Below are positions 1 through 64,000 of a stretch of 64,000 bases of DNA, in pieces. Numbering within the stretch: the first letter of the stretch is position 1; every line of letters begins with the position of its first letter. The notes below the pieces were generated by a model that was not told where the DNA came from, did no database searches, and was given only the letters and a program-made list of their open reading frames with translations. The stretch lies in assembly GCF_000972865.1 (NCBI RefSeq), contig NZ_CP011144.1, forward strand, positions 124,001-188,000, written 5' to 3'. This DNA comes from Pseudoxanthomonas suwonensis. GTDB lineage: Bacteria > Pseudomonadota > Gammaproteobacteria > Xanthomonadales > Xanthomonadaceae. The position numbers and the translations under genes are program-made.

Positions 1-1
1 C

Positions 2-943
2 CTGCTGGTCGACCCGCTGGTGCCGGGCATGCCCGCGGCGCTGGCGGCGTGGCTGGAGGCGCCCGGCGTGCTGAAGGTGATGCACAGCGCCAGCGAGGAC
101 CTGATCGCGTTCAAGTGCGCCTGCGGTGCCCTGCCGCGGCCGATGTTCGACACCCAGATCGCCGCGGCGCTGGACGGCATCGGCGCCGGGCTCGGCTACC
201 AGAAGCTGGTCGAACAGTTGGCCGGGGTGACCCTGCCCAAGGGCGAGACCCGCTCGGACTGGTTGCGTCGCCCGCTCAGCGCGGCCCAGCTCGAGTATGC
301 GGCCGACGACGTGCGCCACCTGGCCGCGCTGCACGACGCCACCGCCGCGAAGCTACGCGACCTCGGCCGCGAGGACTGGCTGGCCGAGGACGTGGAGCGG
401 CTGCTGGCGAACGCCGCCCGCGACGAGGGCGAGGCCTGGCCGCACCTGTCGATGCGCTCGGCGCAGTTCCTCGAAGGCGCCGGCCAGCGCAGGCTGCTGC
501 GGCTGCTGCGCTGGCGCGACCAGCATGCGCGCGACAACGACCTGCCGCGCAGCTGGGTGCTGGACAACGAGCTGGCGGTGGCGCTGTCGCGCGATCCGCC
601 GGCCGACGCCGGCGCCCTGCAGCGGCGCCTGGAGGCGCTGCCTAAGTCGCCACGCCGTCTGTCCGCGGCGATCTGGCAGGCGCTGTCCACGCCGCTGGAC
701 GACGAGGAGCGCATGCCGGCGCCGTCGGCCGAACCGGACCGCAACGCGGTCAAGCGCCTGCAGGACGCGGTCGCGCGGCGCAGCGCCGAACTGGCCCTGC
801 CCGACGGCGTGCTGGCCTCGCGCCGGCACCTGGAGGCGCTGCTCGACGGCGGCCAGTGGCCGGCGCCGCTGCAGGGTTGGCGCCGCCGCGAACTTGAACC
901 GGCGCTGGCGCCCCTGTTGGCACCCGCAGCCACGGCAGGCTAG
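2..943 (+). CDS. rnd: Ribonuclease D, C-terminal part (5' end outside window)
   Basis: 3'-to-5' exoribonuclease that trims tRNA precursors. The reading frame is open from the first bases, so the N-terminus lies upstream of the window. Visible are the later part of the DEDD exonuclease domain (HSASEDL, then FDTQIAAAL, then EYAADDVRHL with the Y-x3-D motif) followed by the helical HRDC-type C-terminus (about residues 130-300). The TAG stop overlaps the -10 box of the downstream tRNA-Ala promoter. Family assignment is firm from motif order. Confidence 0.93.
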   Translation: MLVDPLVPGMPAALAAWLEAPGVLKVMHSASEDLIAFKCACGALPRPMFDTQIAAALDGIGAGLGYQKLVEQLAGVTLPKGETRSDWLRRPLSAAQLEYAADDVRHLAALHDATAAKLRDLGREDWLAEDVERLLANAARDEGEAWPHLSMRSAQFLEGAGQRRLLRLLRWRDQHARDNDLPRSWVLDNELAVALSRDPPADAGALQRRLEALPKSPRRLSAAIWQALSTPLDDEERMPAPSAEPDRNAVKRLQDAVARRSAELALPDGVLASRRHLEALLDGGQWPAPLQGWRRRELEPALAPLLAPAATAG

Positions 944-946
944 AAT
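917..946 (+). promoter_or_regulatory. sigma70-type promoter of tRNA-Ala
   Basis: TTGGCA (917-922), 18-bp spacer, TAGAAT (941-946). The tRNA begins 28 nt after the -10. The promoter is embedded in the end of rnd. Confidence 0.6.
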
Positions 947-973
947 TCCCGCCTCGCGGTTGCACCGCACCGT

Positions 974-1049
<76 letters not shown>

Positions 1050-1058
1050 ATCTTCCAG

Positions 1059-1089
1059 AAGGCCCGGGCACTCCCGGGCCTTCGCTTTT
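1059..1089 (+). terminator. Rho-independent terminator after tRNA-Ala
   Basis: 10-bp stem AAGGCCCGGG/CCCGGGCCTT with loop CACT, then CGCTTTT. It lies 10 nt after the tRNA CCA end. Confidence 0.8.
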
Positions 1090-1124
1090 CCGGTGATGCG
1101 GTCCCGTGCGAACAGCCGGCGCGA

Positions 1125-1838
1125 TCAATCCGCCGGGTACCGCCAGCGCGAACCGTCCTGCCACGGCCGCCGGTAACGGAACAGCACCAGGTAGACGCCC
1201 GCGGTCCAGGCCAGTCCCGCCGCCCAGCCGGCGAGCACGTCGGATGGATAGTGCACGCCCAGGTACAGCCGCGACAGGCCGACCAGCCCGGTGAACGCCA
1301 CCGCCAGGACCAGCACCGGCCAGCGCCAGCGCGTCCGCCAGGCCAGCAGCACGACCACCGCCGCCAGGGTCATCGAGCCCATCGCATGGCCACTGGGAAA
1401 GCTGAAGGTCGTCTCGGGCGCGATCGACTCCCACAGCGATGGCCGCTCGCGGCGGAAGGACTGCTTGGCGGCGACGTTCAGCAGCGCCGAGCCGGCGAAC
1501 GCGACCATCGCGAACACCGCCTCGCGCCAGCGCCGGAACGCCAGCAGCGCCAACGACAGCAGGATGTCGACCGGGATCACCCCGTAGCGGAAGCCAGCCA
1601 GGCTGATCCAGACGAAGACCCGGTCCGCCGCCGGCGAGGCCCAGGACTTGAGCCGCAGCAACAGCGCGTCGTCGAAGACCTGCGCCTCCAGTTCGTGGAA
1701 CTCGTCGGCGAGTTCGGCGAACAGCCACAGCGGCACCAGCACGCCGGCGAACAGCAGGAACAGGTAGCCCAGGTTGCCGCGCAGCACCGCGGCCAGGGCG
1801 GACAGGCGCGAGGTGCCGTCAGCCGGCCCGTCGGGCAT
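1125..1838 (-). CDS. PAP2-superfamily membrane phosphatase
   Basis: Integral-membrane phosphatase of the type 2 phosphatidic acid phosphatase family, likely acting on a lipid phosphate such as undecaprenyl pyrophosphate or PgpB-type substrates (inferred). All three signature motifs are intact in 237 aa: K125-x6-R132-P133, P148-S-G-H151, and S189-R190-x5-H196-x3-D200. Several hydrophobic spans lie around residues 22-42, 88-100, 108-120, 155-168 and 175-190. The start at 1838 overlaps the ispG stop by 20 nt, so the two are probably co-transcribed. The exact substrate cannot be read from the sequence. Confidence 0.88.
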
Positions 1839-3087
1839 AGCGGTTCTCGACGTAGTCGTCGATCAGCGCCACGAACTCGGCGGCGATGTTCTCGCCCTTC
1901 AGGGTCAGCTTCTTCTCGCCGTCGATGAACACCGGCGCCGACGGCGCCTCGCCGATGCCGGGCAGCGAGATGCCGATGTCGGCGTGGCGCGACTCGCCCG
2001 GGCCATTGACCACGCAGCCCATCACCGCCAGCGACAGGTTCTCCGCGCCCGGATGCGACACGCGCCACTCGGGCATCCTAGCCCGCACGTGCTCCTGCAC
2101 GGTCTTGGCCAGTTCCTGGAAGAAGGTGCTGGTGGTGCGGCCGCAGCCCGGGCAGGCGGTGACCATCGGGGTGAAGGCGCGCTGGCCGGTGGTCTGCAGC
2201 AGTTCCTGCGCCACCACCACCTCGGCGGTGCGCGACTGGCCCGGCTCCGGCGTGAGCGAGATGCGGATGGTGTCGCCGATGCCTTCCTGCAGCAGCACCG
2301 ACAACGCCGCGGCGGAAGCGACGATGCCCTTGCTGCCGATGCCGGCCTCGGTCAGGCCCAGGTGCAGCGCATAGTCGCAGCGCGCGGCCAGGTCGCGGTA
2401 GACCGCGATCAGCTCCTGCACGCCGCTGACCTTGCAGCTGAGCACGATGCGCTCGGCCGGCAGGCCCAGCTCGACCGCGCGCGCGGCCGAGTCGACCGCC
2501 GACAGGATCAGCGCCTCGCGCAGCACCCGGCCCGCGTCCCAGGGCTCGGCGCGGGCGTGGTTCTCGTCCATCAGCCGCGCGGCCAGCGCCTGGTCCAGCG
2601 AGCCCCAGTTGGCGCCGATCCGCACCGGCTTGCCGTACTCCAGCGCCTTCTCGATGATCGAGGCGAACTGGACGTCCTTCTTCCTGCCGAAGCCGACGTT
2701 GCCGGGATTGATCCGGTACTTGGCCAGCGCCTGCGCGCAGGCCGGCTCGCCGGCCAGCAACTGGTGGCCGTTGTAGTGGAAGTCGCCGATCAGCGGCACG
2801 TCCACGCCCATCATCTCGAGCTTTTCGCGGATGCGCGGGATCGCCGCCGCCGCCTCGGGCGTGTTCACCGTCAGCCGCACCAGCTCGGAACCGGCGCGCC
2901 ACAGTTCGGCGACCTGCTTGACCGAGGCCGCCACATCGGCGGTGTCGGTGTTGGTCATCGACTGCACCACCACCGGCGCGCCGCCGCCGACGGCCACGCC
3001 GCCGATCAGGACCTGGCGGGTGGTCCGGCGCGGCCAGGGCGCGGCCGAACTGGGGGGCGTGGGACGGGTGACGGCATCGTGCTGCAT
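1819..3087 (-). CDS. ispG: 4-hydroxy-3-methylbut-2-en-1-yl diphosphate synthase (flavodoxin)
   Basis: Penultimate enzyme of the MEP isoprenoid pathway: reduces MEcPP to HMBPP with a [4Fe-4S] cluster. The 422-aa protein has the TIM-barrel start ([19 protein letters not shown]) and the cluster cysteines C312 and C315 in TACPGCGR and C358 in [11 protein letters not shown], with the conserved Glu after NGPG. Length suits the bacterial two-domain form. It is followed by the PAP2 gene with overlapping ends. Confidence 0.97.
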
Positions 3088-3155
3088 GCGCGCATTCTAG
3101 ACGGCCGGCGGCAACGGCGCCCGAACCGCGGTACGGCGTGACGACCGCGAACGGC

Positions 3156-6056
3156 TCAAACCAGCCGTCGTGCAGCCGGCCGGCCGAGCAGGAAACCCTG
3201 CCCGCAGGTGCAGCCCAGTTCGCGCAGCACGTCGCGCTGGGCCTCGGTCTCCACGCCCTCGCCCACCGTCTCGATGCCCAGGGTGCCGGCCAGGGCCAGA
3301 ATCGCACGGACCAGGGCCAGGCTCTCCTGTCGCCCGCCCTCCTCGTCCAGCCCGGCGACGAAGCTGCGGTCGATCTTCAGCCCCGAGATCGGGAAGCGGT
3401 GCAGGTACGACAGCGCCGAGAAGCCGGTGCCGAAGTCGTCCAGCTGTGCCAGTACGCCGTGCTCGCGCAGGGTGTTGAGGATGCGCAGGGTGCGCGGCGC
3501 GTCGTCCAGCAGCGCGACCTCGGTGATCTCCACCCGCAGCCGCGCCGGGTCGGCGTCGGCCGACTGCACCAGGCCCAGCAGGCGGTCGGCGAAATCCGGC
3601 GAGCGGAAGTGCCGCGGCGACACGTTGACCGAGACGTAGCCGCTGCCGCCACGGGCCAGCTCGCCGATCACCTGTTCGTACAGCAGCCAGTCGACCTGCT
3701 CGATCAGCCCGCTCTCCTCGCCCAGGGCGATGAACGCCGCCGGCGACAGCAGGCCGTGGCGCTCGTGCTGCCAGCGCAGCAGCGCCTCGTGGCCGACCAC
3801 CTGGCCGTCCTCCAGGCGGAGGATCGGCTGGTAGTACGGCAGGAAGTCGCGGCTGATGATCGCCCGGCGCAGGTCCGCCTCCAGGTCCAGGCTGCGCACC
3901 GCCTGCTCGCGCATGGCCTCGTCGAAGATCGCGTAGCGGTCGCGGCCCTCGTTCTTGGCCCGGTACATGGCCGCGTCGGCGTCGCGCAGCAGCTCCTCGC
4001 CGCTGCTGTAGCGCGGATGCCACAACGCGATGCCCATGCTCGCCGAGGGGAACAGTTCGCGTCCGGCCACCCATACCGGCCGCCCGATCAGCGCCAGCAG
4101 CCGCGGCGCCAGGTCGCGCACGCTGTCGCCGCCGTCCGGGCAGCTGATCAGGATCGCGAACTCGTCGCCGCCCAGGCGCGCGACCACGTCCTCGGCCCGC
4201 ATCGCGGACACGATGCGTTTGGCCACCTCCACCAGCAGTTCGTCGCCGGCGGCGTGGCCGATGCTGTCGTTGACCAGCTTGAACCGGTCCAGGTCCAGGA
4301 ACAGCACCGCGAACGGCATGCCGTCGCCCAGCTGCGCGCGTTCGATCGCGCTGGCCATGCAGTCCAGCAGGTAGGCGCGGTTGGGCAGCCCGGTCAGGGT
4401 GTCGTGCAGGGCCTGGTGGGTGAGCCGCTCCTCGGCGCGCATGCGCTCGCCGATCTGCGCGACCAGCTGCTCGTTGGCCGCCTCCAGTTCGGTGGTGCGC
4501 TCGACCACCCGCCGCTCCAGCTCGGCATGCGCCGCGCGCAGCCGCTCCTGCGCCCGCTGCCGGGCCAGGCCATTGCTGATGTTGTGCGCGACGAAGGTCA
4601 GCAGGCGCTGGTCGTCGGTGGAAAAGCGGATCTGCGGGGTGTAGCTCTGCACCGCCAGCACGCCGACCACCTCGCCGTCGCGGTGCAGCGGCACGCCCAG
4701 CCAGCTGTAGGCCTGGATCCCGAACTCGTGGATCTCGCCCTCGCGCGACAGGCGGTCGATGTCGGCGCGGTCGGCCAGCAGCGCTTCGCGCATGCGCAGC
4801 ACGTACTCGGTCAGGCCGTTGCTGAGCCGGCGGGTCGGCCGGTGGTCGCCCTTCTCGTCGACCGAATAGACGAACTCGATCGACTGCTGGTCGTCGCTGA
4901 GCAGGGCGATGTAGAAGTTGCGGGCGTAGATCAGCTCGTCGACCGCCGCATGCACCTTGGCGTGGTACTGCTCCAGCGACTCGGAGCTCATCGCCATCTC
5001 GGTGATGCGGAACAGGGCGTGCTGCAGGCGCTCGGCGCGCTGGCGCTCGACCACCTCCTCCTGCAATTCGCGGTTGGCGTGCTGCAGCTCCAGGGTGCGC
5101 TCGCGGACCCGGCGCTCCAGCTCCACCTGGGCCTGGCGGCGGTCCAGGGTGGTCAGCACGTGCTGGGCGACGTAGCCCAGCAGCGCGCGGTCCTCGTCGG
5201 TGTAGCTGGCCGGGCGGTCGTAGCTCTGCACCACGATCGCGCCGCACACCCGCTCGCCGCGCTTCATCGGCACGCCCAGCCAGTCCTGGCTGTCGGGCCC
5301 CTGCAGCTCGCTGTAGTCGACCTGCAGCTTGCGCCGGATCAGGTTGGACGGCCCGCGCAGCGCACGCCCGTGCCGCAGCAGGGCGAAGGTCAGGCTGTTG
5401 GGCATGTCCTCCTCGGTCCACTCGTTCTCCGGCTCCGGCTGGTAGGCGTCGGCCTCGTCAGCGAAGTAGATGAAGCGGACCGATTCGCGCTGGTCGTCGT
5501 AGGTGACGATGTAGCAGTTGGGCGCGTACATCAGCGAGCCGATGATGGCGTGCAGCCGGTGCAGCATCTCGCCCATCTCGACTTCGGCGCTGGCCAGCTC
5601 GGCGATCTCGTACAGCGCCTGCTGCAGGCGCCGCGACTTCTCCAGCTTCTCCATCCGCGCCTGGGCGCGGGTGGCTTCCAGCGCCGATCCCAGCAACGTC
5701 CTGGCGGTGGCCAGCCAGCCCTCGCGCGTGGTCGCCTCCAGCGCCTCCGGCAGCCGCGCCACCAGCGACAGGTTCGCGTCCTCCGCGTCGTGCCAGGACA
5801 GCGCCAGGGTGCCGGGCTCCGCAGACAGCGAGCCGGCTTCGGCCAGGGCCAGCTCCAGCCGCCGCGCAGGACCGGCCTGCATCGCCGGCTCCATCAGGAA
5901 ATGGTTGCCGAGCACCGGGTCGCGCCAGCCGACCGCCAGCTGCGCGCCGGGCGGCAGCAGCCCGTGCAGCACGGCCACCGCGCGCTCGAGCGGCGTGCGC
6001 GGTCCGGCGACCACCAGCGCCTGCGGTGCGCTCTCAACTGTGCCTGCTGGAATCAT
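3156..6056 (-). CDS. Dual GAF - GGDEF - EAL cyclic-di-GMP signalling protein
   Basis: Predicted bifunctional diguanylate cyclase/phosphodiesterase, about 966 aa, soluble. Two GAF-like sensor regions (roughly residues 130-290 and 320-480) are separated by coiled-coil stretches (RRVRERTLELQHANRELQEE and a second similar one). Then come a GGDEF domain with intact RLGGDEF near residue 627 and an EAL domain with EALLRW near 755, DDFGTG near 870, LKIDRSFV and EGVET. Both catalytic motifs look intact, so both activities are possible. The open frame runs to 6485 but would overlap the divergent sigma factor gene; the ATG at 6056 has GGGGA just upstream and begins family-like sequence. ATG 6089 is the alternative. 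Confidence 0.88.
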   Translation of the reverse strand: MIPAGTVESAPQALVVAGPRTPLERAVAVLHGLLPPGAQLAVGWRDPVLGNHFLMEPAMQAGPARRLELALAEAGSLSAEPGTLALSWHDAEDANLSLVARLPEALEATTREGWLATARTLLGSALEATRAQARMEKLEKSRRLQQALYEIAELASAEVEMGEMLHRLHAIIGSLMYAPNCYIVTYDDQRESVRFIYFADEADAYQPEPENEWTEEDMPNSLTFALLRHGRALRGPSNLIRRKLQVDYSELQGPDSQDWLGVPMKRGERVCGAIVVQSYDRPASYTDEDRALLGYVAQHVLTTLDRRQAQVELERRVRERTLELQHANRELQEEVVERQRAERLQHALFRITEMAMSSESLEQYHAKVHAAVDELIYARNFYIALLSDDQQSIEFVYSVDEKGDHRPTRRLSNGLTEYVLRMREALLADRADIDRLSREGEIHEFGIQAYSWLGVPLHRDGEVVGVLAVQSYTPQIRFSTDDQRLLTFVAHNISNGLARQRAQERLRAAHAELERRVVERTTELEAANEQLVAQIGERMRAEERLTHQALHDTLTGLPNRAYLLDCMASAIERAQLGDGMPFAVLFLDLDRFKLVNDSIGHAAGDELLVEVAKRIVSAMRAEDVVARLGGDEFAILISCPDGGDSVRDLAPRLLALIGRPVWVAGRELFPSASMGIALWHPRYSSGEELLRDADAAMYRAKNEGRDRYAIFDEAMREQAVRSLDLEADLRRAIISRDFLPYYQPILRLEDGQVVGHEALLRWQHERHGLLSPAAFIALGEESGLIEQVDWLLYEQVIGELARGGSGYVSVNVSPRHFRSPDFADRLLGLVQSADADPARLRVEITEVALLDDAPRTLRILNTLREHGVLAQLDDFGTGFSALSYLHRFPISGLKIDRSFVAGLDEEGGRQESLALVRAILALAGTLGIETVGEGVETEAQRDVLRELGCTCGQGFLLGRPAARRLV

Positions 6057-6258
6057 GCATCCCCGACGGCCACCCCACGACGCCAGCATAACGCGCCGAT
6101 GCCCGCCCACGCCGCCCGGACCCCATCCGTCCCGCCCGGACGTTGGTACCGGCATGCGTAGTGGCATCTCCCTCTCCTGCACCCTGCCCGGCACCGGCAT
6201 GCCGGCCTGGCCCGTGCGGGCGCTTGCGCCGCGCGCCGCGACCCGTAGTCTGGTGGCC

Positions 6259-6816
6259 ATGGACCAGCCCGCGGCCGGATCGACCGATGAATCGCTGATG
6301 CTCGCCTGGGCGGGCGGCGACGCGGCCGCGTTCGAGACCCTGTACGCCCGCCACCGCGGTCCGCTGTTCCGCTTCCTGCTCGGCCAGCTGCGCGACCGCC
6401 CGCTGGCCGAGGAGGTGTACCAGGACGTGTGGCAGCGGGTGATCACCGCCCGCGAGGGCTGGCGGCCGGAAGCGGCCTTCTCCACCTGGCTCTACCGCAT
6501 CGCCCACAACCGGCTCAACGACCACTGGCGCGCGCAGCGGCACCGGCCACCGGCGCCGGCCGACGCCGACCGGCGCACCGCGGCCCTGGCCGATCCGGAC
6601 GACCCGGAGCGCGTGGCCAGCCGCGAGGAAGGACAGCGGCGGCTGCAGCAGGCGCTGGACGAACTGCCCGAGGATCAGCGCGAGGCGGTGCTGTTGCGCC
6701 TGCAGCAGGAACTGAGCCTGGAGGAAATCGGCCGGATCACCGGCGTCGGCCGGGAAACGGTGAAATCGCGGCTGCGCTATGCGCTGGACAAGCTGCGTGC
6801 GAGGCTGAACCCATGA
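6259..6816 (+). CDS. ECF-type RNA polymerase sigma factor
   Basis: 185-aa extracytoplasmic-function sigma factor. Region 2 is visible (AAFETLYARHRGPLFRFL, LAEEVYQDVWQRVI, FSTWLYRIAHNRLNDHWR) and region 4 (LDELPEDQREAVLLRLQQELSLEEIGRITGVGRETVKSRLRYALDKLR). The ATG at 6259 starts the conserved region; the open frame extends further upstream only by chance. Its TGA overlaps the ATG of the next gene (ATGA), a layout typical of a sigma factor and its membrane regulator. The gene is divergent from the GGDEF/EAL gene with about 200 bp between. Confidence 0.92.
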   Translation: MDQPAAGSTDESLMLAWAGGDAAAFETLYARHRGPLFRFLLGQLRDRPLAEEVYQDVWQRVITAREGWRPEAAFSTWLYRIAHNRLNDHWRAQRHRPPAPADADRRTAALADPDDPERVASREEGQRRLQQALDELPEDQREAVLLRLQQELSLEEIGRITGVGRETVKSRLRYALDKLRARLNP

Positions 6817-7811
6817 ATCGGCGGCACCAACCCCTGGATCCGGAAGAGCGGGCACTGGCCGACCTGCTCGCAGGCAAGGCCAACGAGCCGTCGGCGGAAG
6901 TGGATGCGCGCATCCTCGCCGCCGCCCGCGCGCCGGCGCGTCCGCCGGCGCCTGCCGCTTCCGCGCCGCGACGGCGCCGCACGCGCTGGCCGGTCGCGTT
7001 GGGCCTGGCCGCGTCGGTGACCCTGGCCGTCGGCGTGGCCTGGCAGCTGCGCGAACCGCCGATGCCGGCCATCGCACCGGCGTCGGCGCCGGCCGAAACG
7101 AGGGCGGACCTGGCCGCGGACGATGGCGCCGATACCGCAGGCACGCGCCCCGCCCCACCGCCAGCGACCGAAAGCGGATCGGCAGCCGTCGCCGCGGAAA
7201 GCCCACCCGCTGCCGGACCCGACCCGTCGGCCGAACATCGCGCCGCCGTCGCCGCCGCGGCCGAACGCTCGACGCAGCGTAAGGAAAAAGCCGGTCGCCA
7301 GGCCGAGGCGCAACTGGCGGCCGAGGCCGAGCAGGCGCGTGCGCAGCAGGCCGCCGTGGCCGCGGCCACGGAACGCTCGACCCAGCGTGCCGAGAAGGCT
7401 GCCCGCCAGGCCGCCGCGCCCCTGCCGCCGCCGCCCGAGCCGGCCCTGGACGTGGCCGAGCCGCGTCCCGCAGACCTCTACCAGGCGCCTGCACCGCCCG
7501 CGCCACCGGCACCCGTCGCCGACCGCGCGGTTCCCGCCGCGCCCGCGGTGGAGGCAGCCAAATCCCGCACGGCCGACACCCGCTCCGCCCCCGGAACCGC
7601 GACCGCGTTCGAGCAGCGGATCGTGGCGCCGGCGGCCGGCGCGAACGTGATCGACGACGACGCCCGGCTGCCGCCAGCGGAATGGCTGCAGCGCATCCGC
7701 GAGCGCCATCAGCGCGGGGAGACGGAACTGGCACGCGCCAGCCTGGCCCGCTTCGTGCGCGCGCACCCGGACGTGCCGGTGCCCGCCGACCTGCGGCCAC
7801 TGGCACCCTGA
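6813..7811 (+). CDS. Putative membrane-anchored regulator of the ECF sigma factor
   Basis: 332 aa, translationally coupled to the sigma factor by an ATGA overlap. A short cytoplasmic N-terminus (about 1-55) is followed by one membrane span (about 60-78), then a very long Ala/Pro/Glu-rich region containing two copies of an ERSTQR-x-EKA-x-RQA unit at about residues 151 and 187. It ends in a compact C-terminus (LPPAEWLQRIRERHQRGETELARASLARF...). No ZAS zinc motif is obvious. An anti-sigma role is inferred from position, orientation and topology, not from homology. Confidence 0.6.
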   Translation: MNRRHQPLDPEERALADLLAGKANEPSAEVDARILAAARAPARPPAPAASAPRRRRTRWPVALGLAASVTLAVGVAWQLREPPMPAIAPASAPAETRADLAADDGADTAGTRPAPPPATESGSAAVAAESPPAAGPDPSAEHRAAVAAAAERSTQRKEKAGRQAEAQLAAEAEQARAQQAAVAAATERSTQRAEKAARQAAAPLPPPPEPALDVAEPRPADLYQAPAPPAPPAPVADRAVPAAPAVEAAKSRTADTRSAPGTATAFEQRIVAPAAGANVIDDDARLPPAEWLQRIRERHQRGETELARASLARFVRAHPDVPVPADLRPLAP

Positions 7812-7844
7812 GCGCGCCGCGGCGGCCGGCCGGGGCGCGGCGGC

Positions 7845-7850
7845 TACAAT
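7845..7850 (+). promoter_or_regulatory. Probable -10 box upstream of the YigZ-family gene
   Basis: TACAAT lies 10 nt before the ATG at 7861; no good -35 is visible. Its presence argues that the nearby upstream ATG (7849) is part of the promoter and not the start codon, and that the mRNA leader is very short. Confidence 0.4.
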
Positions 7851-7860
7851 GCGCGCAGAG

Positions 7861-8463
7861 ATGACCGACACCCTCGCCGCCCCGGCCACCCACCTGCTCG
7901 AAGTCCGGCACAGCCGCTTCCTCGCCCACGCCGCCCCGGTCGACGCACCGGCCACGGCGATGGACTTCGTGGCGCGCGCGTCCGACCCGGACGCCACCCA
8001 CAACTGCTGGGCCTGGCGGGTCGGCCAGGACTACCGCTCCAGCGACGACGGCGAGCCGGCCGGCACCGCCGGCCGCCCGGTCCTGGCGGCGATCGACGGC
8101 CAGGGCTGCGACCGCGTCGCGGTGGTGGTGACCCGCTGGTACGGCGGGATCAAGCTCGGCGCCGGCGGCCTGGTCCGTGCCTACGGCGGCGCGGCGGCCG
8201 AATGCCTGCGCCTGGCCCCGCGCCGGACGCTGGTGGCGATGGTCGAACTGGAACTGGCCTGCGCGTTCGAGGACCTGGGCGCGGTGCACGCGGCCCTGCC
8301 CGCGCACGCGGCCGAGAAGGCCGGCGAGCGCTTCGAGGCCGACGGCGCGCACCTGGTCCTGCGCCTGCCGGCGGTACAGGCCGACGCGCTGCAGCTGCGC
8401 CTGCGCGACGCCACCCGTGACCGGATCCGCTTCGGCACGGCGACCGCCACGGAGGTCCACTGA
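7861..8463 (+). CDS. YigZ/IMPACT-family protein
   Basis: About 200 aa, UPF0029/IMPACT family. The N-terminal domain carries the family signature (VRHSRFLAHAAPV, then ATHNCWAWRVG, SSDDGEPAGTAGRPVL, VVVTRWYGGIKLGAGGLVRAYGGAA). The C-terminal ferredoxin-like part covers about residues 135-200. Some relatives regulate translation stress responses (eukaryotic IMPACT); the bacterial role is poorly defined. The ATG at 7861 is preferred because the upstream ATG lies in a TACAAT box. The next gene starts 2 nt after the stop, suggesting co-transcription. Confidence 0.88.
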   Translation: MTDTLAAPATHLLEVRHSRFLAHAAPVDAPATAMDFVARASDPDATHNCWAWRVGQDYRSSDDGEPAGTAGRPVLAAIDGQGCDRVAVVVTRWYGGIKLGAGGLVRAYGGAAAECLRLAPRRTLVAMVELELACAFEDLGAVHAALPAHAAEKAGERFEADGAHLVLRLPAVQADALQLRLRDATRDRIRFGTATATEVH

Positions 8464-8465
8464 CA

Positions 8466-10244
8466 ATGGCCAGGAACGACGTCGACGACAGCGGCGACCG
8501 CGGCGGCCGCCTGCGCCGGATCGGCAGCCTGGGCACGCTGTGGCCGTTCGTGCGCCGCCACCGCGGCCTGTTCTTCGCCTGGCTGCTGGCGCTGGCGGTG
8601 TCCTCCACCGCCACCCTGAGCCTGCCGGTGGCGGTGCGTTACATGATCGACCACGGCTTCAGCGGCGGCACCCAGATCAACCAGGCCTTCGGCCTGCTGT
8701 TCGTGGTCGCGGTGGTGCTGGCGGTGGCCACCGCCGCGCGCTTCTTCTTCGTGTCGCTGCTGGGCGAGAAGGTGGTGGCCGACCTGCGCGGACAGCTGTA
8801 CGCGCACCTGGTCGGGCTGGACCCGGCGTTCCACGACCGCAGCCGCAGCGGCGAACTGGTCTCGCGCCTGTCGGCCGACAGCGAACTGCTGCGCAGCGTG
8901 ATCGGCACGACCATGTCGGTGGCCCTGCGCAGCATGGTCACCGTGGTCGGCTCGCTGGTGATGCTGTTCGTGACCAGCCCGCACCTGGCCGCGTACTCGC
9001 TGATCGGCATCCCGCTGTCGGTGCTGCCGATCATCCTGGGCGCACGGCGCCTGGAAAAGGCCTCGCGCGCCAGCCAGGACCGGGTGGCCGACGCCAACGC
9101 ACTGGCCGCCGAGACCCTAGGCGCGGTGCGCACGGTCCAGGCCTACGCACGCGAGCCGTACGAGCGCGGCCGCTTCGGCCAGGCGCTGGACGTGGCCGTG
9201 GCCACCGCGCGCCGGCGCATCGCCGCGCAGGCCGCGGTCACCGCCGCGGCGATCGTGCTGGTGTTCGGCGCGATCGTGCTGGTGCTGTGGTCCGGCGCGC
9301 ACCAGGTGATCGAGGGCACGATGAGTGCCGGCACGCTGGGCCAGTTCGTGCTGTACGCGCTGATCGGCGGCGGCTCGGTCGGGGCCCTGGCCGAGGTGTG
9401 GAACGAGCTGCAGCGCGCGGCCGGCGGCATGGGCCGGATCTCCGAGCTGCTGCAGGAACAGCCGCAGGTGGCGGTACCGGCGCATCCGCTGGCGCTGCCT
9501 TCGCCGCTGCGCGGCGAGATCCGCTTCGAGCAGGTGGTGTTCCACTACCCGGAACGGGTGGACGCGCCCGCGCTCAACGGCTTCGACCTGCACGTGCGTC
9601 CCGGCGAGACCGTGGCCCTGGTCGGCCCCTCCGGCGCCGGCAAGAGCACGGTGCTGGCGCTGCTGCTGCGCTTCCACGACCCGCAGTCGGGCACGGTGCG
9701 GATCGACGGCATCGACCTGCGCGAAACCGATCCGGCGCAGCTGCGCGAACAGGTGGCGCTGGTGCCGCAGCAGCCGGTGCTGTTCGCCGCCAGCGCGATC
9801 GACAACATCCGCTACGGCCGGCTGGAGGCCAGCGACGACGAGGTGCGCGCGGCCGCGCGCGCGGCCGAGGCCGACGGCTTCGTCGAGGCGCTGCCGCGGG
9901 GCTATGCCAGCGAACTGGGCGAGCGCGGAACGCGCCTGTCCGGCGGCCAGCAGCAGCGCATCGCCATCGCCCGCGCCTTGCTCAAGGACGCGCCCGTGCT
10001 GCTGCTGGACGAGGCCACCAGCGCGCTGGACGCGCAGAGCGAGCGCGCGGTGCAGCACGCGCTGGAGAATCTGATGCGCGGCCGCACCACCCTGGTGGTG
10101 GCGCACCGCCTGGCCACGGTGCTGCGCGCCGACCGGATCGTGGTGATGGACCACGGCCGGATCGTGGCCGAGGGCACCCATGCGCAGTTGCTCGCCCAGG
10201 ACGGGCTGTACGCGGAGCTGGCGCGGCTGCAGTTCCTGGATTGA
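8466..10244 (+). CDS. ABC exporter, fused permease/ATPase (MsbA/lipid-type)
   Basis: 592-aa half-transporter. The N-terminal exporter membrane domain (about 30-330) has five to six spans and is followed by a nucleotide-binding domain with Walker A GPSGAGKST near residue 388, signature LSGGQQQR near 492, Walker B VLLLDEATSALD near 511 and the H-loop VVAHRLAT. The family exports lipids, peptides or drugs as a dimer; the substrate is unknown here. A second, better MsbA candidate linked to lpxK lies at 42817-44568, so this one is a paralogue. It follows the YigZ gene by 2 nt. Confidence 0.9.
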   Translation: MARNDVDDSGDRGGRLRRIGSLGTLWPFVRRHRGLFFAWLLALAVSSTATLSLPVAVRYMIDHGFSGGTQINQAFGLLFVVAVVLAVATAARFFFVSLLGEKVVADLRGQLYAHLVGLDPAFHDRSRSGELVSRLSADSELLRSVIGTTMSVALRSMVTVVGSLVMLFVTSPHLAAYSLIGIPLSVLPIILGARRLEKASRASQDRVADANALAAETLGAVRTVQAYAREPYERGRFGQALDVAVATARRRIAAQAAVTAAAIVLVFGAIVLVLWSGAHQVIEGTMSAGTLGQFVLYALIGGGSVGALAEVWNELQRAAGGMGRISELLQEQPQVAVPAHPLALPSPLRGEIRFEQVVFHYPERVDAPALNGFDLHVRPGETVALVGPSGAGKSTVLALLLRFHDPQSGTVRIDGIDLRETDPAQLREQVALVPQQPVLFAASAIDNIRYGRLEASDDEVRAAARAAEADGFVEALPRGYASELGERGTRLSGGQQQRIAIARALLKDAPVLLLDEATSALDAQSERAVQHALENLMRGRTTLVVAHRLATVLRADRIVVMDHGRIVAEGTHAQLLAQDGLYAELARLQFLD

Positions 10245-10260
10245 GCGGACACCGCCCCCC

Positions 10261-10782
10261 ATGACAGCCACACTGGTGCTTCCAGGCCGCGGGTACGAGC
10301 GCAGCTATCGCGGATACATCCTCGAACTTGGCGACGAGGAGCGTTACCCGTTCCCGCTGGATTTCGAGTACCGCGATTTCGCCGCGCTGCTGCGGCGCCT
10401 CGACGAATTCGCCAACGGGATCGACATCCCCGAAGGATTCGTCCCGAGTTCAACGTACTGGCTGGTCGAAGGCGGCGAGATCGTCGGCGTTTCCAACCTG
10501 CGCCACCGGCTGAACGAAAGGATCAGGCAATGCGGTGGCCACATCGGGCTGGGGATCCGGCCCTCCCGTCGTGGCCGCGGATTCGGCAACGCGTTGATGG
10601 CCCTGACGATCCGTGAGGCGCGGAAGCGAGGCATCGAGGATGTCCACATCCATTGCCACAAGGGCAACGAAGCGTCCGCACGCATGATCGTCCGCAATGG
10701 CGGCGTGCTCGACTCCGAGATCGAGGATGGGGAGCCGGCGGGAATCGTTCAAAGGTATGTGGTTGCTCCCGGCATGCCGTGA
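10261..10782 (+). CDS. GNAT-family N-acetyltransferase
   Basis: 173 aa with the GNAT core: the acetyl-CoA binding motif appears as GHIGLGIRPSRRGRGFGNALM (Q/R-x-x-G-x-G/A form RRGRGFG), followed by NEASARMIVRNGGV. Resembles the subgroup annotated as predicted acetyltransferases that begin with a long aromatic beta region (EERYPFPLDFEYRDFAALLRRL). Substrate unknown. It starts 16 nt after the ABC exporter gene and may be in the same transcript. Confidence 0.85.
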   Translation: MTATLVLPGRGYERSYRGYILELGDEERYPFPLDFEYRDFAALLRRLDEFANGIDIPEGFVPSSTYWLVEGGEIVGVSNLRHRLNERIRQCGGHIGLGIRPSRRGRGFGNALMALTIREARKRGIEDVHIHCHKGNEASARMIVRNGGVLDSEIEDGEPAGIVQRYVVAPGMP

Positions 10783-10950
10783 AGCCGGCGCCTAGGAAGA
10801 GGCAAGAGTCGCTGCCCAGCCCGTCCGGCCCTCAGGCACAGCCTTCGGACGTGCATCGGACTGCGCCAGCGGTGTGCAAGCGGCCCTCTTCACCACCTTC
10901 GCCTGTGGCCAAAGGAAGGGGGAGGCCAGCGGTGGTGCGGCGGTCGCCGT

Positions 10951-11052
10951 TCTTGCAGGAGCCCAGCCTGTTGGCGACATCGGCGTCGGGACCATGACGT
11001 CGTCGCTTGTGCCGACGGCGTCGGGTCGCCGGATGAATCCGGCTCCTACAAC
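10951..11052 (+). repeat. REP-like palindromic element 1 (family A, degenerate)
   Basis: About 100 bp, beginning GCAGGAGCC and ending GGCTCCTACAAC, with the family centre GACATCGGCGTCGGGACCATGACG...GTCGCC. Less conserved than the other copies. Together with the next copy it fills the 10783-11166 gap, in which no gene is seen. Confidence 0.75.
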
Positions 11053-11074
11053 AGCAGCGGCTTGCATGGTCTTC

Positions 11075-11173
11075 TGTAGGAGCCGGGTTCAGCCGGCGAC
11101 ACGGGCGTCGGGGTCATGAAGGCGTCGCCTGTGCCGTCGGCGTCGCGTCGCGGGCAAGCCCGGCTTCTACAAC
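11075..11173 (+). repeat. REP-like palindromic element 2 (family A)
   Basis: Begins TGTAGGAGCCGGGTTCAGCC and ends GGGCAAGCCCGGCTTCTACA, an imperfect long palindrome with centre GGCGTCGCCTGTGCC. On the minus strand its end provides the TTG-TAG end of the aidB-like gene. Confidence 0.85.
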
Positions 11174-12822
11174 GGCAGGGCGCGGGCGAGGATTGCGTCG
11201 AAGTCGATGCCGGGCGGCAGCGTGCCCAGGGCCAGGCCGTGCTCGCCGCCCAGGCGGCTGCGCAGGAACGCGGTGGCCAGCGGGCTGCCGGCGGCCAGCA
11301 GGACCGAGCCCTGCAGCAGCAGCGCCAGCCGCTCGACCAGCAGCCGCGCCTGCGTTTCCAGCACGTCCGCGCCGGCCGACAACTGCTGCCGCAAGCGCGC
11401 GGCCTCGCGCTCCAGCAGCGGATCGCGCGCGGCCGCCGCATCCAGCTCGGCCTGCAGCGCCTGCGCCGCGGCCGGTTCGCGCGCCAGCGCGCGCAGCACG
11501 TCCAGGCACTGGATGTTGCCGCTGCCCTCCCAGATCGAGTTGAGCGGCGCCTGCCGGTACAGCCGCGGCAGGATCGACTCCTCGACGTAGCCGGCGCCGC
11601 CCAGGCACTCCTGCGCCTCGTTGACCGCGGCCGGCGCGCGCCGGCACAGCCAGTACTTGCCGATCGCGGTGGCGACGCGCGCGAACGCGGCCGCCTGCGG
11701 GTCGTCCTGCGCCGCATCCACCGCCGCGGCCACGCGCAGGGCGAAGGCGGTCGCCGCCTCCGATTCGACCGCCAGGTCGGCCAGCACGTTGGCCATCAGC
11801 GGATGGCCGGCCAGGCGCCGGCCGAACGCGACCCGGTGGCGCGCATGGTGCAACGCCTGCGCCAGCGCCATGCGCACCTGCGCCGCGGCGCCGAGCATGC
11901 AGTCCAGCCGGGTCAGCATCACCATCTCGATGATGGTGGCCACGCCGCGCCCTTCCCCGCCCACGCGCCAGGCCCGCGCGCCGCAGAACTCGACCTCGGA
12001 CGAGGCATTGGCCCAGTCGCCGAGCTTGTCCTTCAGCCGCATCACCCGGAACGCGTTCTTCGCCCCGTCGTCCAGCCGCCGCGGCATCAGGAAGCAGGTC
12101 AGCCCGTCCGGCGCCTGCGCCAGGACCAGGAAACCGTCGGACATCGGCGCCGAGAAAAACCACTTGTGCCCGACCAGCGCGTAGCCGTCGCCGGTGGGCA
12201 GCGGCGTGGCGGTGGTGGCGTTGCTGCGCACGTCCGAGCCGCCCTGCTTCTCGGTCATGCCCATGCCGAGGGTGATCCCGGACTTGCCGGCGACGGCGAC
12301 GTCGCGCGGGTCGTAATGCGGCGCGGCGGCCTTGTCGGCCCATTCCCGCAGCGACGGTTCGCGGCGCAGCACCGGTACCGCGGCGTGGGTCATGGTCAGC
12401 GGACAGCTGGTGCCGGCCTCGACCTGGTGGTGCAGGTAGCTGAGCGCGGCGCGGGCCACGTGCGCGCCCGCGCCCGGCTCGTGCCAGGACAGGCCGGCCA
12501 CGCCGTGCCCCTTGGCCAGTTCCATGAGCCGGTGGTAGGCCGGATGGAACTCGACCGCATCGATGCGATGGCCGTGGCGGTCGTGGGTGCGCAGGCGCGG
12601 ACGGTCGCGGTTGGCATCGAAGCCGAGCCGGTACAGCTCGTCGCCGGCCAGCCGGCCATAGGCGTGCAGTCGCGCCTCGAAGTTGCCGGCCCCGCCGCGG
12701 CGCACGCCTTCGCGCAGGGCGCCATCGTCGGCCCACAGGTCGCGCGGCTCGAACGGTGGCGGCTGGTTGTCCACCCGATGGGTCTCGAACGCCGGCAGTC
12801 CCTGCACGGATGACTCCTGCAT
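11167..12822 (-). CDS. aidB: AidB-like acyl-CoA dehydrogenase family protein
   Basis: 551-aa flavoprotein of the AidB branch of acyl-CoA dehydrogenases, associated in E. coli with the adaptive response to DNA alkylation. AidB-type features: extended N-terminus with THDRHGHRIDAVEFHPAYH, flavin-binding GMGMTEKQGGSDVR, GHKWFFSAPMSDGFLVLAQ, and C-terminal CLGGAGYVEES...LNSIWEGSGNIQCLDVLRAL. Length is close to E. coli AidB (about 540). No ada or alk genes are nearby, so linkage to the Ada regulon is not shown. The stop codon is formed by REP element 2. Confidence 0.88.
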   Translation of the reverse strand: MQESSVQGLPAFETHRVDNQPPPFEPRDLWADDGALREGVRRGGAGNFEARLHAYGRLAGDELYRLGFDANRDRPRLRTHDRHGHRIDAVEFHPAYHRLMELAKGHGVAGLSWHEPGAGAHVARAALSYLHHQVEAGTSCPLTMTHAAVPVLRREPSLREWADKAAAPHYDPRDVAVAGKSGITLGMGMTEKQGGSDVRSNATTATPLPTGDGYALVGHKWFFSAPMSDGFLVLAQAPDGLTCFLMPRRLDDGAKNAFRVMRLKDKLGDWANASSEVEFCGARAWRVGGEGRGVATIIEMVMLTRLDCMLGAAAQVRMALAQALHHARHRVAFGRRLAGHPLMANVLADLAVESEAATAFALRVAAAVDAAQDDPQAAAFARVATAIGKYWLCRRAPAAVNEAQECLGGAGYVEESILPRLYRQAPLNSIWEGSGNIQCLDVLRALAREPAAAQALQAELDAAAARDPLLEREAARLRQQLSAGADVLETQARLLVERLALLLQGSVLLAAGSPLATAFLRSRLGGEHGLALGTLPPGIDFDAILARALPL

Positions 12823-12868
12823 GGCCTCCTCCCGGCACGCCGGCGCGGCGCCGCCGCGCCGGACGCGC

Positions 12869-14935
12869 TCAGCCGAAGTCGAAATTCATCGCCGCGCCCA
12901 CCGGCGCGACGAAGCCGCCGGAGACGTAGTCCACGCCGGCGCTGAACAGCTGGCTCATCGCCTGCGCGTCGTCCACGTCCTCGGCCAGGGTGGTGATGCC
13001 TTCCTCGCGCGCCCGCACGGTGATCTCGCGGACCTTGTCCTGGGCCTCGCCCGGCTTGCCCATCTCGTCGGTCAGGCCGGGATCGATCTTGAAGAAGGCC
13101 GGCTTGAAGTGGGACAGCAGCTGGAACGAGTCCAGGCCCGAACCGAACTGCTCCAGGCCCAGCCGGCAGCCCATCGGCGCCACCGCCGCCAGGAACTGCT
13201 GGGCATTGCGCAGGTGGGTGAAGACCTTGGCTTCCGGCGCCTCCAGCCACAGCCGTTCGCCGGGCACGCCGTGCACGACCAGTTCGCGGCGGATCAGGTC
13301 GACCATCTCGCTGCTGGCGAACGAGGCCGGGCTGATCCGCACCAGCAGCCGGGTCTGGCGGCCGGCGCGCTCGCGCTCGCCGAGCACCGCGATCGCGCGG
13401 CGCACCACCCAGCGGTCGATCTCGCCGAGCAGGCCGTGCTCCTCGGCGATCCCGAGGAAGCCGGACGGCGTCACCAGCTCGCCGTTGGCGTCGACCCGCA
13501 GCTGCGCCTCGTACTGTTCGCCCGGTTCGCCCTGCAGGCTCATCACCGGCAGCCAGTGCAGGACGAAGCCCTCGCCGGCCAGCGCCTCGCGCAGGCGCGC
13601 CACCCACAGGGCGATGCGCTCCTCCTCGGCGCGGTCGGCCGCGCCGGGGTCGAACACCTGCACGGTGTTGCCGCCCAGTTCGGTGGCCGCGTTCAGGCAC
13701 TGGTTCGCGCGCGCCAGGATCTGCGGCACGCTGGCGATCTTCTCGCCGACCTGGACCCCGCCGATGCTGGCGGTCACCGCCACCGAGCGCTCGCCGACGC
13801 TGAACACATGGGTGGCGAAGGCATCGCGCAGCGCATCGGCCACCGCCCGGGTGCGGGCATGGTTGCCTTCCAGCAGCAGGGCGAAGCTGTGCTCGCCGAA
13901 GCGCGCCGCCTTGACGTCGGCGTCGACCGTGCCGCGCACGCGCTCGGCCAGCGCCGCCACCAGCGCGTCGGCCGAATCCAGGCCGATGTCCGGCAACAGC
14001 CGCGCGTAGTGGTCGGGATCGACCAGCAGGAAACCGTACTGGCCGCCATCGCGGCCGACCGCGGCCACCGCGTCCTCGAGCAGGCGCATGAAGGTGGGCC
14101 GGTTGAGCAGGCCGGTGACCTGGTCGCGCTGGCGCAGCTCCTCGACCTCGCGCGCCAGCTCCGGGTCCAGTTCCTCGCGGCGGCGGAACACCACCTGCAC
14201 GCAGGCCTCGCCCTCGTAGCTGGCGGTGGCGAACTCGAGCTTGGCCGGGAAGGTGCTGCCGTCGACGTGGCGCGCCTCCATCAGGTACTCCGGCGGCGGC
14301 GGCTCGCCCTTGGACAGCGACTTGAGCAGCTGCTTGAAGCCGTCGATGTGCTGCGGGCCGACCAGGTCCAGCAGCGACATGCCCTCGACCTCGTCGAATG
14401 CCTCGAACCCGAACATCTCCAGGTAGGCGTCGTTGGCGCGGATGTGCATGCCCTCGTGGATGTAGGCCACCGGGTCGCGCGAGGAGGCGATCAGCGAGTC
14501 GCAGCGGCGCTCGGTCTCGCGCAGCTGCGCCTCCAGCCGGCGCAGGCCGCGGCGGGCCTCCAGGTCGGCCCATTCGCGGCGGACGGTCTCCAGCAGGTGC
14601 TCGGGGCGGTGCTTGAGCACCAGCGCCCGCACGCCGCCGCCCAGCGCGCCGAGCAGCGCCGCCTCGTCGATGCGGTCGACCAGCAGCAGCAGCGGCAGGT
14701 CCTTGCCGCTGGCGGCCACCTGCGCGCGCACCTGCTCCAGCGGCATCGCCGCCGAATCGGCGGCCACCACCAGGTCCACCGGCTGGCTGGCGACCATCTG
14801 CGCCAGTTCCGCCGCGTTCTGCGGCCGCAGGGGTCGCACCGCGATGCCGCCGTTGCGCAGGGTACTGACGATCGCCTCGGCGTCTTCCACGCGGTCGTCG
14901 ACGATGAGCAGGCGGATCGCGGTGTCTTTCTGCAT
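12869..14935 (-). CDS. FimX-like degenerate GGDEF/EAL protein
   Basis: 688 aa, close to FimX (691 aa in Pseudomonas). Order: receiver-like domain (IRLLIVDDRVEDAEAI, about 1-130), PAS (about 155-285), degenerate GGDEF (ARFGEHSFALLL near 348 where GGDEF is expected) and degenerate EAL (YEAQLRV near 474; LEQFGSG in place of DDFGTG). Both catalytic motifs are lost, so it should bind rather than make or break c-di-GMP. FimX governs type IV pilus assembly and twitching; that role is inferred. ATG 14935 chosen because it begins the receiver fold; the frame extends to 15085 without conserved sequence. Confidence 0.85.
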   Translation of the reverse strand: MQKDTAIRLLIVDDRVEDAEAIVSTLRNGGIAVRPLRPQNAAELAQMVASQPVDLVVAADSAAMPLEQVRAQVAASGKDLPLLLLVDRIDEAALLGALGGGVRALVLKHRPEHLLETVRREWADLEARRGLRRLEAQLRETERRCDSLIASSRDPVAYIHEGMHIRANDAYLEMFGFEAFDEVEGMSLLDLVGPQHIDGFKQLLKSLSKGEPPPPEYLMEARHVDGSTFPAKLEFATASYEGEACVQVVFRRREELDPELAREVEELRQRDQVTGLLNRPTFMRLLEDAVAAVGRDGGQYGFLLVDPDHYARLLPDIGLDSADALVAALAERVRGTVDADVKAARFGEHSFALLLEGNHARTRAVADALRDAFATHVFSVGERSVAVTASIGGVQVGEKIASVPQILARANQCLNAATELGGNTVQVFDPGAADRAEEERIALWVARLREALAGEGFVLHWLPVMSLQGEPGEQYEAQLRVDANGELVTPSGFLGIAEEHGLLGEIDRWVVRRAIAVLGERERAGRQTRLLVRISPASFASSEMVDLIRRELVVHGVPGERLWLEAPEAKVFTHLRNAQQFLAAVAPMGCRLGLEQFGSGLDSFQLLSHFKPAFFKIDPGLTDEMGKPGEAQDKVREITVRAREEGITTLAEDVDDAQAMSQLFSAGVDYVSGGFVAPVGAAMNFDFG

Positions 14936-15132
14936 GCGTTGGGCCAGGGGAGCCTTGTCGGAATGGACGCTCGGGGGAAAGCGCCGGGGAAGCCGGTTTA
15001 ATACACGATGGCCGCCGGAGCGTCCATGACGCGTTGCGTGAAAACCGCCGCCGGTCACCGGCCGCCGCGCACCGCGCGCTAGCATGTGCGGCGGCCCGCG
15101 ACGGGCAATGGCAGCGGGCGGAGGACGCGGGC

Positions 15133-15645
15133 ATGGGCATCGAGATCGAACGCAAGTTCCGGGTCGCCGGCGAGGGCTGGCGCGCCGCGGCCGAACGGGT
15201 CCAGCCGATGGCCCAGGGTTATCTGAACGACCTGGACGCGGTCGAAGGCGGCGCGCAGAAGGCCTCGGTGCGGGTGCGGATCGAGGGCGACCGGGCCTTC
15301 CTCAACCTGAAGTCGCGCGAGCTGGGGCATACCCGGCAGGAGTTCGACTACCCGGTGCCGGTGGCGGACGCGCGCCAGCTGCTGGCGCTGTGCACGGGCG
15401 GGCTGGTGGAGAAGCGACGCCACTACGTCCGCCACGAAGGCCACCTGTGGGAAGTGGACGAGTTCCTCGGCGACAACGCCGGGCTGGTGGTGGCCGAGAT
15501 CGAACTGGACTCGGCCGACGAGGCCTTCGCCCGCCCGGCCTGGCTCGGCGCCGAGGTCACCGACCAGCCGCGCTACTACAACCTGGCCCTGGCCGGGCGC
15601 CCCTATTCGCAGTGGAGCCCGCAAGAGCGCAACGGCTCGTTGTAG
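15133..15645 (+). CDS. CYTH-domain protein (triphosphate-binding)
   Basis: 170 aa CYTH fold; members bind triphosphates and act as inorganic triphosphatases or class IV adenylate cyclases. The hallmark E-x-E-x-K lies at E4/E6/K8 (GIEIERKFRV). Charged strands follow: VRVRIEGDRAFLNLKS, EKRRHYVRHEGHLWEVDEFLGDNAGLVVAEIEL. Tripolyphosphatase activity is the usual finding for short stand-alone forms; not provable here. The TAG stop is inside REP element 3. Confidence 0.87.
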   Translation: MGIEIERKFRVAGEGWRAAAERVQPMAQGYLNDLDAVEGGAQKASVRVRIEGDRAFLNLKSRELGHTRQEFDYPVPVADARQLLALCTGGLVEKRRHYVRHEGHLWEVDEFLGDNAGLVVAEIELDSADEAFARPAWLGAEVTDQPRYYNLALAGRPYSQWSPQERNGSL

Positions 15646-15739
15646 GAGCCGGGTTCAGCCGGCGACACGGGCGTCGGAACCATGAAGGAGTCGCCTGTGC
15701 CCGCGCGTCGTGTCGCCGGCTGAACCCGGCTCCTACAAC
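15639..15739 (+). repeat. REP-like palindromic element 3 (family A)
   Basis: Near-perfect long palindrome: GTTGTAGGAGCCGGGTTCAG at the left and its complement at the right, centre CACGGGCGTCGG...GTCGCCTGTGCC. Fills the gap between the CYTH and frnE-like genes and carries the stop codon of the former. Confidence 0.9.
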
Positions 15740-15782
15740 GAGGCTGCTTGCCCGGCACCGCGACAGCCCCCATCTTGCCGCC

Positions 15783-16469
15783 ATGAGAATCGACATCTGG
15801 TCCGACGTGGTCTGTCCGTGGTGCTGGATCGGCAAGCACCGCTTCCAGCGCGGCCTGGAACTGCTGGGCGCCGACGCGCCCGCGGTGGACGTGCACTGGC
15901 ATCCCTTCCAGCTCGACCCCGAGTCGGACACCGAGCCGGTGCCGCTGCGCCAGGCCTACGCGGCCAAGTTCGGCGGCGCCGAGCGCACCGAGCAGATCCT
16001 GTCCCAGACCCAGGCCACCGCGCGCGCCGAAGGCCTGCCCATGGATTTCGGCCGCGGCCAGGTCCGGGTCACCACCTTGCCCGCGCACCGGCTGATGTGG
16101 CTGGCCGCACGCGAGGGCGATGCGCAGGCGGTGGGCGAGGCGCTGTTCCGCGCCCACTTCGCCGAAGGCCGCAACCTGGCCGACCCGGCGACGCTGGTCG
16201 ACGCCGGTGCTGCCGGCGGGTTGGCGGCCGCACGCATCGGTGCCTTCCTCGATTCGGACGAGGGCCTGGCCGAGGTCCGCGCGCAGCTGGCGCAGGCCCA
16301 GGCGATGGGCATCCGCGCGGTGCCGACCTTCGTCATCGACGGCCGCTACGCGGTCCAGGGCGGGCAGGCGCCGGAAGTGTTCGCGCAGGCGCTGCGGCAG
16401 GCGATGGCCGATGCCACGCCGGCGCCCGCACCCGGTCAGGCCTGCGGCCCCGAGGGCTGTTCCGTGTAG
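15783..16469 (+). CDS. FrnE-like DsbA-family oxidoreductase
   Basis: 228 aa. Thioredoxin-fold dithiol/disulfide enzyme of the FrnE/DsbA group, cytoplasmic (no signal peptide). Active site C11-P-W-C14 (SDVVCPWCWIGKHRF), cis-Pro loop AVPTFVIDGRYAVQGGQ, helical insert between. C-terminal CGPEGCSV resembles the extra cysteine tail of this group. FrnE of Deinococcus is a disulfide isomerase linked to oxidative stress; function here is inferred by family. The GTG-TAG end lies in REP element 4. Confidence 0.88.
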   Translation: MRIDIWSDVVCPWCWIGKHRFQRGLELLGADAPAVDVHWHPFQLDPESDTEPVPLRQAYAAKFGGAERTEQILSQTQATARAEGLPMDFGRGQVRVTTLPAHRLMWLAAREGDAQAVGEALFRAHFAEGRNLADPATLVDAGAAGGLAAARIGAFLDSDEGLAEVRAQLAQAQAMGIRAVPTFVIDGRYAVQGGQAPEVFAQALRQAMADATPAPAPGQACGPEGCSV

Positions 16470-16559
16470 GAGCGGGCATGACCGCGCCCCGGGCGTCGGG
16501 ATCATGACGGCGTCGCCTGTGCCGACGGCGTCGGGTCGCGGTCATGCCCGCTCCTACAG
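16464..16559 (+). repeat. REP-like palindromic element 4 (family A)
   Basis: Variant arms TGTAGGAGCGGGCATGACCG / CGGTCATGCCCGCTCCTACA with centre GGCGTCGCCTGTGCCGACGG. It carries the frnE-like stop codon. Confidence 0.9.
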
Positions 16560-16624
16560 GGGCTGCGCCGCATCTGCGACAATGCCCCGGCGCGCGGACC
16601 GCGCGCGATCCGGAGTTCCCACGC

Positions 16625-17626
16625 ATGCTCGTGATCGGCGTCGCCGGCACCGAACTGACCGCGCAGGAGCGCGACTGGCTGCAGCACGACGCGGTGGCCG
16701 GGGTGATCCTGTTCCGGCGCAACTTCGCCTCGCGCGACCAGGTGGCCGAGCTGTCGGCCGCGATCCGCGCCGCCGCCCCGCGTCCGCAACTGGTCTGCGT
16801 GGACCAGGAAGGCGGCCGCGTGCAGCGTTTCCGCGACGGCTACAGCGAGCTGCCGCCGCTGCAGGGCTTCGACGCGATCTACCGCCGGGATCCGGCCGCC
16901 GCGCTGGCCCTGGCCGAGGAGCACGCCTGGCTGATGGCCAGCGAGATCCGCGCCAGCGGCGTGGACCTGAGCTTCGCCCCGGTGGTCGACCTGGCCCGCG
17001 GCAACCGCGCCATCGCCGACCGCGCCTTCAGCGACGACCCGCAGGTGGTGGCCGCGTTCACCCGCGCCTACGTGCGCGGCATGCACAGCGTCGGCATGGC
17101 CGCCACCCTCAAGCATTTCCCCGGCCACGGCACCGTGCTGGAGGACACCCACTTCGACGACGCGGTCGACCCGCGTCCGCTGGATGTGCTGCGCGCCGAG
17201 GACCTGGTCCCGTTCGCCGCCGGCATCGAGGCCGGCGCCGACGCGGTGATGATGGCGCACGTGGCCTACCCACAGGTCGCGCCGGAGCCGGCCGGCTACT
17301 CGCGGCGCTGGATCGAGGAGATCCTGCGCACCGAGATGGGTTTCCGCGGCGTGGTCTTTTCCGACGACATCGGCATGGCCGCCGCGTTCTCCGCCGGCGG
17401 GGTCAAGTCGCGGATCGACGCGCACCTGGACGCCGGCTGCGACGTGGTCCTGGTCTGCCATCCAGAGCTGGTCGCCGAATCGCTGCGCGCGGTCGAAGGC
17501 CGCCGGCTCAACACCGCCGCGCTCACCGGCCTGATCGGCCGCGGCGCGCTGGGCTGGGACGGGCTGCTGGCCGACGCCCGCTACGGCGGCGCGCAGTCGC
17601 GGCTGCCTCCCTCCTCGGCCGCCTGA
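16625..17626 (+). CDS. nagZ: Beta-N-acetylhexosaminidase
   Basis: 333-aa GH3 enzyme that removes GlcNAc from anhydro-muropeptides in the cytoplasm during peptidoglycan recycling. Signature ATLKHFPGHGTVLEDTHFDDAV (KHFPGHG with the His general acid/base dyad), VDQEGGRVQRF, and nucleophile region FSDDIGM. Full length for proteobacterial NagZ (about 330-340). It precedes HPRT and the MTAP-family gene in the same direction, the NagZ-HPRT spacing being 46 nt. Confidence 0.95.
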   Translation: MLVIGVAGTELTAQERDWLQHDAVAGVILFRRNFASRDQVAELSAAIRAAAPRPQLVCVDQEGGRVQRFRDGYSELPPLQGFDAIYRRDPAAALALAEEHAWLMASEIRASGVDLSFAPVVDLARGNRAIADRAFSDDPQVVAAFTRAYVRGMHSVGMAATLKHFPGHGTVLEDTHFDDAVDPRPLDVLRAEDLVPFAAGIEAGADAVMMAHVAYPQVAPEPAGYSRRWIEEILRTEMGFRGVVFSDDIGMAAAFSAGGVKSRIDAHLDAGCDVVLVCHPELVAESLRAVEGRRLNTAALTGLIGRGALGWDGLLADARYGGAQSRLPPSSAA

Positions 17627-17672
17627 TCGCTGCGCGTATCCCCATCACACCCCTATCCGGTAGCCTCGCCCG

Positions 17673-18257
17673 ATGTCCGACCTCCTGATCGCCGAAGTGC
17701 TCGAAAAATCCGACCTGCTGGTCGACCGCCCCGCCATCGACGCCGCCATCGCGAAGATGGCCGACGCCATCGCCCGCGACTACATCGGCGACGTGCCGCC
17801 GCACCGCCTCGGCGACAGCTTCGTGCCGGTGTTCCTGACCGTGATGCACGGCGCCCTGCCCTTCGCCGGGCAGCTGGCGCTGGAACTGGGCGCGCGCGGC
17901 CTGGACCTGCAGTTCGATTACCTGCACGCGACCCGCTACCGCGGCAACAACCAGGGCGGCGAACTGGTCTGGAAGCACCGTCCGGCGACCTCGCTGTACG
18001 GCCGCCGGGTGCTGATCGCCGACGACATCCTCGACGAGGGCCACACCCTGGCCGAGGTCGGCCGCTGGTGCATCGAACAGGGCGCCACCGACGTGCGCAT
18101 CGCCGCGCTCACGGTCAAGGACCACGACCGCTGCGTCGACGGTGTGCGCGCCGACTACGTCGGCCTGCACCTGCCCGACCGCTACGTGTTCGGCTTCGGC
18201 ATGGACTACTACGAGCAGGGCCGTAACCTGCCGGGCATCTACGCGCTGAAGGACTGA
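17673..18257 (+). CDS. Hypoxanthine-guanine phosphoribosyltransferase
   Basis: 194 aa, type I phosphoribosyltransferase converting hypoxanthine or guanine and PRPP to nucleotides. PRPP-binding motif VLIADDILDEGHTLAE, preceding flexible-loop region FDYLHATRYRGNNQGGELVW, C-terminal DYVGLHLPDRYVFGFGMDYYEQGRNLPGIYAL. This longer variant (versus about 180 aa Hpt) is the usual xanthomonad form. Five nt before the next gene, hence an operon for purine salvage. Confidence 0.93.
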   Translation: MSDLLIAEVLEKSDLLVDRPAIDAAIAKMADAIARDYIGDVPPHRLGDSFVPVFLTVMHGALPFAGQLALELGARGLDLQFDYLHATRYRGNNQGGELVWKHRPATSLYGRRVLIADDILDEGHTLAEVGRWCIEQGATDVRIAALTVKDHDRCVDGVRADYVGLHLPDRYVFGFGMDYYEQGRNLPGIYALKD

Positions 18258-18262
18258 GCGGC

Positions 18263-19003
18263 ATGGACATCGCCCTGGCCGTGATCGGCGGCACCGGCGT
18301 CTACCGCCTGGCAGCGCTCGAGGACGTGGAGGCGCGCCAGGTCGACACGCCGTACGGCGCGCCCTCCGGGCCGCTGCGGATCGGCCGGCTCGGCGGGACG
18401 CGGATCGCCTTCCTCGCACGCCACGGCGAAGGCCACGCGCTGCCGCCGCACCGGGTCAACTACCGCGCCAACCTGCATGCGCTCAAGCAGGCCGGCGCCA
18501 CCCGCGTGCTGGCGCTCAACACCGTCGGCGGCATCACCGACGCCTACGGCCCGCGCGTGCTGGCCTGCCCCGACCAGCTGATCGACTACACCTGGGGCCG
18601 CGAATCGAGCTTCTGGGACGGCGAAGGCGAGGCCCTGCACGTCGATTTCGGCCATCCCTACAGCCCGATGTTCCGGCACAAGCTGCTGGCCGCCGCGCGG
18701 GTGACCGGCGTGCGCTTGGTCGATGGCGGCTGCTATGGCGCCACCCAGGGCCCGCGCCTGGAGACCAGCGCCGAGATCGCGCGCATGCGCCGCGACGGTT
18801 GCGACCTGGTCGGCATGACGGGTATGCCCGAGGCCGCGCTGGCCCGCGAACTGGGCCTGGACTACGCCTGCCTGGCGATCGTCGCCAACTGGGCCGCCGG
18901 CTGCGGCGACGCGCAAGAGATCACCCTGGCCGAGGTGCTGGACAACGTGGCCGCCGCCTCGGCCGGGCTGCCGGAGCTGGTCGCCGAGCTGGCGCGCGGC
19001 TGA
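18263..19003 (+). CDS. S-methyl-5'-thioinosine/5'-methylthioadenosine phosphorylase
   Basis: 246 aa, nucleoside phosphorylase of the MTAP family. Phosphate loop IGGTGVY at the start, [38 protein letters not shown] and [17 protein letters not shown]. The bacterial members near HPRT genes mostly act on methylthioinosine (MTIP as in P. aeruginosa), which would feed hypoxanthine straight to the enzyme encoded 5 nt upstream; this substrate choice is inferred. Confidence 0.9.
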
Positions 19004-19061
19004 CCCGCGGTGTCAGGACGGTGTTAGCGGTAACGTTTGCAGCGGTTACCGCATCCGGCGA

Positions 19062-19090
19062 TTGTCAGCCGGCTTCGGCCTTTGCATACT
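19062..19090 (+). promoter_or_regulatory. sigma70-type promoter of cspA-like gene
   Basis: TTGTCA (19062-19067), 17-bp spacer, CATACT (19085-19090), predicting a leader of about 50 nt before the ATG at 19146. Confidence 0.6.
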
Positions 19091-19145
19091 CCGCGGCGCG
19101 GCACCCCCTGCCGCATTCCGTCAATCGCAAGGACTACGCAGCATC

Positions 19146-19352
19146 ATGGCCAACGGTACCGTCAAGTGGTTCAACGACGCCAAGGGATTCGGCTTCATCT
19201 CGCCGGAAGATGGCAGCGCGGATGTGTTCGCACATTTTTCCGCGATCAACTCCAAGGGCTTCCGCTCCCTCCGGGAAGGACAGCGGGTGAGCTACGAGGT
19301 GACCCAGGGCCCGAAGGGCGCGCAGGCATCCAACATCACTCCGCTCGACTGA
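19146..19352 (+). CDS. Cold-shock-domain protein (CspA family)
   Basis: 68 aa, single OB-fold cold shock domain binding ssDNA/RNA. RNP1 KGFGFI (13-18) and RNP2 VFAHF (27-31), beginning [23 protein letters not shown]. Monocistronic: own promoter upstream and a strong terminator downstream. Whether it is cold-inducible cannot be told. Confidence 0.96.
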
Positions 19353-19377
19353 TCCGGCAGGAACGGTCGTGACCGGA

Positions 19378-19405
19378 AACCCCGCCGCGAGGCGGGGTTT
19401 TTTTG
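19378..19405 (+). terminator. Rho-independent terminator of cspA-like gene
   Basis: Stem AACCCCGCC/GGCGGGGTT with loop GCGA, followed by a run of seven T. 25 nt after the stop codon. Confidence 0.92.
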
Positions 19406-19433
19406 TTCCTCGCCCGTGCCGGCAGAATGCGTC

Positions 19434-19532
19434 CTTGCAGGGGCGGGCATGACCGCGCCCCCGGGCGCCAGGATCACGGCGGCGTCGCCTGTGCCGACGG
19501 CGTCGTGTCGCGGTCATGCCCGCTCCTACAAC
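19434..19532 (+). repeat. REP-like palindromic element 5 (family A)
   Basis: Variant with arms GCAGGGGCGGGCATGACCGC / GCGGTCATGCCCGCTCCTAC, like element 4. On the minus strand its end forms the TTG-TAG end of the hydrolase gene. Confidence 0.9.
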
Positions 19533-20326
19533 CCCGGCTCTTCGTGCAGGAATGCGCCGTAGCGCAGGAACTGCAGCGTCTGGCCGATGACCACGTCGTT
19601 GAGCACCATGAAGGTGTGGTTGACCGGCAGCACCATGAAGTCGCTCATGCCCTCGACCCTGGCTCGCTCGACCGACACCTTGCCGTCGTTCTCGCCGGGG
19701 ATGCGCGTGGCCATCACGCTGTCGATCGCGGTCTGCTCGTTGCCGGTGATGATCCCCAGCGGGAACGCCACCGGCCCCAGCCGGGCGGCGATGCCCTGCG
19801 GCCCCGTCACCAGTTGCGCGCCCGCCGGGCCGTTGACCCGGTCGTAGAAGGCCGTGCCGACCAGCGCGTCAGCCACCTCGCTGCCCTGGTTGGGCGGAGC
19901 GAGCATCACCGCACGCCCCAGTCCTTCCACCTCGCGCTCCGACAGGTAGTAGCGCAGCAGCAGGCCGCCCATGGAGTGGGTGACGAAGTGGACGGTGTGC
20001 GCGCCGGCGGCGCGGCATTCGCGCACGCCTTCGGGGATCGCCGCGCGCGCCGAGGCCTCGATCGTCTGGCTCTGCGAGGGATAGTCGATGCTGGCGGTGG
20101 CGTAGCCGGCCGCGCGCAGCGCCGACTCGATCCGGCCCATCGAGCGGTGGGTGCGACCCAGTCCATGCAGCAGGACCACGCATTGCCCTTCGACCGGCGC
20201 CAGTTCCGGTTCCGGCACCGTGGCGGCAGTCGCCGGCATGCCTGCGAGGGCGCCCAGCCACAGCAGCGGCAGCAACGCCATGCGGCCGGTGCCGCGCCGC
20301 GTCTGCCGTTCGACCCTCCGTTCCAT
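19526..20326 (-). CDS. Secreted alpha/beta hydrolase (lipase-like)
   Basis: 266 aa. Hydrophobic signal-like segment near residues 16-36 (RMALLPLLWLGALAGMPATAAT), then alpha/beta hydrolase fold: oxyanion HGLGRTH, nucleophile elbow THSMGG with Ser118, LAPPNQGSEVAD, and a late His in LPVNHTFMVLND. Similar proteins are annotated as alpha/beta hydrolases or triacylglycerol lipase-like; substrate unknown. The internal Met16 is an alternative start that would give a cleaner signal peptide. Stop codon supplied by REP element 5. Confidence 0.8.
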   Translation of the reverse strand: MERRVERQTRRGTGRMALLPLLWLGALAGMPATAATVPEPELAPVEGQCVVLLHGLGRTHRSMGRIESALRAAGYATASIDYPSQSQTIEASARAAIPEGVRECRAAGAHTVHFVTHSMGGLLLRYYLSEREVEGLGRAVMLAPPNQGSEVADALVGTAFYDRVNGPAGAQLVTGPQGIAARLGPVAFPLGIITGNEQTAIDSVMATRIPGENDGKVSVERARVEGMSDFMVLPVNHTFMVLNDVVIGQTLQFLRYGAFLHEEPGL

Positions 20327-20549
20327 CCGGCCCGTTTCCCCGTCGTTCGCTCCGGCGCGACCGGAGCGGGCATTGTTGCGTGCCTCGGCAATATACCGTC
20401 CGGACGCCGCCGGCCAGGCGCCCCGCGAGGTTCCGCTCGCGCATGGGCTCTGTTACAACTGGCCGCGTCGGGGAAGCCGCCGTGTCGCCTCGGGGAAAAT
20501 CGGCGGACCGGGGCGGCGAAGATCCCCGCGCACGCCACGCGAGGTTGCG

Positions 20550-21833
20550 ATGATCCGATTGCTTGTCTGCCTGGCCACCCTGCTCGCGCTGACCGCCTGC
20601 CAGCCACCGGTGCGGCTGATGCCGGCGCCGGCGATCTTCCTCAACGAACACAACCTGTTCGCGGCCAATGCCAACCTGGACAGGAGCGCCGAGATCCAGG
20701 TGTTCTACGCCACCAACCGGCTGGCGTTCGGCCCCTCCGGCGCGCCGGCCTACACCGTCTTCCCCGGCAACGACCTGCACCTGGGCGTGGCCACCCTGGA
20801 CATCGGCGGCGGCGGGCGCAGCTGGGACTGGCTGTACGAACAGTCCACCCAGGCCTCCGCCGAGCGGCGGCCGCAGTTGCTGGTCAACTCGATGGACCGC
20901 AAGGCCTCGGTCGCCGTCGGCAGCCGCGAGGACGCACCGGGCGAGGAGGCGCTGGCCTTCTTCCGCCAGATCGACCAGGCGCTGGCCGGCAGCGCCGACC
21001 CGGACCTGACCATCTACGTGCACGGCGCCAACACCAGCGTCGGCCGCGCCACCGCGCAGGCCGCGCAGTACCGCCACTTCACCGGGCGCAACTCGGTGGT
21101 GCTGTCGTTCCTGTGGCCGTCGGCCGAGAACTTCATGCGCTTCTCGCACGACGTGTCCAAGGCCGGCCAGACCGCGCCGGCCTTCGCCCAGCTGGTGCGC
21201 ATGCTGGCCCAGCACACCCGCGCCCGGCACATCAACGTGATCGCCTACAGTTCCGGGGCCATGGTCGCGTCGCCGGGGCTGGCGATCCTGGGCACGCCGG
21301 CGGAGGGCTACGACCCGGCGTCGGTGCGGCTGGGCGAGGTCTATTTCCCCGCGCCGGACGCCGACTTCCGCCAGTTCGTCAGCGAACTGCAGGTCTACCA
21401 CGGCTACCCGCGGCGGGTGACGGTGACGGTGAACATGCACGACTCGGTGCTGGTGCTGTCGCGCGTGCACCAGCGCGGCTCGCGCGCCGGCCGGCCCGAT
21501 CCCACCGAGCTGTCCCCCGAGGACGCGCAGTGGATGGTCGAAGCCTCCCGGCGGCTGGACTTCGACCTGCTCTCCGCGCGCGCGGCCGACCTGCCGGGCA
21601 TGGAGCGGCGCTCGCACATCTTCTGGTACGACCATCCCTGGGTCAGCAGCGACGTGCTGCTGAAGATGCTGTTCCACTTCGCCCCCGAGGAACGCGGGCT
21701 GCAGCGCAACCTGACCGCCGACGACCTCGAGTACTGGACGTTCCCGGAAGACTACGAGGCGCGCCTGGACGCGGTCATGGACGAACTGGTGCAGGCCGCC
21801 GCCGCGCAGCGCGGGGAAACCTCCACCCAGTGA
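20550..21833 (+). CDS. Lipoprotein alpha/beta hydrolase (DUF900 type)
   Basis: 427 aa with a lipoprotein signal: MIRLLVCLATLLALTAC, lipobox LTAC with the Cys at 17. The body matches the DUF900/esterase-like fold (IQVFYATNR at the start, LTIYVHGANTSVGRATAQAAQ, SVVLSFLWPS, IAYSSGAM containing Ser234, NMHDSVLVLS). The elbow reads A-Y-S-S-G in place of G-x-S-x-G. Divergent from the lipase gene with 223 bp between. Role unknown. Confidence 0.78.
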   Translation: MIRLLVCLATLLALTACQPPVRLMPAPAIFLNEHNLFAANANLDRSAEIQVFYATNRLAFGPSGAPAYTVFPGNDLHLGVATLDIGGGGRSWDWLYEQSTQASAERRPQLLVNSMDRKASVAVGSREDAPGEEALAFFRQIDQALAGSADPDLTIYVHGANTSVGRATAQAAQYRHFTGRNSVVLSFLWPSAENFMRFSHDVSKAGQTAPAFAQLVRMLAQHTRARHINVIAYSSGAMVASPGLAILGTPAEGYDPASVRLGEVYFPAPDADFRQFVSELQVYHGYPRRVTVTVNMHDSVLVLSRVHQRGSRAGRPDPTELSPEDAQWMVEASRRLDFDLLSARAADLPGMERRSHIFWYDHPWVSSDVLLKMLFHFAPEERGLQRNLTADDLEYWTFPEDYEARLDAVMDELVQAAAAQRGETSTQ

Positions 21834-21884
21834 GGCGGCGCGCGCGCGGACCGGACGCGTCCGGCATCGCGCACGCCGCGCCGC

Positions 21885-24800
21885 TCAGGGCGGCGTCACC
21901 GTGACCTGGGCCGGCCGCGCCACGCCGGTGCCGCGCAGGGTCGGCTGGTACATGTCCTCGGCCTGCGGCGGCGGCACCGTGTAGGTGCCCGGGGTGACCG
22001 CGCGCACCAGGTAGTACAGCCGCGCGGTGCCACCGCGCTCCAGCGCCAGGGCCGCCACGTAGCGGTCGTCGCGGTATTCCTCGTGGCGCAGCTCGGCCTG
22101 GCCGGCGCGGTCGGACAGCGCCACGCCCTCGATGCTGACCCCGTCCCACTGCGCGGCGTCGCCCAGGTTGAGGTTTTCCGCCTCCAGGCCCGCCGGCAGC
22201 AGGTCGGTGACCAGGGCATCGGGCATCCGCTCCTGGGCCTGCAGCGTCAGCCGCACCACCAGCACCTGCCCCTCCTTCAGCGTGCCGCCCTTCCACGGGC
22301 TGCCGTCAGGCATGAACCAGTCGCGGACGATGCCGACCCGGCGCCGGTCCTCGGCCGGCGGCTGCCGCGGGATGCCGGCGATCTCGATGCTCGCGTAGTA
22401 CGGACCGCCCTCGGGTTCGAAGCGCAGGCCGCGGGCCAGGGCCGCATGGTCGAGGCTGCGCGCGACGCTGGAGGCCGGTTCCAGTGCCTGCGCCTGGCCG
22501 CCGGCCAGCACGCGCCCGGCGACCTGGCGTCCGCCGCCGGCCTCCAGCGCCTTGCCCAGCCGCGCCAGCGCCATCTGCTCCTGGGTGCTGAGCCACAGCC
22601 GGCCGGCCTCGTCGCGGCGCGCCTGCAGCGCACGGGCCAGCTCGACCGAGCGCGCGTCGTACCCCGCCTCGGCGCGGTCGCGCTCGTGCAGCAACGCGAC
22701 CATCAGCGCGTCGTCGCGGATCCGGCTGCCGTAGTCGCCCAGCCAGGCCGGGCGCTGGTCCGGGTCGCGGGCGAAGCCGTCGGCGATCGCCGCCGCGCCG
22801 CGCCTGCCGTCGCCCTGCAGCGCCAGCGCCAGGCCCAGCTGCACCAGCGGCAGGCCGGTCAGGCCGGCGTCCTTCTCCTGGTCGTAGAGCGCACGCAGCG
22901 TGCCCAGCGGCGCGCGGTTGACCCGCGCCAGCACGTAGCCGGCATAGGCGCGGTTGGCGAAGCGCAGGTGCTCGCGGTGCTCGCGCCCGTAGAACTGCGC
23001 GCCGCCGGACAGCAGGTCCTCCGACAGCCGGTCCAGCGCCTTCTGCAGCACGCCGTCGGGCACGGCGAAGCCGGCCTCGCGCGCGTCGAGCAGGAAGTCG
23101 GCGATGTAGGGCGTCAGCGCCGGCTCGGGGCCGCCGTCACCGCCCCACAGCGAGAAGTGCCCACTGGGCGTCTGCATCGCCGCCAGCCGGCCGAACGCAC
23201 CCTCCAGGCGCGCGCGGCGCGCCGCCGGCTCCAGGCCGGGCACGCCGAGCCGGGCCGCGGTCTGCGCATCCATCACCAGCGCCGCGTAGCCCTTGCTGGT
23301 GGTCTGTTCGGCGCAACCGTAGGGGTAGTCGAGCAGGCCCTGCAGGGCGCTGGCGAACGGGATCGGCGGCGAGGCGGTGATCCGCAGGCGCGCGTCCACG
23401 GTGTCGGCGATCAGGCCTTCGGCCAGTGCCGCGTCCAGCACCAGCGGCGCGCCGTCCTCCAGCACCCGCGTCTGCGTGCGCAGCACCGCCGGCCAGGCCG
23501 CGCGCACCGGCAGCTCGTAGCGGCGGTCCACCGCGTAACCGCCGCCGTCCACGCGTACTCGCACCTGGGCCACCGTGTGGCCGGGCTGGGCCAGCAACGG
23601 GAACTCGAGCGTGGCCTTGGCCCCGTCCTCCAGGCGCAACCGGCGCCGGCCCTCGGCCACCGCCAGCGGGCCCTCGCCGTCCACCCGCACCTCGAACTCG
23701 CCGGCCTTGCCGCTGAAGTTCTGCACGTCCAGGGCGACCGTGCCGCGGTCACCCGGTGCCATCACCCGCGGCATGCCGGCCTCGGCCACCACCGGCGCGC
23801 GTACCAGCACCTCGGCGTCGCGCTTGCCGTAGCGGTCGTCGGCGTAGACCAGCGCCGACACCCGCAGGGTGCCGTTGAAGTCCGGCAGCAGCAGCTGCAG
23901 CCGCGCGTTGCCCTGCGCGTCCAGCGCCACCGGCCCGGAGAACAGGTCCACGGTCTGCACCCGCGCGGTCGGGCGCCGCGCCTGCGGCAGCGCGTCCAGT
24001 GCCATGTCGCCGCCGAAGCGCTGGCGCGCGCTGCCGCCGGCGAAGCTCTCGATCACTCGCCCGTAGACGTCGTAGGCGTCGGTGGCCAGGCGCCGCTGGG
24101 CGAAGAAGTGCGCGTTGGCGTCGGGCACCGGGAAGCGGGTGATGTTGAGGATGCCCACGTCCACCGCCGAGACGGTGACGTGCGCCTGCCGGCCCGCCAG
24201 CTGCGGCACGCTGACCGTGACCGGCAGGTCCTGCTGCGGGCGCGTCTGCGCCGGCACCTTCAGCCCGACCGCCACCCGCCGGTCGTCGCGCCGCATCGGC
24301 ACGTGGGCCACGCCGACCGCACGCGCCGGAGTCACCTGGCTGCTCGCCGAACCGCCGCGTAGCACCAGCGCGGTGAGGTAGACGTCGTGCCGCTCCCAGT
24401 CCTCGGTCACCGGGATCTCGAAGGTGCCGGCGGCCTTGCCATCCTTGCCCCTCAATTCGATCTCCTGCACGTACAGCAGGCGGTCGCTCTCCACCAGCAG
24501 CACGCCGCGGCCGGCGTGCGGCGGGGTCACGGTGACCTTGAGCGTGTCGCCGGCGCGGTAACCGGTGCGGTCCAGCGCCAGCTTGACCTTGTCCGGGCGC
24601 GCGTCGGGACCGCGGTTGTCGTCGCCCCAGCTCCAGCCGGCGCGGAACGGATAGCGCATGGTCAGACCGGTGGCCGGGTCGAGCACGTCGATGCGGTACT
24701 CGCCCCACTCCACCGGGAAGTCGAAGCGGGCCGCGGTGGCGGTCGCGTCGAGGGTGCGCGTGTCCACGTTCTCGAAGCGGCGGGTGAAGTCGTAGTCCCA

Positions 24801-26858
24801 GCCGCCGTCGTCCTGGTAGCGCCAGTGGTAGTCGCGCCGTTCGCGCACCAGGGTGACCCGGAGCCCGCTGGCCGGCTGCGGCCGGCCCTGCGCGTCCACG
24901 CGCACCAGCTCGAAGCGCGCGTTGGCATTGGCGTCGGCACCGTCGGCCTCGTCGAACAGCGGGCGCACGCCGACCAGTGCCGGCGCCGGCCACAGCAAGC
25001 GCTGCAGGCTGCGGTTGACCGGGCGGCCGCCGCTTTCGTGGACGCTGCCGGCGATGGTGACCGTCACCGGGGTCTTCGCCTTGGCGGCCTCCTCCGGCAA
25101 CGCCAGCGCGGCCTCGATCCGGCCCTGCGGATCAAGTTCGACGTCGAGCACGTCACGCGGGGCGGTCGGCAACTCCACGGTCGGATCGCCGAAGGCGTAG
25201 CCGGGCAGGCCCTCGACCGGCCGCCGCGCCACCGCCAGCGACATCGTCGCGGTGAAGCGGTTGCCGGCGGCCGGCGCGCCGTAGAGGTAGGCAGCGTCGG
25301 CCTGCAGCTGCAGCGGCTCGCCGGGCTCGAGCGTGTCCTGCGCCTTCGGCGCCGACAGGTCCAGCTTCAGCCGCTCCGGCAGGAACTCCTCGATCCGCAG
25401 CGCCATGCCCTGCACCGCGTCCTTGCCGGCCGGATCGGTGCGGAACTCGACCTGCCAGCGCCCGGTCGGCGCGTCGGCCGGGATCGCCTGCTCGAACGCG
25501 TAGTAGCCCTGCGCGCCGGCCTCCAGCCGGGTCTCGCGGAACACGCGCCCATCAGGCTGCTTCAGCCGCAGGAACAGTGGCTGCGCCGCGCCGCCCGTGC
25601 CGGACGCCGCCGGCGCCGGCAGGCGGCGGCCGTCGCCGTCGCGCAGCAGCGCCGAGATGCGCACGGTCTCGCCCGGCCGGTACAGGTCGCGCCCGGACCA
25701 GGCGAACACGTCGAAGCCGGCCTGGCTGCGGCCGCCGACCGCGAACTCGGACAGGTCCAGCGCCGGCTGGTTGAACGGCAGCAGCGACACGTCCTTGCCG
25801 CGCCGCGCCACCAGCACCTGGCCGGCATCCAGCCGGTAGTCGAGCAGCGCGTTGCCGTTGCCGTCGCTGGCCGACTTCAGCAGCGCCTCGCCCCTGGCGT
25901 CGAGCACGCGCAGTTCCACGCCCTTCAGCGGCGCGCCGTCGTGCAGCGACGCGGTGTGCACGTACAGGGTGTCGCGGTAGGCGCGCGCGTGCAGGCCGAT
26001 GTCGCTGACGGTGAAGAACGCGGTGTCGTACTGGTCGGAGAACTGGCCGACCCGGCGCAGTACCGCGAAGTACAGCCCCGGCTGCTGCAGTTCGGCGATC
26101 TCCTGCAGCGGCAGGTAGTTGAGCACCCGTTCGTTGCGCGCGCCGCCGAGGATGAAGCGGCTGAGGTAGACCGACTCGGCCAGGTCGCGCAGCGGGGTAT
26201 TGTCGCCATAGTTGCGGTCCAGTTCCCAGCCGCCGCGGCGGCCGCCTCGCTGGAACTGGGCGAAGAAGCGCGGCAGCTCCGATTCGCGCACGCGCAGGAA
26301 CTCGACGTCCACCTCCGGCACGTTGACCGAGACCACCGGCAGGCCGCGGCTGTCGCGCGCCGGCAACACGCTGCCCTGCGAGGCGAAACCCACCACCGGG
26401 TCCAGCTCGCCGGTATGCACGGTCTTCTTCAGCGGTGCATCGAGGCGGCTGCCGTCGGCCGCGAGCAGGCCCGCGGCCACGGTCACGGTGTAGTCGCGTG
26501 CCGGTTCCACGAAGGGATAGCGCAGGGTCCTGCCGTCGTCCGCCAGCGACCAGCCGCTGCCATCGCTGCCGGCCGGTTCCACGGTGAGCAGGCGGTCGAA
26601 GTCCTGGGTGCCGACCAGCGGCCGCGAGAACTCAAGGGCCAGGGCCAGGCGGCCTTCGTGCTGGTCGGGCCAGGCGCGGACCAGGCCGAAACCGGCCACT
26701 TCCTCGCGCTGGGCCTGGAGCTTCTCACCGGCGACCTGGGGCAGCTGCCCGCCCGGGTCGCGGCGGCAGCCGGACGCCAGCAGCACCAGCAACGCCAGCA
26801 ACAGCAGCCCGGTCCCGGGCCATCCTGCCCTGCGCCCGCCGATCGCTGTCCGCATCAT
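21885..26858 (-). CDS. Bacterial alpha-2-macroglobulin lipoprotein
   Basis: About 1657 aa, a broad protease trap anchored in the periplasm. Lipobox LASGC with Cys31 after a hydrophobic segment. MG domains fill the N-terminal two thirds, followed by the thioester domain with C-A-E-Q (PYGCAEQTTSK, near Cys1182) and a terminal complement-like domain. The start at 26858 (ATGATG) has AGGAGG 6 nt upstream; the open frame continues without support. Many bacterial A2Ms pair with pbpC (PBP1C); no pbpC lies adjacent here. Length matches E. coli YfhM (about 1650). Confidence 0.93.
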   Translation of the reverse strand: MMRTAIGGRRAGWPGTGLLLLALLVLLASGCRRDPGGQLPQVAGEKLQAQREEVAGFGLVRAWPDQHEGRLALALEFSRPLVGTQDFDRLLTVEPAGSDGSGWSLADDGRTLRYPFVEPARDYTVTVAAGLLAADGSRLDAPLKKTVHTGELDPVVGFASQGSVLPARDSRGLPVVSVNVPEVDVEFLRVRESELPRFFAQFQRGGRRGGWELDRNYGDNTPLRDLAESVYLSRFILGGARNERVLNYLPLQEIAELQQPGLYFAVLRRVGQFSDQYDTAFFTVSDIGLHARAYRDTLYVHTASLHDGAPLKGVELRVLDARGEALLKSASDGNGNALLDYRLDAGQVLVARRGKDVSLLPFNQPALDLSEFAVGGRSQAGFDVFAWSGRDLYRPGETVRISALLRDGDGRRLPAPAASGTGGAAQPLFLRLKQPDGRVFRETRLEAGAQGYYAFEQAIPADAPTGRWQVEFRTDPAGKDAVQGMALRIEEFLPERLKLDLSAPKAQDTLEPGEPLQLQADAAYLYGAPAAGNRFTATMSLAVARRPVEGLPGYAFGDPTVELPTAPRDVLDVELDPQGRIEAALALPEEAAKAKTPVTVTIAGSVHESGGRPVNRSLQRLLWPAPALVGVRPLFDEADGADANANARFELVRVDAQGRPQPASGLRVTLVRERRDYHWRYQDDGGWDYDFTRRFENVDTRTLDATATAARFDFPVEWGEYRIDVLDPATGLTMRYPFRAGWSWGDDNRGPDARPDKVKLALDRTGYRAGDTLKVTVTPPHAGRGVLLVESDRLLYVQEIELRGKDGKAAGTFEIPVTEDWERHDVYLTALVLRGGSASSQVTPARAVGVAHVPMRRDDRRVAVGLKVPAQTRPQQDLPVTVSVPQLAGRQAHVTVSAVDVGILNITRFPVPDANAHFFAQRRLATDAYDVYGRVIESFAGGSARQRFGGDMALDALPQARRPTARVQTVDLFSGPVALDAQGNARLQLLLPDFNGTLRVSALVYADDRYGKRDAEVLVRAPVVAEAGMPRVMAPGDRGTVALDVQNFSGKAGEFEVRVDGEGPLAVAEGRRRLRLEDGAKATLEFPLLAQPGHTVAQVRVRVDGGGYAVDRRYELPVRAAWPAVLRTQTRVLEDGAPLVLDAALAEGLIADTVDARLRITASPPIPFASALQGLLDYPYGCAEQTTSKGYAALVMDAQTAARLGVPGLEPAARRARLEGAFGRLAAMQTPSGHFSLWGGDGGPEPALTPYIADFLLDAREAGFAVPDGVLQKALDRLSEDLLSGGAQFYGREHREHLRFANRAYAGYVLARVNRAPLGTLRALYDQEKDAGLTGLPLVQLGLALALQGDGRRGAAAIADGFARDPDQRPAWLGDYGSRIRDDALMVALLHERDRAEAGYDARSVELARALQARRDEAGRLWLSTQEQMALARLGKALEAGGGRQVAGRVLAGGQAQALEPASSVARSLDHAALARGLRFEPEGGPYYASIEIAGIPRQPPAEDRRRVGIVRDWFMPDGSPWKGGTLKEGQVLVVRLTLQAQERMPDALVTDLLPAGLEAENLNLGDAAQWDGVSIEGVALSDRAGQAELRHEEYRDDRYVAALALERGGTARLYYLVRAVTPGTYTVPPPQAEDMYQPTLRGTGVARPAQVTVTPP

Positions 26859-26982
26859 GCGCCGCCTCCTTGTGGATGGGCGAAGTATAGGCGGACGGGA
26901 TGGCGTGACGAGGCGCGATGCAGGTGGCAGGAGTCGGCATCCGGACGGCGGCAGCGCCACGGGACCACGTCGCAGTCGCAGC

Positions 26983-27083
26983 TGTTGTAGGAGCCGGGTT
27001 CAGCCGGCGACACGACGCCCTGGCACAGGCGACTCCCTCGTATTCCCGACGCCCGTGTCGCCGGCTGAACCCGGCTCCTACAA
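26983..27083 (+). repeat. REP-like palindromic element 6 (family A)
   Basis: Arms GTTGTAGGAGCCGGGTTCAG and complement, centre in inverse orientation relative to elements 2-5 (GGCACAGGCGACTCCC...GACGCCCGTGTCGCC). Sits in the 311-bp gap between the alpha-2-macroglobulin gene and the hybrid kinase gene; nothing else is seen in that gap. Confidence 0.9.
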
Positions 27084-27169
27084 AAAGCCGGTGCTACGCG
27101 TCTGGCTGTCACGGAACGACACGCGGGGGTGGAACCCGATCGCTGTTGGAGAAGGCCCTGTGGGAAACG

Positions 27170-28681
27170 TTATGCGCGGCTGGACAGCGCGTCGGCGACC
27201 GCTTCGAACAGGCGATGCATGTCCAGCGGCCGGTACATGCGGCGCAGCGGCATCGCCGCCGGCACCCGCGCCGGATCGAAGCTGGCCTCCTCGTCCTCGA
27301 TCAGGATCGCCGGGCCTTCGTAGCCGGACTCGTGCATGGTCGACAGCAGCACTTCCGGCGGGAACAACTCGATGCCGCTGTCGACCACGACCAGGTCGAC
27401 CGCACCGGACTCGGCCCAGCGCCGCAGCGCCGCAACGCCGTCCGGTGCCGGCTCGGGCCGGTAGCCCTGGCTGGCCAGGGCATTGGTCATCAGCGACAGG
27501 CGCGAGCCCTCGCGGAACACCAGCAGGATGTGCTCGCCCTGCCCGGCCATCAAAGGCGCGGCTTCCTCGGCCTCTGCCCCGGCCTCGTCCGCCGGTGCCG
27601 GCAGCCACACGTCGAAACGGGTGCCTTCGCCCGGCGTGCTGGCCACCGCGATGCGCCCGCCGAGGCCGTCGACGATGCGCTTGCACGAGACCAGGCCCAG
27701 CCCGGTACCGCTGGACTTGGTGGTGAAGAACGGAATGAACAGCTGCTCCAGCGTCTGCGCGTCCATGCCGTCGCCGGTGTCGATCACCACCAGGCGCACG
27801 CCGCCGTCGGCCTCCTCCGCGGCCAGTTCCAGGCGCCCCCCGCCGGGCATGGCCTGGATCGCGTTGAGGCACAGGTTGAGCAGGCACTGCTGCAGCTCGG
27901 TGTAGTTGCCCTCCAGCGTCAGCGCCGGGTCGGACAGCCGCACTTCCAGTTCGACCTGGCGCGGCAGGCTGCCCTTGAGCAGCAACTGCACCGCGTGGAA
28001 CAGGTCGGACAGCTGGATCCGCTCGCTGGCGCGGCGCGAACCGCGCACGAACGACAACATCGACTCGGCCATCTCGTGGCCGCGGCGGCCGCACTCGGCC
28101 ACCACCTTGGCCAGCTGGTGCAGCCGCGGGTCCTCGCTGCGCTGGGCGATCAGCTCGGGCACGATAAGCAACGGCTGCAGGATGTTGCGCAGGTCGTGGC
28201 TGAGCCCGGCGGCCAGCAGCGACAGGCTTTCCAGCCGCTGGCTGCGCATCAGCTCGGCCTCGGCGCGGGCGCGCTCGGCCTCGGTGCGCGCCTCGCGCAG
28301 GGCGCGGTCCACCGCCACGGGCAGGCGCGCGTTGCTGTGCTTGAGGATGTAGTCGCTGGCGCCCTCGTGCAGCGCCTGCACCGCCACGTCCTCGCCGATG
28401 GTGCCGGAGACGAAGATGAAGGGCAGCCCCGGCGCGTGCTCGCGCACGATGCGCAGCGCGTCGTGCCCGGAGAACCCCGGCATCGCCAGGTCCGACAGGA
28501 CGATGTCGGGATGGAAAGACGCCAGCGCTTCGCGCAGGCCCGGCTCGTCGTCCACCCGCAGGAAGTCGGCGGCCAGGCCGGCGTCCTCCAGTTGCATGCG
28601 CAGCAGCTCGGCGTCCTCCGGCGAATCCTCGACGAACAGGACCCGGAACCGCGTCTCCCTGCTGATCGCCCGCAGTGGCAT
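27170..28681 (-). CDS. Response-regulator/histidine-kinase hybrid (REC-HisKA-HATPase-REC')
   Basis: 503 aa, cytoplasmic. N-terminal receiver with D64 (PDIVLSDLAMPGF) and K114, kinase H162 (AAGLSHDLRNILQPLL), ATPase boxes NLCLNAIQAMPGGG, VIDTGDGMD, FTTKSSGTGLGL. The C-terminal about 110 residues look like a second receiver that lacks the N-terminal acidic pair (HILLVFREGSRL), although an Asp is kept in VVVDSG. Last gene of a three-gene operon: 3 nt after the single-domain regulator. Probably phosphorelay downstream of the CHASE3-type kinase (inferred). Confidence 0.86.
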   Translation of the reverse strand: MPLRAISRETRFRVLFVEDSPEDAELLRMQLEDAGLAADFLRVDDEPGLREALASFHPDIVLSDLAMPGFSGHDALRIVREHAPGLPFIFVSGTIGEDVAVQALHEGASDYILKHSNARLPVAVDRALREARTEAERARAEAELMRSQRLESLSLLAAGLSHDLRNILQPLLIVPELIAQRSEDPRLHQLAKVVAECGRRGHEMAESMLSFVRGSRRASERIQLSDLFHAVQLLLKGSLPRQVELEVRLSDPALTLEGNYTELQQCLLNLCLNAIQAMPGGGRLELAAEEADGGVRLVVIDTGDGMDAQTLEQLFIPFFTTKSSGTGLGLVSCKRIVDGLGGRIAVASTPGEGTRFDVWLPAPADEAGAEAEEAAPLMAGQGEHILLVFREGSRLSLMTNALASQGYRPEPAPDGVAALRRWAESGAVDLVVVDSGIELFPPEVLLSTMHESGYEGPAILIEDEEASFDPARVPAAMPLRRMYRPLDMHRLFEAVADALSSRA

Positions 28682-28684
28682 CGC

Positions 28685-29131
28685 TCAGCCTTCGCCGTTC
28701 GGCGTCGCGTTGATCACCGCCCAGAACTTGCCCAGGGTCTTGACCGCGCCGAAGAACTGCTCGACGTCCACCGGCTTGACCACGTAGGCGTTCACGCCCA
28801 GGTCCCAGCTGCGGGCCAGGTCGCTTTCCTCGCGCGAGGACGACAGGATCACCACCGGCAGCCGGCGCAGCTTCTCGCTGGCACGGATCCGCTGCAGCAC
28901 CTCCAGCCCGTCCATGCGCGGCATCTTGATGTCCAGCAGCAGCACCGCCGGCTCCTCGTCCGGGCGGTCGGCGTAGCGGCCGCGGCGCTCCAGGTAGTCC
29001 AGCGCCTCCACGCCATCCTCGACGTGGACGATGGGATTGGCCAGGTTGGCCTCGCGCAGGGCGTCGATCGCCATCTCGGCGTCGGCGGGACTGTCTTCGG
29101 CCAGCAGGATGGTGCGGATCGCGCTCATCAT
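28685..29131 (-). CDS. Single-domain response regulator (Rcp1-like)
   Basis: 148 aa, receiver only. Acidic pocket E12-D13, phospho-acceptor D67 (VLLLDIKMPRMDGLEVLQRIR), K119 (VNAYVVKPVDVEQF). The NAYVVKPVD end is typical of Rcp1-type regulators that pair with phytochrome-like or CHASE3 kinases. Start ATGATG at 29131 overlaps the TGA of the upstream kinase (4 nt), so translation is coupled. No output domain, so it should pass phosphate to or bind another protein. Confidence 0.9.
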   Translation of the reverse strand: MMSAIRTILLAEDSPADAEMAIDALREANLANPIVHVEDGVEALDYLERRGRYADRPDEEPAVLLLDIKMPRMDGLEVLQRIRASEKLRRLPVVILSSSREESDLARSWDLGVNAYVVKPVDVEQFFGAVKTLGKFWAVINATPNGEG

Positions 29132-30945
29132 GTAGGGGACTCCATGGTGGAAATCGCGTCCTGCCCGGGCAGGACGAAATGGAAGGTGGCGCCCTGGTCG
29201 GGCGCCGATTCGGCCCAGACCCGGCCGCCGTGGCGTGTCACCACCCGGCGCACGCTGGCCAGGCCGATGCCGGTGCCCGGATAGTCGCTGGCCTTGTGCA
29301 GGCGCTGGAACACGCCGAACAGCTTGCCGGCGTATTCCATGTCGAAGCCCACGCCGTTGTCGCGGACACTGAAGTGGTGCCCGCCCTCCGGCGTCGGCTC
29401 CACGGCGACCTCGATCACCGCCGGCTCGCGCCGCGCCGAGTACTTGACCGCGTTGCCCAGCAGGTTCAACCACAGCTGCCGCATCATGTTCTCGTCGGCG
29501 ACCACGATCGGCAAGGGCGCGATGCGCCATTCGATCCGGTGCGCGGCCAGCCCCTCCTCCGCGTCCGCCTGGCGGTTGGCGTCCAGCACCGCGCGCGTCT
29601 CCTGGACCAGCGACTGCATGTCCACGGCCTGCAGCTTCATCGCGTTGCGGCCCAGGCGCGAGTACACCAGCAGGTCGTCGATCAGGCTGGACATCCGCCG
29701 GGCGGAGTTGCCGATCACATCGAGATAGTGCTTCCCCTTGTCGTCGAGCCCGTCTCCCAGGTGCCGCCCGAGCTTGTCGGCAAATCCTGCCACATGGCGC
29801 AGGGGCGCACGCAGGTCGTGGGAGACCGAATAGCTGAACGCTTCAAGTTCGCGGTTGACCTCGGTCACCTGCTCGATCTTGCCCTCCAGCTGCCGGTTGA
29901 GGGCGCCGATCCGCTGCTGGGCAGCCTTCTGCGCGCTGATGTCGCTGACCGTCATCAGCACCACGTCGTCGTCGCGGTCCGGCAGCTGCATGCGCCGGGC
30001 GTTGAGCAGCATGGTCCGGGTCACGCCGTCGGCGGTGCGCTGCACGTGCTCGAAGTCCCACAGCTCGCGGCCGCGGCCGACCACCTCGGCCAGGCGCTGG
30101 CGGATCACCGTGTCGCGCCAGGCACCGTGGCCGACGTCCTCGAGCGGGCCGTGGCGGACGTCCCCCGCCTCGTCGGCGTACAGCTCGGCGAAGGCCGCGT
30201 TGTGCATCAGCACGCGCTGTTCGCGGTCGAGCAGCACGATCGGCTCGCGCACCGTCTGCACCATCGCCAGCGCGCGCTCGCTGGCCAGGCGCAGCCCGGT
30301 CTCCGAGGCGATGCGGCGCTGCTCCATCCGGTACAGCAGGTAGATCACGCCACCCATCAGCGCCAGCTGTCCCAGCACCGCGGCCAGGCTCAGCAAGCGC
30401 ACGCGGCGGCGCTGGGTCTCGGCATAGGCCTGGCGCTCGCTGAGCAGGGCCTGCTCGTTGCTGAGGAAGTCGTCGAACAGCTGGCGGACCTGGTAGCGCC
30501 CGTACAGCTCGTCGACCAGGTCCAGCCGTTCGGCCGCGGTCGTGCCCAGCGACAACCGGCGGGCCACGTCCACCCGGCGCAGGATCAGGCTCTGCAGGCG
30601 GCCGACCAGCACCTGCTGCTCGGGGTTGTCGCGGGTGAGCTCGGTCAGGCGCCGCACCTGCGGGTCGATCTGCGCGATCGAATTCTCCAGCCGCTGGCGC
30701 AGGTTGGTATTCACGCTGCCGGTGCCCAGCGCCAGGCCGAGCGAATCGGTCTCGCGGATCAGCGCCTCCAGCGCGTACGCGGCCGCCGCCACCTCGTGGG
30801 TATGGCTCACCTGGCGGTGCGCGTCGGTGCTGTAGTTGGACCACTGCCGGACCAGCAGGTACGGGACCAGCAGGATCAGCACCACCGCCGAGATCAGCAG
30901 CGGCAGGCGCCAGCGGACATAGGAAGTGGTGACGCTGTCCTGCAA
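29128..30945 (-). CDS. Membrane histidine kinase, CHASE3-like sensor and PAS
   Basis: 605 aa. Membrane spans at about 15-33 and 186-205 frame a periplasmic all-helical CHASE3-like sensor. Then PAS (about 225-340), coiled coil, HisKA with H376 (SYSVSHDLRAPLRHV) and HATPase boxes (NLLGNAVKYSAR, VRDNGVGFD, GTGIGLASV). The start is TTG at 30945 with GGGAGG 7 nt before it; no ATG/GTG alternative sits nearby. First gene of the operon with the two regulators at 27170-29131. Ligand unknown. Confidence 0.88.
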   Translation of the reverse strand: MQDSVTTSYVRWRLPLLISAVVLILLVPYLLVRQWSNYSTDAHRQVSHTHEVAAAAYALEALIRETDSLGLALGTGSVNTNLRQRLENSIAQIDPQVRRLTELTRDNPEQQVLVGRLQSLILRRVDVARRLSLGTTAAERLDLVDELYGRYQVRQLFDDFLSNEQALLSERQAYAETQRRRVRLLSLAAVLGQLALMGGVIYLLYRMEQRRIASETGLRLASERALAMVQTVREPIVLLDREQRVLMHNAAFAELYADEAGDVRHGPLEDVGHGAWRDTVIRQRLAEVVGRGRELWDFEHVQRTADGVTRTMLLNARRMQLPDRDDDVVLMTVSDISAQKAAQQRIGALNRQLEGKIEQVTEVNRELEAFSYSVSHDLRAPLRHVAGFADKLGRHLGDGLDDKGKHYLDVIGNSARRMSSLIDDLLVYSRLGRNAMKLQAVDMQSLVQETRAVLDANRQADAEEGLAAHRIEWRIAPLPIVVADENMMRQLWLNLLGNAVKYSARREPAVIEVAVEPTPEGGHHFSVRDNGVGFDMEYAGKLFGVFQRLHKASDYPGTGIGLASVRRVVTRHGGRVWAESAPDQGATFHFVLPGQDAISTMESPT

Positions 30946-31149
30946 GGATCGGCCTCCCCTGTTCGGGCCGCCGCGCGGCCTGATCGCCGATCATGCCTGC
31001 TGGCACCGGCGTTTGTTAAGCCTGCTGCCGGCGGGAGGTGTGAAGGCGTCGGCGCGGGTTCCGCCGAGCGCCGAAAACGCGAAAGGCCGGGGTGAGCCGG
31101 CCTTTGGCAGCGATCGGCGCGTGGCCGGTCCCTGGGGATGCTGGAGATC

Positions 31150-31224
31150 TGGTGGGCGGTACAGGGATCGAACCTGTGACCCTTGCCGTGTGAAGGCAAT
31201 GCTCTACCGCTGAGCTAACCGCCC
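31150..31224 (-). tRNA. tRNA-Val (anticodon CAC)
   Basis: 75 nt with encoded CCA. Acceptor GGGCGGT/ACCGCCC, anticodon stem TTGCC/GGCAA with loop TTCACAC (anticodon CAC, codon GTG). Confidence 0.96.
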
Positions 31225-31263
31225 GAAAACTTGGTGCTTCCGCACGGGTGATGCGGGGTGCGC

Positions 31264-31292
31264 ATGTTAAAGCCGCGTGGCGATCCGGTCAA
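31264..31292 (-). promoter_or_regulatory. sigma70-type promoter of tRNA-Val
   Basis: On the minus strand TTGACC, 17-bp spacer, TAACAT; about 40 nt before the tRNA 5' end. A strong match to consensus. Confidence 0.7.
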
Positions 31293-31321
31293 CGCCGGCC
31301 CCCGCCTGTGGGCCCGCCGGT

Positions 31322-32944
31322 TCAGCAGGCCTTGCTGCGGCGCAGGGCGTCGACCCGGGCCGGCGGCTGGAACGCATCGCTGCGCGCCTCGGACCAGAAA
31401 TCGTGGAAAACGGCGTGGTCGGGGATGCCCTCCAGCAGCTCGCCGCAGCGCAGGTAGCGGTACAGCGCGGCCAGCGAGCGGATCTCCACCGGCGACACCC
31501 GGCGCAGGATGTGCTCCGGCCCCAGGTCCGACGGATGCTCCAGCCCGGCCGCGCACAGCAGGTCGCGCAGCGCGTGCAGGGTGTTGTCGTGGAACCGGTG
31601 CACGCGGGTGGCCTTGTCGGCCGGGTCCAGATGCCGCCAGCGGTGCGGGTCCTGGGTCGCGATCCCGGTCGGGCAGCGGTCGGTGTGGCAGCTCATCGAC
31701 TGGATGCAGCCGAGCGCGAACATGTAGCCGCGCGCGGCGTTGCACCAGTCCGCGCCCAGGGCCAAGGTGCGGGCGATGTCGAAGGCGCTGGTGATCTTGC
31801 CGGCCGCCGCGACCCGCACCCGGTCGCGCAGGTCCAGCCCGACCAGGGTGTTGTGCACCAGCAGCAGCGCCTCGTGCATCGGTACGCCGATGTGGTCGAT
31901 GAACTCGGCCGGCGCCGCGCCGGTGCCGCCTTCGGCGCCATCGACCACGATGAAGTCCGGCAACACTCCGCTCTCGCGCATCGCCTTGGCAATGCCGAAC
32001 CACTCCCAGGGATGGCCGATCGCCAGCTTGAAGCCGACCGGTTTCCCGCCCGACAGTTCGCGCAGCCGGGCCACGAACTCCAGCAGTCCCAGCGGGCTGT
32101 CGAAGGCCGAATGCCGCGAAGGCGACACGCAGTCGATGCCGATCGGCACGCCGCGGGTGGCGGCGATCTCGGCACTGACCTTGGCCGCCGGCAGCACGCC
32201 GCCATGGCCGGGCTTGGCTCCCTGAGAGAGCTTGACCTCGATCATCCGCACCTGCGGCCGCGCGGCCCGCTCGGCGAAGCGCGCCGGATCGAAGCGCCCG
32301 TGCGCGTCGCGGCAGCCGAAGTAGCCCGAGCCGATTTCCCAGACCAGGTCGCCGCCGTGCTCCAGGTGATAGGACGAAATCGAACCTTCGCCGGTGTCGT
32401 GGTAGAAGCCGCCGCGGCGGGCGCCCTCGTTGAGCGCGCGCACCGCGTTGGCGGACAGCGAGCCGAAGCTCATCGCCGAGATGTTGAACACGCTGGCCGA
32501 ATATGGCTGCGCGGTTTCCGGCCCGACCAGGATGCGGAAATCGTGGCTGGCGATCTGGGTCGGCGCCAGCGAATGGTTGATCCACTCGTAGTCCACCGCG
32601 TAGGCGTCCTGCAGCGAACCGAACGGGACCACGTCCATTACGCCCTTGGCGCGGCGATAGACCAGCGCGCGCTGCTGCCGCGAGAACGGTGCCTCGGCGG
32701 TATCGCTCTCGATGAAGTACTGGCGGATTTCCGGACCCACCGACTCCAGCCCGTAGCGGAAGTGGGCCAGGATCGGATAGTTGCGGCGCAGCGTGGCGCG
32801 GGTCTGCAGCAGGTCCCAGGTGCCCAGCAGCATCAGCACGCCGCCGATGCCAGCGCCCCACCACCAGCCGGGCCAGCGCAGCGCCAGCGCCAGCGACACC
32901 AGCAACAGCACCCAGCTGGCGGCGTACGCCGAGTAGCGGATCAT
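31322..32944 (-). CDS. FMN-binding glutamate synthase family protein
   Basis: 540 aa, single-protein relative of the large-subunit synthase domain of GOGAT. One or two N-terminal membrane spans (about 8-45) anchor it. FMN/catalytic barrel motifs: ISAMSFGSLSANAVRALNEGAR, KLSQGAKPGHGGVLPAAKV, VDGAEGGTGAAP. A cysteine cluster GCIQSMSCHTDRCPTG matches the [3Fe-4S] site. It lacks the glutaminase domain, so it cannot be a complete glutamate synthase; the real reaction is not established. It is not linked to a pathway here. Confidence 0.88.
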   Translation of the reverse strand: MIRYSAYAASWVLLLVSLALALRWPGWWWGAGIGGVLMLLGTWDLLQTRATLRRNYPILAHFRYGLESVGPEIRQYFIESDTAEAPFSRQQRALVYRRAKGVMDVVPFGSLQDAYAVDYEWINHSLAPTQIASHDFRILVGPETAQPYSASVFNISAMSFGSLSANAVRALNEGARRGGFYHDTGEGSISSYHLEHGGDLVWEIGSGYFGCRDAHGRFDPARFAERAARPQVRMIEVKLSQGAKPGHGGVLPAAKVSAEIAATRGVPIGIDCVSPSRHSAFDSPLGLLEFVARLRELSGGKPVGFKLAIGHPWEWFGIAKAMRESGVLPDFIVVDGAEGGTGAAPAEFIDHIGVPMHEALLLVHNTLVGLDLRDRVRVAAAGKITSAFDIARTLALGADWCNAARGYMFALGCIQSMSCHTDRCPTGIATQDPHRWRHLDPADKATRVHRFHDNTLHALRDLLCAAGLEHPSDLGPEHILRRVSPVEIRSLAALYRYLRCGELLEGIPDHAVFHDFWSEARSDAFQPPARVDALRRSKAC

Positions 32945-33050
32945 CCCATGCTCCCTGCGGAACGGATGTGGGCCAGTCTAGCCGCGGACGACATGGGTAG
33001 GCGCGTGGACAACGTCGACAGGTGCGTGAATGGCGCCAATGAGGCCGGCC

Positions 33051-33155
33051 CGTCGTCCCGGCGAACGGCGGGACCCAGTGCCTTCGATTTCTCAGCCAGG
33101 CACAACGTCATGGCAGAGCATGAGTCGCTGGGCCCCGGCGTTCGCCGGGACGACG
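33051..33155 (+). repeat. REP-like palindromic element, family B copy 1
   Basis: Arms CGTCGTCCCGGCGAACGGCG and GGCGTTCGCCGGGACGACG around about 65 bp; ends in GGGACCCAG / CTGGGCC. Distinct from family A. Lies in the 33000-33194 gap; no gene is seen there. Confidence 0.85.
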
Positions 33156-33194
33156 GAGATGGGGGAGCCAACAGACGCGGCGCGGCAGCGGTGG

Positions 33195-34487
33195 CTACAG
33201 GCGGTCGTCCACCGCCTCGCGCGGCCACACCGACTTGACGTCGTATACCGCCGCGCCCGGCCGGCCCAGCGCGCGCACCTGCCCGGCGTCGTAGCCGCGG
33301 TACTCGTCGTGGGCCACCGCCAGCACCACCGCGTCGTAGCGGCCGGCCTCCGGCTCGCTGCGCAGCGCCACGCCCTGCCGCGCGACCTCCTCCGCATCGG
33401 CCCACGGATCGCAGGCCTCCACCCGGGCGCCGGCCTCGGCCAGCTGCCGGGCCAGGTCCAGCGCACGGCTGTTTCGCAGGTCCGGGCAGTTCTCCTTGAA
33501 GGTCACGCCCAGCACCAGCACCCGTGCGTCCGCCGGGACCACGCCGCGCTCGCGCAGCATCGCCAGCACGCGGTCGGCCACGTGCGTGCCGACCCGCTCG
33601 TTCACTTCGCGCGCGGTATGGATCAGCTCGGGGTGGTAGCCCACGCTCTCGGACTTGTGCAGCAGGTAGTACGGGTCCACGCCGATGCAGTGGCCACCGA
33701 CCAGGCCCGGGCGGAACGGCAGGAAGTTCCACTTGGTGCCGGCCGCCTCGAGCACGTCGGCGGTGTCGATGCCCAGGCGGTCGAATACAAGCGCCAGTTC
33801 GTTGACCAGGGCGATGTTGACGTCGCGCTGGATGTTCTCGACCACCTTGGCCGCCTCGGCCACGCGGATCGACGGCGCGGCGTAGGTGCCGGCGGCGATC
33901 ACCGGCCGGTACAGCGCGTCCACCGCCGCTGCCACCCCGGGGGTCGAGCCGGAAGTGATCTTGCGGATGTCGGCCAGGCGCCGCTGGCGGTCGCCGGGAC
34001 TGACCCGCTCGGGGCTGTAGCCGCAGCTGAAATCGGCGTTGAAGCGCAGGCCCGAGCCCCGCTCCAGGATCGGCACGCAGATCTCCTCGGTCGTGCCGGG
34101 ATAGACCGTGGACTCGTAGATCACCAGCGCGCCGCGCCGCAACGCGGCGGCGACCAGTTCGCTGGCCCCGCGCAGCGGCTCCAGGTCGGGCTGGTACGAA
34201 GCGTCGATAGGCGTGGGTACCGCGACGATGAAGATGTCGCAGCCGGCCAGCGCGGCCGGGTTGCTGTCGAAGCGCAGCCGGGTCGCCGCGCGGATCTCCT
34301 CCGGCTCCAGTTCCAGGGTGCGGTCGACGCCCCCGCGCAACTCCTGCACCCGGCCCGCATCGATGTCGAAGCCCAGCACCTCGCGCTGCGCGCCGAAGGC
34401 CACCGCCAGCGGCAGGCCCACGTAGCCCAGGCCGATCACGGCGATGCGGGCGTCGGCGGGCGGCAGCGGCACTGAAGGTTCGGACAT
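33195..34487 (-). CDS. UDP-sugar 6-dehydrogenase (WbpA/TviB type)
   Basis: 430 aa, NAD-dependent nucleotide-sugar dehydrogenase oxidising C6 of a UDP-hexose or UDP-HexNAc to the uronic acid for surface polysaccharide. Rossmann IAVIGLGYVGLPLAV, VAVPTPID, YESTVYPGTTEE, catalytic C267 in GGHCIGVDPYYLLHKSE, then VLGVTFKENCPDLRNS. The ESTVYPGTTE and K-E-N-C-P-D-x-R features favour the WbpA/VipA branch over plain UDP-glucose dehydrogenase. Start 34487 has AGGAGC at good distance. No other polysaccharide genes are next to it, which is odd for this family. Confidence 0.9.
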   Translation of the reverse strand: MSEPSVPLPPADARIAVIGLGYVGLPLAVAFGAQREVLGFDIDAGRVQELRGGVDRTLELEPEEIRAATRLRFDSNPAALAGCDIFIVAVPTPIDASYQPDLEPLRGASELVAAALRRGALVIYESTVYPGTTEEICVPILERGSGLRFNADFSCGYSPERVSPGDRQRRLADIRKITSGSTPGVAAAVDALYRPVIAAGTYAAPSIRVAEAAKVVENIQRDVNIALVNELALVFDRLGIDTADVLEAAGTKWNFLPFRPGLVGGHCIGVDPYYLLHKSESVGYHPELIHTAREVNERVGTHVADRVLAMLRERGVVPADARVLVLGVTFKENCPDLRNSRALDLARQLAEAGARVEACDPWADAEEVARQGVALRSEPEAGRYDAVVLAVAHDEYRGYDAGQVRALGRPGAAVYDVKSVWPREAVDDRL

Positions 34488-34595
34488 GGAGCTCCTGTCT
34501 GGTTGTGCAAGTAGGCACCAGGTAGGCACCGGACCCGCGTTGCGCTGGAGGTGCCGGCCCGGCCATTCGACACGGAGCCCGCCTGCCACAAGGCA

Positions 34596-34679
34596 TGCCC
34601 GGAGCGGGGGTCGAACCCGCATAGCCTTTCGGCTGGGGGATTTTAAGTCCCCTGTGTCTACCAGTTTCACCACCCGGGC
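34596..34679 (-). tRNA. tRNA-Leu (anticodon TAA)
   Basis: 84 nt, class II with a long variable arm (AGCC-GAAA-GGCT). Acceptor GCCCGGG/TCCGGGC; anticodon loop CTTAAAA (anticodon TAA). CCA is not encoded. Confidence 0.95.
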
Positions 34680-34791
34680 GCGGCCCGTGCATTGTGCCAC
34701 CGCCGTCGGCGGCGCGACCGCCGTCCGGCGCGGCGCGTTGCTATCATGCGGCGGACCCGCGATCGGCAGGCGGGCAAGGGGCCACGAACGC

Positions 34792-35802
34792 ATGCGCGCC
34801 AGGATCGAGGACGTCGCCGCGGCGGCGGGCGTGTCGATGAAGACCGTCTCGCGGGTGTTCAACCGCGAACCCAACGTGCGCGAGGACACCCGGCACAAGG
34901 TCGAGGAAGCCGCGCGCCAGCTGCACTACCGGCCCAACTCCTCGGCGCGCAGCCTGGCCGGCCGGCGCTCGTACCTGATCTCGCTGCTGTACGACAACCC
35001 GTCCTCGAACTACGTGATGGAGATCATCGAGGGCGTGCTGGCGGCCTGCGAACAGGCCCACTACGGCCTGACCCTGCGCCCGGTCGACTTCGGTCGCCGC
35101 GGCCATGTCGAGTCGGTCGAAGGGCTGGTCAACCAGTACCGCCCGGACGGGCTGGTGCTAACCCCGCCGCTGACCGACGACCTGCCGCTGCTGCGCCGGC
35201 TGCGCGAACTGGACGTGCGCTACGCCGGGATCTCGGCCAAGCGCAACAACGCCCGCATCGGCGCGACCCTGGACGAACGCGCGGCGGTGGCCGACATGAT
35301 GGCCCACGTGGTCGCGCTCGGGCACCGGCGCATCGCCCACATCACCGGCCACCGCAGCCATGGTGCGCGCGCCTGGCGCCTGGCTGGTTACCTGGATGGC
35401 CTGAACCAGGCCGGGATCGAACCGGATCCGGCGCTGGTGATCGAGGGCGAGTTCTCGTTCGAGTCCGGCATCGCCGGCGCGCGCCGCCTGCTCGACCTGG
35501 ACGACCCGCCCACGGCGATCTTCGGCGCCAACGACGACACCGCCTGCGGCGTGCTGTACGAGGCCGCCGCGCGCGGGCTGGCCGTGCCGGAGCAGCTGTC
35601 GGTGTTCGGCTTCGACGACACCCCGATGTCACGCCAGGTCTGGCCGAGCCTGAGCACGATCCGCCAACCCAGCCGCGAGATGGGCCGGATCGCCGCCCGC
35701 CAGCTGCTCGACGAGATCACCGGCCACGGCGTCGGCAGCATCGTGAAGGTGCCCTACCAGCTGCAGATCCGGCATTCGACCGGGCCGCGGCGCCAACGCT
35801 GA
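34792..35802 (+). CDS. LacI-family transcriptional regulator
   Basis: 336 aa. N-terminal helix-turn-helix (IEDVAAAAGVSMKTVSRVFNREPNVREDTRHKV) with hinge helix (NSSARSLAGRRSYLI), then a periplasmic-binding-like sensor domain (about 60-330; GANDDTACGVLYEAAARGLAVPEQLSVFGFDDTP). The effector is likely a sugar, but no catabolic genes are adjacent, so the regulon lies elsewhere. A TATCAT -10-like box at 34742-34747 is 45 nt upstream. Divergent from tRNA-Leu. Confidence 0.92.
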   Translation: MRARIEDVAAAAGVSMKTVSRVFNREPNVREDTRHKVEEAARQLHYRPNSSARSLAGRRSYLISLLYDNPSSNYVMEIIEGVLAACEQAHYGLTLRPVDFGRRGHVESVEGLVNQYRPDGLVLTPPLTDDLPLLRRLRELDVRYAGISAKRNNARIGATLDERAAVADMMAHVVALGHRRIAHITGHRSHGARAWRLAGYLDGLNQAGIEPDPALVIEGEFSFESGIAGARRLLDLDDPPTAIFGANDDTACGVLYEAAARGLAVPEQLSVFGFDDTPMSRQVWPSLSTIRQPSREMGRIAARQLLDEITGHGVGSIVKVPYQLQIRHSTGPRRQR

Positions 35803-35881
35803 ATCCGGCGGCCGCGGCATCGCGGGGCGCGTTTGCGGCGCCTGAAACGCAACGCCCCCGCCGGAAGCGGGGGTCGGAGGA

Positions 35882-35955
35882 TGGAGGCCTGGGTCGGAAT
35901 TGAACCGGCGTACGCGGATTTGCAGTCCGCTGCATAACCACTCTGCCACCAGGCC
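35882..35955 (-). tRNA. tRNA-Cys (anticodon GCA)
   Basis: 74 nt with encoded CCA. Acceptor GGCCTGG/CCAGGCC; anticodon stem around CTGCAAA (anticodon GCA). A GC-rich hairpin lies just downstream on the minus strand (about 35851-35874), possibly its terminator. Confidence 0.96.
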
Positions 35956-35977
35956 GGAGGCTCGCGCCGCCACCGCA

Positions 35978-36005
35978 GTGTAATCGCTGGGGGCCGGCCC
36001 GACAA
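35978..36005 (-). promoter_or_regulatory. Promoter of tRNA-Cys
   Basis: On the minus strand TTGTCG, 16-bp spacer, TTACAC, about 23 nt before the tRNA. The -35 overlaps the terminator of the upstream tRNA-Gly unit. Confidence 0.5.
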
Positions 36006-36030
36006 AACAAAACCCCGTTGCCGGGGTCCG
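36004..36030 (-). terminator. Terminator between tRNA-Gly and tRNA-Cys
   Basis: On the minus strand ACCCCG-GCAA-CGGGGT followed by TTTGTTTTG. It would end the tRNA-Gly transcript so the two tRNAs are separate units. Confidence 0.7.
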
Positions 36031-36077
36031 TTTTCGATCCTGTCCGGCGCCGGGGCGACGGCAGGATCAATCGTGTC

Positions 36078-36153
<76 letters not shown>

Positions 36154-36166
36154 TTGGGAGACGCGC

Positions 36167-36194
36167 ATTTTAGGGATTCGGCGGGCGCTGTCAA
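36167..36194 (-). promoter_or_regulatory. sigma70-type promoter of tRNA-Gly
   Basis: On the minus strand perfect TTGACA, 16-bp spacer, TAAAAT. The -35 overlaps the pgsA stop codon (36191-36193), so the tRNA is transcribed from within the pgsA end. Confidence 0.75.
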
Positions 36195-36829
36195 CCGGGT
36201 TTGCGCTTTTCCCCGGTGGCGCGGGCGGCGGCGGCCTGCTCGTCGGCGCGCAGCGCCGGCCAGGCCGCGTGCAGGTACTGGAAACCGGACCACAGGGTCA
36301 GCACCGCGGCGGCGGCCAGCAGCCAGTCGCCGACATGGAACACCAGTTCGCCCAGCCAGATGTCGGTGCCGGGCTGCAGCGGGGAGCGCGGATTGATCGC
36401 ATACAGCAGGCACGACAGCGCCACCATCTGCGCGACGGTCTTGATCTTGCCGATAGAGGCCACCTTGACCGTGGCCCGCTGCCCCAGTTCGGCCATCCAC
36501 TCGCGCAGCGCCGACACGGCGATCTCGCGGCCGACGATGACTGCGGCCCAGAACGCCATCCACGGCGTCGGGTGCCCCTGCACGATCAGGAACAAGGCCA
36601 CGGCCACCATCATCTTGTCGGCCACCGGGTCGAGGAAGGCGCCGAACGCCGAGTACTGGTGGTAGCGGCGCGCGACCCAACCGTCGAGCCAGTCGGTCAC
36701 CGCGGCCAGGATGAACACCGCCGCGGCGGCGAAGTTGGTCCACTGGTACGGAAGGTAGAAGACCACCACCAGCACCGGGATCAGCACGATCCGCAGCAGG
36801 GTCAGCCAGGTCGGGATGGTCAACTTCAT
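36191..36829 (-). CDS. pgsA: CDP-diacylglycerol-glycerol-3-phosphate 3-phosphatidyltransferase
   Basis: 212 aa inner-membrane enzyme making phosphatidylglycerophosphate, the committed step to phosphatidylglycerol and cardiolipin. CDP-alcohol phosphotransferase motif complete: D49-G50-x2-A53-R54-x8-G63-x3-D67-x3-D71. Four to five membrane spans. Start ATG 36829 lies 13 nt after the uvrC stop, the conserved uvrC-pgsA pairing of proteobacteria. Confidence 0.95.
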   Translation of the reverse strand: MKLTIPTWLTLLRIVLIPVLVVVFYLPYQWTNFAAAAVFILAAVTDWLDGWVARRYHQYSAFGAFLDPVADKMMVAVALFLIVQGHPTPWMAFWAAVIVGREIAVSALREWMAELGQRATVKVASIGKIKTVAQMVALSCLLYAINPRSPLQPGTDIWLGELVFHVGDWLLAAAAVLTLWSGFQYLHAAWPALRADEQAAAARATGEKRKPG

Positions 36830-36842
36830 CGGACCTTCTTCT

Positions 36843-38750
36843 TCATCCGTTTTCCGCCGCCGGGGGCTCCAGCCCGTGCAGGGTAGCGTAGATGCGCGCG
36901 GCCAGTGCGGCATTGATGCCCTCCACCCGCGCGATCTCCTCTTCGCCGGCGGCCTTGAGCCCGGCCAGCCCGCCGAAATGCCGCAGCAGCGCGGCGCGCC
37001 GGCGCGGGCCGATGCCGGGGATGTCCTCCAGCCGGCTGGTGGTGCGCGCCTTCTGCCGCCGGCCGCGGTGGCCGGTGATGGCGAAGCGGTGCGCCTCGTC
37101 GCGGACCTGCTGGATGAACTGCAGCGCCGGCGAGGCCGCGCCCGGACGCAATTCGCGGCCGTCGGCCAGGACCAGGGTCTCTTCGCCGGCGCGGCGCTGT
37201 TCGCCCTTGGACACGCCGACCAGCAGCACGCCCTCCACGCCCAGGTCGGCCAGCGCCTCGCGCGCCTGCGCCAACTGCCCGGCGCCACCGTCGATCAGCA
37301 GCACGTCCGGCAGCACCGCGTTCCTCGCCAGGCCCGGCGCCGCGTCCGGTGCCTGGTCGGAGCCGGCCCCGGCTTCCAGCGCGCGGCGGAAGCGGCGCTC
37401 GATCGCCTGGCGCATCGCCGCGTAGTCGTCGCCCGGCTCGATCCCGGCGATGTTGTAGCGCCGGTACTGGTTGCGCACCGGCCCGGCCGGGTCGAACACC
37501 ACGCACGAGGCCACGGTCGCCTCGCCCAGGGTGTGGCTGATGTCGAAGCACTCGATCCGCGCCGGCACCTCGGCCAGGCCGAGCAGGTCGCGCACCGCCT
37601 CGCTGCGCGCCTGCTGCGCGCCGCGGCTGGCCAGCTCGGTGGCCAGGGCCAACTGCGCATTGCGCTTGGCCAGGTCCAGGTAACCGGCGCGCTCGCCGCG
37701 CACGCTGGACTTCAGCGCCACCTTGCGCCCGACGGCCTCGGCCAGGGCCAGCTCGATCAGCCCGGCGTCGGGAATGGGACGGTCGAGCACGATCTCCGCC
37801 GGCGGCGGCTGCTCGGCGTAGTACTGGGAGACGAACGCGGCCAGCACTTCCTCCGCGCTGTCCTCGCCGTTGGTGCGCGGGAAGAACGCGCGCGTGCCCA
37901 GGTTGCGGCCGTCGCGGAACGCCAGCAGCAGCACGCAGGCCGCGCTGCCCTGCATCGCGCAGGCCAGCACGTCGAGGTTGGCGGCGTGGCCGTCCACGTA
38001 CTGCCGCGCCTGCAGCCCGCGCAGGGTCGCCAGCAGGTCGCGCAGGCGCGCGGCCTGCTCGAATTCGAGCCTGGCGCTGGCCGCCTCCATCGCCGCGGCC
38101 AGTTCCTCGCCCAGCTCGTCGCTGCGCCCCTCCAGGAACAGCGAGGCGCGGCGCACCGACTCGGCGTACTCGCCGGCCTCGACCAGGCCCACGCACGGCG
38201 CCGAGCAGCGGCCGATCTGGTACTGCAGGCACGGCCGGCTGCGGTTGCGGAACACGCTGTCCTCGCAGCTGCGCAGGCGGAACAGCTTGAACATCAGGTC
38301 CATGGTCTCGCGCACCGCGCCGGCGCTGGCGTACGGGCCGAAGTAGCGTCCCTGCACCGCGCGCGGGCCGCGGTGGAAGGCCAGCCGCGGCCACTGTTCC
38401 TGGGTCAGCAGCACGTACGGGTAGCTCTTGTCGTCGCGCAGGGAGACGTTGTAGCGCGGCGCCAGCGACTTGATCAGCTGGTTCTCCAGCAGCAGCGCCT
38501 CGGCCTCGGTGCGGGTGACCGTGACCTCCATGCGCGCCACCTGCGCCACCATGGCGTGGATGCGCGGGGTCCTGGGCGCGTTGTTGAAGTAGCTGGCCAC
38601 GCGGCGCCTGAGCGCGCCGGCCTTGCCCACGTACAGCAGGCTGCCGTCGGCGGCGTACATGCGGTACACGCCCGGCGCGGTGCTCAGTTGGGCGACGAAG
38701 GCCTTGCCGTCGAACTGCCCTGCCGCAGGATCTCCCGCCGGGTCGTTCAT
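36843..38750 (-). CDS. uvrC: Excinuclease ABC subunit C
   Basis: 635 aa nucleotide-excision-repair nuclease that makes both incisions. GIY-YIG domain at the N-terminus (APGVYRMYAADGSLLYVGKAGALRRRVASYF), a cysteine-bearing region (CLQYQIGRCSAPC), UVR motif (about 200-240), RNase H-like endonuclease half (IECFDISHTLGEATVASCVVF, LIDGGAGQL) and C-terminal tandem HhH (LEDIPGIGPRRRAALLRHFG). Start ATG 38750 overlaps the TGA of the upstream gene by 4 nt. Confidence 0.97.
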   Translation of the reverse strand: MNDPAGDPAAGQFDGKAFVAQLSTAPGVYRMYAADGSLLYVGKAGALRRRVASYFNNAPRTPRIHAMVAQVARMEVTVTRTEAEALLLENQLIKSLAPRYNVSLRDDKSYPYVLLTQEQWPRLAFHRGPRAVQGRYFGPYASAGAVRETMDLMFKLFRLRSCEDSVFRNRSRPCLQYQIGRCSAPCVGLVEAGEYAESVRRASLFLEGRSDELGEELAAAMEAASARLEFEQAARLRDLLATLRGLQARQYVDGHAANLDVLACAMQGSAACVLLLAFRDGRNLGTRAFFPRTNGEDSAEEVLAAFVSQYYAEQPPPAEIVLDRPIPDAGLIELALAEAVGRKVALKSSVRGERAGYLDLAKRNAQLALATELASRGAQQARSEAVRDLLGLAEVPARIECFDISHTLGEATVASCVVFDPAGPVRNQYRRYNIAGIEPGDDYAAMRQAIERRFRRALEAGAGSDQAPDAAPGLARNAVLPDVLLIDGGAGQLAQAREALADLGVEGVLLVGVSKGEQRRAGEETLVLADGRELRPGAASPALQFIQQVRDEAHRFAITGHRGRRQKARTTSRLEDIPGIGPRRRAALLRHFGGLAGLKAAGEEEIARVEGINAALAARIYATLHGLEPPAAENG

Positions 38751-40159
38751 TCGTCGATCGACACGTCTTCCAGGCTGCCGGTGACGATGTCGTAGCGCAG
38801 CACGCCATGGGCGTCGGTTTCGGCGATCCAGACCGCGCCGCCGGCGATGGCCAGGCCGGTGGGGCCGTGCAGGCGCCGCGGCAGCTCGACCGTGCTCAGC
38901 TCGCCGCCGCCCAGGCGCAGGGTGCGCAGCATGCCGTTGCCGCTGTCGGCGATCCACAGCAGCGGCGCGTCGGCGCTCAGGGCGATCCCCAGCGGATGCT
39001 GCAGCCGCGCCGACGAGCGCGGGCCGTCGGTGTCGCCGAACTCCCACGGACCCTGCCCGACCAGGGTCTGGACCAGGTCGTTGCGCAGCTGCAGCGAGCG
39101 CACTGCCGAGCCCAGCGCGTCGCACACGTACAGCACCTGCTGCACCGCGGCCAGGCCCGCCGGCTGCGCGAACGCGGCCATCATCGCGTTGCCGTCGCGC
39201 AGTTCCAGGCGGCCGGAGCCGGCGCGCAGGCGCAGTTCGCCACGGCCCAGGTCGTAGCTCCAGATACGGTTGTCGCCGGCGCTGGCGATGTGCACCTGGT
39301 TGGCGGCCGCGGCCAGCGCCAGCGGATGGTGCAGCGGGCCGCGCGCGGCCGGATTGACCGGCCCCTCGGCCGGATCGCCCGGCCGGCCGTTGCCGCACAG
39401 CGTGTCCACCTGGCCGGTGCCCAGCTGGATCCGGCGCAGGGCGTGGTTGCCGGCGTCGGCGACGTAGAGGTGCTCGCGCTCCAGGGCCAGGCCCTGCGGG
39501 CGGTTGAACGCGGCCTGGTCGGCCGGGCCGTCCATGAAGTCGGCGGTGCCCAGCCCGAACTGGCGCAGGATGCGGCCGGCGTGGCTGCATTCGAGGATGC
39601 GGTGGTGGCCGCTGTCGGCGATGTACAGGCGGTCGCCGCTGGCGGCGATCCCGGCCGGGAAGCGCAGGCTCAGGCGCGGCTCGGGCAGGGTCTCGGCGGA
39701 GACCAGGTCCTCCTCCAGCGGCGGCGGCAGGCCCTCGATCAGCGCGAACAGCGAGCGGTCCAGGTCGCCGCCGAGGCCGACGATGCGCTCGCGCTCGGCG
39801 CCGTCGGCGTCGACCAGCAGCAGCGTCGGCCAGGCCTCGATGCCGTAGCGCTGCCACGCGGCCCAGTCGGCGTCGAGCAGCACCGGCGAGGCCACGCCCA
39901 GCCGGCGCAGCAGCTTGAGCGAGCGCTGCGGCACCCGCTCGCTGTCGAAGCGCGGCACCTGCACCACCAGCACCTGGATGCGGCCGGGGTTGCGCCCCTG
40001 CCACTGCGCCAGTTCCGCCAGGCGCTGCGCGCACCAGACCGAGGCGGCGTTGACGAACGCCAGCACCACCGGGCGGCCGCGCAACTCGTGCAGGGAGGCT
40101 GCCTGGGCGTTGAGCCAGGGCAGTTCGCGGGGCAGTTCCTGGAGGGTGGCCGCGTTCAT
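38747..40159 (-). CDS. Thioredoxin-like/NHL-repeat protein
   Basis: 470 aa. A thioredoxin-fold N-terminus (about 1-150: ELRGRPVVLAFVNAASVWCAQRLAELAQW, WPTLLLVDADG) leads into an NHL-repeat beta-propeller (about 165-470; repeated LRFPAGIAASGDRLYIADSGHHRI, RPQGLALEREHLYVADAGNHAL, HPLGIALSADAPLLWIADSGNG). Architecture matches NHLRC2-like proteins. The usual CxxC is reduced to one Cys (WCAQR), so normal dithiol chemistry is unlikely. It overlaps both neighbours by 4 nt, so it is part of a tightly coupled operon. Function unknown. Confidence 0.82.
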   Translation of the reverse strand: MNAATLQELPRELPWLNAQAASLHELRGRPVVLAFVNAASVWCAQRLAELAQWQGRNPGRIQVLVVQVPRFDSERVPQRSLKLLRRLGVASPVLLDADWAAWQRYGIEAWPTLLLVDADGAERERIVGLGGDLDRSLFALIEGLPPPLEEDLVSAETLPEPRLSLRFPAGIAASGDRLYIADSGHHRILECSHAGRILRQFGLGTADFMDGPADQAAFNRPQGLALEREHLYVADAGNHALRRIQLGTGQVDTLCGNGRPGDPAEGPVNPAARGPLHHPLALAAAANQVHIASAGDNRIWSYDLGRGELRLRAGSGRLELRDGNAMMAAFAQPAGLAAVQQVLYVCDALGSAVRSLQLRNDLVQTLVGQGPWEFGDTDGPRSSARLQHPLGIALSADAPLLWIADSGNGMLRTLRLGGGELSTVELPRRLHGPTGLAIAGGAVWIAETDAHGVLRYDIVTGSLEDVSIDE

Positions 40160-40659
40160 GGGCCGATTATGCCGGACACCGGCCGGGCGGACAGGCGCGC
40201 GACGACCGCCTGTGCGGCTGTATCGACCAGTTGCCAGACCTCCTCGAAGTGGTCGCTGTGGCCGTAGTACGGGTCCGGCACTTCGCCCGCGGGCACGGTG
40301 CCGGCCCAGTCCAGCAGCAGCGCCACGCGCTCGCGGGCCGGCGGCGGCGCCAGCCGGCGCACGTCGCGCAGGTTGTCGGCGTCGGCGCACAGCAGCCAGT
40401 CGAAGTCGGCGAAGTCGCGGCTGCGGAGCTGGCGGGCGCGCAGCGCCGCGATGTCCACGCCGTGGCCGCGTGCGCAGGCGATGGCACGCCGGTCCGGCGG
40501 CTCGCCGGCGTGCCAGCCGCCGGTGCCGGCCGAGTCCACCTGGACCCGGCCGGCCAGCGGCGAGGCCTCGATCCGCGCGCGCAGCGCGCCTTCGGCCAGC
40601 GGCGAACGGCAGATGTTGCCCAGGCACACCACGAGGAGCCGGGTAGCTGCCGACTTCAT
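40156..40659 (-). CDS. Low-molecular-weight protein tyrosine phosphatase
   Basis: 167 aa. P-loop C12-L-G-N-I-C-R18-S ([15 protein letters not shown]) and general acid D in [13 protein letters not shown]. Family removes phosphate from tyrosines, in bacteria often on polysaccharide tyrosine kinases. No BY-kinase is nearby; it is coupled to kdsB by a 4-nt overlap and to the NHL gene by another. Confidence 0.94.
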
Positions 40660-41435
40660 CCGCCGGCGCCCTGCAGCCGCGCCTCGGCGCGGGCCAGGTC
40701 CTCGGGCGTGTCCACGCCCGGCGGGAACGGCGCCGGCGCCAGCGCCACCGCGATCCGGTGGCCGGCCTCCAGCACCCGCAGCTGCTCCAGCGATTCGACC
40801 TGCTCCAGCCGGCCGGGCGGCATCCGCGCGAAGGTCTGCAGGAAGCCGGCGCGGTAGGCGTAGATGCCGATGTGGCGCAGCCAGTGCCCGCCCGCCGGCA
40901 GCACGCTGCGGTCGCGGGCGAAGGCATCGCGCGGCCACGGCAGCGGCGCGCGGCTGAAGTACAGCGCATCGCCGGAGGCGGCGCGGACCAGCTTGACCGT
41001 GTTCGGGTCGAACAGGGTCTGCGCATCGGCGAGTGGCTCGGCCAGGGTCGCCATCGGCGCGCCGCTGTCGACCAGCGCGCGCGCGACCTCGCGGATACCG
41101 CTGGGCGGAGCGAAGGGTTCGTCGCCCTGCAGGTTGACCACCACGGTGTCGTCGTCCCAGCCGGCGGTGGCGGAGCATTCGGCCAGGCGGTCGGTGCCGG
41201 AAGCGTGGTCGGGCGAGGTCATCGCCACGCGCACGCCGGCGACGCCGGCGACGGCCGCGGCCACGCGCTCGTCGTCGGTGGCCAGCCAGACCTCGCGCGC
41301 ACCCGCTTCGAGCGCGCGGCGGGCGACGTGCAGGACCAGCGGCTCGCCGCCGAGCGGGCGCAGCGGCTTGCCCGGTAGGCGGCTGGCGGCGTAGCGGGCC
41401 GGGATGGCGACGACGAAATCGGGCAAGGGCTCCAT
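40656..41435 (-). CDS. kdsB: 3-deoxy-manno-octulosonate cytidylyltransferase
   Basis: 259 aa enzyme activating Kdo as CMP-Kdo for lipopolysaccharide inner core. Signature [55 protein letters not shown] 41435 has GGAGG 5 nt upstream; the open frame to 41558 lacks conserved sequence. First gene of the run kdsB - phosphatase - NHL - uvrC - pgsA. Confidence 0.96.
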
Positions 41436-41789
41436 GCGTTCCTCCCAGTGGATCGGCCGCATTGTAGGAGCAACCGGGAGTGGCTCAATGGAAGCGTGCC
41501 GTCGTCGGACAACTTCCGTCCCCGTCGTCCCGGCGGCTGACGCAACGCGCGGATGCACTTCCTTCGCCCTCCGGGACCAGGTGCCCTACGGGGTAGAAGG
41601 TGCCCGAAGGGCGGATGAGGGTACGGAGGAGCGACGGCGATCGGGGGCTTCTTCGGGTACCGACCCTCACCCCAACCCCTCACCCGGGGGGAGAGGGGCT
41701 TCGACGCGCCGGCTGTCGGAACGGCCGAATGTTTCCAGTCGCGGCCGAGACAGAGGTCCCCGGAATCGGTCTCTCAGGCAGAGGCGTCC
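41436..41789. other. Intergenic region kdsB-lpxK with repeat-like sequence
   Basis: 354 bp without a credible gene. It holds a TGTAGGAGC fragment of the family A repeat (about 41463), a family B-like half (CCGTCGTCCCGGCGG, 41526-41540), a short palindrome-rich part (GGTGCCCTACGGGG / GAAGGTGCCCGAAGG) and a C-rich stretch with CCTCACCCGGGGGGAGAGGGG around 41678-41698. These look like worn repetitive elements. It interrupts what is otherwise a continuous lpxK-kdsB order. Confidence 0.6.
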
Positions 41790-42794
41790 TCAGCGCAGGC
41801 GCGCCAGGCGGTCCAGCAGCGCGACCCAGAACGCGGCGGGCAGTTCGGCGTCAACCGGAACCGAATAGCAGCGCGCGTCGGCGAACGGCGCGCACTTGAC
41901 CGCGTCCTTCTCGGTCATCAGCACCGGCAGATCGTTGCCGAACTCCAGGTCCTCGGCACGGTAGGCGTGGTGGTCGGGGAAGGCGTGCGGGACCACGCCC
42001 ACGCCCAGCGCGCGCAGCATGTCGAAGAAGCGCTGCGGGTTGCCGATGCCGGCCACCGCGTGCACGCGGATGCCGATGTACGAGGCCAGCGCACGCGGCC
42101 GCCCGCCGGCGATGGGCAGGGCCGCGCGCGACTGCAGCTGCATCGGCCATTCGCCGAAGCCGGTCCCGCCCGGCTCGGCGGCATGGCCGAGGTTGACCAC
42201 GCGGAAGTCGCAGCAGCGGCCGCGCTCGACCGGCTCGCGCAGCGGGCCGGCCGGCAGCATCCGACCGTTGCCGTAGCGGCGGGTGCCGTCGACCACTTCG
42301 ATCTCGACGTCTCGGGCCAGGCGGTAGTGCTGCAGGCCGTCGTCGCAGACCACGATGTCGCAGCCGGCCTCGGCCAGCGCGCGCGCCGCGGCGGCGCGAT
42401 CGCGGTCCACCCGCACCGGCACGGCGAGCCGGCGCGCGATCAGCACCGGTTCGTCGCCGCCCTCCTCCGGCGCGGTTTCCGCGGTCACCCAGCGCGGCAC
42501 GCCTTCGTCGCGGCGGCCGTAGCCGCGGCTGGCCACGCCCGGGCGCCACCCGGCCTCGCGCAGCTTCTGCACCACGGCCAGGGTCAATGGGGTCTTGCCG
42601 GCGCCGCCGGCGGCCAGGTTGCCGATCACCAGCACCGGCACCTCGACCCGGCGCTGGCGCAACAGGCCGGTCCGGTACAGGTGCCCACGCAACGCGACCA
42701 CGCCGGCGTAGACCGGTGCCAGCAGCCGCGCCCACACCGGCACGGCCGCATCACCGAACCACCAGGCCGGCGTTCGTGGCGCTCCCTTGCTCAT
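41790..42794 (-). CDS. lpxK: Tetraacyldisaccharide 4'-kinase
   Basis: 334 aa. Phosphorylates the lipid A disaccharide at the inner membrane. Walker [13 protein letters not shown] near residue 60, [59 protein letters not shown]. Start at ATG 42794, 22 nt after the msbA stop, the classical msbA-lpxK order. Confidence 0.96.
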
Positions 42795-42816
42795 GCCGTT
42801 CGTCCCTCCGCTGGCC

Positions 42817-44568
42817 TCATCCGGCCCGGCGCTCGCGGAACTGCATGCCGTGCAGGTGCGCGTACAGTCCACCGGCAGCCATCAGCTCGGCGTGATTGCC
42901 GCGCTCGACCAGGCGGCCGTGGTCCAGCACCAGCACCTGGTCGGCGTGCTCGATGGTCGACAGCCGGTGCGCGATCACCAGCGTGGTGCGCTCGGGCATC
43001 AGCCGCTGCAGCGCGTCCTGCACCAGCCGCTCGGACTCGTTGTCCAGCGCGGCGGTGGCCTCGTCCAGGATCAGCACCGGCGCGTCGCGCAGGATCGCGC
43101 GGGCGATCGCCAGGCGCTGGCGCTGGCCGCCGGACAGCAGCGCGCCGTTCTCGCCGATCGGCGTGTCCAGGCCGTGCGGCAGGCGCTCGATGAACTCCCA
43201 GGCGTTGGCCGCCTCGGCCGCGGCGCGGATCGCAGTGCGGTCGGCCTGCATGCCGTAGGCGATGTTGGCCGCCACGGTGTCGTCGAACAGCATCACCTTC
43301 TGCCCGACCAGGGCGATCTGCCGGCGCAGGTCGGCCATGCGGTAGTCGTGCAGCTCCACTCCGTCGAGGGTGATGTGGCCGCTGCTGGGCTCGTAGAAGC
43401 GCGGCACCAGCCGCACCAGGCTGGTCTTGCCGCTGCCGGAGCGGCCGACGATCGCGGTCACCGTGCCCGGCCGCGCGCTGAAGCTGATGTCGTCCAGGGC
43501 GAAGCCGGGCTGGTCGCGGTAGCGCAGGCTGACCTGGTCGAACACCAGTTCGCCGCGCGCGCGGCCGAGGGTGCGCGTGCCGGTGTCGGCCTCCTCCTCG
43601 GCGTCGAGGATCGCGAACAGCCGCTCGGACGCGGCCACGCCGCGCGCGATCGCAGTCTGCACGTTGGTGATCCGGCGCAGCGACGGGATGATGCCCATCA
43701 TCGCGGTCATCAGGCTGATGAACTGGCCGGCGTTGAGCCGCCCGGCCAGCGCCTCGCGCGTGGCCACCGCCACGATCAGCGCCAGGGCGATCGCCGCCAG
43801 CAGCTGGACCATGCCCGACGCGGCCGCGCGGGTGGTTTCGACCTTCATGTTCAGGCCGAGGATGCGGTTGGCCAGCCCCGAGTAGCGCGAAATCTCCTGC
43901 GCCTGCGCGCCATGGATCTTCACGTCCTGCTGCGCGGACAGCGACTGCTCGGCGCTGGCGGCCATGCGGCCCATGCCGTCCTGGATGCCGCCGCTGATCC
44001 GGCGGTAGCGCTTGCCCACGTACCACACGATCACCCCGATCAGCGGGGTGATCAGCAGCATCGCCAGGGTCACCTTGACGCTCATGTAGAGCATCAGCGC
44101 CAGGAGGTAGACGATGGTCAGGGTGTCGGTGACCAGGGTCTTGAGCGCCTCGGAACTGGCCTGGGTGACCTGCTCGGTGTCGAAGTTCAGGCGGCTGACC
44201 ATCACCGGCGTGGACTCGGCATCGAACTGGGTCGACGGCAGCCGCAGGTACTTGGCCAGCACCTGCTCGCGCAGGTCGCGGACCACGCTGCGGCCGGTGC
44301 GGGCCATGCCGTAGTCGGTGACGAAGGTGGCCGCGCTGCGCAGCACGAACAGGCCGACGATGGCCAGCGGCAGCAGCACCGCCATGCGCGGCTCGGGATT
44401 GACGAAGCCGCGGTTGGTCAGCGGCTCCATCAGCCAGATGAAGGCCGCGCCGGCGCCCGCCTCCACCAGCATGCCCAGCAGCGCCGCGGCCAGGAACACC
44501 CGGTAGCGCCCGGCGTAGCCGAGCAGGCGCCGGTAGATCGGCCAGGCCGGCGGGTGGCGGCCGCTCAA
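42817..44568 (-). CDS. msbA: Lipid A export permease/ATP-binding protein
   Basis: 583 aa ABC half-transporter flipping lipid A-core across the inner membrane. Six spans in the first 310 residues, then Walker [10 protein letters not shown], signature [14 protein letters not shown], Walker [14 protein letters not shown]-loop IAHRLST. Assignment to MsbA rather than a paralogue rests on coupling to lpxK; ATG overlaps the exbD stop by 4 nt. Confidence 0.95.
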
Positions 44569-44999
44569 GACTGCGGCTCCGGTGCCGGCGTGTCCGGCGC
44601 GGTGGCGATGGCGATCCGGCGGAAGCCCAGCTGGGCCAGCGCGTCCTGGGCGGTGACCACCGCCTGGTACGGCGTGCGCGCGTCGGCGCGCAGCATGACC
44701 GGCAGTTCGCGGTCGTCGCCGGCCGCTTCCACTATGGCCTGCTTGACCGCCTCGATGTCGGTGCGCAGGACCTCGCGCTCGCCGACGAAGTAGCGGCCGT
44801 CGGCATTGACGATGATGTTCAGGGTCCGCGCCGGCGGCGGCGCCTGCGGGCTGGCCACCGGCAGCTGCAGCTGCAGCGTGGAGCGCACGTCGAAGGTGGT
44901 GGTGATCACGAAGAAGATGATCAGCACCAGGATCACGTCGATCAGCGGCACCAGGTCGATGCCCGGCTCGTCGTAGGCGCGCTGGTCGCGGATGCGCAT
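44565..44999 (-). CDS. exbD: ExbD/TolR-family biopolymer transporter
   Basis: 144 aa, one N-terminal membrane span with the proton-conducting Asp (GIDLVPLIDVILVLIIFFVITTTF) and a periplasmic domain. Works with ExbB to couple the proton gradient to outer-membrane processes. Seven nt after exbB and overlapping msbA by 4 nt. The linkage to LPS export genes is usual in this family of bacteria. Confidence 0.93.
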   Translation of the reverse strand: MRIRDQRAYDEPGIDLVPLIDVILVLIIFFVITTTFDVRSTLQLQLPVASPQAPPPARTLNIIVNADGRYFVGEREVLRTDIEAVKQAIVEAAGDDRELPVMLRADARTPYQAVVTAQDALAQLGFRRIAIATAPDTPAPEPQS

Positions 45000-45006
45000 G
45001 GCGGTC

Positions 45007-45705
45007 TCAGCGGCGGACCGGCGCGGCCGGCGCCGGGCGCGCGGCGGCGGCGCGGGCCGCGGCGGCCTGCGCGGCCACGGCCGGCGGGACCTGCGGCGCC
45101 GGGCGGGCGTTGTCCAGCGCGTCGAGCAGCGCGGTGGCCTCCTGTTCCATCTCGATCACGTAGCCGGCGATGCGGCTGCGGAAGAAGCGGTGGAAGATCA
45201 GCGCCGGCACCGCGACGATCATGCCGGTGGCGGTGCAGACCAGCGCCTTGCCGATGCCGCCGGCGAGCTGGCTCACGTCGCCCAGGCCGTGGTCGAGGAT
45301 GCCCAGGAACATCTGGATCATGCCCACCACCGTGCCCAGCAGGCCCAGCAGCGGGCCGGCGCTGGCGATGGTGCCCAGCGCGCTGAGGAACTTCTCCATC
45401 TTGAACACCAGGTGGCGGCCGGTGTCCTCCAGCCGCTCGCGGACCATCTCGCGCGGCTTGTGGCGCACGTCCAGCGCGGCGGCCAGCAGCTCGCCCAGCG
45501 GCGAGTTGCGGCGCAGGGATTCGATGTGGGCCGGGTCCAGCTGGCCGCGCGCGGCCCAGTTGCGGACCTCCTCACCCAGCTTCGGCGGCATGACCTCGGC
45601 GCGGCGCAGGCTCCACAGCCGCTCCAGGATGATCGCCAGGGCCGCCACGCCCAGCAGCAGCAACGGCAGCATCGGCCATCCACCGGCCTTGACCAGCTCC
45701 CACAC
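45007..45705 (-). CDS. exbB: ExbB/TolQ/MotA-family proton channel protein
   Basis: About 232 aa, three membrane spans; conserved core LSALGTIASAGPLLGLLGTVVGMIQMF and GGIGKALVCTATGMIVAVPALIFHRFF. C-terminus Ala/Pro-rich. No ATG is available near the conserved start; GTG 45705 (MWELVKAGGWPML) with GGAGG 8 nt upstream is preferred. GTG 45714 is an alternative. Confidence 0.92.
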   Translation of the reverse strand: MWELVKAGGWPMLPLLLLGVAALAIILERLWSLRRAEVMPPKLGEEVRNWAARGQLDPAHIESLRRNSPLGELLAAALDVRHKPREMVRERLEDTGRHLVFKMEKFLSALGTIASAGPLLGLLGTVVGMIQMFLGILDHGLGDVSQLAGGIGKALVCTATGMIVAVPALIFHRFFRSRIAGYVIEMEQEATALLDALDNARPAPQVPPAVAAQAAAARAAAARPAPAAPVRR

Positions 45706-45854
45706 CTGAACCACCTCCGGCACTTGGCCGCATCCACGAACCGTAAGGATGACGGCAAACGCGGCCCGCGCGCCAGCCCGCCCGGGTGGGAACGCGGCGG
45801 GGCGCACGTTCCGGCCTGCCGGACCGGATTGCCGAGCCTTCCCGATATTCCACT

Positions 45855-45954
45855 CGTCGTCCCGGCGAACGCCGGGACCCAGCGTCTTTCGATCGCGGGC
45901 CGATGTCGTTGCAAAGCCGAAGTCACTGGGTCCCGGCGTTCGCCGGGACGACGG
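45855..45954 (+). repeat. REP-like palindromic element, family B copy 2
   Basis: CGTCGTCCCGGCGAACGCCG left arm and CGGCGTTCGCCGGGACGACG right arm, with GGGACCCAG / CTGGGTCCC inner ends; same design as copy 1 at 33051. Confidence 0.88.
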
Positions 45955-45973
45955 GGATTGGGTGCTCCGGCTT

Positions 45974-46073
45974 CTTGCAGGAGCCGGGCTTGCCCGCGAC
46001 GCGACGTCGTCGGCTCAGGCGACGCCCTCGTGATCCCGACGCCCGGGTCGCCGACTGAAGTCAGCTCCTACAG
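45974..46073 (+). repeat. REP-like palindromic element 7 (family A)
   Basis: GCAGGAGCCGGGCTTGCCCG left end, TCAGCTCCTACAG right end, centre CAGGCGACGCCCTCGTGATCCCGACGCCC. Arms partly mismatched. It follows family B copy 2 in the exbB-comEC gap (45706-46188), which holds no gene. Confidence 0.85.
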
Positions 46074-46094
46074 AAAATCGGTCGCGTCGTGGCT

Positions 46095-46195
46095 GTTGTA
46101 GGAGCCGGGTTCAGCCGGCGACCCGACGCCGTTGGCACAGGCGACGCCCTCGGGGTTCCAACGCCCGTGTCGCCAGCAAGCTGGGCCCCTACAAC
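46095..46195 (+). repeat. REP-like palindromic element 8 (family A)
   Basis: GTTGTAGGAGCCGGGTTCAG left end, GCTGGGCCCCTACAAC right end. On the minus strand its end forms the TTG-TAG end of comEC. Confidence 0.88.
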
Positions 46196-48564
46196 GGCGG
46201 GTCGTCGGGGTGCCAGGAGCGGGAACGCCAGGCGCGGCGTTCGCGGACGGCTAGGCCGTCGGCGTCGAGCCAGACGCGGATCGCACCGGAGCGCGGGGTG
46301 GCCAGCACCTCGGCGCCGTGGCGCTGCCAGCGACGCACCACCGCCTCGCGCGGGTGGCCGAAGCGGTTGCCGTGGCCGGCCGCCACCAGCGCCAGGCGCG
46401 CGCCGGTGGCGGCGACGAAACCGGCCGAGGACGAGCCGTCGCTGCCATGGTGCGCGACCACCACCACGTCGGCACGCAACGCCGCCGGCTCGCGCAGCAG
46501 GCGCCGCTCGACCACCTCGCCGATGTCGCCCGGCAACAGCACCACGCCATGCGGCGACTCGATCCGCAGCACGCAGCTGGCCTCGTTGCGCAGGTAGGGG
46601 AAATGCGGCGGCGGATGCAGGAAGCCGAACCGCACCCCGTCCCAGGTCCAGCCCTGCTCCGCCTCGCAGGCGCCCTGCACGTCCACCGGCGCGCCGGCCG
46701 GCGCCAGCGATGCGTCCACCGGCACACCGCGGCGCACCGCCGGCCAACCGCCAGCGTGGTCCTGGTCGGCATGGCTGATCACCACCCGGTCCAACCGCGC
46801 GATGCCCAACGCGCGCAACGCCGGCATCACCGCGCGCTCGCCCGCATCCCAGCCGTCGCGCACCGCCGGGCCGGCGTCGTACAGCAGCGCGTGGTCGGCG
46901 CTGCGCACCACCACCGCCAGGCCCTGCCCCACGTCCAGCACGTGCAGTTCCACCCCGCCCGGGCGCGGCAGTTCGCGCGCCGGCCACAGCAGCGGCAGCC
47001 ACAGCAGCAGCGCCAATGGCCAACCCGGCACGCCGCGCGGCAGCAACAGCCAGAACGCACCGAACAGCGCCAGCGGCAACGCCCAGGCACGCGCCTCCGG
47101 CAGCCACCACAAGGCGAGCGGACTGGCCGCCATGCGCTCGAACAGCGCCCAGCTCGGATCGAAACACGCCGCCGCCGCGCGCCAGGCCCAACCGCCAGCG
47201 CCGGCATGCAACGCTTCGAGCCCGGTACCCAGCAACGACAGCGGCACCACCACCAGGCTCCACCACGGCACCGCCAGCAGGTTGGCCAGCGGCCCGGCCA
47301 GCGAGGCCTGCAGGAACAGCACCGCCCCCAGCGGCAGCAGCCCCAGCGTGGCCACGCCCTGCGCCGTCAGGAAATCGCGAAGCCAGCGTCGCCCAGCCTG
47401 CGCCGGCAAGCACCACACCAGCCAGGCCACGCCGGCGAAGCTGAGCCAGAACCCCGCCTGCAGCACCGCCAGCGGATCCACCAGCAGCATCACCGCCAGC
47501 GCCAGCGACAACGCCTGCCACGCGCCCAGCGGCCGCCGCCCCAACCGCGCGCCGGCCACCACCGCGATCATCAACAGCGTGCGCACCGTCGGCAGCGCGA
47601 ACCCGGCCACCGCCGCATAGCCGGCCGCACCCAGCACCGCCGCGACCGCCGCGGCCTGCGGGCGCGGCCACCACCGCCCCAGCGACGGGCACAGCCACCA
47701 GGCCACCACCGCCAGCCAGGCGAAGAACCCCGCGACCAGGCCGACATGGAAGCCGGAGATCGCGATCAGATGGGTCAACCCGACCGCGCGCAACGTCTCC
47801 CAGTCGGCATCGTCCAGCCCACGCGTGTCGCCCAGCGCCAGCGCCCGCACGAAGCGCGAGGACGGCGACGGCACGGCCGCCTCGATCCGCGTGGCCATGC
47901 GCGCGCGCCAGGCGTCGATGCCCGCGGCCGGCGCCAGTTCGCGCGCCAGCTGCGGCGCACGCACGTAGCCGGTGGCGGCGATCCGCTGCGCCAGTGCATG
48001 GCGGCCGGCGTCGAACCCGCCGGGATTGGCGAGCCCGCGCGGCGCGCGCAGCTTCAGCTGGAACTCCCAGCGCGCACCCGGCTGCAGCGCCATGCGCGGC
48101 CCGGCCTCCTGCGCCCCGAAATCGTCGTACCAGGACAGCTGCAGGCGCCGCCCGCGCAGCGGCTCCGGTGCGTCGTCGCCCTCCACCCGGAACTGGAAGC
48201 GCGTGCGCCGCGCCTCGTGCTGCGGCAGGCCCAGCACCTGCCCGGCGACGCGCACCTCGCGTGCCTCCAGGTCCGGCGGCAGCCACGCGGCGAGCGCCCA
48301 GCCCGCATGCAGGCCGGCCCAGCCCACCCCGACCAGCAGCGCACCGGCGGCGCGGCCGCGCCACGGCCATGTCCATGCCAGCACGCCGGCGACCAGCGCC
48401 AGCCAGCGCAGCGGCGCCGGCGGCAGCGCCGGCAGGAACAGGCCGGCCACCGCCCCGGCCAGCAACGCCGCCGCGCAGCCCAGGCCCAGTGGATGCGGCG
48501 GCGCCGGCCCGGTGCTCGCGGACGACCTGGCCCATGCGGCGACGGCGGACGCGACCGACGCCAT
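46189..48564 (-). CDS. comEC: DNA internalization protein ComEC/Rec2
   Basis: 791 aa inner-membrane channel that takes up single-stranded DNA in natural transformation. N-terminal spans and DUF4131/OB region, competence domain (DWETLRAVGLTHLIAISGFHVGLVAGF; many spans to about 510), then a metallo-beta-lactamase domain (VLDVGQGLAVVV, SHADQDHAGG near 597, GDIGEVVERRLL, VAHHGSDGSSS). Start ATG 48564 is only 2 nt after the integron integrase stop, so its ribosome site lies inside intI and translation may be coupled. Stop codon within REP element 8. Followed by exbB after 480 bp of repeats. Confidence 0.94.
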   Translation of the reverse strand: MASVASAVAAWARSSASTGPAPPHPLGLGCAAALLAGAVAGLFLPALPPAPLRWLALVAGVLAWTWPWRGRAAGALLVGVGWAGLHAGWALAAWLPPDLEAREVRVAGQVLGLPQHEARRTRFQFRVEGDDAPEPLRGRRLQLSWYDDFGAQEAGPRMALQPGARWEFQLKLRAPRGLANPGGFDAGRHALAQRIAATGYVRAPQLARELAPAAGIDAWRARMATRIEAAVPSPSSRFVRALALGDTRGLDDADWETLRAVGLTHLIAISGFHVGLVAGFFAWLAVVAWWLCPSLGRWWPRPQAAAVAAVLGAAGYAAVAGFALPTVRTLLMIAVVAGARLGRRPLGAWQALSLALAVMLLVDPLAVLQAGFWLSFAGVAWLVWCLPAQAGRRWLRDFLTAQGVATLGLLPLGAVLFLQASLAGPLANLLAVPWWSLVVVPLSLLGTGLEALHAGAGGWAWRAAAACFDPSWALFERMAASPLALWWLPEARAWALPLALFGAFWLLLPRGVPGWPLALLLWLPLLWPARELPRPGGVELHVLDVGQGLAVVVRSADHALLYDAGPAVRDGWDAGERAVMPALRALGIARLDRVVISHADQDHAGGWPAVRRGVPVDASLAPAGAPVDVQGACEAEQGWTWDGVRFGFLHPPPHFPYLRNEASCVLRIESPHGVVLLPGDIGEVVERRLLREPAALRADVVVVAHHGSDGSSSAGFVAATGARLALVAAGHGNRFGHPREAVVRRWQRHGAEVLATPRSGAIRVWLDADGLAVRERRAWRSRSWHPDDPPL

Positions 48565-48566
48565 GC

Positions 48567-49571
48567 CTAGAGATCCAGCGGACTGCGCACCGCCGAAGCG
48601 CCACGGCCCAGCACGTGCGTGTAGATCTGCGTGGTCGACAGGTCCTTGTGCCCGAGCAGTTCCTGCACGGTGCGGATGTCGTAGCCGGCCTCCAGCAGGT
48701 GGGTGGCGAAGGAATGGCGCAGGGTGTGGGCGCTGACCGGCTTGGCGATCCCCGCATGGGCACGGGCGCGCTTGAGCGCACGCGCCAGGACCGCATCGTC
48801 GATGTGATGGCGTCCCTGCGCCCCGGTACGCGGATCGCGCGAACGCCGGTCGGCCGGGAACAGGTACTGCCAGCCCAGGTCACTGGCGGCCTGCGGGTAT
48901 TTCCTGGCCAGCGCGTGCGGCAACCAGACCCTGCCTGCGCCGGCGGACAGGTCCTGCTCGTGGAGCAGGCGTACGCGCTCCAGCTCACGTTGCAGCGGCT
49001 CGGCCAAGGAGCGCGGCAACACCGTGCGCCGGTCCTTGCCTCCCTTGCCGTCGCGCACCAGGATCTCCTGCCGCATGAAGTCCACGTCCTTCACCCGCAG
49101 GCGCAGCCCCTCCATCAGGCGCATGCCGGTGCCATACAGCAGGCTGGCCAGCAACCAGGTGCGCCCCTGCATGTGCGCCAGCAGACGCGCTACCTCCGGC
49201 GCCGACAGGACCGTGGGCAACCGCTGCGGCCGCTTGGCGCGCACCACGTTCTCCAGCCACGGCAGCTCCGTCCCCAGAACCTCCCGGTACAGGAACAGCA
49301 GCGCCGACAACGCCTGGTTCTGGGTGCTCGATGCCACCTGCCCCAGCATGGCCAACCCGGACAGGAAATGCTCCACCTCCACCACGCCGAGCTCGCGCGG
49401 ATGCCGGCGCCCGTTGGCCGCCACGAACCGGCGGACCCATCCCAGGTAAGCCTTCTCCGTACGCAGGCTGTAGTGCTTCAGGCGAAGCCGGCGCCGGACT
49501 TCCTCGAACAACCCAGGCCTGGACCCTCGGCCTGCGTTGGATATTTCCCCGTTTCCGGGCGGATAAGACAT
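48567..49571 (-). CDS. intI: Integron integrase IntI (tyrosine recombinase)
   Basis: 334 aa, inserts and excises gene cassettes by folding single-stranded attC. Catalytic R151 ([20 protein letters not shown]), H282-x-x-R285 ([30 protein letters not shown]), H308, Y317 (TQIYTHV). The integron-specific insert between the first Arg and the HxxR box is clear ([11 protein letters not shown]...[12 protein letters not shown]...WQYLFPA...GRHH), which separates it from XerC/D. Start ATG 49571 gives the usual IntI length; a GTG-type extension to 49625 is unlikely. Oriented away from the cassette array, as in all integrons, and directly abutting comEC. Confidence 0.95.
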
Positions 49572-49738
49572 AGCGCTTCGTCCTTGAAGCATTTCCAGAT
49601 CAGCCTGGCACCATCCTCTGGCCAAGGCCGATCAGGCAAGGCACTGATCGAAGGTAGGATTTCTCCTTGACGACCCCGCCAGCACCGGATGAACATCCGC
49701 TACATACCCCCGGAAACGGGGTCTACTTAGAGTTAGGC
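49572..49738. promoter_or_regulatory. attI region and promoters between intI and cassette 1
   Basis: Non-coding 167 bp. It ends in the attI-type core GTTAGGC (49732-49738), after which cassette 1 begins (insertion between G and TT). A candidate cassette promoter on the plus strand is TTGACG (49667-49672), 18 bp, GAACAT (49691-49696). No LexA box (CTGT-N8-ACAG) is seen upstream of intI. Confidence 0.6.
49709..49721 (+). repeat. Inverted 13-bp repeat / GAAA-loop hairpin in attI
   Basis: CCCGGAAACGGGG here is exactly inverted at 49547-49559 inside the start of intI (CCCCGTTTCCGGG). Each copy alone folds as a short stem closed by a GAAA tetraloop (CCCCG-GAAA-CGGGG at 49708-49721). It sits 10 nt before the attI core. 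Confidence 0.7.
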
Positions 49739-49751
49739 GGAAGGAAGAAGC

Positions 49752-50159
49752 ATGCGTAGCAAGTCACCGCTGATAACACTAACGACTGGAATTGCAGCAA
49801 CGAGCATGGCGCTGCTTATCGCCGGACATCTCTTAATTACGCTCGATCTGTTCTTCAATTTCTTTCCAGCGACCCCTGAATTTATAGCCATGTGGGGCAT
49901 TCCGCTGTGGGCCAAAGTACTGTGGGCCACTCTCTGCGTCATTGGTGTCATTACGTTCATCATGATTTATCGTCGTCCATGGTTAGGGTTTGCTGCTTCA
50001 GCTGCGTTCTGCGCTTTCTTGTACTTCGCAAGCATCCAGCTCTGGGGAGAGGTCAAAGGTGGATTCTGGCTAGCCATCATCACGGCACTGCTTGCAGCAG
50101 TGTCTGCGGTTGGGTCTAACAATTCGTTCAAGCCGAACTTGCTTCGCAAGTCGGCTTAA
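49752..50159 (+). CDS. Cassette 1: four-span membrane protein of unknown function
   Basis: 135 aa with four hydrophobic spans (about 8-32, 45-68, 76-95, 103-120). Not recognised. The last residues NNSFKPNLLRKSA are translation of attC1, whose TAA ends the frame. Base composition is much less GC-rich than the host genes. Confidence 0.65.
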   Translation: MRSKSPLITLTTGIAATSMALLIAGHLLITLDLFFNFFPATPEFIAMWGIPLWAKVLWATLCVIGVITFIMIYRRPWLGFAASAAFCAFLYFASIQLWGEVKGGFWLAIITALLAAVSAVGSNNSFKPNLLRKSA

Positions 50160-50173
50160 CTCAAGCGTTAGGC
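50114..50173 (+). repeat. attC site 1 (60 bp)
   Basis: GTCTAAC at the left, GTTAGGC at the right. Inner hairpin AAGCCGA-A-CTTGC / GCAAG-TCGGCTT with one bulged A and a TTC loop, the classical extrahelical-base design of attC. Confidence 0.93.
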
Positions 50174-50180
50174 AGCTCTG

Positions 50181-50627
50181 ATGCATCGCGCTCACTCATG
50201 GAAGCAAACCGGCAATGTCTCGCTCTGGCACTACACGGAGAACGAGCGCAACTATCCGGGCTGGCACCTCACGGCTGATGCGGCTGGCTGCGAGTCGCTC
50301 ATTGCCCTGCTTGATGCTTTAGCCGTTGATGGCATCCCTGCATTTCGAGCTGTCGAGATCAAGCCGCCCTCCAAGGCTCAACTAGGCGTCCCAAACAACA
50401 AGGGCGGCTTAGCTGCTTGGCGCTCCCCTAGCAAGCTTCGGGCAACCTTCTCCAGCGACCCGGCAGAGTGGTCGTTCCCGCCTGACTTGGAGCCGGCAGT
50501 TCTTACAATAGGCTCGGACTGGCTAGCACCACTTCGGGAGGGCATCTCTGGTATTCCTCGCGGACGTGGTGACTACTCTATTGGCTCTGTTGGCAACGGT
50601 AGCTCTAGACTCTGGTTCTGGTGGTGA
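50181..50627 (+). CDS. Cassette 2: hypothetical protein
   Basis: 148 aa, soluble, no signal peptide. Tryptophan- and glycine-rich end (IPRGRGDYSIGSVGNGSSRLWFWW). Not recognised with confidence; begins 8 nt after the cassette boundary. The stop precedes attC2 by about 10 nt. Confidence 0.65.
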   Translation: MHRAHSWKQTGNVSLWHYTENERNYPGWHLTADAAGCESLIALLDALAVDGIPAFRAVEIKPPSKAQLGVPNNKGGLAAWRSPSKLRATFSSDPAEWSFPPDLEPAVLTIGSDWLAPLREGISGIPRGRGDYSIGSVGNGSSRLWFWW

Positions 50628-50637
50628 GTCGAGAGCT

Positions 50638-50697
50638 GCCTAACAATTCATTCAAGCCGATGCCGCTTCGCGGCACGGCTTAATTCAGGCGTTATCC
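50638..50697 (+). repeat. attC site 2 (60 bp)
   Basis: GCCTAAC ... GTTATCC. Inner hairpin AAGCCG-ATGCCGC / GCGGCA-CGGCTT. The cassette ends TTAGGCAGCTCT and AGAGCTGCCTAA are perfect 12-bp complements. Confidence 0.92.
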
Positions 50698-50979
50698 GGT
50701 GGTGCATGGCTGTCCTCGCGCATCCTCCTTCGGGCCAGGTCATTGCGGCGTCCCGCATCGGCTCCGTTTAGCAGTCCTCAGCGCCCCGTCACCGGCCCGC
50801 ACATCGCTCCGTTCGGCAACTTCATTGCCCAGTTGCGCCCACTGTCACGCTTCTTCGGCCGCCGCCCAGCTGATGCCTAGGTCGGGCAAGCCCTGTCGCC
50901 GCCACTTGTGGCATGCTCGGCTGGCAGTGGCGGTGCTGGGGAGCACAGGCCTAATCGGCCAGCCTCGCCGGGCACCACC
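50698..50979. ncRNA. Cassette 3: probable non-coding cassette
   Basis: 282 bp homologous over its length to cassette 4, but conserved DNA blocks are read in different frames in the two, so the GTG-started frame (50699-51025, 108 codons) is unlikely to be a gene. Shared blocks include GTCCCGCATCGGCTCC, CTTCTTCGGC.GCCGCC, TCGGGCAAGCC, GGCATGCTCG and GGCGGTGCTGGGGAGCAC. Ends GGTGGTGC / GCACCACC are complementary. A structured RNA, promoter or recombination-only cassette are options. Confidence 0.45.
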
Positions 50980-51039
50980 GCATAACCATTCATTCAAGCC
51001 GACGCCACTTCGTGGCGCGGCTTAATTCAAGCGTTATAC
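50980..51039 (+). repeat. attC site 3 (60 bp)
   Basis: GCATAAC ... GTTATAC. Inner hairpin AAGCCG-A-CGCCAC / GTGGCG-CGGCTT. Left core has one departure from RYYYAAC. Confidence 0.9.
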
Positions 51040-51322
51040 GGTAGTGCGGAAGGCGCCTCGCCGCTTCTTCCTTCGGCCAGGTCATCGCGGCGTCCCGCAT
51101 CGGCTCCGGTTCGTAGTCCTTACCGTCCTCGCCACCTGCCCGTACACCGCTCCGCCAGGTCGCTTCATTGCCCGCCTGCGATCACCGTCCCACTTCTTCG
51201 GCGGCCGCCTACCTCATGGCATCTCGGGCAAGCCACATTGCCAGTGCTTATGGCATGCTCGCCCAGCGGCGGCGGTGCTGGGGAGCACGGGGCCAGGCCT
51301 TGGGGGCTCGCTGGGCACTACC
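51040..51322. ncRNA. Cassette 4: probable non-coding cassette, homologue of cassette 3
   Basis: 283 bp. Ends GGTAGTGC / GCACTACC are complementary; compared with cassette 3 the A-T pair in this arm is replaced by G-C, a compensatory change. The frame 51044-51328 (94 codons) matches cassette 3 only in its outer thirds. No ribosome site is seen. Confidence 0.45.
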
Positions 51323-51382
51323 GCCTAACAACTCATTCAAGCCGAACCTGCTTCGCAGGTCGGCTTAATTCAAGCGTTAGAC
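51323..51382 (+). repeat. attC site 4 (60 bp)
   Basis: GCCTAAC ... GTTAGAC. Inner hairpin AAGCCGA-A-CCTGC / GCAGG-TCGGCTT; compared with attC1 the T-A pair is C-G, compensatory. Confidence 0.93.
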
Positions 51383-51397
51383 CGCTAAGGGAGAGCA

Positions 51398-51823
51398 ATG
51401 AACTCCACAGTCCTCGCAGTCGCATTGCTGCTCCCAATCACCGCTCTCGCGACCGATCATGGGACAACGATTCCAGCCCAGTTCATCGGCAGCTGGGCCG
51501 GCAGCCCTACCTCCTGCGGCTCCGACGCTGACGATCTAGTCCTCCGTATAGACCCTCATCACATCTCCTATTGGGAGAGCGGTGGTCCAATCAAATCGGT
51601 TGTTCTTCGCGGTAGCAACGAGATCGCGTTGATTTCGGAACTCTCCGGCGAGGGCGAGACTTGGCTTGCTACGGCAAAGTTCGAATTATCTTCGGATGGG
51701 GCCAGGCTAACGGACAGCACAACCATTCCTGGTGAGGAGATTGTGCGGTACCGGTGCCCAACACAGTCCGGAGCGCGGTCTAACAATCCGTTCAAGCCGA
51801 ACTTGCTTCGCAAGTCGGCTTAA
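51398..51823 (+). CDS. Cassette 5: secreted protein, paralogue of cassette 7
   Basis: 141 aa with a signal peptide (MNSTVLAVALLLPITALATDHG, cleavage after about residue 19). Mature part: IPAQFIGSWAGSPTSCGSDADDLVLRIDPHHISYWESGGPIKSV..., two Cys (TSCGSD and YRCPTQ) that could form a disulfide. Reminiscent of small lipocalin-like periplasmic proteins with a GxW start (FIGSWAG), but not firmly assignable. The tail NNPFKPNLLRKSA is attC5 read-through. Preceded by GGGAGA 5 nt before ATG. Confidence 0.72.
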   Translation: MNSTVLAVALLLPITALATDHGTTIPAQFIGSWAGSPTSCGSDADDLVLRIDPHHISYWESGGPIKSVVLRGSNEIALISELSGEGETWLATAKFELSSDGARLTDSTTIPGEEIVRYRCPTQSGARSNNPFKPNLLRKSA

Positions 51824-51837
51824 CTCAATCGTTAGGC
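51778..51837 (+). repeat. attC site 5 (60 bp)
   Basis: GTCTAAC ... GTTAGGC. Inner hairpin identical to attC1. Cassette ends TTAGACCGC / GCGGTCTAA are perfectly complementary. Confidence 0.93.
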
Positions 51838-51841
51838 CGCT

Positions 51842-52195
51842 ATGAGACTCAACAGGTTCTGCATTGTGTTGATTGCCTCCTTACTTGCTGGCTGCGCCAC
51901 TGGCGAGTCTGGCACCGCGGCAAGTGAGTGCGACGTTTCATGGATTGAAGGCAGTCAACTCTCTCCTCAGAGAGCTTGTGAACTGCGTGTGCTGGCAAAG
52001 CGGTGTGCCACATCTGACCGCTGCCAGATCCAATGTGAGGCTAAAGGCGGACTGTCAAACATTGGGGGTGGATGTGCGCATGTATGCAGCGGCGGGGGCG
52101 GACAAACGGATGAGGCCATTGCCAAGAATGGCGGTGCATTTGCTACGGAGGAGTCGGTCGGTGAATTAACACTCGAAGTGCAACGACCCGCATAG
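51842..52195 (+). CDS. Cassette 6: small lipoprotein, 3' end cut by IS30-type element
   Basis: 117 codons as it stands. Lipobox LLAGC (MRLNRFCIVLIASLLAGCATG, Cys18). Cysteine-rich mature part (CDVSW, ACELR, RCATSDRCQIQCEAKGG, GGCAHVCSGGGG). The last residues (from about TLEVQRPA) come from the inserted element. Joining the flanks across the insertion gives GELTCGA followed by TAA inside attC6, so the original protein was only a few residues different. Not recognised beyond lipoprotein. Confidence 0.7.
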   Translation: MRLNRFCIVLIASLLAGCATGESGTAASECDVSWIEGSQLSPQRACELRVLAKRCATSDRCQIQCEAKGGLSNIGGGCAHVCSGGGGQTDEAIAKNGGAFATEESVGELTLEVQRPA

Positions 52196-53209
52196 CTCTT
52201 TGATTCGTTCGATGGGCGTTTTGTAGCCATGGCGCTTCCTCGGTCGGGAATTGAGCTTGTGAGCGATGAGGTCGCAGTGGTGTTGCCGTAGTCGTGCGAG
52301 GCTGCGTCGTTTTGGGAAGTACTGCCGAAGCAAACCATTGAAGTTCTCGTTACTGCCACGCTGCCATGGGCGGTGCGGGTAGGCGAAGTAGCAGCGTACT
52401 CCGGTGGCGTCTTCCAGTGCTTTGTAGCCATGGAACTCGGTGCCGTTGTCCCAGGTAATGGTCTTGAAAGGCATGCCGCTGTCGCGGATGAGTTTCAGCG
52501 TGGCGCGGTTCACGGCAGTGACGGTGCGATGAGGGAGCTTGGCGACCAGGGCTATTCCGGAACTGCGCTCCACCAGCGTGAGCAGGCAGTCGCGTTCGTC
52601 GACGGTGCCGATGACGGTGTCGCCTTCCCAGTGGCCGGGTTCAAGTCTGGTCTCGACCACTTCTGGTCGGGTGTCGATCATGGGCTTACCCTGCAGCCGC
52701 CCGCGCTTCTCGGGCCCGATGGCACGTTTGCGACGTCGTTTGCCTCCCTGGCGCAGGGACGATCGCAGCACGCCTCCGCACCGGGTGTCCTGGCATACGT
52801 GCCGATAGATAGTCATGTGGCTGATCCGGGCCACGTCATTGAGCACGAGCCAGTGGGCGATCTGCTCGGGACTCCACTGCTCGTGCTGGAGCAGGTACTC
52901 GATGGCTTCGTAGACGGCCTCGCCATGGTGGCGCACGCGACGCGACCGTCGGCGGCGGCCATTGGTGCGCTCCTGGGCCTTGCTGGGCCGGTAGGCACCA
53001 TCGGTGGCGTGACAGGCATTGCGGCGAATCTCGCGACTGATTGTGCTGGGGCTCCTTCCCAGGATCCGGGCGATCGAGCGCCGTGACAGGCCCTGTCGAT
53101 TCAGGACGCCCAAGGTGTATCGTTCCGGCTCGGTGAGCTGGCTGTACATGAGGGATCGTCTCTTGGCCGAGTGATCCCCTCCAGTCTGCCAGCTCACCTC
53201 TCCATCCAT
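52166..53209 (-). CDS. IS30-family transposase
   Basis: 347 aa DDE transposase. N-terminal helix-turn-helix (LTEPERYTLGVLNRQGLSRRSIARILGRSPSTISREIRRN), then catalytic core with WEGDTVIG (D), TWDNGTEF (D) and NENFNGLLRQYFPK (E). The conserved start is probably MYSQLTEPERY (internal Met at residue 21, 53149) rather than 53209. Intact, so the element may be active. Confidence 0.93.
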   Translation of the reverse strand: MDGEVSWQTGGDHSAKRRSLMYSQLTEPERYTLGVLNRQGLSRRSIARILGRSPSTISREIRRNACHATDGAYRPSKAQERTNGRRRRSRRVRHHGEAVYEAIEYLLQHEQWSPEQIAHWLVLNDVARISHMTIYRHVCQDTRCGGVLRSSLRQGGKRRRKRAIGPEKRGRLQGKPMIDTRPEVVETRLEPGHWEGDTVIGTVDERDCLLTLVERSSGIALVAKLPHRTVTAVNRATLKLIRDSGMPFKTITWDNGTEFHGYKALEDATGVRCYFAYPHRPWQRGSNENFNGLLRQYFPKRRSLARLRQHHCDLIAHKLNSRPRKRHGYKTPIERIKELCGSLHFEC

Positions 53210-53241
53210 GGGCGGCGCAGGTGTTGCACTTACCTTGTTAA
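52166..53241 (-). mobile_element. IS30-family insertion sequence in cassette 6
   Basis: About 1.07 kb between TTAA copies (52166-52169 and 53238-53241), which look like the target duplication. Imperfect terminal inverted repeats CACTCGAAGTGCAAC / CAAGGTAAGTGCAAC. It carries one transposase gene. It splits a lipoprotein cassette from its attC6. Confidence 0.82.
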
Positions 53242-53249
53242 CCTGCGGC

Positions 53250-53309
53250 GCCTAACAATTCATTCAAGCCGACGCCGCTTCGCGGCGCGGCTCAATTCAG
53301 GCGTTAGAC
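53250..53309 (+). repeat. attC site 6 (60 bp)
   Basis: GCCTAAC ... GTTAGAC. Inner hairpin AAGCCG-ACGCCGC / GCGGCG-CGGCT. Belongs to the lipoprotein cassette split by the IS. Confidence 0.92.
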
Positions 53310-53324
53310 CGCTAAGGGAGAGCA

Positions 53325-53750
53325 ATGAAGGCCACAGTCCTCGCAGCTTTATTGCTGCTCCCAATAACCGCCCTCGCGGCCGATCATGGGGTAACGATTC
53401 CAGACCGGTTTGTCGGCAGCTGGGCCGGCAGCCCTATCTCCTGCGACTCCGACGCTGACGACCTAACCCTCCGCATAGACCCTCATCACATCTCCTATTG
53501 GGAGAGCGACGGCCCAATTAAGTCGGTTGTTCTTCGCGGTGGCTATGAGATCGCGCTGATCTCGGAGCTCTCCGGTGAGGGGGAGACTTGGCTTGCTACG
53601 GCAAAATTCGAATTGTCTTCCGATGGGACCAAGCTGACGGACAGTACAACCATTCCTGGCAAGGAGATCGTGCGGTACCGGTGTCCTACACAGTCCGGCG
53701 CGCGGTCTAACAATTCGTTCAAGCCGAACCTGCTTCGCAGATCGGCTTAA
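53325..53750 (+). CDS. Cassette 7: secreted protein, paralogue of cassette 5
   Basis: 141 aa, same length as cassette 5 protein and nearly the same throughout (signal MKATVLAALLLLPITALAADHG; FVGSWAGSPISCDSDADDL; ESDGPIKSVVLRGGYEIALISELSGEGETWLATAKF identical in parts). Tail NNSFKPNLLRRSA is attC7 read-through. Same leader GACCGCTAAGGGAGAGCA before the ATG. Function unknown; two copies suggest duplication or repeated capture. Confidence 0.72.
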   Translation: MKATVLAALLLLPITALAADHGVTIPDRFVGSWAGSPISCDSDADDLTLRIDPHHISYWESDGPIKSVVLRGGYEIALISELSGEGETWLATAKFELSSDGTKLTDSTTIPGKEIVRYRCPTQSGARSNNSFKPNLLRRSA

Positions 53751-53764
53751 TTCAAGCGTTAGGC
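53705..53764 (+). repeat. attC site 7 (60 bp)
   Basis: GTCTAAC ... GTTAGGC. Inner hairpin AAGCCGA-A-CCTGC / GCAGA-TCGGCTT with one mismatch. Confidence 0.92.
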
Positions 53765-53775
53765 CGAACACCAGC

Positions 53776-54087
53776 ATGAATGCACATTCGCCAGTTAAAA
53801 GAGCGTCTTTTGCCGCCTTAGCTATTGCATATATCTGCGGCTGGATTGTTTTGGCCTTCTTCGGCGTCAAACTCTGGCACACGTACTGCGAGGGGTTTGG
53901 TTGTACCGGCATTGGAATTGCTTGGCTCGCCTGGTCTGGAGCATATGCCCTCGCCTTGCTCTTAGGCTTTCTGGCGTCTCGCACTCAACACGGAGCATCT
54001 AGGCGCGTCATGCGCTATGTTCTCGTCACCCAGGTCGCTGCTGGAGTATGGCTGCTCGGGTATTGGGCAGTTCATGCAGCAACCTAA
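53776..54087 (+). CDS. Cassette 8: three-span membrane protein
   Basis: 103 aa, hydrophobic spans at about 10-32, 44-66 and 80-100. Two Cys (YCEGFGCTG) in the first outer loop. Not recognised. The TAA stop is inside the left core of attC8. Confidence 0.65.
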   Translation: MNAHSPVKRASFAALAIAYICGWIVLAFFGVKLWHTYCEGFGCTGIGIAWLAWSGAYALALLLGFLASRTQHGASRRVMRYVLVTQVAAGVWLLGYWAVHAAT

Positions 54088-54141
54088 CAATTCACTCAAG
54101 CCGGGCCCGCTTCGCGGGTCGGCTTAATTCAGGCGCTAGGC
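54082..54141 (+). repeat. attC site 8 (60 bp)
   Basis: ACCTAAC ... GCTAGGC (right core has C for the second T). Inner hairpin AAGCCGG-GCCCGC / GCGGGT-CGGCTT. Confidence 0.9.
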
Positions 54142-54178
54142 CGTGGAAGAACCATCCCGTCAAACTCATGGAACTCAA

Positions 54179-55261
54179 ATGGGGTACACATCAGTGCGAC
54201 GCATCGTGAAGATTCTAGGCTTTGTACTGATCGCAACCATCGCGATACTGCTTGTGGTTGGGCTTCGCCCCTTCATCGATCGAGACGCAGCCGCTACCAA
54301 TCCCGTCCCTCTGGTGGAGTCTCCGCTACCGCCAGAAGAGGCTGAGAATGTCCGGAGATACATAGAGGCCGAGGCAAACCCAATCGATGCATTCGTTGCG
54401 TTGCGTGGAGACAAGATTCTGATGGAATACGGGGATGTCGACATCCCCATGAACTTGGCCTCCGCTCGGAAGAGCGTCGTTAGCTTGCTGTTCGGCATAG
54501 CATCCGACCGCGGGTTGATCGATTTAAACGAAACACTTGGAGAGCTCGGCATCAATGAAAGTCGAACTCCATTGAGAGATGTAGAGAAGCAAGCCACGGT
54601 TGAACATCTTCTGCAATCCCGGTCAGGAATTTACCTTCAGTCTGGTGCGGAGACGGTTGAGATTAAAGAAGGCCGCCCTGGCCGTGGCCAGTTTTCCCCG
54701 GGGGAACACTATTTCTATAACAACTGGGACTTCAATGTTCTAGGTGCAATCTTCGAGCAGAAGACCGGCCTTTCCATCGGAGAAGCCTTGGACGCTTGGC
54801 TTGCTGTGCCCCTGGGAATGCAGGATTTCAGCCGCGAGCACGTTCTTTATGATCGAAAGGGGTCCGACTCTGACTACAGAACGTATCGAATCCATATGAG
54901 CGCACGCGACCTTGCTCGGCTTGGGGCACTGGTAGCGCAAGACGGCATGTGGAACCAGACCAGGATCGTTTCGGCCGAATGGATTGATAGAAGCACGACG
55001 GCCTACTCAGCTACCGAAGGCCCCTTCTACGACGGGTTCGGTTATTCATGGTGGTTGAACTCCGGGCTCAATGCCGTGATGGCTGATGGCTGGGGTGGCC
55101 AATACATGCTAGTGGATCGGGATCACGACCTGACACTAGTGACTCGCCGAGACACAGGGAACTCAATTCTTGGATTCCTAGTATTCAGCGGACTCAAGAA
55201 GCAGGGACATCCAGCGGACATACAGAAGCTGTACAAGCTCATACGACAGATGCCAGATTGA
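54179..55261 (+). CDS. Cassette 9: serine hydrolase of the beta-lactamase/PBP-like fold
   Basis: 360 aa from ATG 54179 (a GTG at 54143 is possible). One N-terminal membrane span (about 7-29). Class C-like serine hydrolase motifs: S95-x-x-K98 (NLASARKSVVSLLFG), Y-x-N (YFYNNWD), and GWGGQYMLVDRDHDLTLVTRR where the third motif is expected. Similar proteins include 6-aminohexanoate-dimer hydrolase/EstB-like esterases and D-aminopeptidases; true beta-lactam hydrolysis is doubtful. It would face the periplasm. Confidence 0.82.
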   Translation: MGYTSVRRIVKILGFVLIATIAILLVVGLRPFIDRDAAATNPVPLVESPLPPEEAENVRRYIEAEANPIDAFVALRGDKILMEYGDVDIPMNLASARKSVVSLLFGIASDRGLIDLNETLGELGINESRTPLRDVEKQATVEHLLQSRSGIYLQSGAETVEIKEGRPGRGQFSPGEHYFYNNWDFNVLGAIFEQKTGLSIGEALDAWLAVPLGMQDFSREHVLYDRKGSDSDYRTYRIHMSARDLARLGALVAQDGMWNQTRIVSAEWIDRSTTAYSATEGPFYDGFGYSWWLNSGLNAVMADGWGGQYMLVDRDHDLTLVTRRDTGNSILGFLVFSGLKKQGHPADIQKLYKLIRQMPD

Positions 55262-55280
55262 ATCCTGATAGGCCGCCACG

Positions 55281-55340
55281 GCCTAAGAATTCATTCAAGC
55301 CGAAGCCGCTTCGCTGCGTGGCTTAGTTCAGGCGTTAGAC
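55281..55340 (+). repeat. attC site 9 (60 bp)
   Basis: GCCTAAG ... GTTAGAC (left core ends AAG in place of AAC). Inner hairpin AAGCCGAAGC / GCGTGGCTT less regular. Cassette ends CTAGGCCGTGG / CCACGGCCTAAG are complementary. Confidence 0.85.
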
Positions 55341-55369
55341 CGCACTTTCACATCTGAACCTCGACGAAC

Positions 55370-55765
55370 ATGAAGAATTTTCTACTGTGCCTGGCAATCC
55401 TGCCCTTCACTGGCAACGTTCTGGCTCAGGCCTGCTGGTCCGAGTGGGAACGAGATGGCGAGTGGCTCATACGAACGAACTGCACCCAGAACGTTTCGAT
55501 CCCAAACATCGATCGAGTCTGCAGGTCACGCGTTCAGAGCGATGAACCCCGAACTGCTGCCTCTTGTCCGGCGACAGCCAAAGTCCTCAGCAAGGGCAGC
55601 GTCCGGGTTGAACCGGTTGACTTTCGATGCATGGGCCTGAAGCCACCCGCCGCAGGTGGGGCGGCCAATGTCTTCTATTACGGCCTTGGCAAGAACCAGG
55701 AGGAGTTGGAAGTCGTCCGAAATCTGTGCGTACAGTTCGGTGGCAAATGGGAAGACGTCAAGTAG
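55370..55765 (+). CDS. Cassette 10: secreted Cys-rich hypothetical protein
   Basis: 131 aa with a signal peptide (MKNFLLCLAILPFTGNVLAQ, cleavage about residue 19). Mature part has five Cys (ACWSEW, RTNCTQ, VCRSR, SCPAT, FRCMG, plus NLCVQF near the end). Not recognised. Confidence 0.68.
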   Translation: MKNFLLCLAILPFTGNVLAQACWSEWERDGEWLIRTNCTQNVSIPNIDRVCRSRVQSDEPRTAASCPATAKVLSKGSVRVEPVDFRCMGLKPPAAGGAANVFYYGLGKNQEELEVVRNLCVQFGGKWEDVK

Positions 55766-55781
55766 GCGCCGGTTCGGTGCG

Positions 55782-55928
55782 GCCTAACCCCTCGCTCAAG
55801 CACCTCTCGCTCAAGCGCCGACGCCTTAAGGCAGCCACCGTCTGGCCGCTTTAGGCGGTCGCTGCATATTATCCTTCCGCGCCCAAGCCGCGTCCGCCTC
55901 CGGACGCGGCTTGGCTCGAACGTCAGGC
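55782..55928 (+). repeat. attC site 10 (atypical, about 147 bp)
   Basis: GCCTAAC at the left, GTCAGGC at the right; middle contains the palindrome AAGCCGCGTCCG-CCTC-CGGACGCGGCTT (55894-55913 region). Longer and unrelated in its middle to attC1-9. Boundaries are supported by complementarity of the cassette 10 ends (TTAGACCGCAC / GTGCGGCCTAA). Confidence 0.7.
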
Positions 55929-55992
55929 GTCACAAGCAAGTTCGCTGGTCACTCGCCCACCCAGAACACACATCCGCGCTGGTCACCTTCTT

Positions 55993-56712
55993 ATGCGTAC
56001 TGTCAGATTCTTCGCTTTACTTGCAGCGGTCACAGTCGGCTTGGCTGTCACAGGGTGGCAGATCGCCAAGTCACGGACGTACCAGACGTTTGGAGAACTG
56101 ATCTCCGAAGTACATACGGAGAGCCGCCTTGTTGCCCTCACGTTCGATGACGGGCCTGCGCCTGAAGCAGTATCCAAGCTACTCCCGGTGCTGCATGAGC
56201 ATGGAGTCAAAGCGACATTCTTTGTCACTGGCGCCGAACTTGAGCGTTATCCAGAAGCAGCGGCAGCCCTGGTGGCAGCCGGGCATGAGCTAGGCAACCA
56301 CTCCTACTCACACCCGAGAATGGTGTTCATCAGTCAAGCGAAAGTCGCATCGGAGGTCGAGAGAACAGATGAACTGATTCGGGCGGCCGGACAGCTTGGC
56401 GACATCCACTTTCGCCCCCCGCATGGAATCAAGGCTATTTCCTTGCCATATTTTCTGAAAAAAACGGGCCGTCGAACCGTGATGTGGAGCCTCGAACCCG
56501 ATTCAGGCAGTCAAATTGCATCGTCAAGCAACACCATCACGAAGCATGTAATTGATAACTCGAAACCCGGGGATATAATCTTGCTGCACGTCATGTACAA
56601 CAGTCGTCGCGCGTCTCTGGAAGCAGTTCCTGGAATCATTGAAGGGCTTCAACTACAGGGTTTTCAATTCGTGACTGTTTCGGAGCTATTGGCGGAAGAG
56701 TCGTCGCGGTGA
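55993..56712 (+). CDS. Cassette 11: polysaccharide deacetylase (NodB domain)
   Basis: 239 aa. N-terminal span (about 5-25) then a CE4 NodB domain: motif 1 TFDDGP (D52, D53), motif 2 H103-S-Y-S-H107-P, motif 3 RPPHG, motif 5 ILLHV. Metal-dependent removal of acetyl groups from peptidoglycan or other GlcNAc polymers is the family activity. Membrane-tethered or secreted. Confidence 0.9.
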   Translation: MRTVRFFALLAAVTVGLAVTGWQIAKSRTYQTFGELISEVHTESRLVALTFDDGPAPEAVSKLLPVLHEHGVKATFFVTGAELERYPEAAAALVAAGHELGNHSYSHPRMVFISQAKVASEVERTDELIRAAGQLGDIHFRPPHGIKAISLPYFLKKTGRRTVMWSLEPDSGSQIASSSNTITKHVIDNSKPGDIILLHVMYNSRRASLEAVPGIIEGLQLQGFQFVTVSELLAEESSR

Positions 56713-56713
56713 C

Positions 56714-56832
56714 ACCTAACCCGACGATCAAGCCGACGCGCCACGACGCCACTGCCGGCCGCGCTACGCTTGTGGTTGCTCCGCGCGGCCAGGACTGCCT
56801 TACTCCGCGCGCGGCTCAGCTCTACGTTAGTC
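56714..56832 (+). repeat. attC site 11 (atypical, about 119 bp)
   Basis: ACCTAAC ... GTTAGTC with inner arms AGCCGACGCGCC... and CGCGCGCGGCTCAGCT. Resembles longer attC sites of other integrons. Cassette 11 ends (TCAGGCGTCAC / GTGACACCTAA) are largely complementary. Confidence 0.72.
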
Positions 56833-56861
56833 CCGTTGAGATACTTCCGAAGGAATCGCAT

Positions 56862-57668
56862 ATGCCCCGACTCTTGTTGCTCGCACTGCTTTCCATGTCC
56901 TTCAATGCAAGCGCGATCGTGATTCGAGATGACGTTGATGACTCAAGATATCGGGCTCCGGCGTCTGAGTTTCCTGCTTTAGTTGACATGCCTGGCGAGG
57001 GGCACGGTGTATTGATTGCTTCGCAGTGGGTTGTTACCGCTGCGCATGCCATCACATGGCAATCTGAAATCAAACAGGCAAGCATTAACGGGGTACCGAG
57101 AGACGTTGACCACATCGTGATCCACCCCGGATACAAAAAGCCCCCGCACGAACTCCTTGACCAGGCGCTGGCCACTTGGGATTGGACGCTTTTCAGGGCG
57201 CTGCTCTCCTCCTCGGATGACATCGCGCTTGTAAGACTGGCGCAGCCCGTTACTGACGTCTCTCCTGTGGCAATCAACAAGAGCGATGAGGAGTTCGGAC
57301 AAATCATCAAGATCATGGGAAAAGGCGCTACGGGCAACGGAGTCACTGGCTACGAATTCGGTGATTCCCACCGCACCGAGCTTCGCCGTGCGTACAACAA
57401 AGTCACCAGCGCCCACGGCCGCTGGCTCTGCTACATGTTCGACAAGCCATCGGAAGCCCTGCCCCTGGAGGGTGGTTCAGGGAGTGGTGACAGCGGTGGG
57501 CCAATCCTCGTCCAGGCTGAGAGGGATTGGTTGTTGGCCGGACTGACTTCATGGGCAGACCCTCAAAGCACTATCAGGACGCCCGGCCGATATGGCCAGA
57601 TCAGTTGCAATGTCCGCCTGAGCCATTACAAAGACTGGATTGAAAGCGTTACCTCTGCACAGCCGTAG
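56862..57668 (+). CDS. Cassette 12: trypsin-like (S1) serine protease, secreted
   Basis: 268 aa from ATG 56862, with GAAGGA 8 nt upstream. Signal peptide to about residue 18. Catalytic triad H62 (VVTAAHA), D120 (DDIALVRLAQPV), S211 (GSGSGDSGGPIL). Chymotrypsin-fold protease with an N-terminal insertion between His and Asp. Target unknown; could act on cell-wall or foreign proteins. Confidence 0.9.
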   Translation: MPRLLLLALLSMSFNASAIVIRDDVDDSRYRAPASEFPALVDMPGEGHGVLIASQWVVTAAHAITWQSEIKQASINGVPRDVDHIVIHPGYKKPPHELLDQALATWDWTLFRALLSSSDDIALVRLAQPVTDVSPVAINKSDEEFGQIIKIMGKGATGNGVTGYEFGDSHRTELRRAYNKVTSAHGRWLCYMFDKPSEALPLEGGSGSGDSGGPILVQAERDWLLAGLTSWADPQSTIRTPGRYGQISCNVRLSHYKDWIESVTSAQP

Positions 57669-57673
57669 GTGGG

Positions 57674-57734
57674 GGCTGACCATTCCATTCAAACCGAACG
57701 CGCTTCGCGGGTCGGCTTGATTCAGGCGCTGGAC
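57674..57734 (+). repeat. attC site 12 (degenerate)
   Basis: GGCTGAC ... GCTGGAC, 61 bp, with inner sequence ATTCAAACCGAACGCGCTTCGCGGGTCGGCTT of the same type as attC1-9 but both cores altered. Last recognisable attC of the array. Confidence 0.7.
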
Positions 57735-57778
57735 CTCACATGAAGCACTCTCGGCTGCTCAGCAATAGGATCAACTGA

Positions 57779-58681
57779 ATGTTCACAAGGCGCGATTTCC
57801 TGACTACCTCCATGGCAGCAGGCGCACTTCTAGCCATGCCTGCCGCCGCAAAACCTGCTGCTCGCCGCTTTGACGCCGCCGAGCAGCTTCGGACGCTCGA
57901 AGTGGGCCCTGCACGTCTGGGCGTTTGTTTCCTAGACACTGCCACCGGCGAAGCCAGTGGCAACCGCATCGAGGAATACTTCGCACTGTGCTCGACGTTC
58001 AAACTGGCACTCGTCTCCGCCTACCTGCGCGAAGCAGATCAGGGGCGAATTAATCTTGATGAGGTCCTGGTCTATACAGAAGCCGATCTCTTACCTTGGG
58101 CACCTGTGACGCGCAAGAATCTTGCCAAAGGCGGCTTGAGCATTGCCGAACTGGCGCAGGCGGCCCAGGAGATGAGCGATGGTGCTGCGGCCAATCTTCT
58201 GGTCAGACGCCTTGGCGGTCCGGCCGCCGTCACGGCCAAGATCCGCGAGATGGGCGACATTGTGACCCGGCTTGACCGCTATGAACCGGATCTGGGATTG
58301 GTGCTTTCCGCTGATCTTCGCGATACCACATCGCCCTTGGCGATGGCACAGCTCGTTCGTCGGATTACGACCGGCGACATTTTGCAGCGTGGCTCAAGGG
58401 AACGCCTTCTGCACTGGATGCAAAACACGAAAACTGGCTTCAATCGGCTGCGTGCTGGTCTCCCCGCTGAGTGGCGTTCCGGGAACAAGACCGGAACCGG
58501 ACGCACGGAGGGAACAACCAACAAATGCAACGATATCGCGATCACTTTCCCGCCAAGCCGGAGCCCGATCATCATCGCTACCTACTTCGATAGCGGCGAA
58601 TATACTGAACAGACTGAGGCCAGGCATGAAGCCGTTCTCGCCGAGGTGGGCAGGATCGCCGCCCAGTGGGCCATTAGCTAG
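57779..58681 (+). CDS. Class A beta-lactamase (Tat-type signal)
   Basis: 300 aa. N-terminus TRRDFLTTSMAAGALLAM fits a twin-arginine signal. Active-site motifs: S72-T-F-K75 preceded by C71, S133-D-G135 (SDN has Gly at the third place), E169 in RYEPDLG (catalytic Glu; Gly where Asn170 is usual), K237-T-G. Known enzymes with such single changes (BlaC SDG; GES-1 Gly170) are functional, so activity is likely. It follows attC12 but has no attC of its own downstream, so it either lost one or marks the host side of the array. Regulator ampR not adjacent. Confidence 0.88.
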   Translation: MFTRRDFLTTSMAAGALLAMPAAAKPAARRFDAAEQLRTLEVGPARLGVCFLDTATGEASGNRIEEYFALCSTFKLALVSAYLREADQGRINLDEVLVYTEADLLPWAPVTRKNLAKGGLSIAELAQAAQEMSDGAAANLLVRRLGGPAAVTAKIREMGDIVTRLDRYEPDLGLVLSADLRDTTSPLAMAQLVRRITTGDILQRGSRERLLHWMQNTKTGFNRLRAGLPAEWRSGNKTGTGRTEGTTNKCNDIAITFPPSRSPIIIATYFDSGEYTEQTEARHEAVLAEVGRIAAQWAIS

Positions 58682-58787
58682 TTGAGCAAGACCAACTTCG
58701 GCGGCCGATGCCCACCGCCCTCGCCCGCCATCGCGTCGCGCGCGGATGCCAGGATGGACGGGATCGGCGCAATCGAGCGTTGCAGCC

Positions 58788-59201
58788 ATGACGAATCCCA
58801 CCGGCTACTCGGGCACCCCGCTTGCCAGGAAACTCGGCATCACCGCCGGCTCCAGGCTCGTGGCCCGGCACGCGCCCGACGAATACGCGCAGTGGGTCGC
58901 GCCGCTTCCGCCGGACGTTTCCTTCGGCCGGCGGGTGACGGAAGCGACGGACCTGGTGCATGTCTTCGTGGTGGACAGGTCGGTGCTGGAACGGGAACTG
59001 GTGTCCCTGCGCAAGGCCGTCAGGGCCGACGCCGCGGTCTGGGTTTCCTGGCCGAAGAAGGCGTCGAAGGTTCCGACGGACGTCAGCGAGGACGTCATCC
59101 GCGAGGCCTGCCTGCCGCTGGGCTTCGTGGACGTCAAGGTGTGCGCGGTCAGCGACGTCTGGTCCGGCCTCAAGCTGGTGATCCGCAAGGAGCTGCGCTA
59201 G
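58788..59201 (+). CDS. DUF3052-family protein
   Basis: 137 aa, GYSGTPLARKLGITAGSRLV start, WVSWPKKASKVPTDVSEDVIREACLPLGFVDVKVCAVSDVWSGLKLVIRK. Matches a conserved family of unknown function (WxSWPKK and WSGLK.V.RK motifs). Soluble, no signal peptide. GC content returns to host level here. Confidence 0.85.
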   Translation: MTNPTGYSGTPLARKLGITAGSRLVARHAPDEYAQWVAPLPPDVSFGRRVTEATDLVHVFVVDRSVLERELVSLRKAVRADAAVWVSWPKKASKVPTDVSEDVIREACLPLGFVDVKVCAVSDVWSGLKLVIRKELR

Positions 59202-59276
59202 CGGGACCGGCGCCGTTCGCCGGACCCGGCCAGCTTCGCTAGACTCGGCCATCGGCGCCCACCATCGGAGGCACGC

Positions 59277-59705
59277 ATGCGAATTCTCCGCCTGATCCTG
59301 GCCGTGGCCGTCGGCCTGGTCGTCGGCAGCCTGGTCAACATGGGACTGATCATGGCCAGCGGCCATGTGATCCCGCCGCCGCCTGGCGCGGACGTGACCA
59401 CCACCGAGGGCCTGAGGGCCTCGCTGCACCTGTTCGAGCCCCGCCACTTCCTGTTCCCGTTCCTGGCGCACAGCCTCGGCACGTTCGCCGGCGCGCTGGT
59501 CGCGACGCTGCTGACCCCGGGCAGGACGGCGGGGCCAGCGTACGTGGTGGGCTGCGCGTTCCTGCTCGGCGGGATCGCCAGCGTGTTCATGCTGCCGGCG
59601 CCGCTGTGGTTCAGCGTGCTGGACCTGGTGCTCGCGTACCTGCCGGCGGCATGGCTGGCGCATCGGGTCGCGTCTCGTGGCGCGCACAGGGCCGCAGGCG
59701 GATGA
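59277..59705 (+). CDS. Small membrane protein, unknown
   Basis: 142 aa, four hydrophobic stretches (about 4-27, 58-78, 84-105, 110-130). GGAGG 6 nt before ATG. Found as a conserved hypothetical in many proteobacteria; role unknown. Confidence 0.72.
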   Translation: MRILRLILAVAVGLVVGSLVNMGLIMASGHVIPPPPGADVTTTEGLRASLHLFEPRHFLFPFLAHSLGTFAGALVATLLTPGRTAGPAYVVGCAFLLGGIASVFMLPAPLWFSVLDLVLAYLPAAWLAHRVASRGAHRAAGG

Positions 59706-59740
59706 CCCCCTAGTCCAGGATCCAACCGTCGGGGAGCGAC

Positions 59741-60259
59741 ATGTCCCGCTACGTTGCCTTCCTCCGCGGCGTCAGCCCGATGAATGCCAGGATGGCCGAG
59801 CTCAAGGCGTGCTTCGAGAAGGCCGGCTTCACCGGGGTCAGGACGGTGCTGTCCAGCGGCAACGTGGTCTTCACCGCGGCGGCGGCGCCGGAGTCCGGCC
59901 TGGCCGGCACCATCGAATCGGCGATGGCCCGGCACTTGCCACGCAGCTTCCCGGTCATCGTGCGCAGCGCCGGGCATCTGCGGGCACTGGTCGAGTCCGA
60001 TCCGTACGCGGGCTTCCGGATCCCGCCGCAGGCGAAGCGGGTGGTGACCTTCCTGGGCAAGCCCTGCCGGGAGCAGCCGCCCTTGCCCATCGAGCAGGAC
60101 GGGGCACGGATCCTGGCGGTGACGGGCGAGGACGTGTTCACCGCCTACGTGCCCAGCGCGGACGGTCCGGTCTTCATGGCTCTGATCGAGAAGACCTTCG
60201 GCAAGAACGTCACCACCCGCACCTGGGACACCGTCCGCAAGTGCGTGGCGGCGGCGTGA
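59741..60259 (+). CDS. DUF1697-family protein
   Basis: 172 aa, MSRYVAFLRGVSPMNARMAELKACFEKAGFTGVRTVLSSGNVVFTA start and FGKNVTTRTWDTVRKCVAA end are diagnostic. Function unknown. Monocistronic by appearance. Confidence 0.9.
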   Translation: MSRYVAFLRGVSPMNARMAELKACFEKAGFTGVRTVLSSGNVVFTAAAAPESGLAGTIESAMARHLPRSFPVIVRSAGHLRALVESDPYAGFRIPPQAKRVVTFLGKPCREQPPLPIEQDGARILAVTGEDVFTAYVPSADGPVFMALIEKTFGKNVTTRTWDTVRKCVAAA

Positions 60260-60391
60260 GCGGTTCCGGCGATCGCCGGCTGGCGTTGCGTGTGCGGCCG
60301 GCTTGCGCCCGGCCTTGGCCCGCTCGCCTCCGACCCGGCGCGGGTTCCGCTACAGTGCCGGCCTGGGCAGCCGACCGGACCGGGACACTCC

Positions 60392-60691
60392 ATGCCGCAT
60401 CGCGTCGAGATCCACTACTGCACGCAGTGCCGCTGGCTGCTGCGCGCCACCTGGATGGCCCAGGAACTGCTCGCCACCTTTGACGGCGAACTGGATGAGC
60501 TGGTGCTGCAGCCCGGCAGCGGCGGCGTGTTCGAGATCCGCGTGGACGGCGAACGGATCTGGTCGCGCGCCGACGACGGCGGTTTCCCGGAGATCGCGGT
60601 GCTGAAGCAGCGGGTGCGCGACCGCATCGCGCCGGGACGCGACCTGGGCCATGTCGACCGGCCGCGCGCGGCCACGCCCGGCGAGGCGTGA
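60392..60691 (+). CDS. SelT/SelW/SelH-like thioredoxin-fold protein
   Basis: 99 aa, Rdx family. Redox motif C10-T-Q-C13 (VEIHYCTQCRWLLRATWMAQELLATF), where selenoproteins carry CxxU; here Cys. Redox partner unknown. Confidence 0.9.
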   Translation: MPHRVEIHYCTQCRWLLRATWMAQELLATFDGELDELVLQPGSGGVFEIRVDGERIWSRADDGGFPEIAVLKQRVRDRIAPGRDLGHVDRPRAATPGEA

Positions 60692-60758
60692 CCGGCTGCA
60701 CCGTCGGCGTCGAGGCCGGCGGATACACTCGCCATTCCCCGGTCCCGACGGAAACTGC

Positions 60759-61187
60759 ATGACTCCCCTGCTCCGCGCCTCGCGCCTGTCGCTGCTGCTG
60801 GTCGCTACCCTCGCCTGCCTGCCGGCGGTCGCTTCGTCCACGCTCGACGGGGCCTGGCGGCTGGAGGCCGGCGAGTTCGTCGACGGCGAAGGCCAGCTGG
60901 TCGACTACGCGGCCTTGAAGCTGCAGGGACTGAAGGTGATCGCCGACGGCCATTTCGCCTTCACCAGCACCCAGGACGGGCGCTTCTGGGCTGGCGGCTC
61001 GGGCAGCTTCGTGGCCGATGCGGAGCGCTATGTCGAAACGCCGACGATGGCGTCCTATCCGCTGCACGGCGACGGCAGCTACCGCTTCAGCTACACGCTG
61101 GAAGGCGATACCTGGACGCTGGAGCGGCACGAGGACGGCAGGCGGGTGGAGCGGGAGGTGTGGCGGCGGGTGGGCGACGCTCGCTGA
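60759..61187 (+). CDS. Secreted hypothetical protein (lipocalin-like)
   Basis: 142 aa with signal peptide to about residue 26 (LSLLLVATLACLPAVASS). Mature part LDGAWRLEAGEF...FAFTSTQDGRFWAGGSGSFVADAERYVETPTM...YRFSYTLEGDTWTLERHEDGR resembles small beta-rich proteins with a G-x-W start. A fragment of this gene is repeated at about 61764-61855. Confidence 0.75.
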   Translation: MTPLLRASRLSLLLVATLACLPAVASSTLDGAWRLEAGEFVDGEGQLVDYAALKLQGLKVIADGHFAFTSTQDGRFWAGGSGSFVADAERYVETPTMASYPLHGDGSYRFSYTLEGDTWTLERHEDGRRVEREVWRRVGDAR

Positions 61188-61307
61188 GCCGTCGGCGACG
61201 CAGGACGCCAGCCGCGGACCATCCGCTCGCCCGGTACGGGTAGCCGAGCCTGCCGCCTCCTCCGGCAGCTCGTTCAATCCGACGCCACTTCACGGAGCGA
61301 CATCCCC

Positions 61308-61754
61308 ATGAAGCAAGTATCCACAATCGCCTTCCTGTCCATTCTTCTCGTTTCGTCGCCGACGCTGCCGGTAAGTGGAGGCCAGGACAACAGAAGGCTG
61401 GTCCTGTCATTGCCAGCCGGCGGATGCACGCTGATGATGTTCCCGGATGGTTCCGGGAGGATCCACTACGGCGCCGCTCCCTGGGTCGTCCATGTAGCTG
61501 CACATACCTTCGATTTCGAGCACGCGCTGCAGTCGTTCCTTCCGAACGCGCTGCCCTGGCGCGCACGGGGGCAGTCCGATATCGAACTTGCCGGCGTGAC
61601 TTTCCCCGGGACCAACGAAACGAGCCTCACCGAAGATACGGTTCTGGTGCGCAGCCTGCTCGAACAAGGATGGGAAGCACGCCTTCCACCCGAAACGGAA
61701 CCGGATGAGGGCAAGGCACATGCCCGGATAAAGGGGGCTTGTGATTTCAAGTAA
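61308..61754 (+). CDS. Secreted hypothetical protein
   Basis: 148 aa with signal peptide (STIAFLSILLVSSPTLPVSG). Mature part has FPDGSGRIHYGAAPWVVHVAAHTFDFEHALQSFL. Less GC-rich than its neighbours and wedged between the full gene at 60759 and its broken copy at 61764. A piece like the left half of an attC (61270-61300) lies just upstream, so it may be a stray cassette gene. Confidence 0.62.
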   Translation: MKQVSTIAFLSILLVSSPTLPVSGGQDNRRLVLSLPAGGCTLMMFPDGSGRIHYGAAPWVVHVAAHTFDFEHALQSFLPNALPWRARGQSDIELAGVTFPGTNETSLTEDTVLVRSLLEQGWEARLPPETEPDEGKAHARIKGACDFK

Positions 61755-61763
61755 TTGCCCGGT

Positions 61764-61860
61764 TCGCCTTCACCACCACACAGGACGGACGCTTCCAGGC
61801 CGGCGGCGCAGGCCGCTTCGTGGCCGATGCGGAGCGCTAGGTGGAGACGCCGCAGCGACA
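61764..61860 (+). pseudogene. Broken partial copy of the gene at 60759
   Basis: About 90 bp nearly identical to the part at 60951-61045 (TTCGCCTTCACCA, CAGGACGG.CGCTTC, TTCGTGGCCGATGCGGAGCGCTA). A TAG (61838-61840) stops the frame where the parent reads TAT, and the rest is missing. Confidence 0.75.
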
Positions 61861-61962
61861 GGGGACTATTCCGACACCGGGCCGCGGCGCAGGCCGACGG
61901 CGGCGATCGGCGCGCAAGGCCAAGCTGGTCGCATCTGCAACACCGGCCCGGCGCCGGAAAGG

Positions 61963-62226
61963 ATGACGGCCATGACCTGGAACCTGCAACGCCTGCGCAA
62001 GTCGCGCCGGGATGCCTGGTTGGCCGGAGTCTGCGGTGGGTTGGGCGAGCACACGCCGCTGCCGGCGTGGCTGTGGCGGGCGCTGTTCCTGGCCACCAGC
62101 CTGGGCATCGGCGTCGGTTTCGTCGCCTACGTGGCGTTGTGGCTGTTCATGCCGGCGGCCGGGTGGGCGTCGCCCTCGCCTGCCGTTGCCCGGCCGGCGG
62201 GCGATGGCGATGCCGGGTCGGCGTAG
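61963..62226 (+). CDS. PspC-domain protein
   Basis: About 85-87 aa. Single PspC domain (LRKSRRDAWLAGVCGGLGEHTPLPAWLWRALFLATSLGIGVGFVAYVALWLFMP) with one to two membrane spans. GGAAAGG (61956-61962) better fits ATG 61972, giving 84 aa. Phage-shock type envelope stress role by family; no other psp gene nearby. Confidence 0.85.
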   Translation: MTAMTWNLQRLRKSRRDAWLAGVCGGLGEHTPLPAWLWRALFLATSLGIGVGFVAYVALWLFMPAAGWASPSPAVARPAGDGDAGSA

Positions 62227-62262
62227 GCACCTGATGTGGCTGGCGGCTGGCAGCAGGCCGCG

Positions 62263-62325
62263 TCGGCGCAGGCGACGCAGCGGTAGTACCGACGCCTGTG
62301 TCGCCAGCAAGCTGTGCTCCTACAG
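62263..62325 (+). repeat. REP-like element 9 (family A, half)
   Basis: Right half only: GGCGCAGGCGACGCAG...GACGCCTGTGTCGCCAGCAA ending GTGCTCCTACAG. Adjacent to the next full copy; no gene in 62227-62478. Confidence 0.7.
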
Positions 62326-62343
62326 AAGGCTGGCGCCGCAGCT

Positions 62344-62442
62344 GTTGTAGGAGCCTGGCTTGCCCGCGACGCGATGCCCTCGGCACAGGCGACGTCCTCG
62401 TGATCCCGACGCCCGTGTCGCCAGCAAGCTGTGCTCCTACAG
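62344..62442 (+). repeat. REP-like palindromic element 10 (family A)
   Basis: GTTGTAGGAGCCTGGCTTGC left end, GCTGTGCTCCTACAG right end, centre CAGGCGACGTCCTCGTGATCCCGACGCCC. Confidence 0.87.
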
Positions 62443-62478
62443 GAAGCCGGCGCCGCAGTTGTGGGTGGCGGAAACGGG

Positions 62479-63225
62479 TCAGCCCGCCGCCAGTTCCTGC
62501 GGCGACAGTTCGTGCAGCTTGCCTTCGTGCAGTTCCAGCACGCGGTCCAGGCGGCGGGCCAGACGGCGGTCGTGGGTGACCAGGACCAGGCTGGTGCGCT
62601 GGGCGCGGTTGAGCTCGAGCATCAGCTCGAACACGGTCGCGGCGGTCTTCTCGTCGAGGTTGCCGGTGGGCTCGTCGCCGAGCACACACGCGGGGCGGTT
62701 GACCAGGGCGCGGGCCACGGCGGCGCGCTGGCGCTCGCCGCCGGAAAGTTCGCCGGGCTTGTGGCCCAAGCGATGGGCCAGGCCCACCGACTCCAGCAGC
62801 GCGGTGGCGCGCTGGGCGGCCTCGGCGGTTTCGCCACCGGCCAGCAGCACCGGCATCATCACGTTCTCCAGCGCGGTGAACTCCGGCAGCAGGTGGTGGA
62901 ACTGGTAAACGAAGCCCAGCGCGCGGTTTCGCAGGCGGCCGCGCTGGGCGTCGGACAGCGCCGACATCTTCTGCCCGGCCACGTACACCTCGCCCGCGGT
63001 CGGCGTGTCCAGCCCGCCGAGCAGGTGCAACAGGGTGCTCTTGCCGACGCCGGACGCGCCGACGATGGCCACGGTCTCGCCGGTGGCCACGCGCAGGTCC
63101 AGGCCGTCGAACACGTGGGTCTGCAGCCGGCCCTCGGCGTAGGTCTTGCCGAGGCCTTCGGCGCGCAGCGCCTCGGCGGCGTCGTGCATGGCGCCTGCTC
63201 CTGCGGAAGCGTGGTTCTCACTCAT
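62479..63225 (-). CDS. lolD: Lipoprotein-releasing system ATP-binding protein
   Basis: 248 aa ABC ATPase driving release of outer-membrane lipoproteins from the inner membrane with LolC/LolE. Walker [12 protein letters not shown]-loop [21 protein letters not shown] (LolD-typical), signature LSGGERQR, Walker [13 protein letters not shown]-loop THD. Start 63225 overlaps the lolC stop by 8 nt; Met at 63189 is an alternative. Confidence 0.95.
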
Positions 63226-64000
63226 AGCGCAGCGCCTCCGCCGGCTGGGTACGCGCGGCGCGCCAGGCCGGGTACAAGGTGGCCAGGAAGCTCATCACCA
63301 GCGCGATCACCAGGGTGGTGACCACGTCCGGGGTCTGCATGTCGGTCGGCAGGCCGGTGATGTAGTACACGTCCTCCGGCAGCAGGGTGATGTTGAACAG
63401 CGCCTCGATGCCGTCGAGGATCCGTTCCAGGTTCCAGGTCAGGGTGACGCCGCCGATGAAGCCCAACACCGTGCCGATGATGCCGATCAGCGTGCCCTGG
63501 ACCATGAACACCTGCATCACTCCGCCCGGGGTCAGGCCCAGGGTGCGCAGGATGGCGATGTCGGCCTGCTTGTCGGTGACCAGCATCACCTGCGAGTTCA
63601 CCAGGGTGAAGGCGCCCATCAGGATGATCAGCGACAGCAGGATGCCCATCACCGTCTTTTCCATCTTCAGCGAGTGGTAGAGGTTGGCGTTCTCGCGGGT
63701 CCAGTCGCTGACCCGGTAGAAGCCGGGCAGCTGCAGGGCCAGGTCGCGGGCGACCTCGTAGGCGCGGTCCATGTCGTGCAGCATCAGGCGCACGCCGCTG
63801 GCGCCGTCCATGCGCAGCACCCGCTGCAGGTCGGCCATGTGGACCACGGCCAGGCCGCGGTCGATCTCGTTGTAGCCGGCCTCGAACACGCCGCTGACGG
63901 TGAAGCGCTTGTAGCGCGGCATCGCGCCCATCGGCGTGCCCTGGAACTCGGGCAGCATCACCGTGACCTGGTCACCCACGTCCACGCCCAGCCACAGCGC
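63218..64000 (-). CDS. lolC: Lipoprotein-releasing system permease, C-terminal part
   Basis: About 260 residues of the C-terminus; the frame stays open to the window edge. FtsX-like permease end with three spans ([79 protein letters not shown]). The [16 protein letters not shown] end is diagnostic of LolC/LolE. Which of the two cannot be decided from this part. Confidence 0.92.

Follow-up and report, generated by a model that had tools for sequence, protein, structure and literature searches.

A sedentary chromosomal integron in Pseudoxanthomonas suwonensis with its integrase gene abutting comEC

Described integrons closest to the Pseudoxanthomonas suwonensis locus

The integron integrase IntI acts on attC as a folded bottom strand, which it cuts, and inserts cassette circles at attI. 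Among the closest described systems, the chromosomal integron of Xanthomonas at ilvD resembles, in the excerpts of PMC12444791, the locus reported here in its IntI, its attC arrays, its cargo mostly of unknown function and its attC clusters away from intI, but its intI lies downstream of ilvD whereas the one described here stands immediately before comEC, on the same strand. The attC sites also look, by comparison with its description, like the Xanthomonadales-like group common to Lysobacter, Luteimonas, Pseudoxanthomonas and others, for which the excerpted text of PMC8352920 makes no mention of a comEC neighbour. The sedentary integron of Vibrio cholerae (IntI4/IntIA, PDB 2a3v) has an integrase similar in sequence, and cassette capture during natural transformation has been reported there (PMC8946536, which in its excerpts names ComEC only as a channel); its intI is under LexA, whereas in Xanthomonadaceae that LexA site upstream of intI is reported, in excerpts of PMC3108266, not to be recognised, and the intI described here stands beside comEC. 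Titles and abstract openings of open-licence PMC papers, a set in which absence is no proof, gave none on intI beside comEC, and in the part of PMC9024848 seen the only match was the DOI of a cited reference.

The window, by which we mean the whole 64,000-nucleotide stretch of DNA analysed, belongs to a 3.89-Mb single-contig genome. A first-pass annotation had placed an integron at 48567–57734 with an intact IntI, an attI core, 12 attC sites and compensatory stem changes, all of which were confirmed, the outer coordinates included. Its class, a sedentary chromosomal integron, was also right as judged here from sequence: the setting is chromosomal (single contig, flanks common to relatives), the platform is full, the attC set is homogeneous and the array differs in content and order from those of relatives. 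As this is an already known type, the integron itself is not new. The platform and the adjoining gene are as follows.

46189–48564, minus strand: comEC, with DUF4131, Competence and metallo-beta-lactamase-fold domains (PF03772, E 1.3e-58; PF13567; PF00753)
48567–49625, minus strand: intI, integron integrase, longest ORF (TIGR02249, 478.9 bits, cut-off 265; PDB 2a3v, E 7.5e-86)
49707–49738, plus strand: putative attI region, from sequence, with the GTTAGGC core at 49732–49738 and an adjoining C4/G4 inverted repeat

The true start of intI is probably inside the longest ORF. Residues 42–351 of the protein align with Vibrio IntI4 (2a3v), including the integron-specific extra segment as had been claimed, and the alignment covers what we take to be boxes R, K, H-R, H and Y. 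In a profile search this was the sole full IntI match in the genome; two further, partial matches (E about 1e-14) probably represent recombinases of the Xer type. The nearest IntI found is only about 75% identical.

The attC array and its cargo

Nine of the attC sites had been described as 60 bp long; the total of 12 stands, and the number of 60-bp sites rises to ten if the degenerate last one is counted (starts at 50114, 50638, 50980, 51323, 51778, 53250, 53705, 54082, 55281 and 57675), the other two being long sites read from the sequence at 55782–55928 and 56714–56832. The homogeneity noted earlier holds for the ten (87% mean column identity) and the two long sites differ. Our first attC structure (model R1) had a mis-registered inner helix and gave a weak covariation count, and was replaced by a corrected one (model R2). 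In the stems 93.8% of pair cells are paired as against 86.5% in shuffled alignments, with 12 double changes against 3.7, and with the corrected structure none of 500 shuffles equalled the covariation score. Matches of either model to the ten 60-bp sites are circular because the models were built from those sites, and this applies to the 70 bits given by R2 to the degenerate last site (57675–57734). As to the long sites, R2 finds that at 56714–56832 with E 0.04 and R1 touches that at 55782–55928 with E 0.56. Folding of the bottom strand clearly beats shuffles at nine of the 12 sites and is not clearly above them at 55281, 56715 and 57675 (z 0.37, −1.0 and −1.6). Beyond the 7-bp core, cassette ends pair with their own starts at a mean of 4.25 of 8 as against 2.67 with the starts of other cassettes (permutation p = 4e-4), a pairing such as cassettes integrated as circles should leave and which we take as a signature of that process rather than an assay of it. 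The cassettes, all on the plus strand, are listed below.

49733–50173: cassette 1, ORF 49752–50159, membrane protein by inspection, no family; attC 50114–50173
50168–50697: cassette 2, ORF 50181–50627, uncharacterised; attC 50638–50697
50692–51039: cassette 3, apparently non-coding; attC 50980–51039; 88% copy in an attC cluster far away in the genome
51034–51382: cassette 4, paralogue of cassette 3 and apparently also non-coding; attC 51323–51382; 99.1% copy in that distant cluster
51377–51837: cassette 5, ORF 51398–51823, secreted by inspection, uncharacterised; attC 51778–51837
51832–53309: cassette 6, lipoprotein-like ORF from 51842, carrying an IS30-family element; attC 53250–53309, intact
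53304–53764: cassette 7, ORF 53325–53750, paralogue of cassette 5; attC 53705–53764
53759–54141: cassette 8, ORF 53776–54087, membrane protein by inspection, no family; attC 54082–54141
54136–55340: cassette 9, ORF 54143–55261, beta-lactamase-fold serine hydrolase (PF00144, E 2.2e-23); attC 55281–55340
55335–55928: cassette 10, ORF 55370–55765, secreted by inspection, uncharacterised; long attC 55782–55928
55923–56832: cassette 11, ORF 55993–56712, polysaccharide deacetylase (PF01522, E 6.6e-32); long attC 56714–56832
56827–57734: cassette 12, ORF ending at 57668, trypsin-like protease (PF00089, E 7.9e-15); degenerate attC 57675–57734

Cassette ORFs do lie on the strand away from intI as first described, with the exception of the minus-strand transposase in cassette 6, and the summary of the cargo as mostly membrane, secreted and envelope-active is fair, families having been assigned by search and membrane or secreted character by inspection only. 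Absent from the first-pass annotation were the abutment of comEC, the IS30-family element, the two apparently non-coding cassettes, the attC clusters far from intI, and the class A beta-lactamase gene described below. PADLOC, run on ten proteins, found no convincing defence cargo (best E 0.007, a weak LmuA match to the trypsin-like protease). Rfam at gathering thresholds returned only five tRNAs in the window, and no claim of an RNA is made for cassettes 3 and 4 because the covariation term of their predicted fold, which has some double changes, is unfavourable (+2.7 kcal/mol).

Further attC clusters lie in the genome far from intI. One of them holds the pair 3–4 in the same order, its copy of cassette 4 lying 2.3 Mb from the one in the window and matching it at 99.1% identity over 342 bp, and an identical IS30-family element is present in two arrays; the near-identical cassette and insertion sequence suggest recent exchange between arrays. 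An array identical across relatives was not found, content not being shared in order. When relatives' loci were compared, six of the 12 cassettes had no DNA match longer than 100 bp outside their own genome, in other species; cassette 6 matches relatives' DNA only through its insertion sequence and the other five match only diverged relatives. It is very improbable that the array is a relic, its recombination lost and its retention due to inertia: the degenerate last attC, the weak scores of the two long sites and the three sites that fold little or no better than shuffles would fit such a relic, whereas the intact IntI, the nine well-folding sites and the near-identical cassette in a distant array argue against it. 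Beyond the array lie the following genes, the SelT-like, LolD-like and LolC-like names being ones that we presume.

57779–58681, plus strand: class A beta-lactamase gene, shortly after the last attC (NF033103, 259.5 bits, cut-off 200)
60389–64000, both strands: far flank, with SelT-like 60389–60676 (plus), the D4 gene from 60831 (plus), LolD-like 62491–63216 (minus) and LolC-like from 63221 on (minus)

The class A beta-lactamase gene, whose other matches within the genus are at most 47% identical, is either a flank gene or a last cassette without attC. This gene and the G+C content of the array (57.7% as against 70.1% for the window) might point to an integron that reached the chromosome recently on a transposon or plasmid, but we rejected that origin, which we regard as next to impossible, because the lolCD-side and comEC flanks are common to relatives; homogeneous attC sites are moreover common to the family, and the distance to the nearest IntI found also speaks against it. 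Genes of the far-flank type occur near comEC in relatives without intI at comEC.

An IS30-family element at the edge of an attC site

52160–53247, minus strand: IS30-family element in cassette 6, transposase 52166–53209 (Pfam HTH_38, rve), ends compared between copies

The right end of this element lies 2 bp away from the R'' box of the attC, and all nine copies having that end hold it at one fixed distance from an R'' box and in a single orientation; three-base target duplications fit, by eye, in only three of the eight copies with both flanks. In targeting attC it is like the IS1111-attC group, which we take to be the nearest attC-targeting insertion sequences. These are mentioned in the excerpts of PMC12444791 and PMC11089894, and IS1111/IS110 elements have a DEDD transposase (PMC11187229, in part), whereas the element in the window carries IS30-like HTH_38 and rve domains, on which ground membership of the IS1111-attC group was rejected; it also ends outside R'', so that insertion leaves attC whole. 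Open-licence PMC literature, including the accessible parts of PMC12444791, PMC11089894 and PMC8527097, yielded no IS30 element at attC. With an IS30 group inserting at the attC edge there would be two unrelated kinds of attC-aware transposon.

The intI–comEC junction and its recurrence

The product of comEC is the channel that imports single-stranded DNA. In the window the first codon of comEC is 2 bp after the intI stop, on the same strand, and the genome also carries dprA and pilQ. An intI–comEC transcription unit is proposed from the common strand, operon-like spacing and recurrence: the two genes abut in 22 of the 176 intI-positive family genomes in which both were placed, and all 23 junctions (with predicted comEC start codons) lie between a 4-bp overlap and an 8-bp gap. 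The 22 fall in five genera, and none of the 124 among the 176 that belong to other genera has the pairing; within the window's own genus it occurs in only four of 16 intI-positive genomes, the rest having integrons elsewhere. Linked loci were also found in two Pseudoxanthomonas and in Luteimonas aestuarii, two of these three being the same contigs as survey genomes. Among the best 300 of 493 matches, R1 finds attC in 20 of the 21 comEC-linked loci fetched by coordinates, the exception (L124) having less than 0.5 kb of sequence upstream of intI, and an attI-like layout was seen by eye in 18 of 23 stretches upstream of comEC-linked intI; R2 gave no match below E 0.1 on 19 comEC loci without intI. 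At 49 other intI loci a GC-frame test, which calls comEC in 20 of the 23 linked loci, placed the nearest downstream gene as convergent in 37, codirectional in 11 (operon-like spacing being claimed for none of these) and undecided in one. Linked IntI proteins do not form one clade (nine changes, AU p = 2e-6), and thus different integrases occupy one slot; a single clade was also rejected within three genera, in tests on which mosaicism of intI may have had an influence. The form of the junction, in its stop codon and type of overlap, tracks the host genus and not the IntI lineage.

The best explanation, to which we give a probability of about 0.6, is that this is a Lysobacteraceae sedentary integron between a lolCD-side block and comEC, with intI and comEC on one message and capture of cassettes on DNA entry. 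IntI would be made jointly with ComEC from this message, translation of comEC following on from that of intI by termination and re-initiation. The integrase would thereby be present together with the channel for single-stranded DNA, single-stranded attC being the form that IntI recombines, so that incoming foreign cassettes could be caught as they enter. We infer this co-expression, and any gain that it may bring to cassette capture, from the gene arrangement. SOS control by way of the known LexA site reportedly does not extend to this family, so a link to competence could take its place.

It is possible, if doubtful, that the integron is an ordinary sedentary one in a neutral comEC neighbourhood, where a permissive lolD–comEC interval, an ancient landing, a shrunken spacer and intI alleles swapped by homologous recombination produced the arrangement and co-expression has no role in capture; if the spacer had been lost after an old insertion upstream of comEC, the result would look alike. 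Relatives that lack intI at comEC vary in the interval upstream of that gene, the pairing is limited to five genera, and junction details that follow genus are what one would see if alleles were replaced in place at a single old junction. Linked pairs of the same genus have 3' ends slightly more alike than expected, a weak effect; as a candidate process, gene conversion at comEC affecting the 3' ends of intI was set aside, the signal being suggestive but weak. Against a neutral accident, in each of three genera the slot is occupied by several IntI lineages that are unrelated, always with operon-like spacing, other intI loci mostly have convergent neighbours, and drift should leave longer spacers or broken intI, whereas stops are found in one of 22 linked intI (G282; the stop flagged for G266 falls outside the ORF), a count inspected by eye from which we claim no excess of intact intI at comEC.

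Returning to joint expression of intI and comEC, we suggest more tentatively that in several Lysobacteraceae genera the integrase is wired to competence and not to SOS, intI and comEC being bicistronic and translationally coupled and the slot being kept by selection despite replacement of the integrase. Because the pairing recurs in related species, a link between the uptake of DNA and the capture of genes can be tested, and a slot with different integrases offers a natural comparison, within one genus, of species with and without the linkage. A tie between integrase and uptake would answer, for one family, the question of what controls integrons where the intI promoter is not bound by LexA; such a tie would also explain how the integrase meets cassettes in their recombinogenic single-stranded form.

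The integrase and its junction with comEC

The integron as such is of a known kind, and the recurrent abutment of its integrase gene with comEC makes it a new variant. IntI passed the TIGR02249 cut-off in the profile search, and could be aligned with Vibrio IntI4 across both the catalytic and the integron-specific parts; the 3.89-Mb genome (a single contig, of which the window is 124001–188000), placed by its relatives in the Lysobacteraceae, has no second full match to an integron integrase. The platform claimed by the first-pass annotation is real, and its class, a sedentary chromosomal integron, was rightly assigned. Two further partial integrase matches in the genome are presumably Xer-type recombinases. 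The region of attI and the intI start holds an inverted pair, CCCCGTTTCCGGG and CCCGGAAACGGGG (window 49547–49559 and 49709–49721).

The stop codon of intI ends at 48567 and comEC starts at 48564 on the same (minus) strand, leaving a 2-bp gap. A search of 297 genomes of the family gave 192 with IntI (E 1e-60) and 291 with ComEC (E 1e-100). Both genes were placed in 176 of the 192 IntI-positive genomes; the other 16 were omitted because intI was fragmentary, comEC gave no match at 1e-100 or completeness was low. The two genes abut in at least 22 of the 176, a lower bound because genes on separate contigs were scored as non-abutting.

Genomes with abutting intI and comEC, by genus
Window's genus: 4 of 16
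Genus g12: 1 of 1
Genus g13: 2 of 9
Genus g16: 9 of 13
Genus g28: 6 of 13
Genera other than these five: 0 of 124

Among 80 loci from titled records, some of them on short contigs, comEC lay beside intI in three, all Lysobacteraceae. At 23 junctions (the 22 survey genomes and one fetched locus, L034) the predicted comEC start ranges from a 4-bp overlap to an 8-bp gap relative to the intI stop. By a GC-frame criterion, which called comEC codirectional at 20 of these 23 loci and left it uncalled at three, the next gene at 49 other intI loci (one represented twice) was convergent in 37, codirectional in 11 and called as neither in one. An attC model built from the window's ten 60-bp sites with its inner helix mis-registered (R1) found attC in 20 of 21 comEC-linked loci, among the 300 of 493 matches listed; the corrected model (R2) gave no match below E 0.1 in 19 comEC loci lacking intI.

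Origin of the linked integrases

A tree was made of 72 chosen IntI rows, some linked to comEC and some not; the linked ones require nine changes on it, at least four of them forced by well-supported branches. A single clade of the 22 linked IntI was rejected (p 2e-6, with three poor rows taken out), as were single clades within g16 (nine rows, 2e-28), g28 (six rows, 5e-4) and genus g1 (three rows, 4e-4), the last to be taken with care because of mosaic similarity between survey genomes G000 and G239. ComEC similarity to the window, on the other hand, is sorted by genus, and stop codon and overlap type also track the host genus. On these comparisons we read the pattern as one slot at comEC, in which the integrase would have been replaced in place, although integrases may instead have reached it repeatedly.

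Junction types
Genus g1: TAG
Genus g16: TGA followed closely by ATG or GTG
Genus g28: ATGA or GTGA overlap

Beyond the array, away from comEC, the window carries:
60389: SelT-like gene
60831: D4, a flank gene
62491: LolD-like gene
63221: LolC-like gene

Genes like lolC/lolD occur in 16 of 19 comEC stretches lacking intI (a SelT-like gene in nine of 19), and lolCD is also present in three linked g16 stretches; taken with the window's flank, this puts the integron of each of the two genera between comEC and the lolCD side.

attC sites, cassettes and an IS30-family element

Ten 60-bp attC sites align without gaps and two longer ones were identified by reading the sequence; the 12 sites first proposed therefore stand, with ten rather than nine of 60 bp if the degenerate last one is counted. 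Bottom-strand folding is clearly better than in shuffles for nine of the 12, and is not clearly above shuffles at 55281, 56715 and 57675 (z 0.37, −1.0 and −1.6). In the right register the stem holds 12 double changes against 3.7 in shuffles, and none of 500 shuffles matched its covariation score, bearing out the compensatory changes noticed earlier. Once a cassette is circular, its bases outside R'' are expected to pair with its own start; in a model-free test a mean of 4.25 of 8 did so, against 2.67 with other starts (p = 4e-4).

Ten cassettes have plus-strand ORFs, that of cassette 6 being broken up by its insertion sequence. Cassettes 3 and 4 each have short ORFs and share no common reading frame, their paralogous blocks being offset by single bases; cassettes 5 and 7 form a paralogous pair, identical at 122 of 142 aligned positions, the stop among them. 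An apparently non-coding cassette family with conserved blocks was seen in three genomes (window 50698–51382; fetched loci L125, 13246–13585 and 16656–16955, and L138, 8266–8609). In several cassettes the ORF extends into attC and finishes in a common attC-coded, NNSFKPNLLRKSA-like tail (window 50118–50159, 51782–51823 and 53709–53750). In a comparison with relatives' loci, DNA matches longer than 100 bp outside this genome are lacking for six of the 12 cassettes, cassette 6 matches only through its insertion sequence and the remaining five have only diverged matches (70–81%), so that array content varies among relatives, as expected of such an array. One relative has a very long array, with at least 103 attC matches (G237:C1 762765–825966). 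Directly after the last attC lies a class A beta-lactamase gene (57779–58681) with a TAT-like signal; its other matches in the genus reach at most 47%, and those among the best 5000 plasmid records stay below 60%.

Among the candidates listed, attC also occur far from intI in the same genome (loci L211–L215), and the five fetched stretches contain no IntI match.

Remote attC
2.467–2.470 Mb: cluster, at least eight attC
1.513–1.519 Mb: cluster, at least seven attC and one partial
Near 1.336 Mb and 1.363 Mb: at least two attC at each
Near 1.480 Mb and 3.859 Mb: single attC, the latter weak (E 0.001)
Extent of integrase-less clusters within the fetched loci: L211 1804–4619, L212 1774–7638

The cassette 3–4 pair recurs in order in the 2.47-Mb cluster (L211) at 88% and 99.1% identity, so copying or transfer of cassettes has taken place between the arrays, in recent time for cassette 4.

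IS30-family element
Window 52160 to about 53247, in cassette 6
Other copies: L216, L217, L218, L219, L220, L222, L223, L226

Its transposase (E 1e-100) has 11 copies in nine of the 297 genomes, all 11 loci containing attC. Nine copies, in seven genomes of seven genera, retain the right end, where the conserved GCACTTAC lies 17 nt from YCTAAC of the attC R'' box in every case and in one constant orientation; the neighbouring attC is cut short further on in L216 and L217 and whole by model in the other seven. The remaining two are truncated. Of the eight copies having both flanks, three fit a three-base target duplication. R2 found no attC at 13 copies of distant relatives (38–48% identity, nine other genomes of the class), a weak control because R2 is tuned to Lysobacteraceae attC and integrons may be missing from those genomes. 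From these positions the element looks like a member of an IS30 group that targets the edge of attC and is separate from the IS1111-attC group.

Possible coupling to DNA uptake

Folded single-stranded attC and attI are the sites that IntI recombines, and ComEC passes one DNA strand inward; co-expression of intI and comEC would couple cassette capture to DNA uptake. Natural competence of the host is plausible, since DprA and PilQ are encoded in the genome. Cassette capture during transformation has been described in V. cholerae (PMC8946536), and in Xanthomonadaceae the usual LexA site reportedly goes unrecognised (PMC3108266). The recurrent abutment of intI and comEC is amenable to simple experiments.
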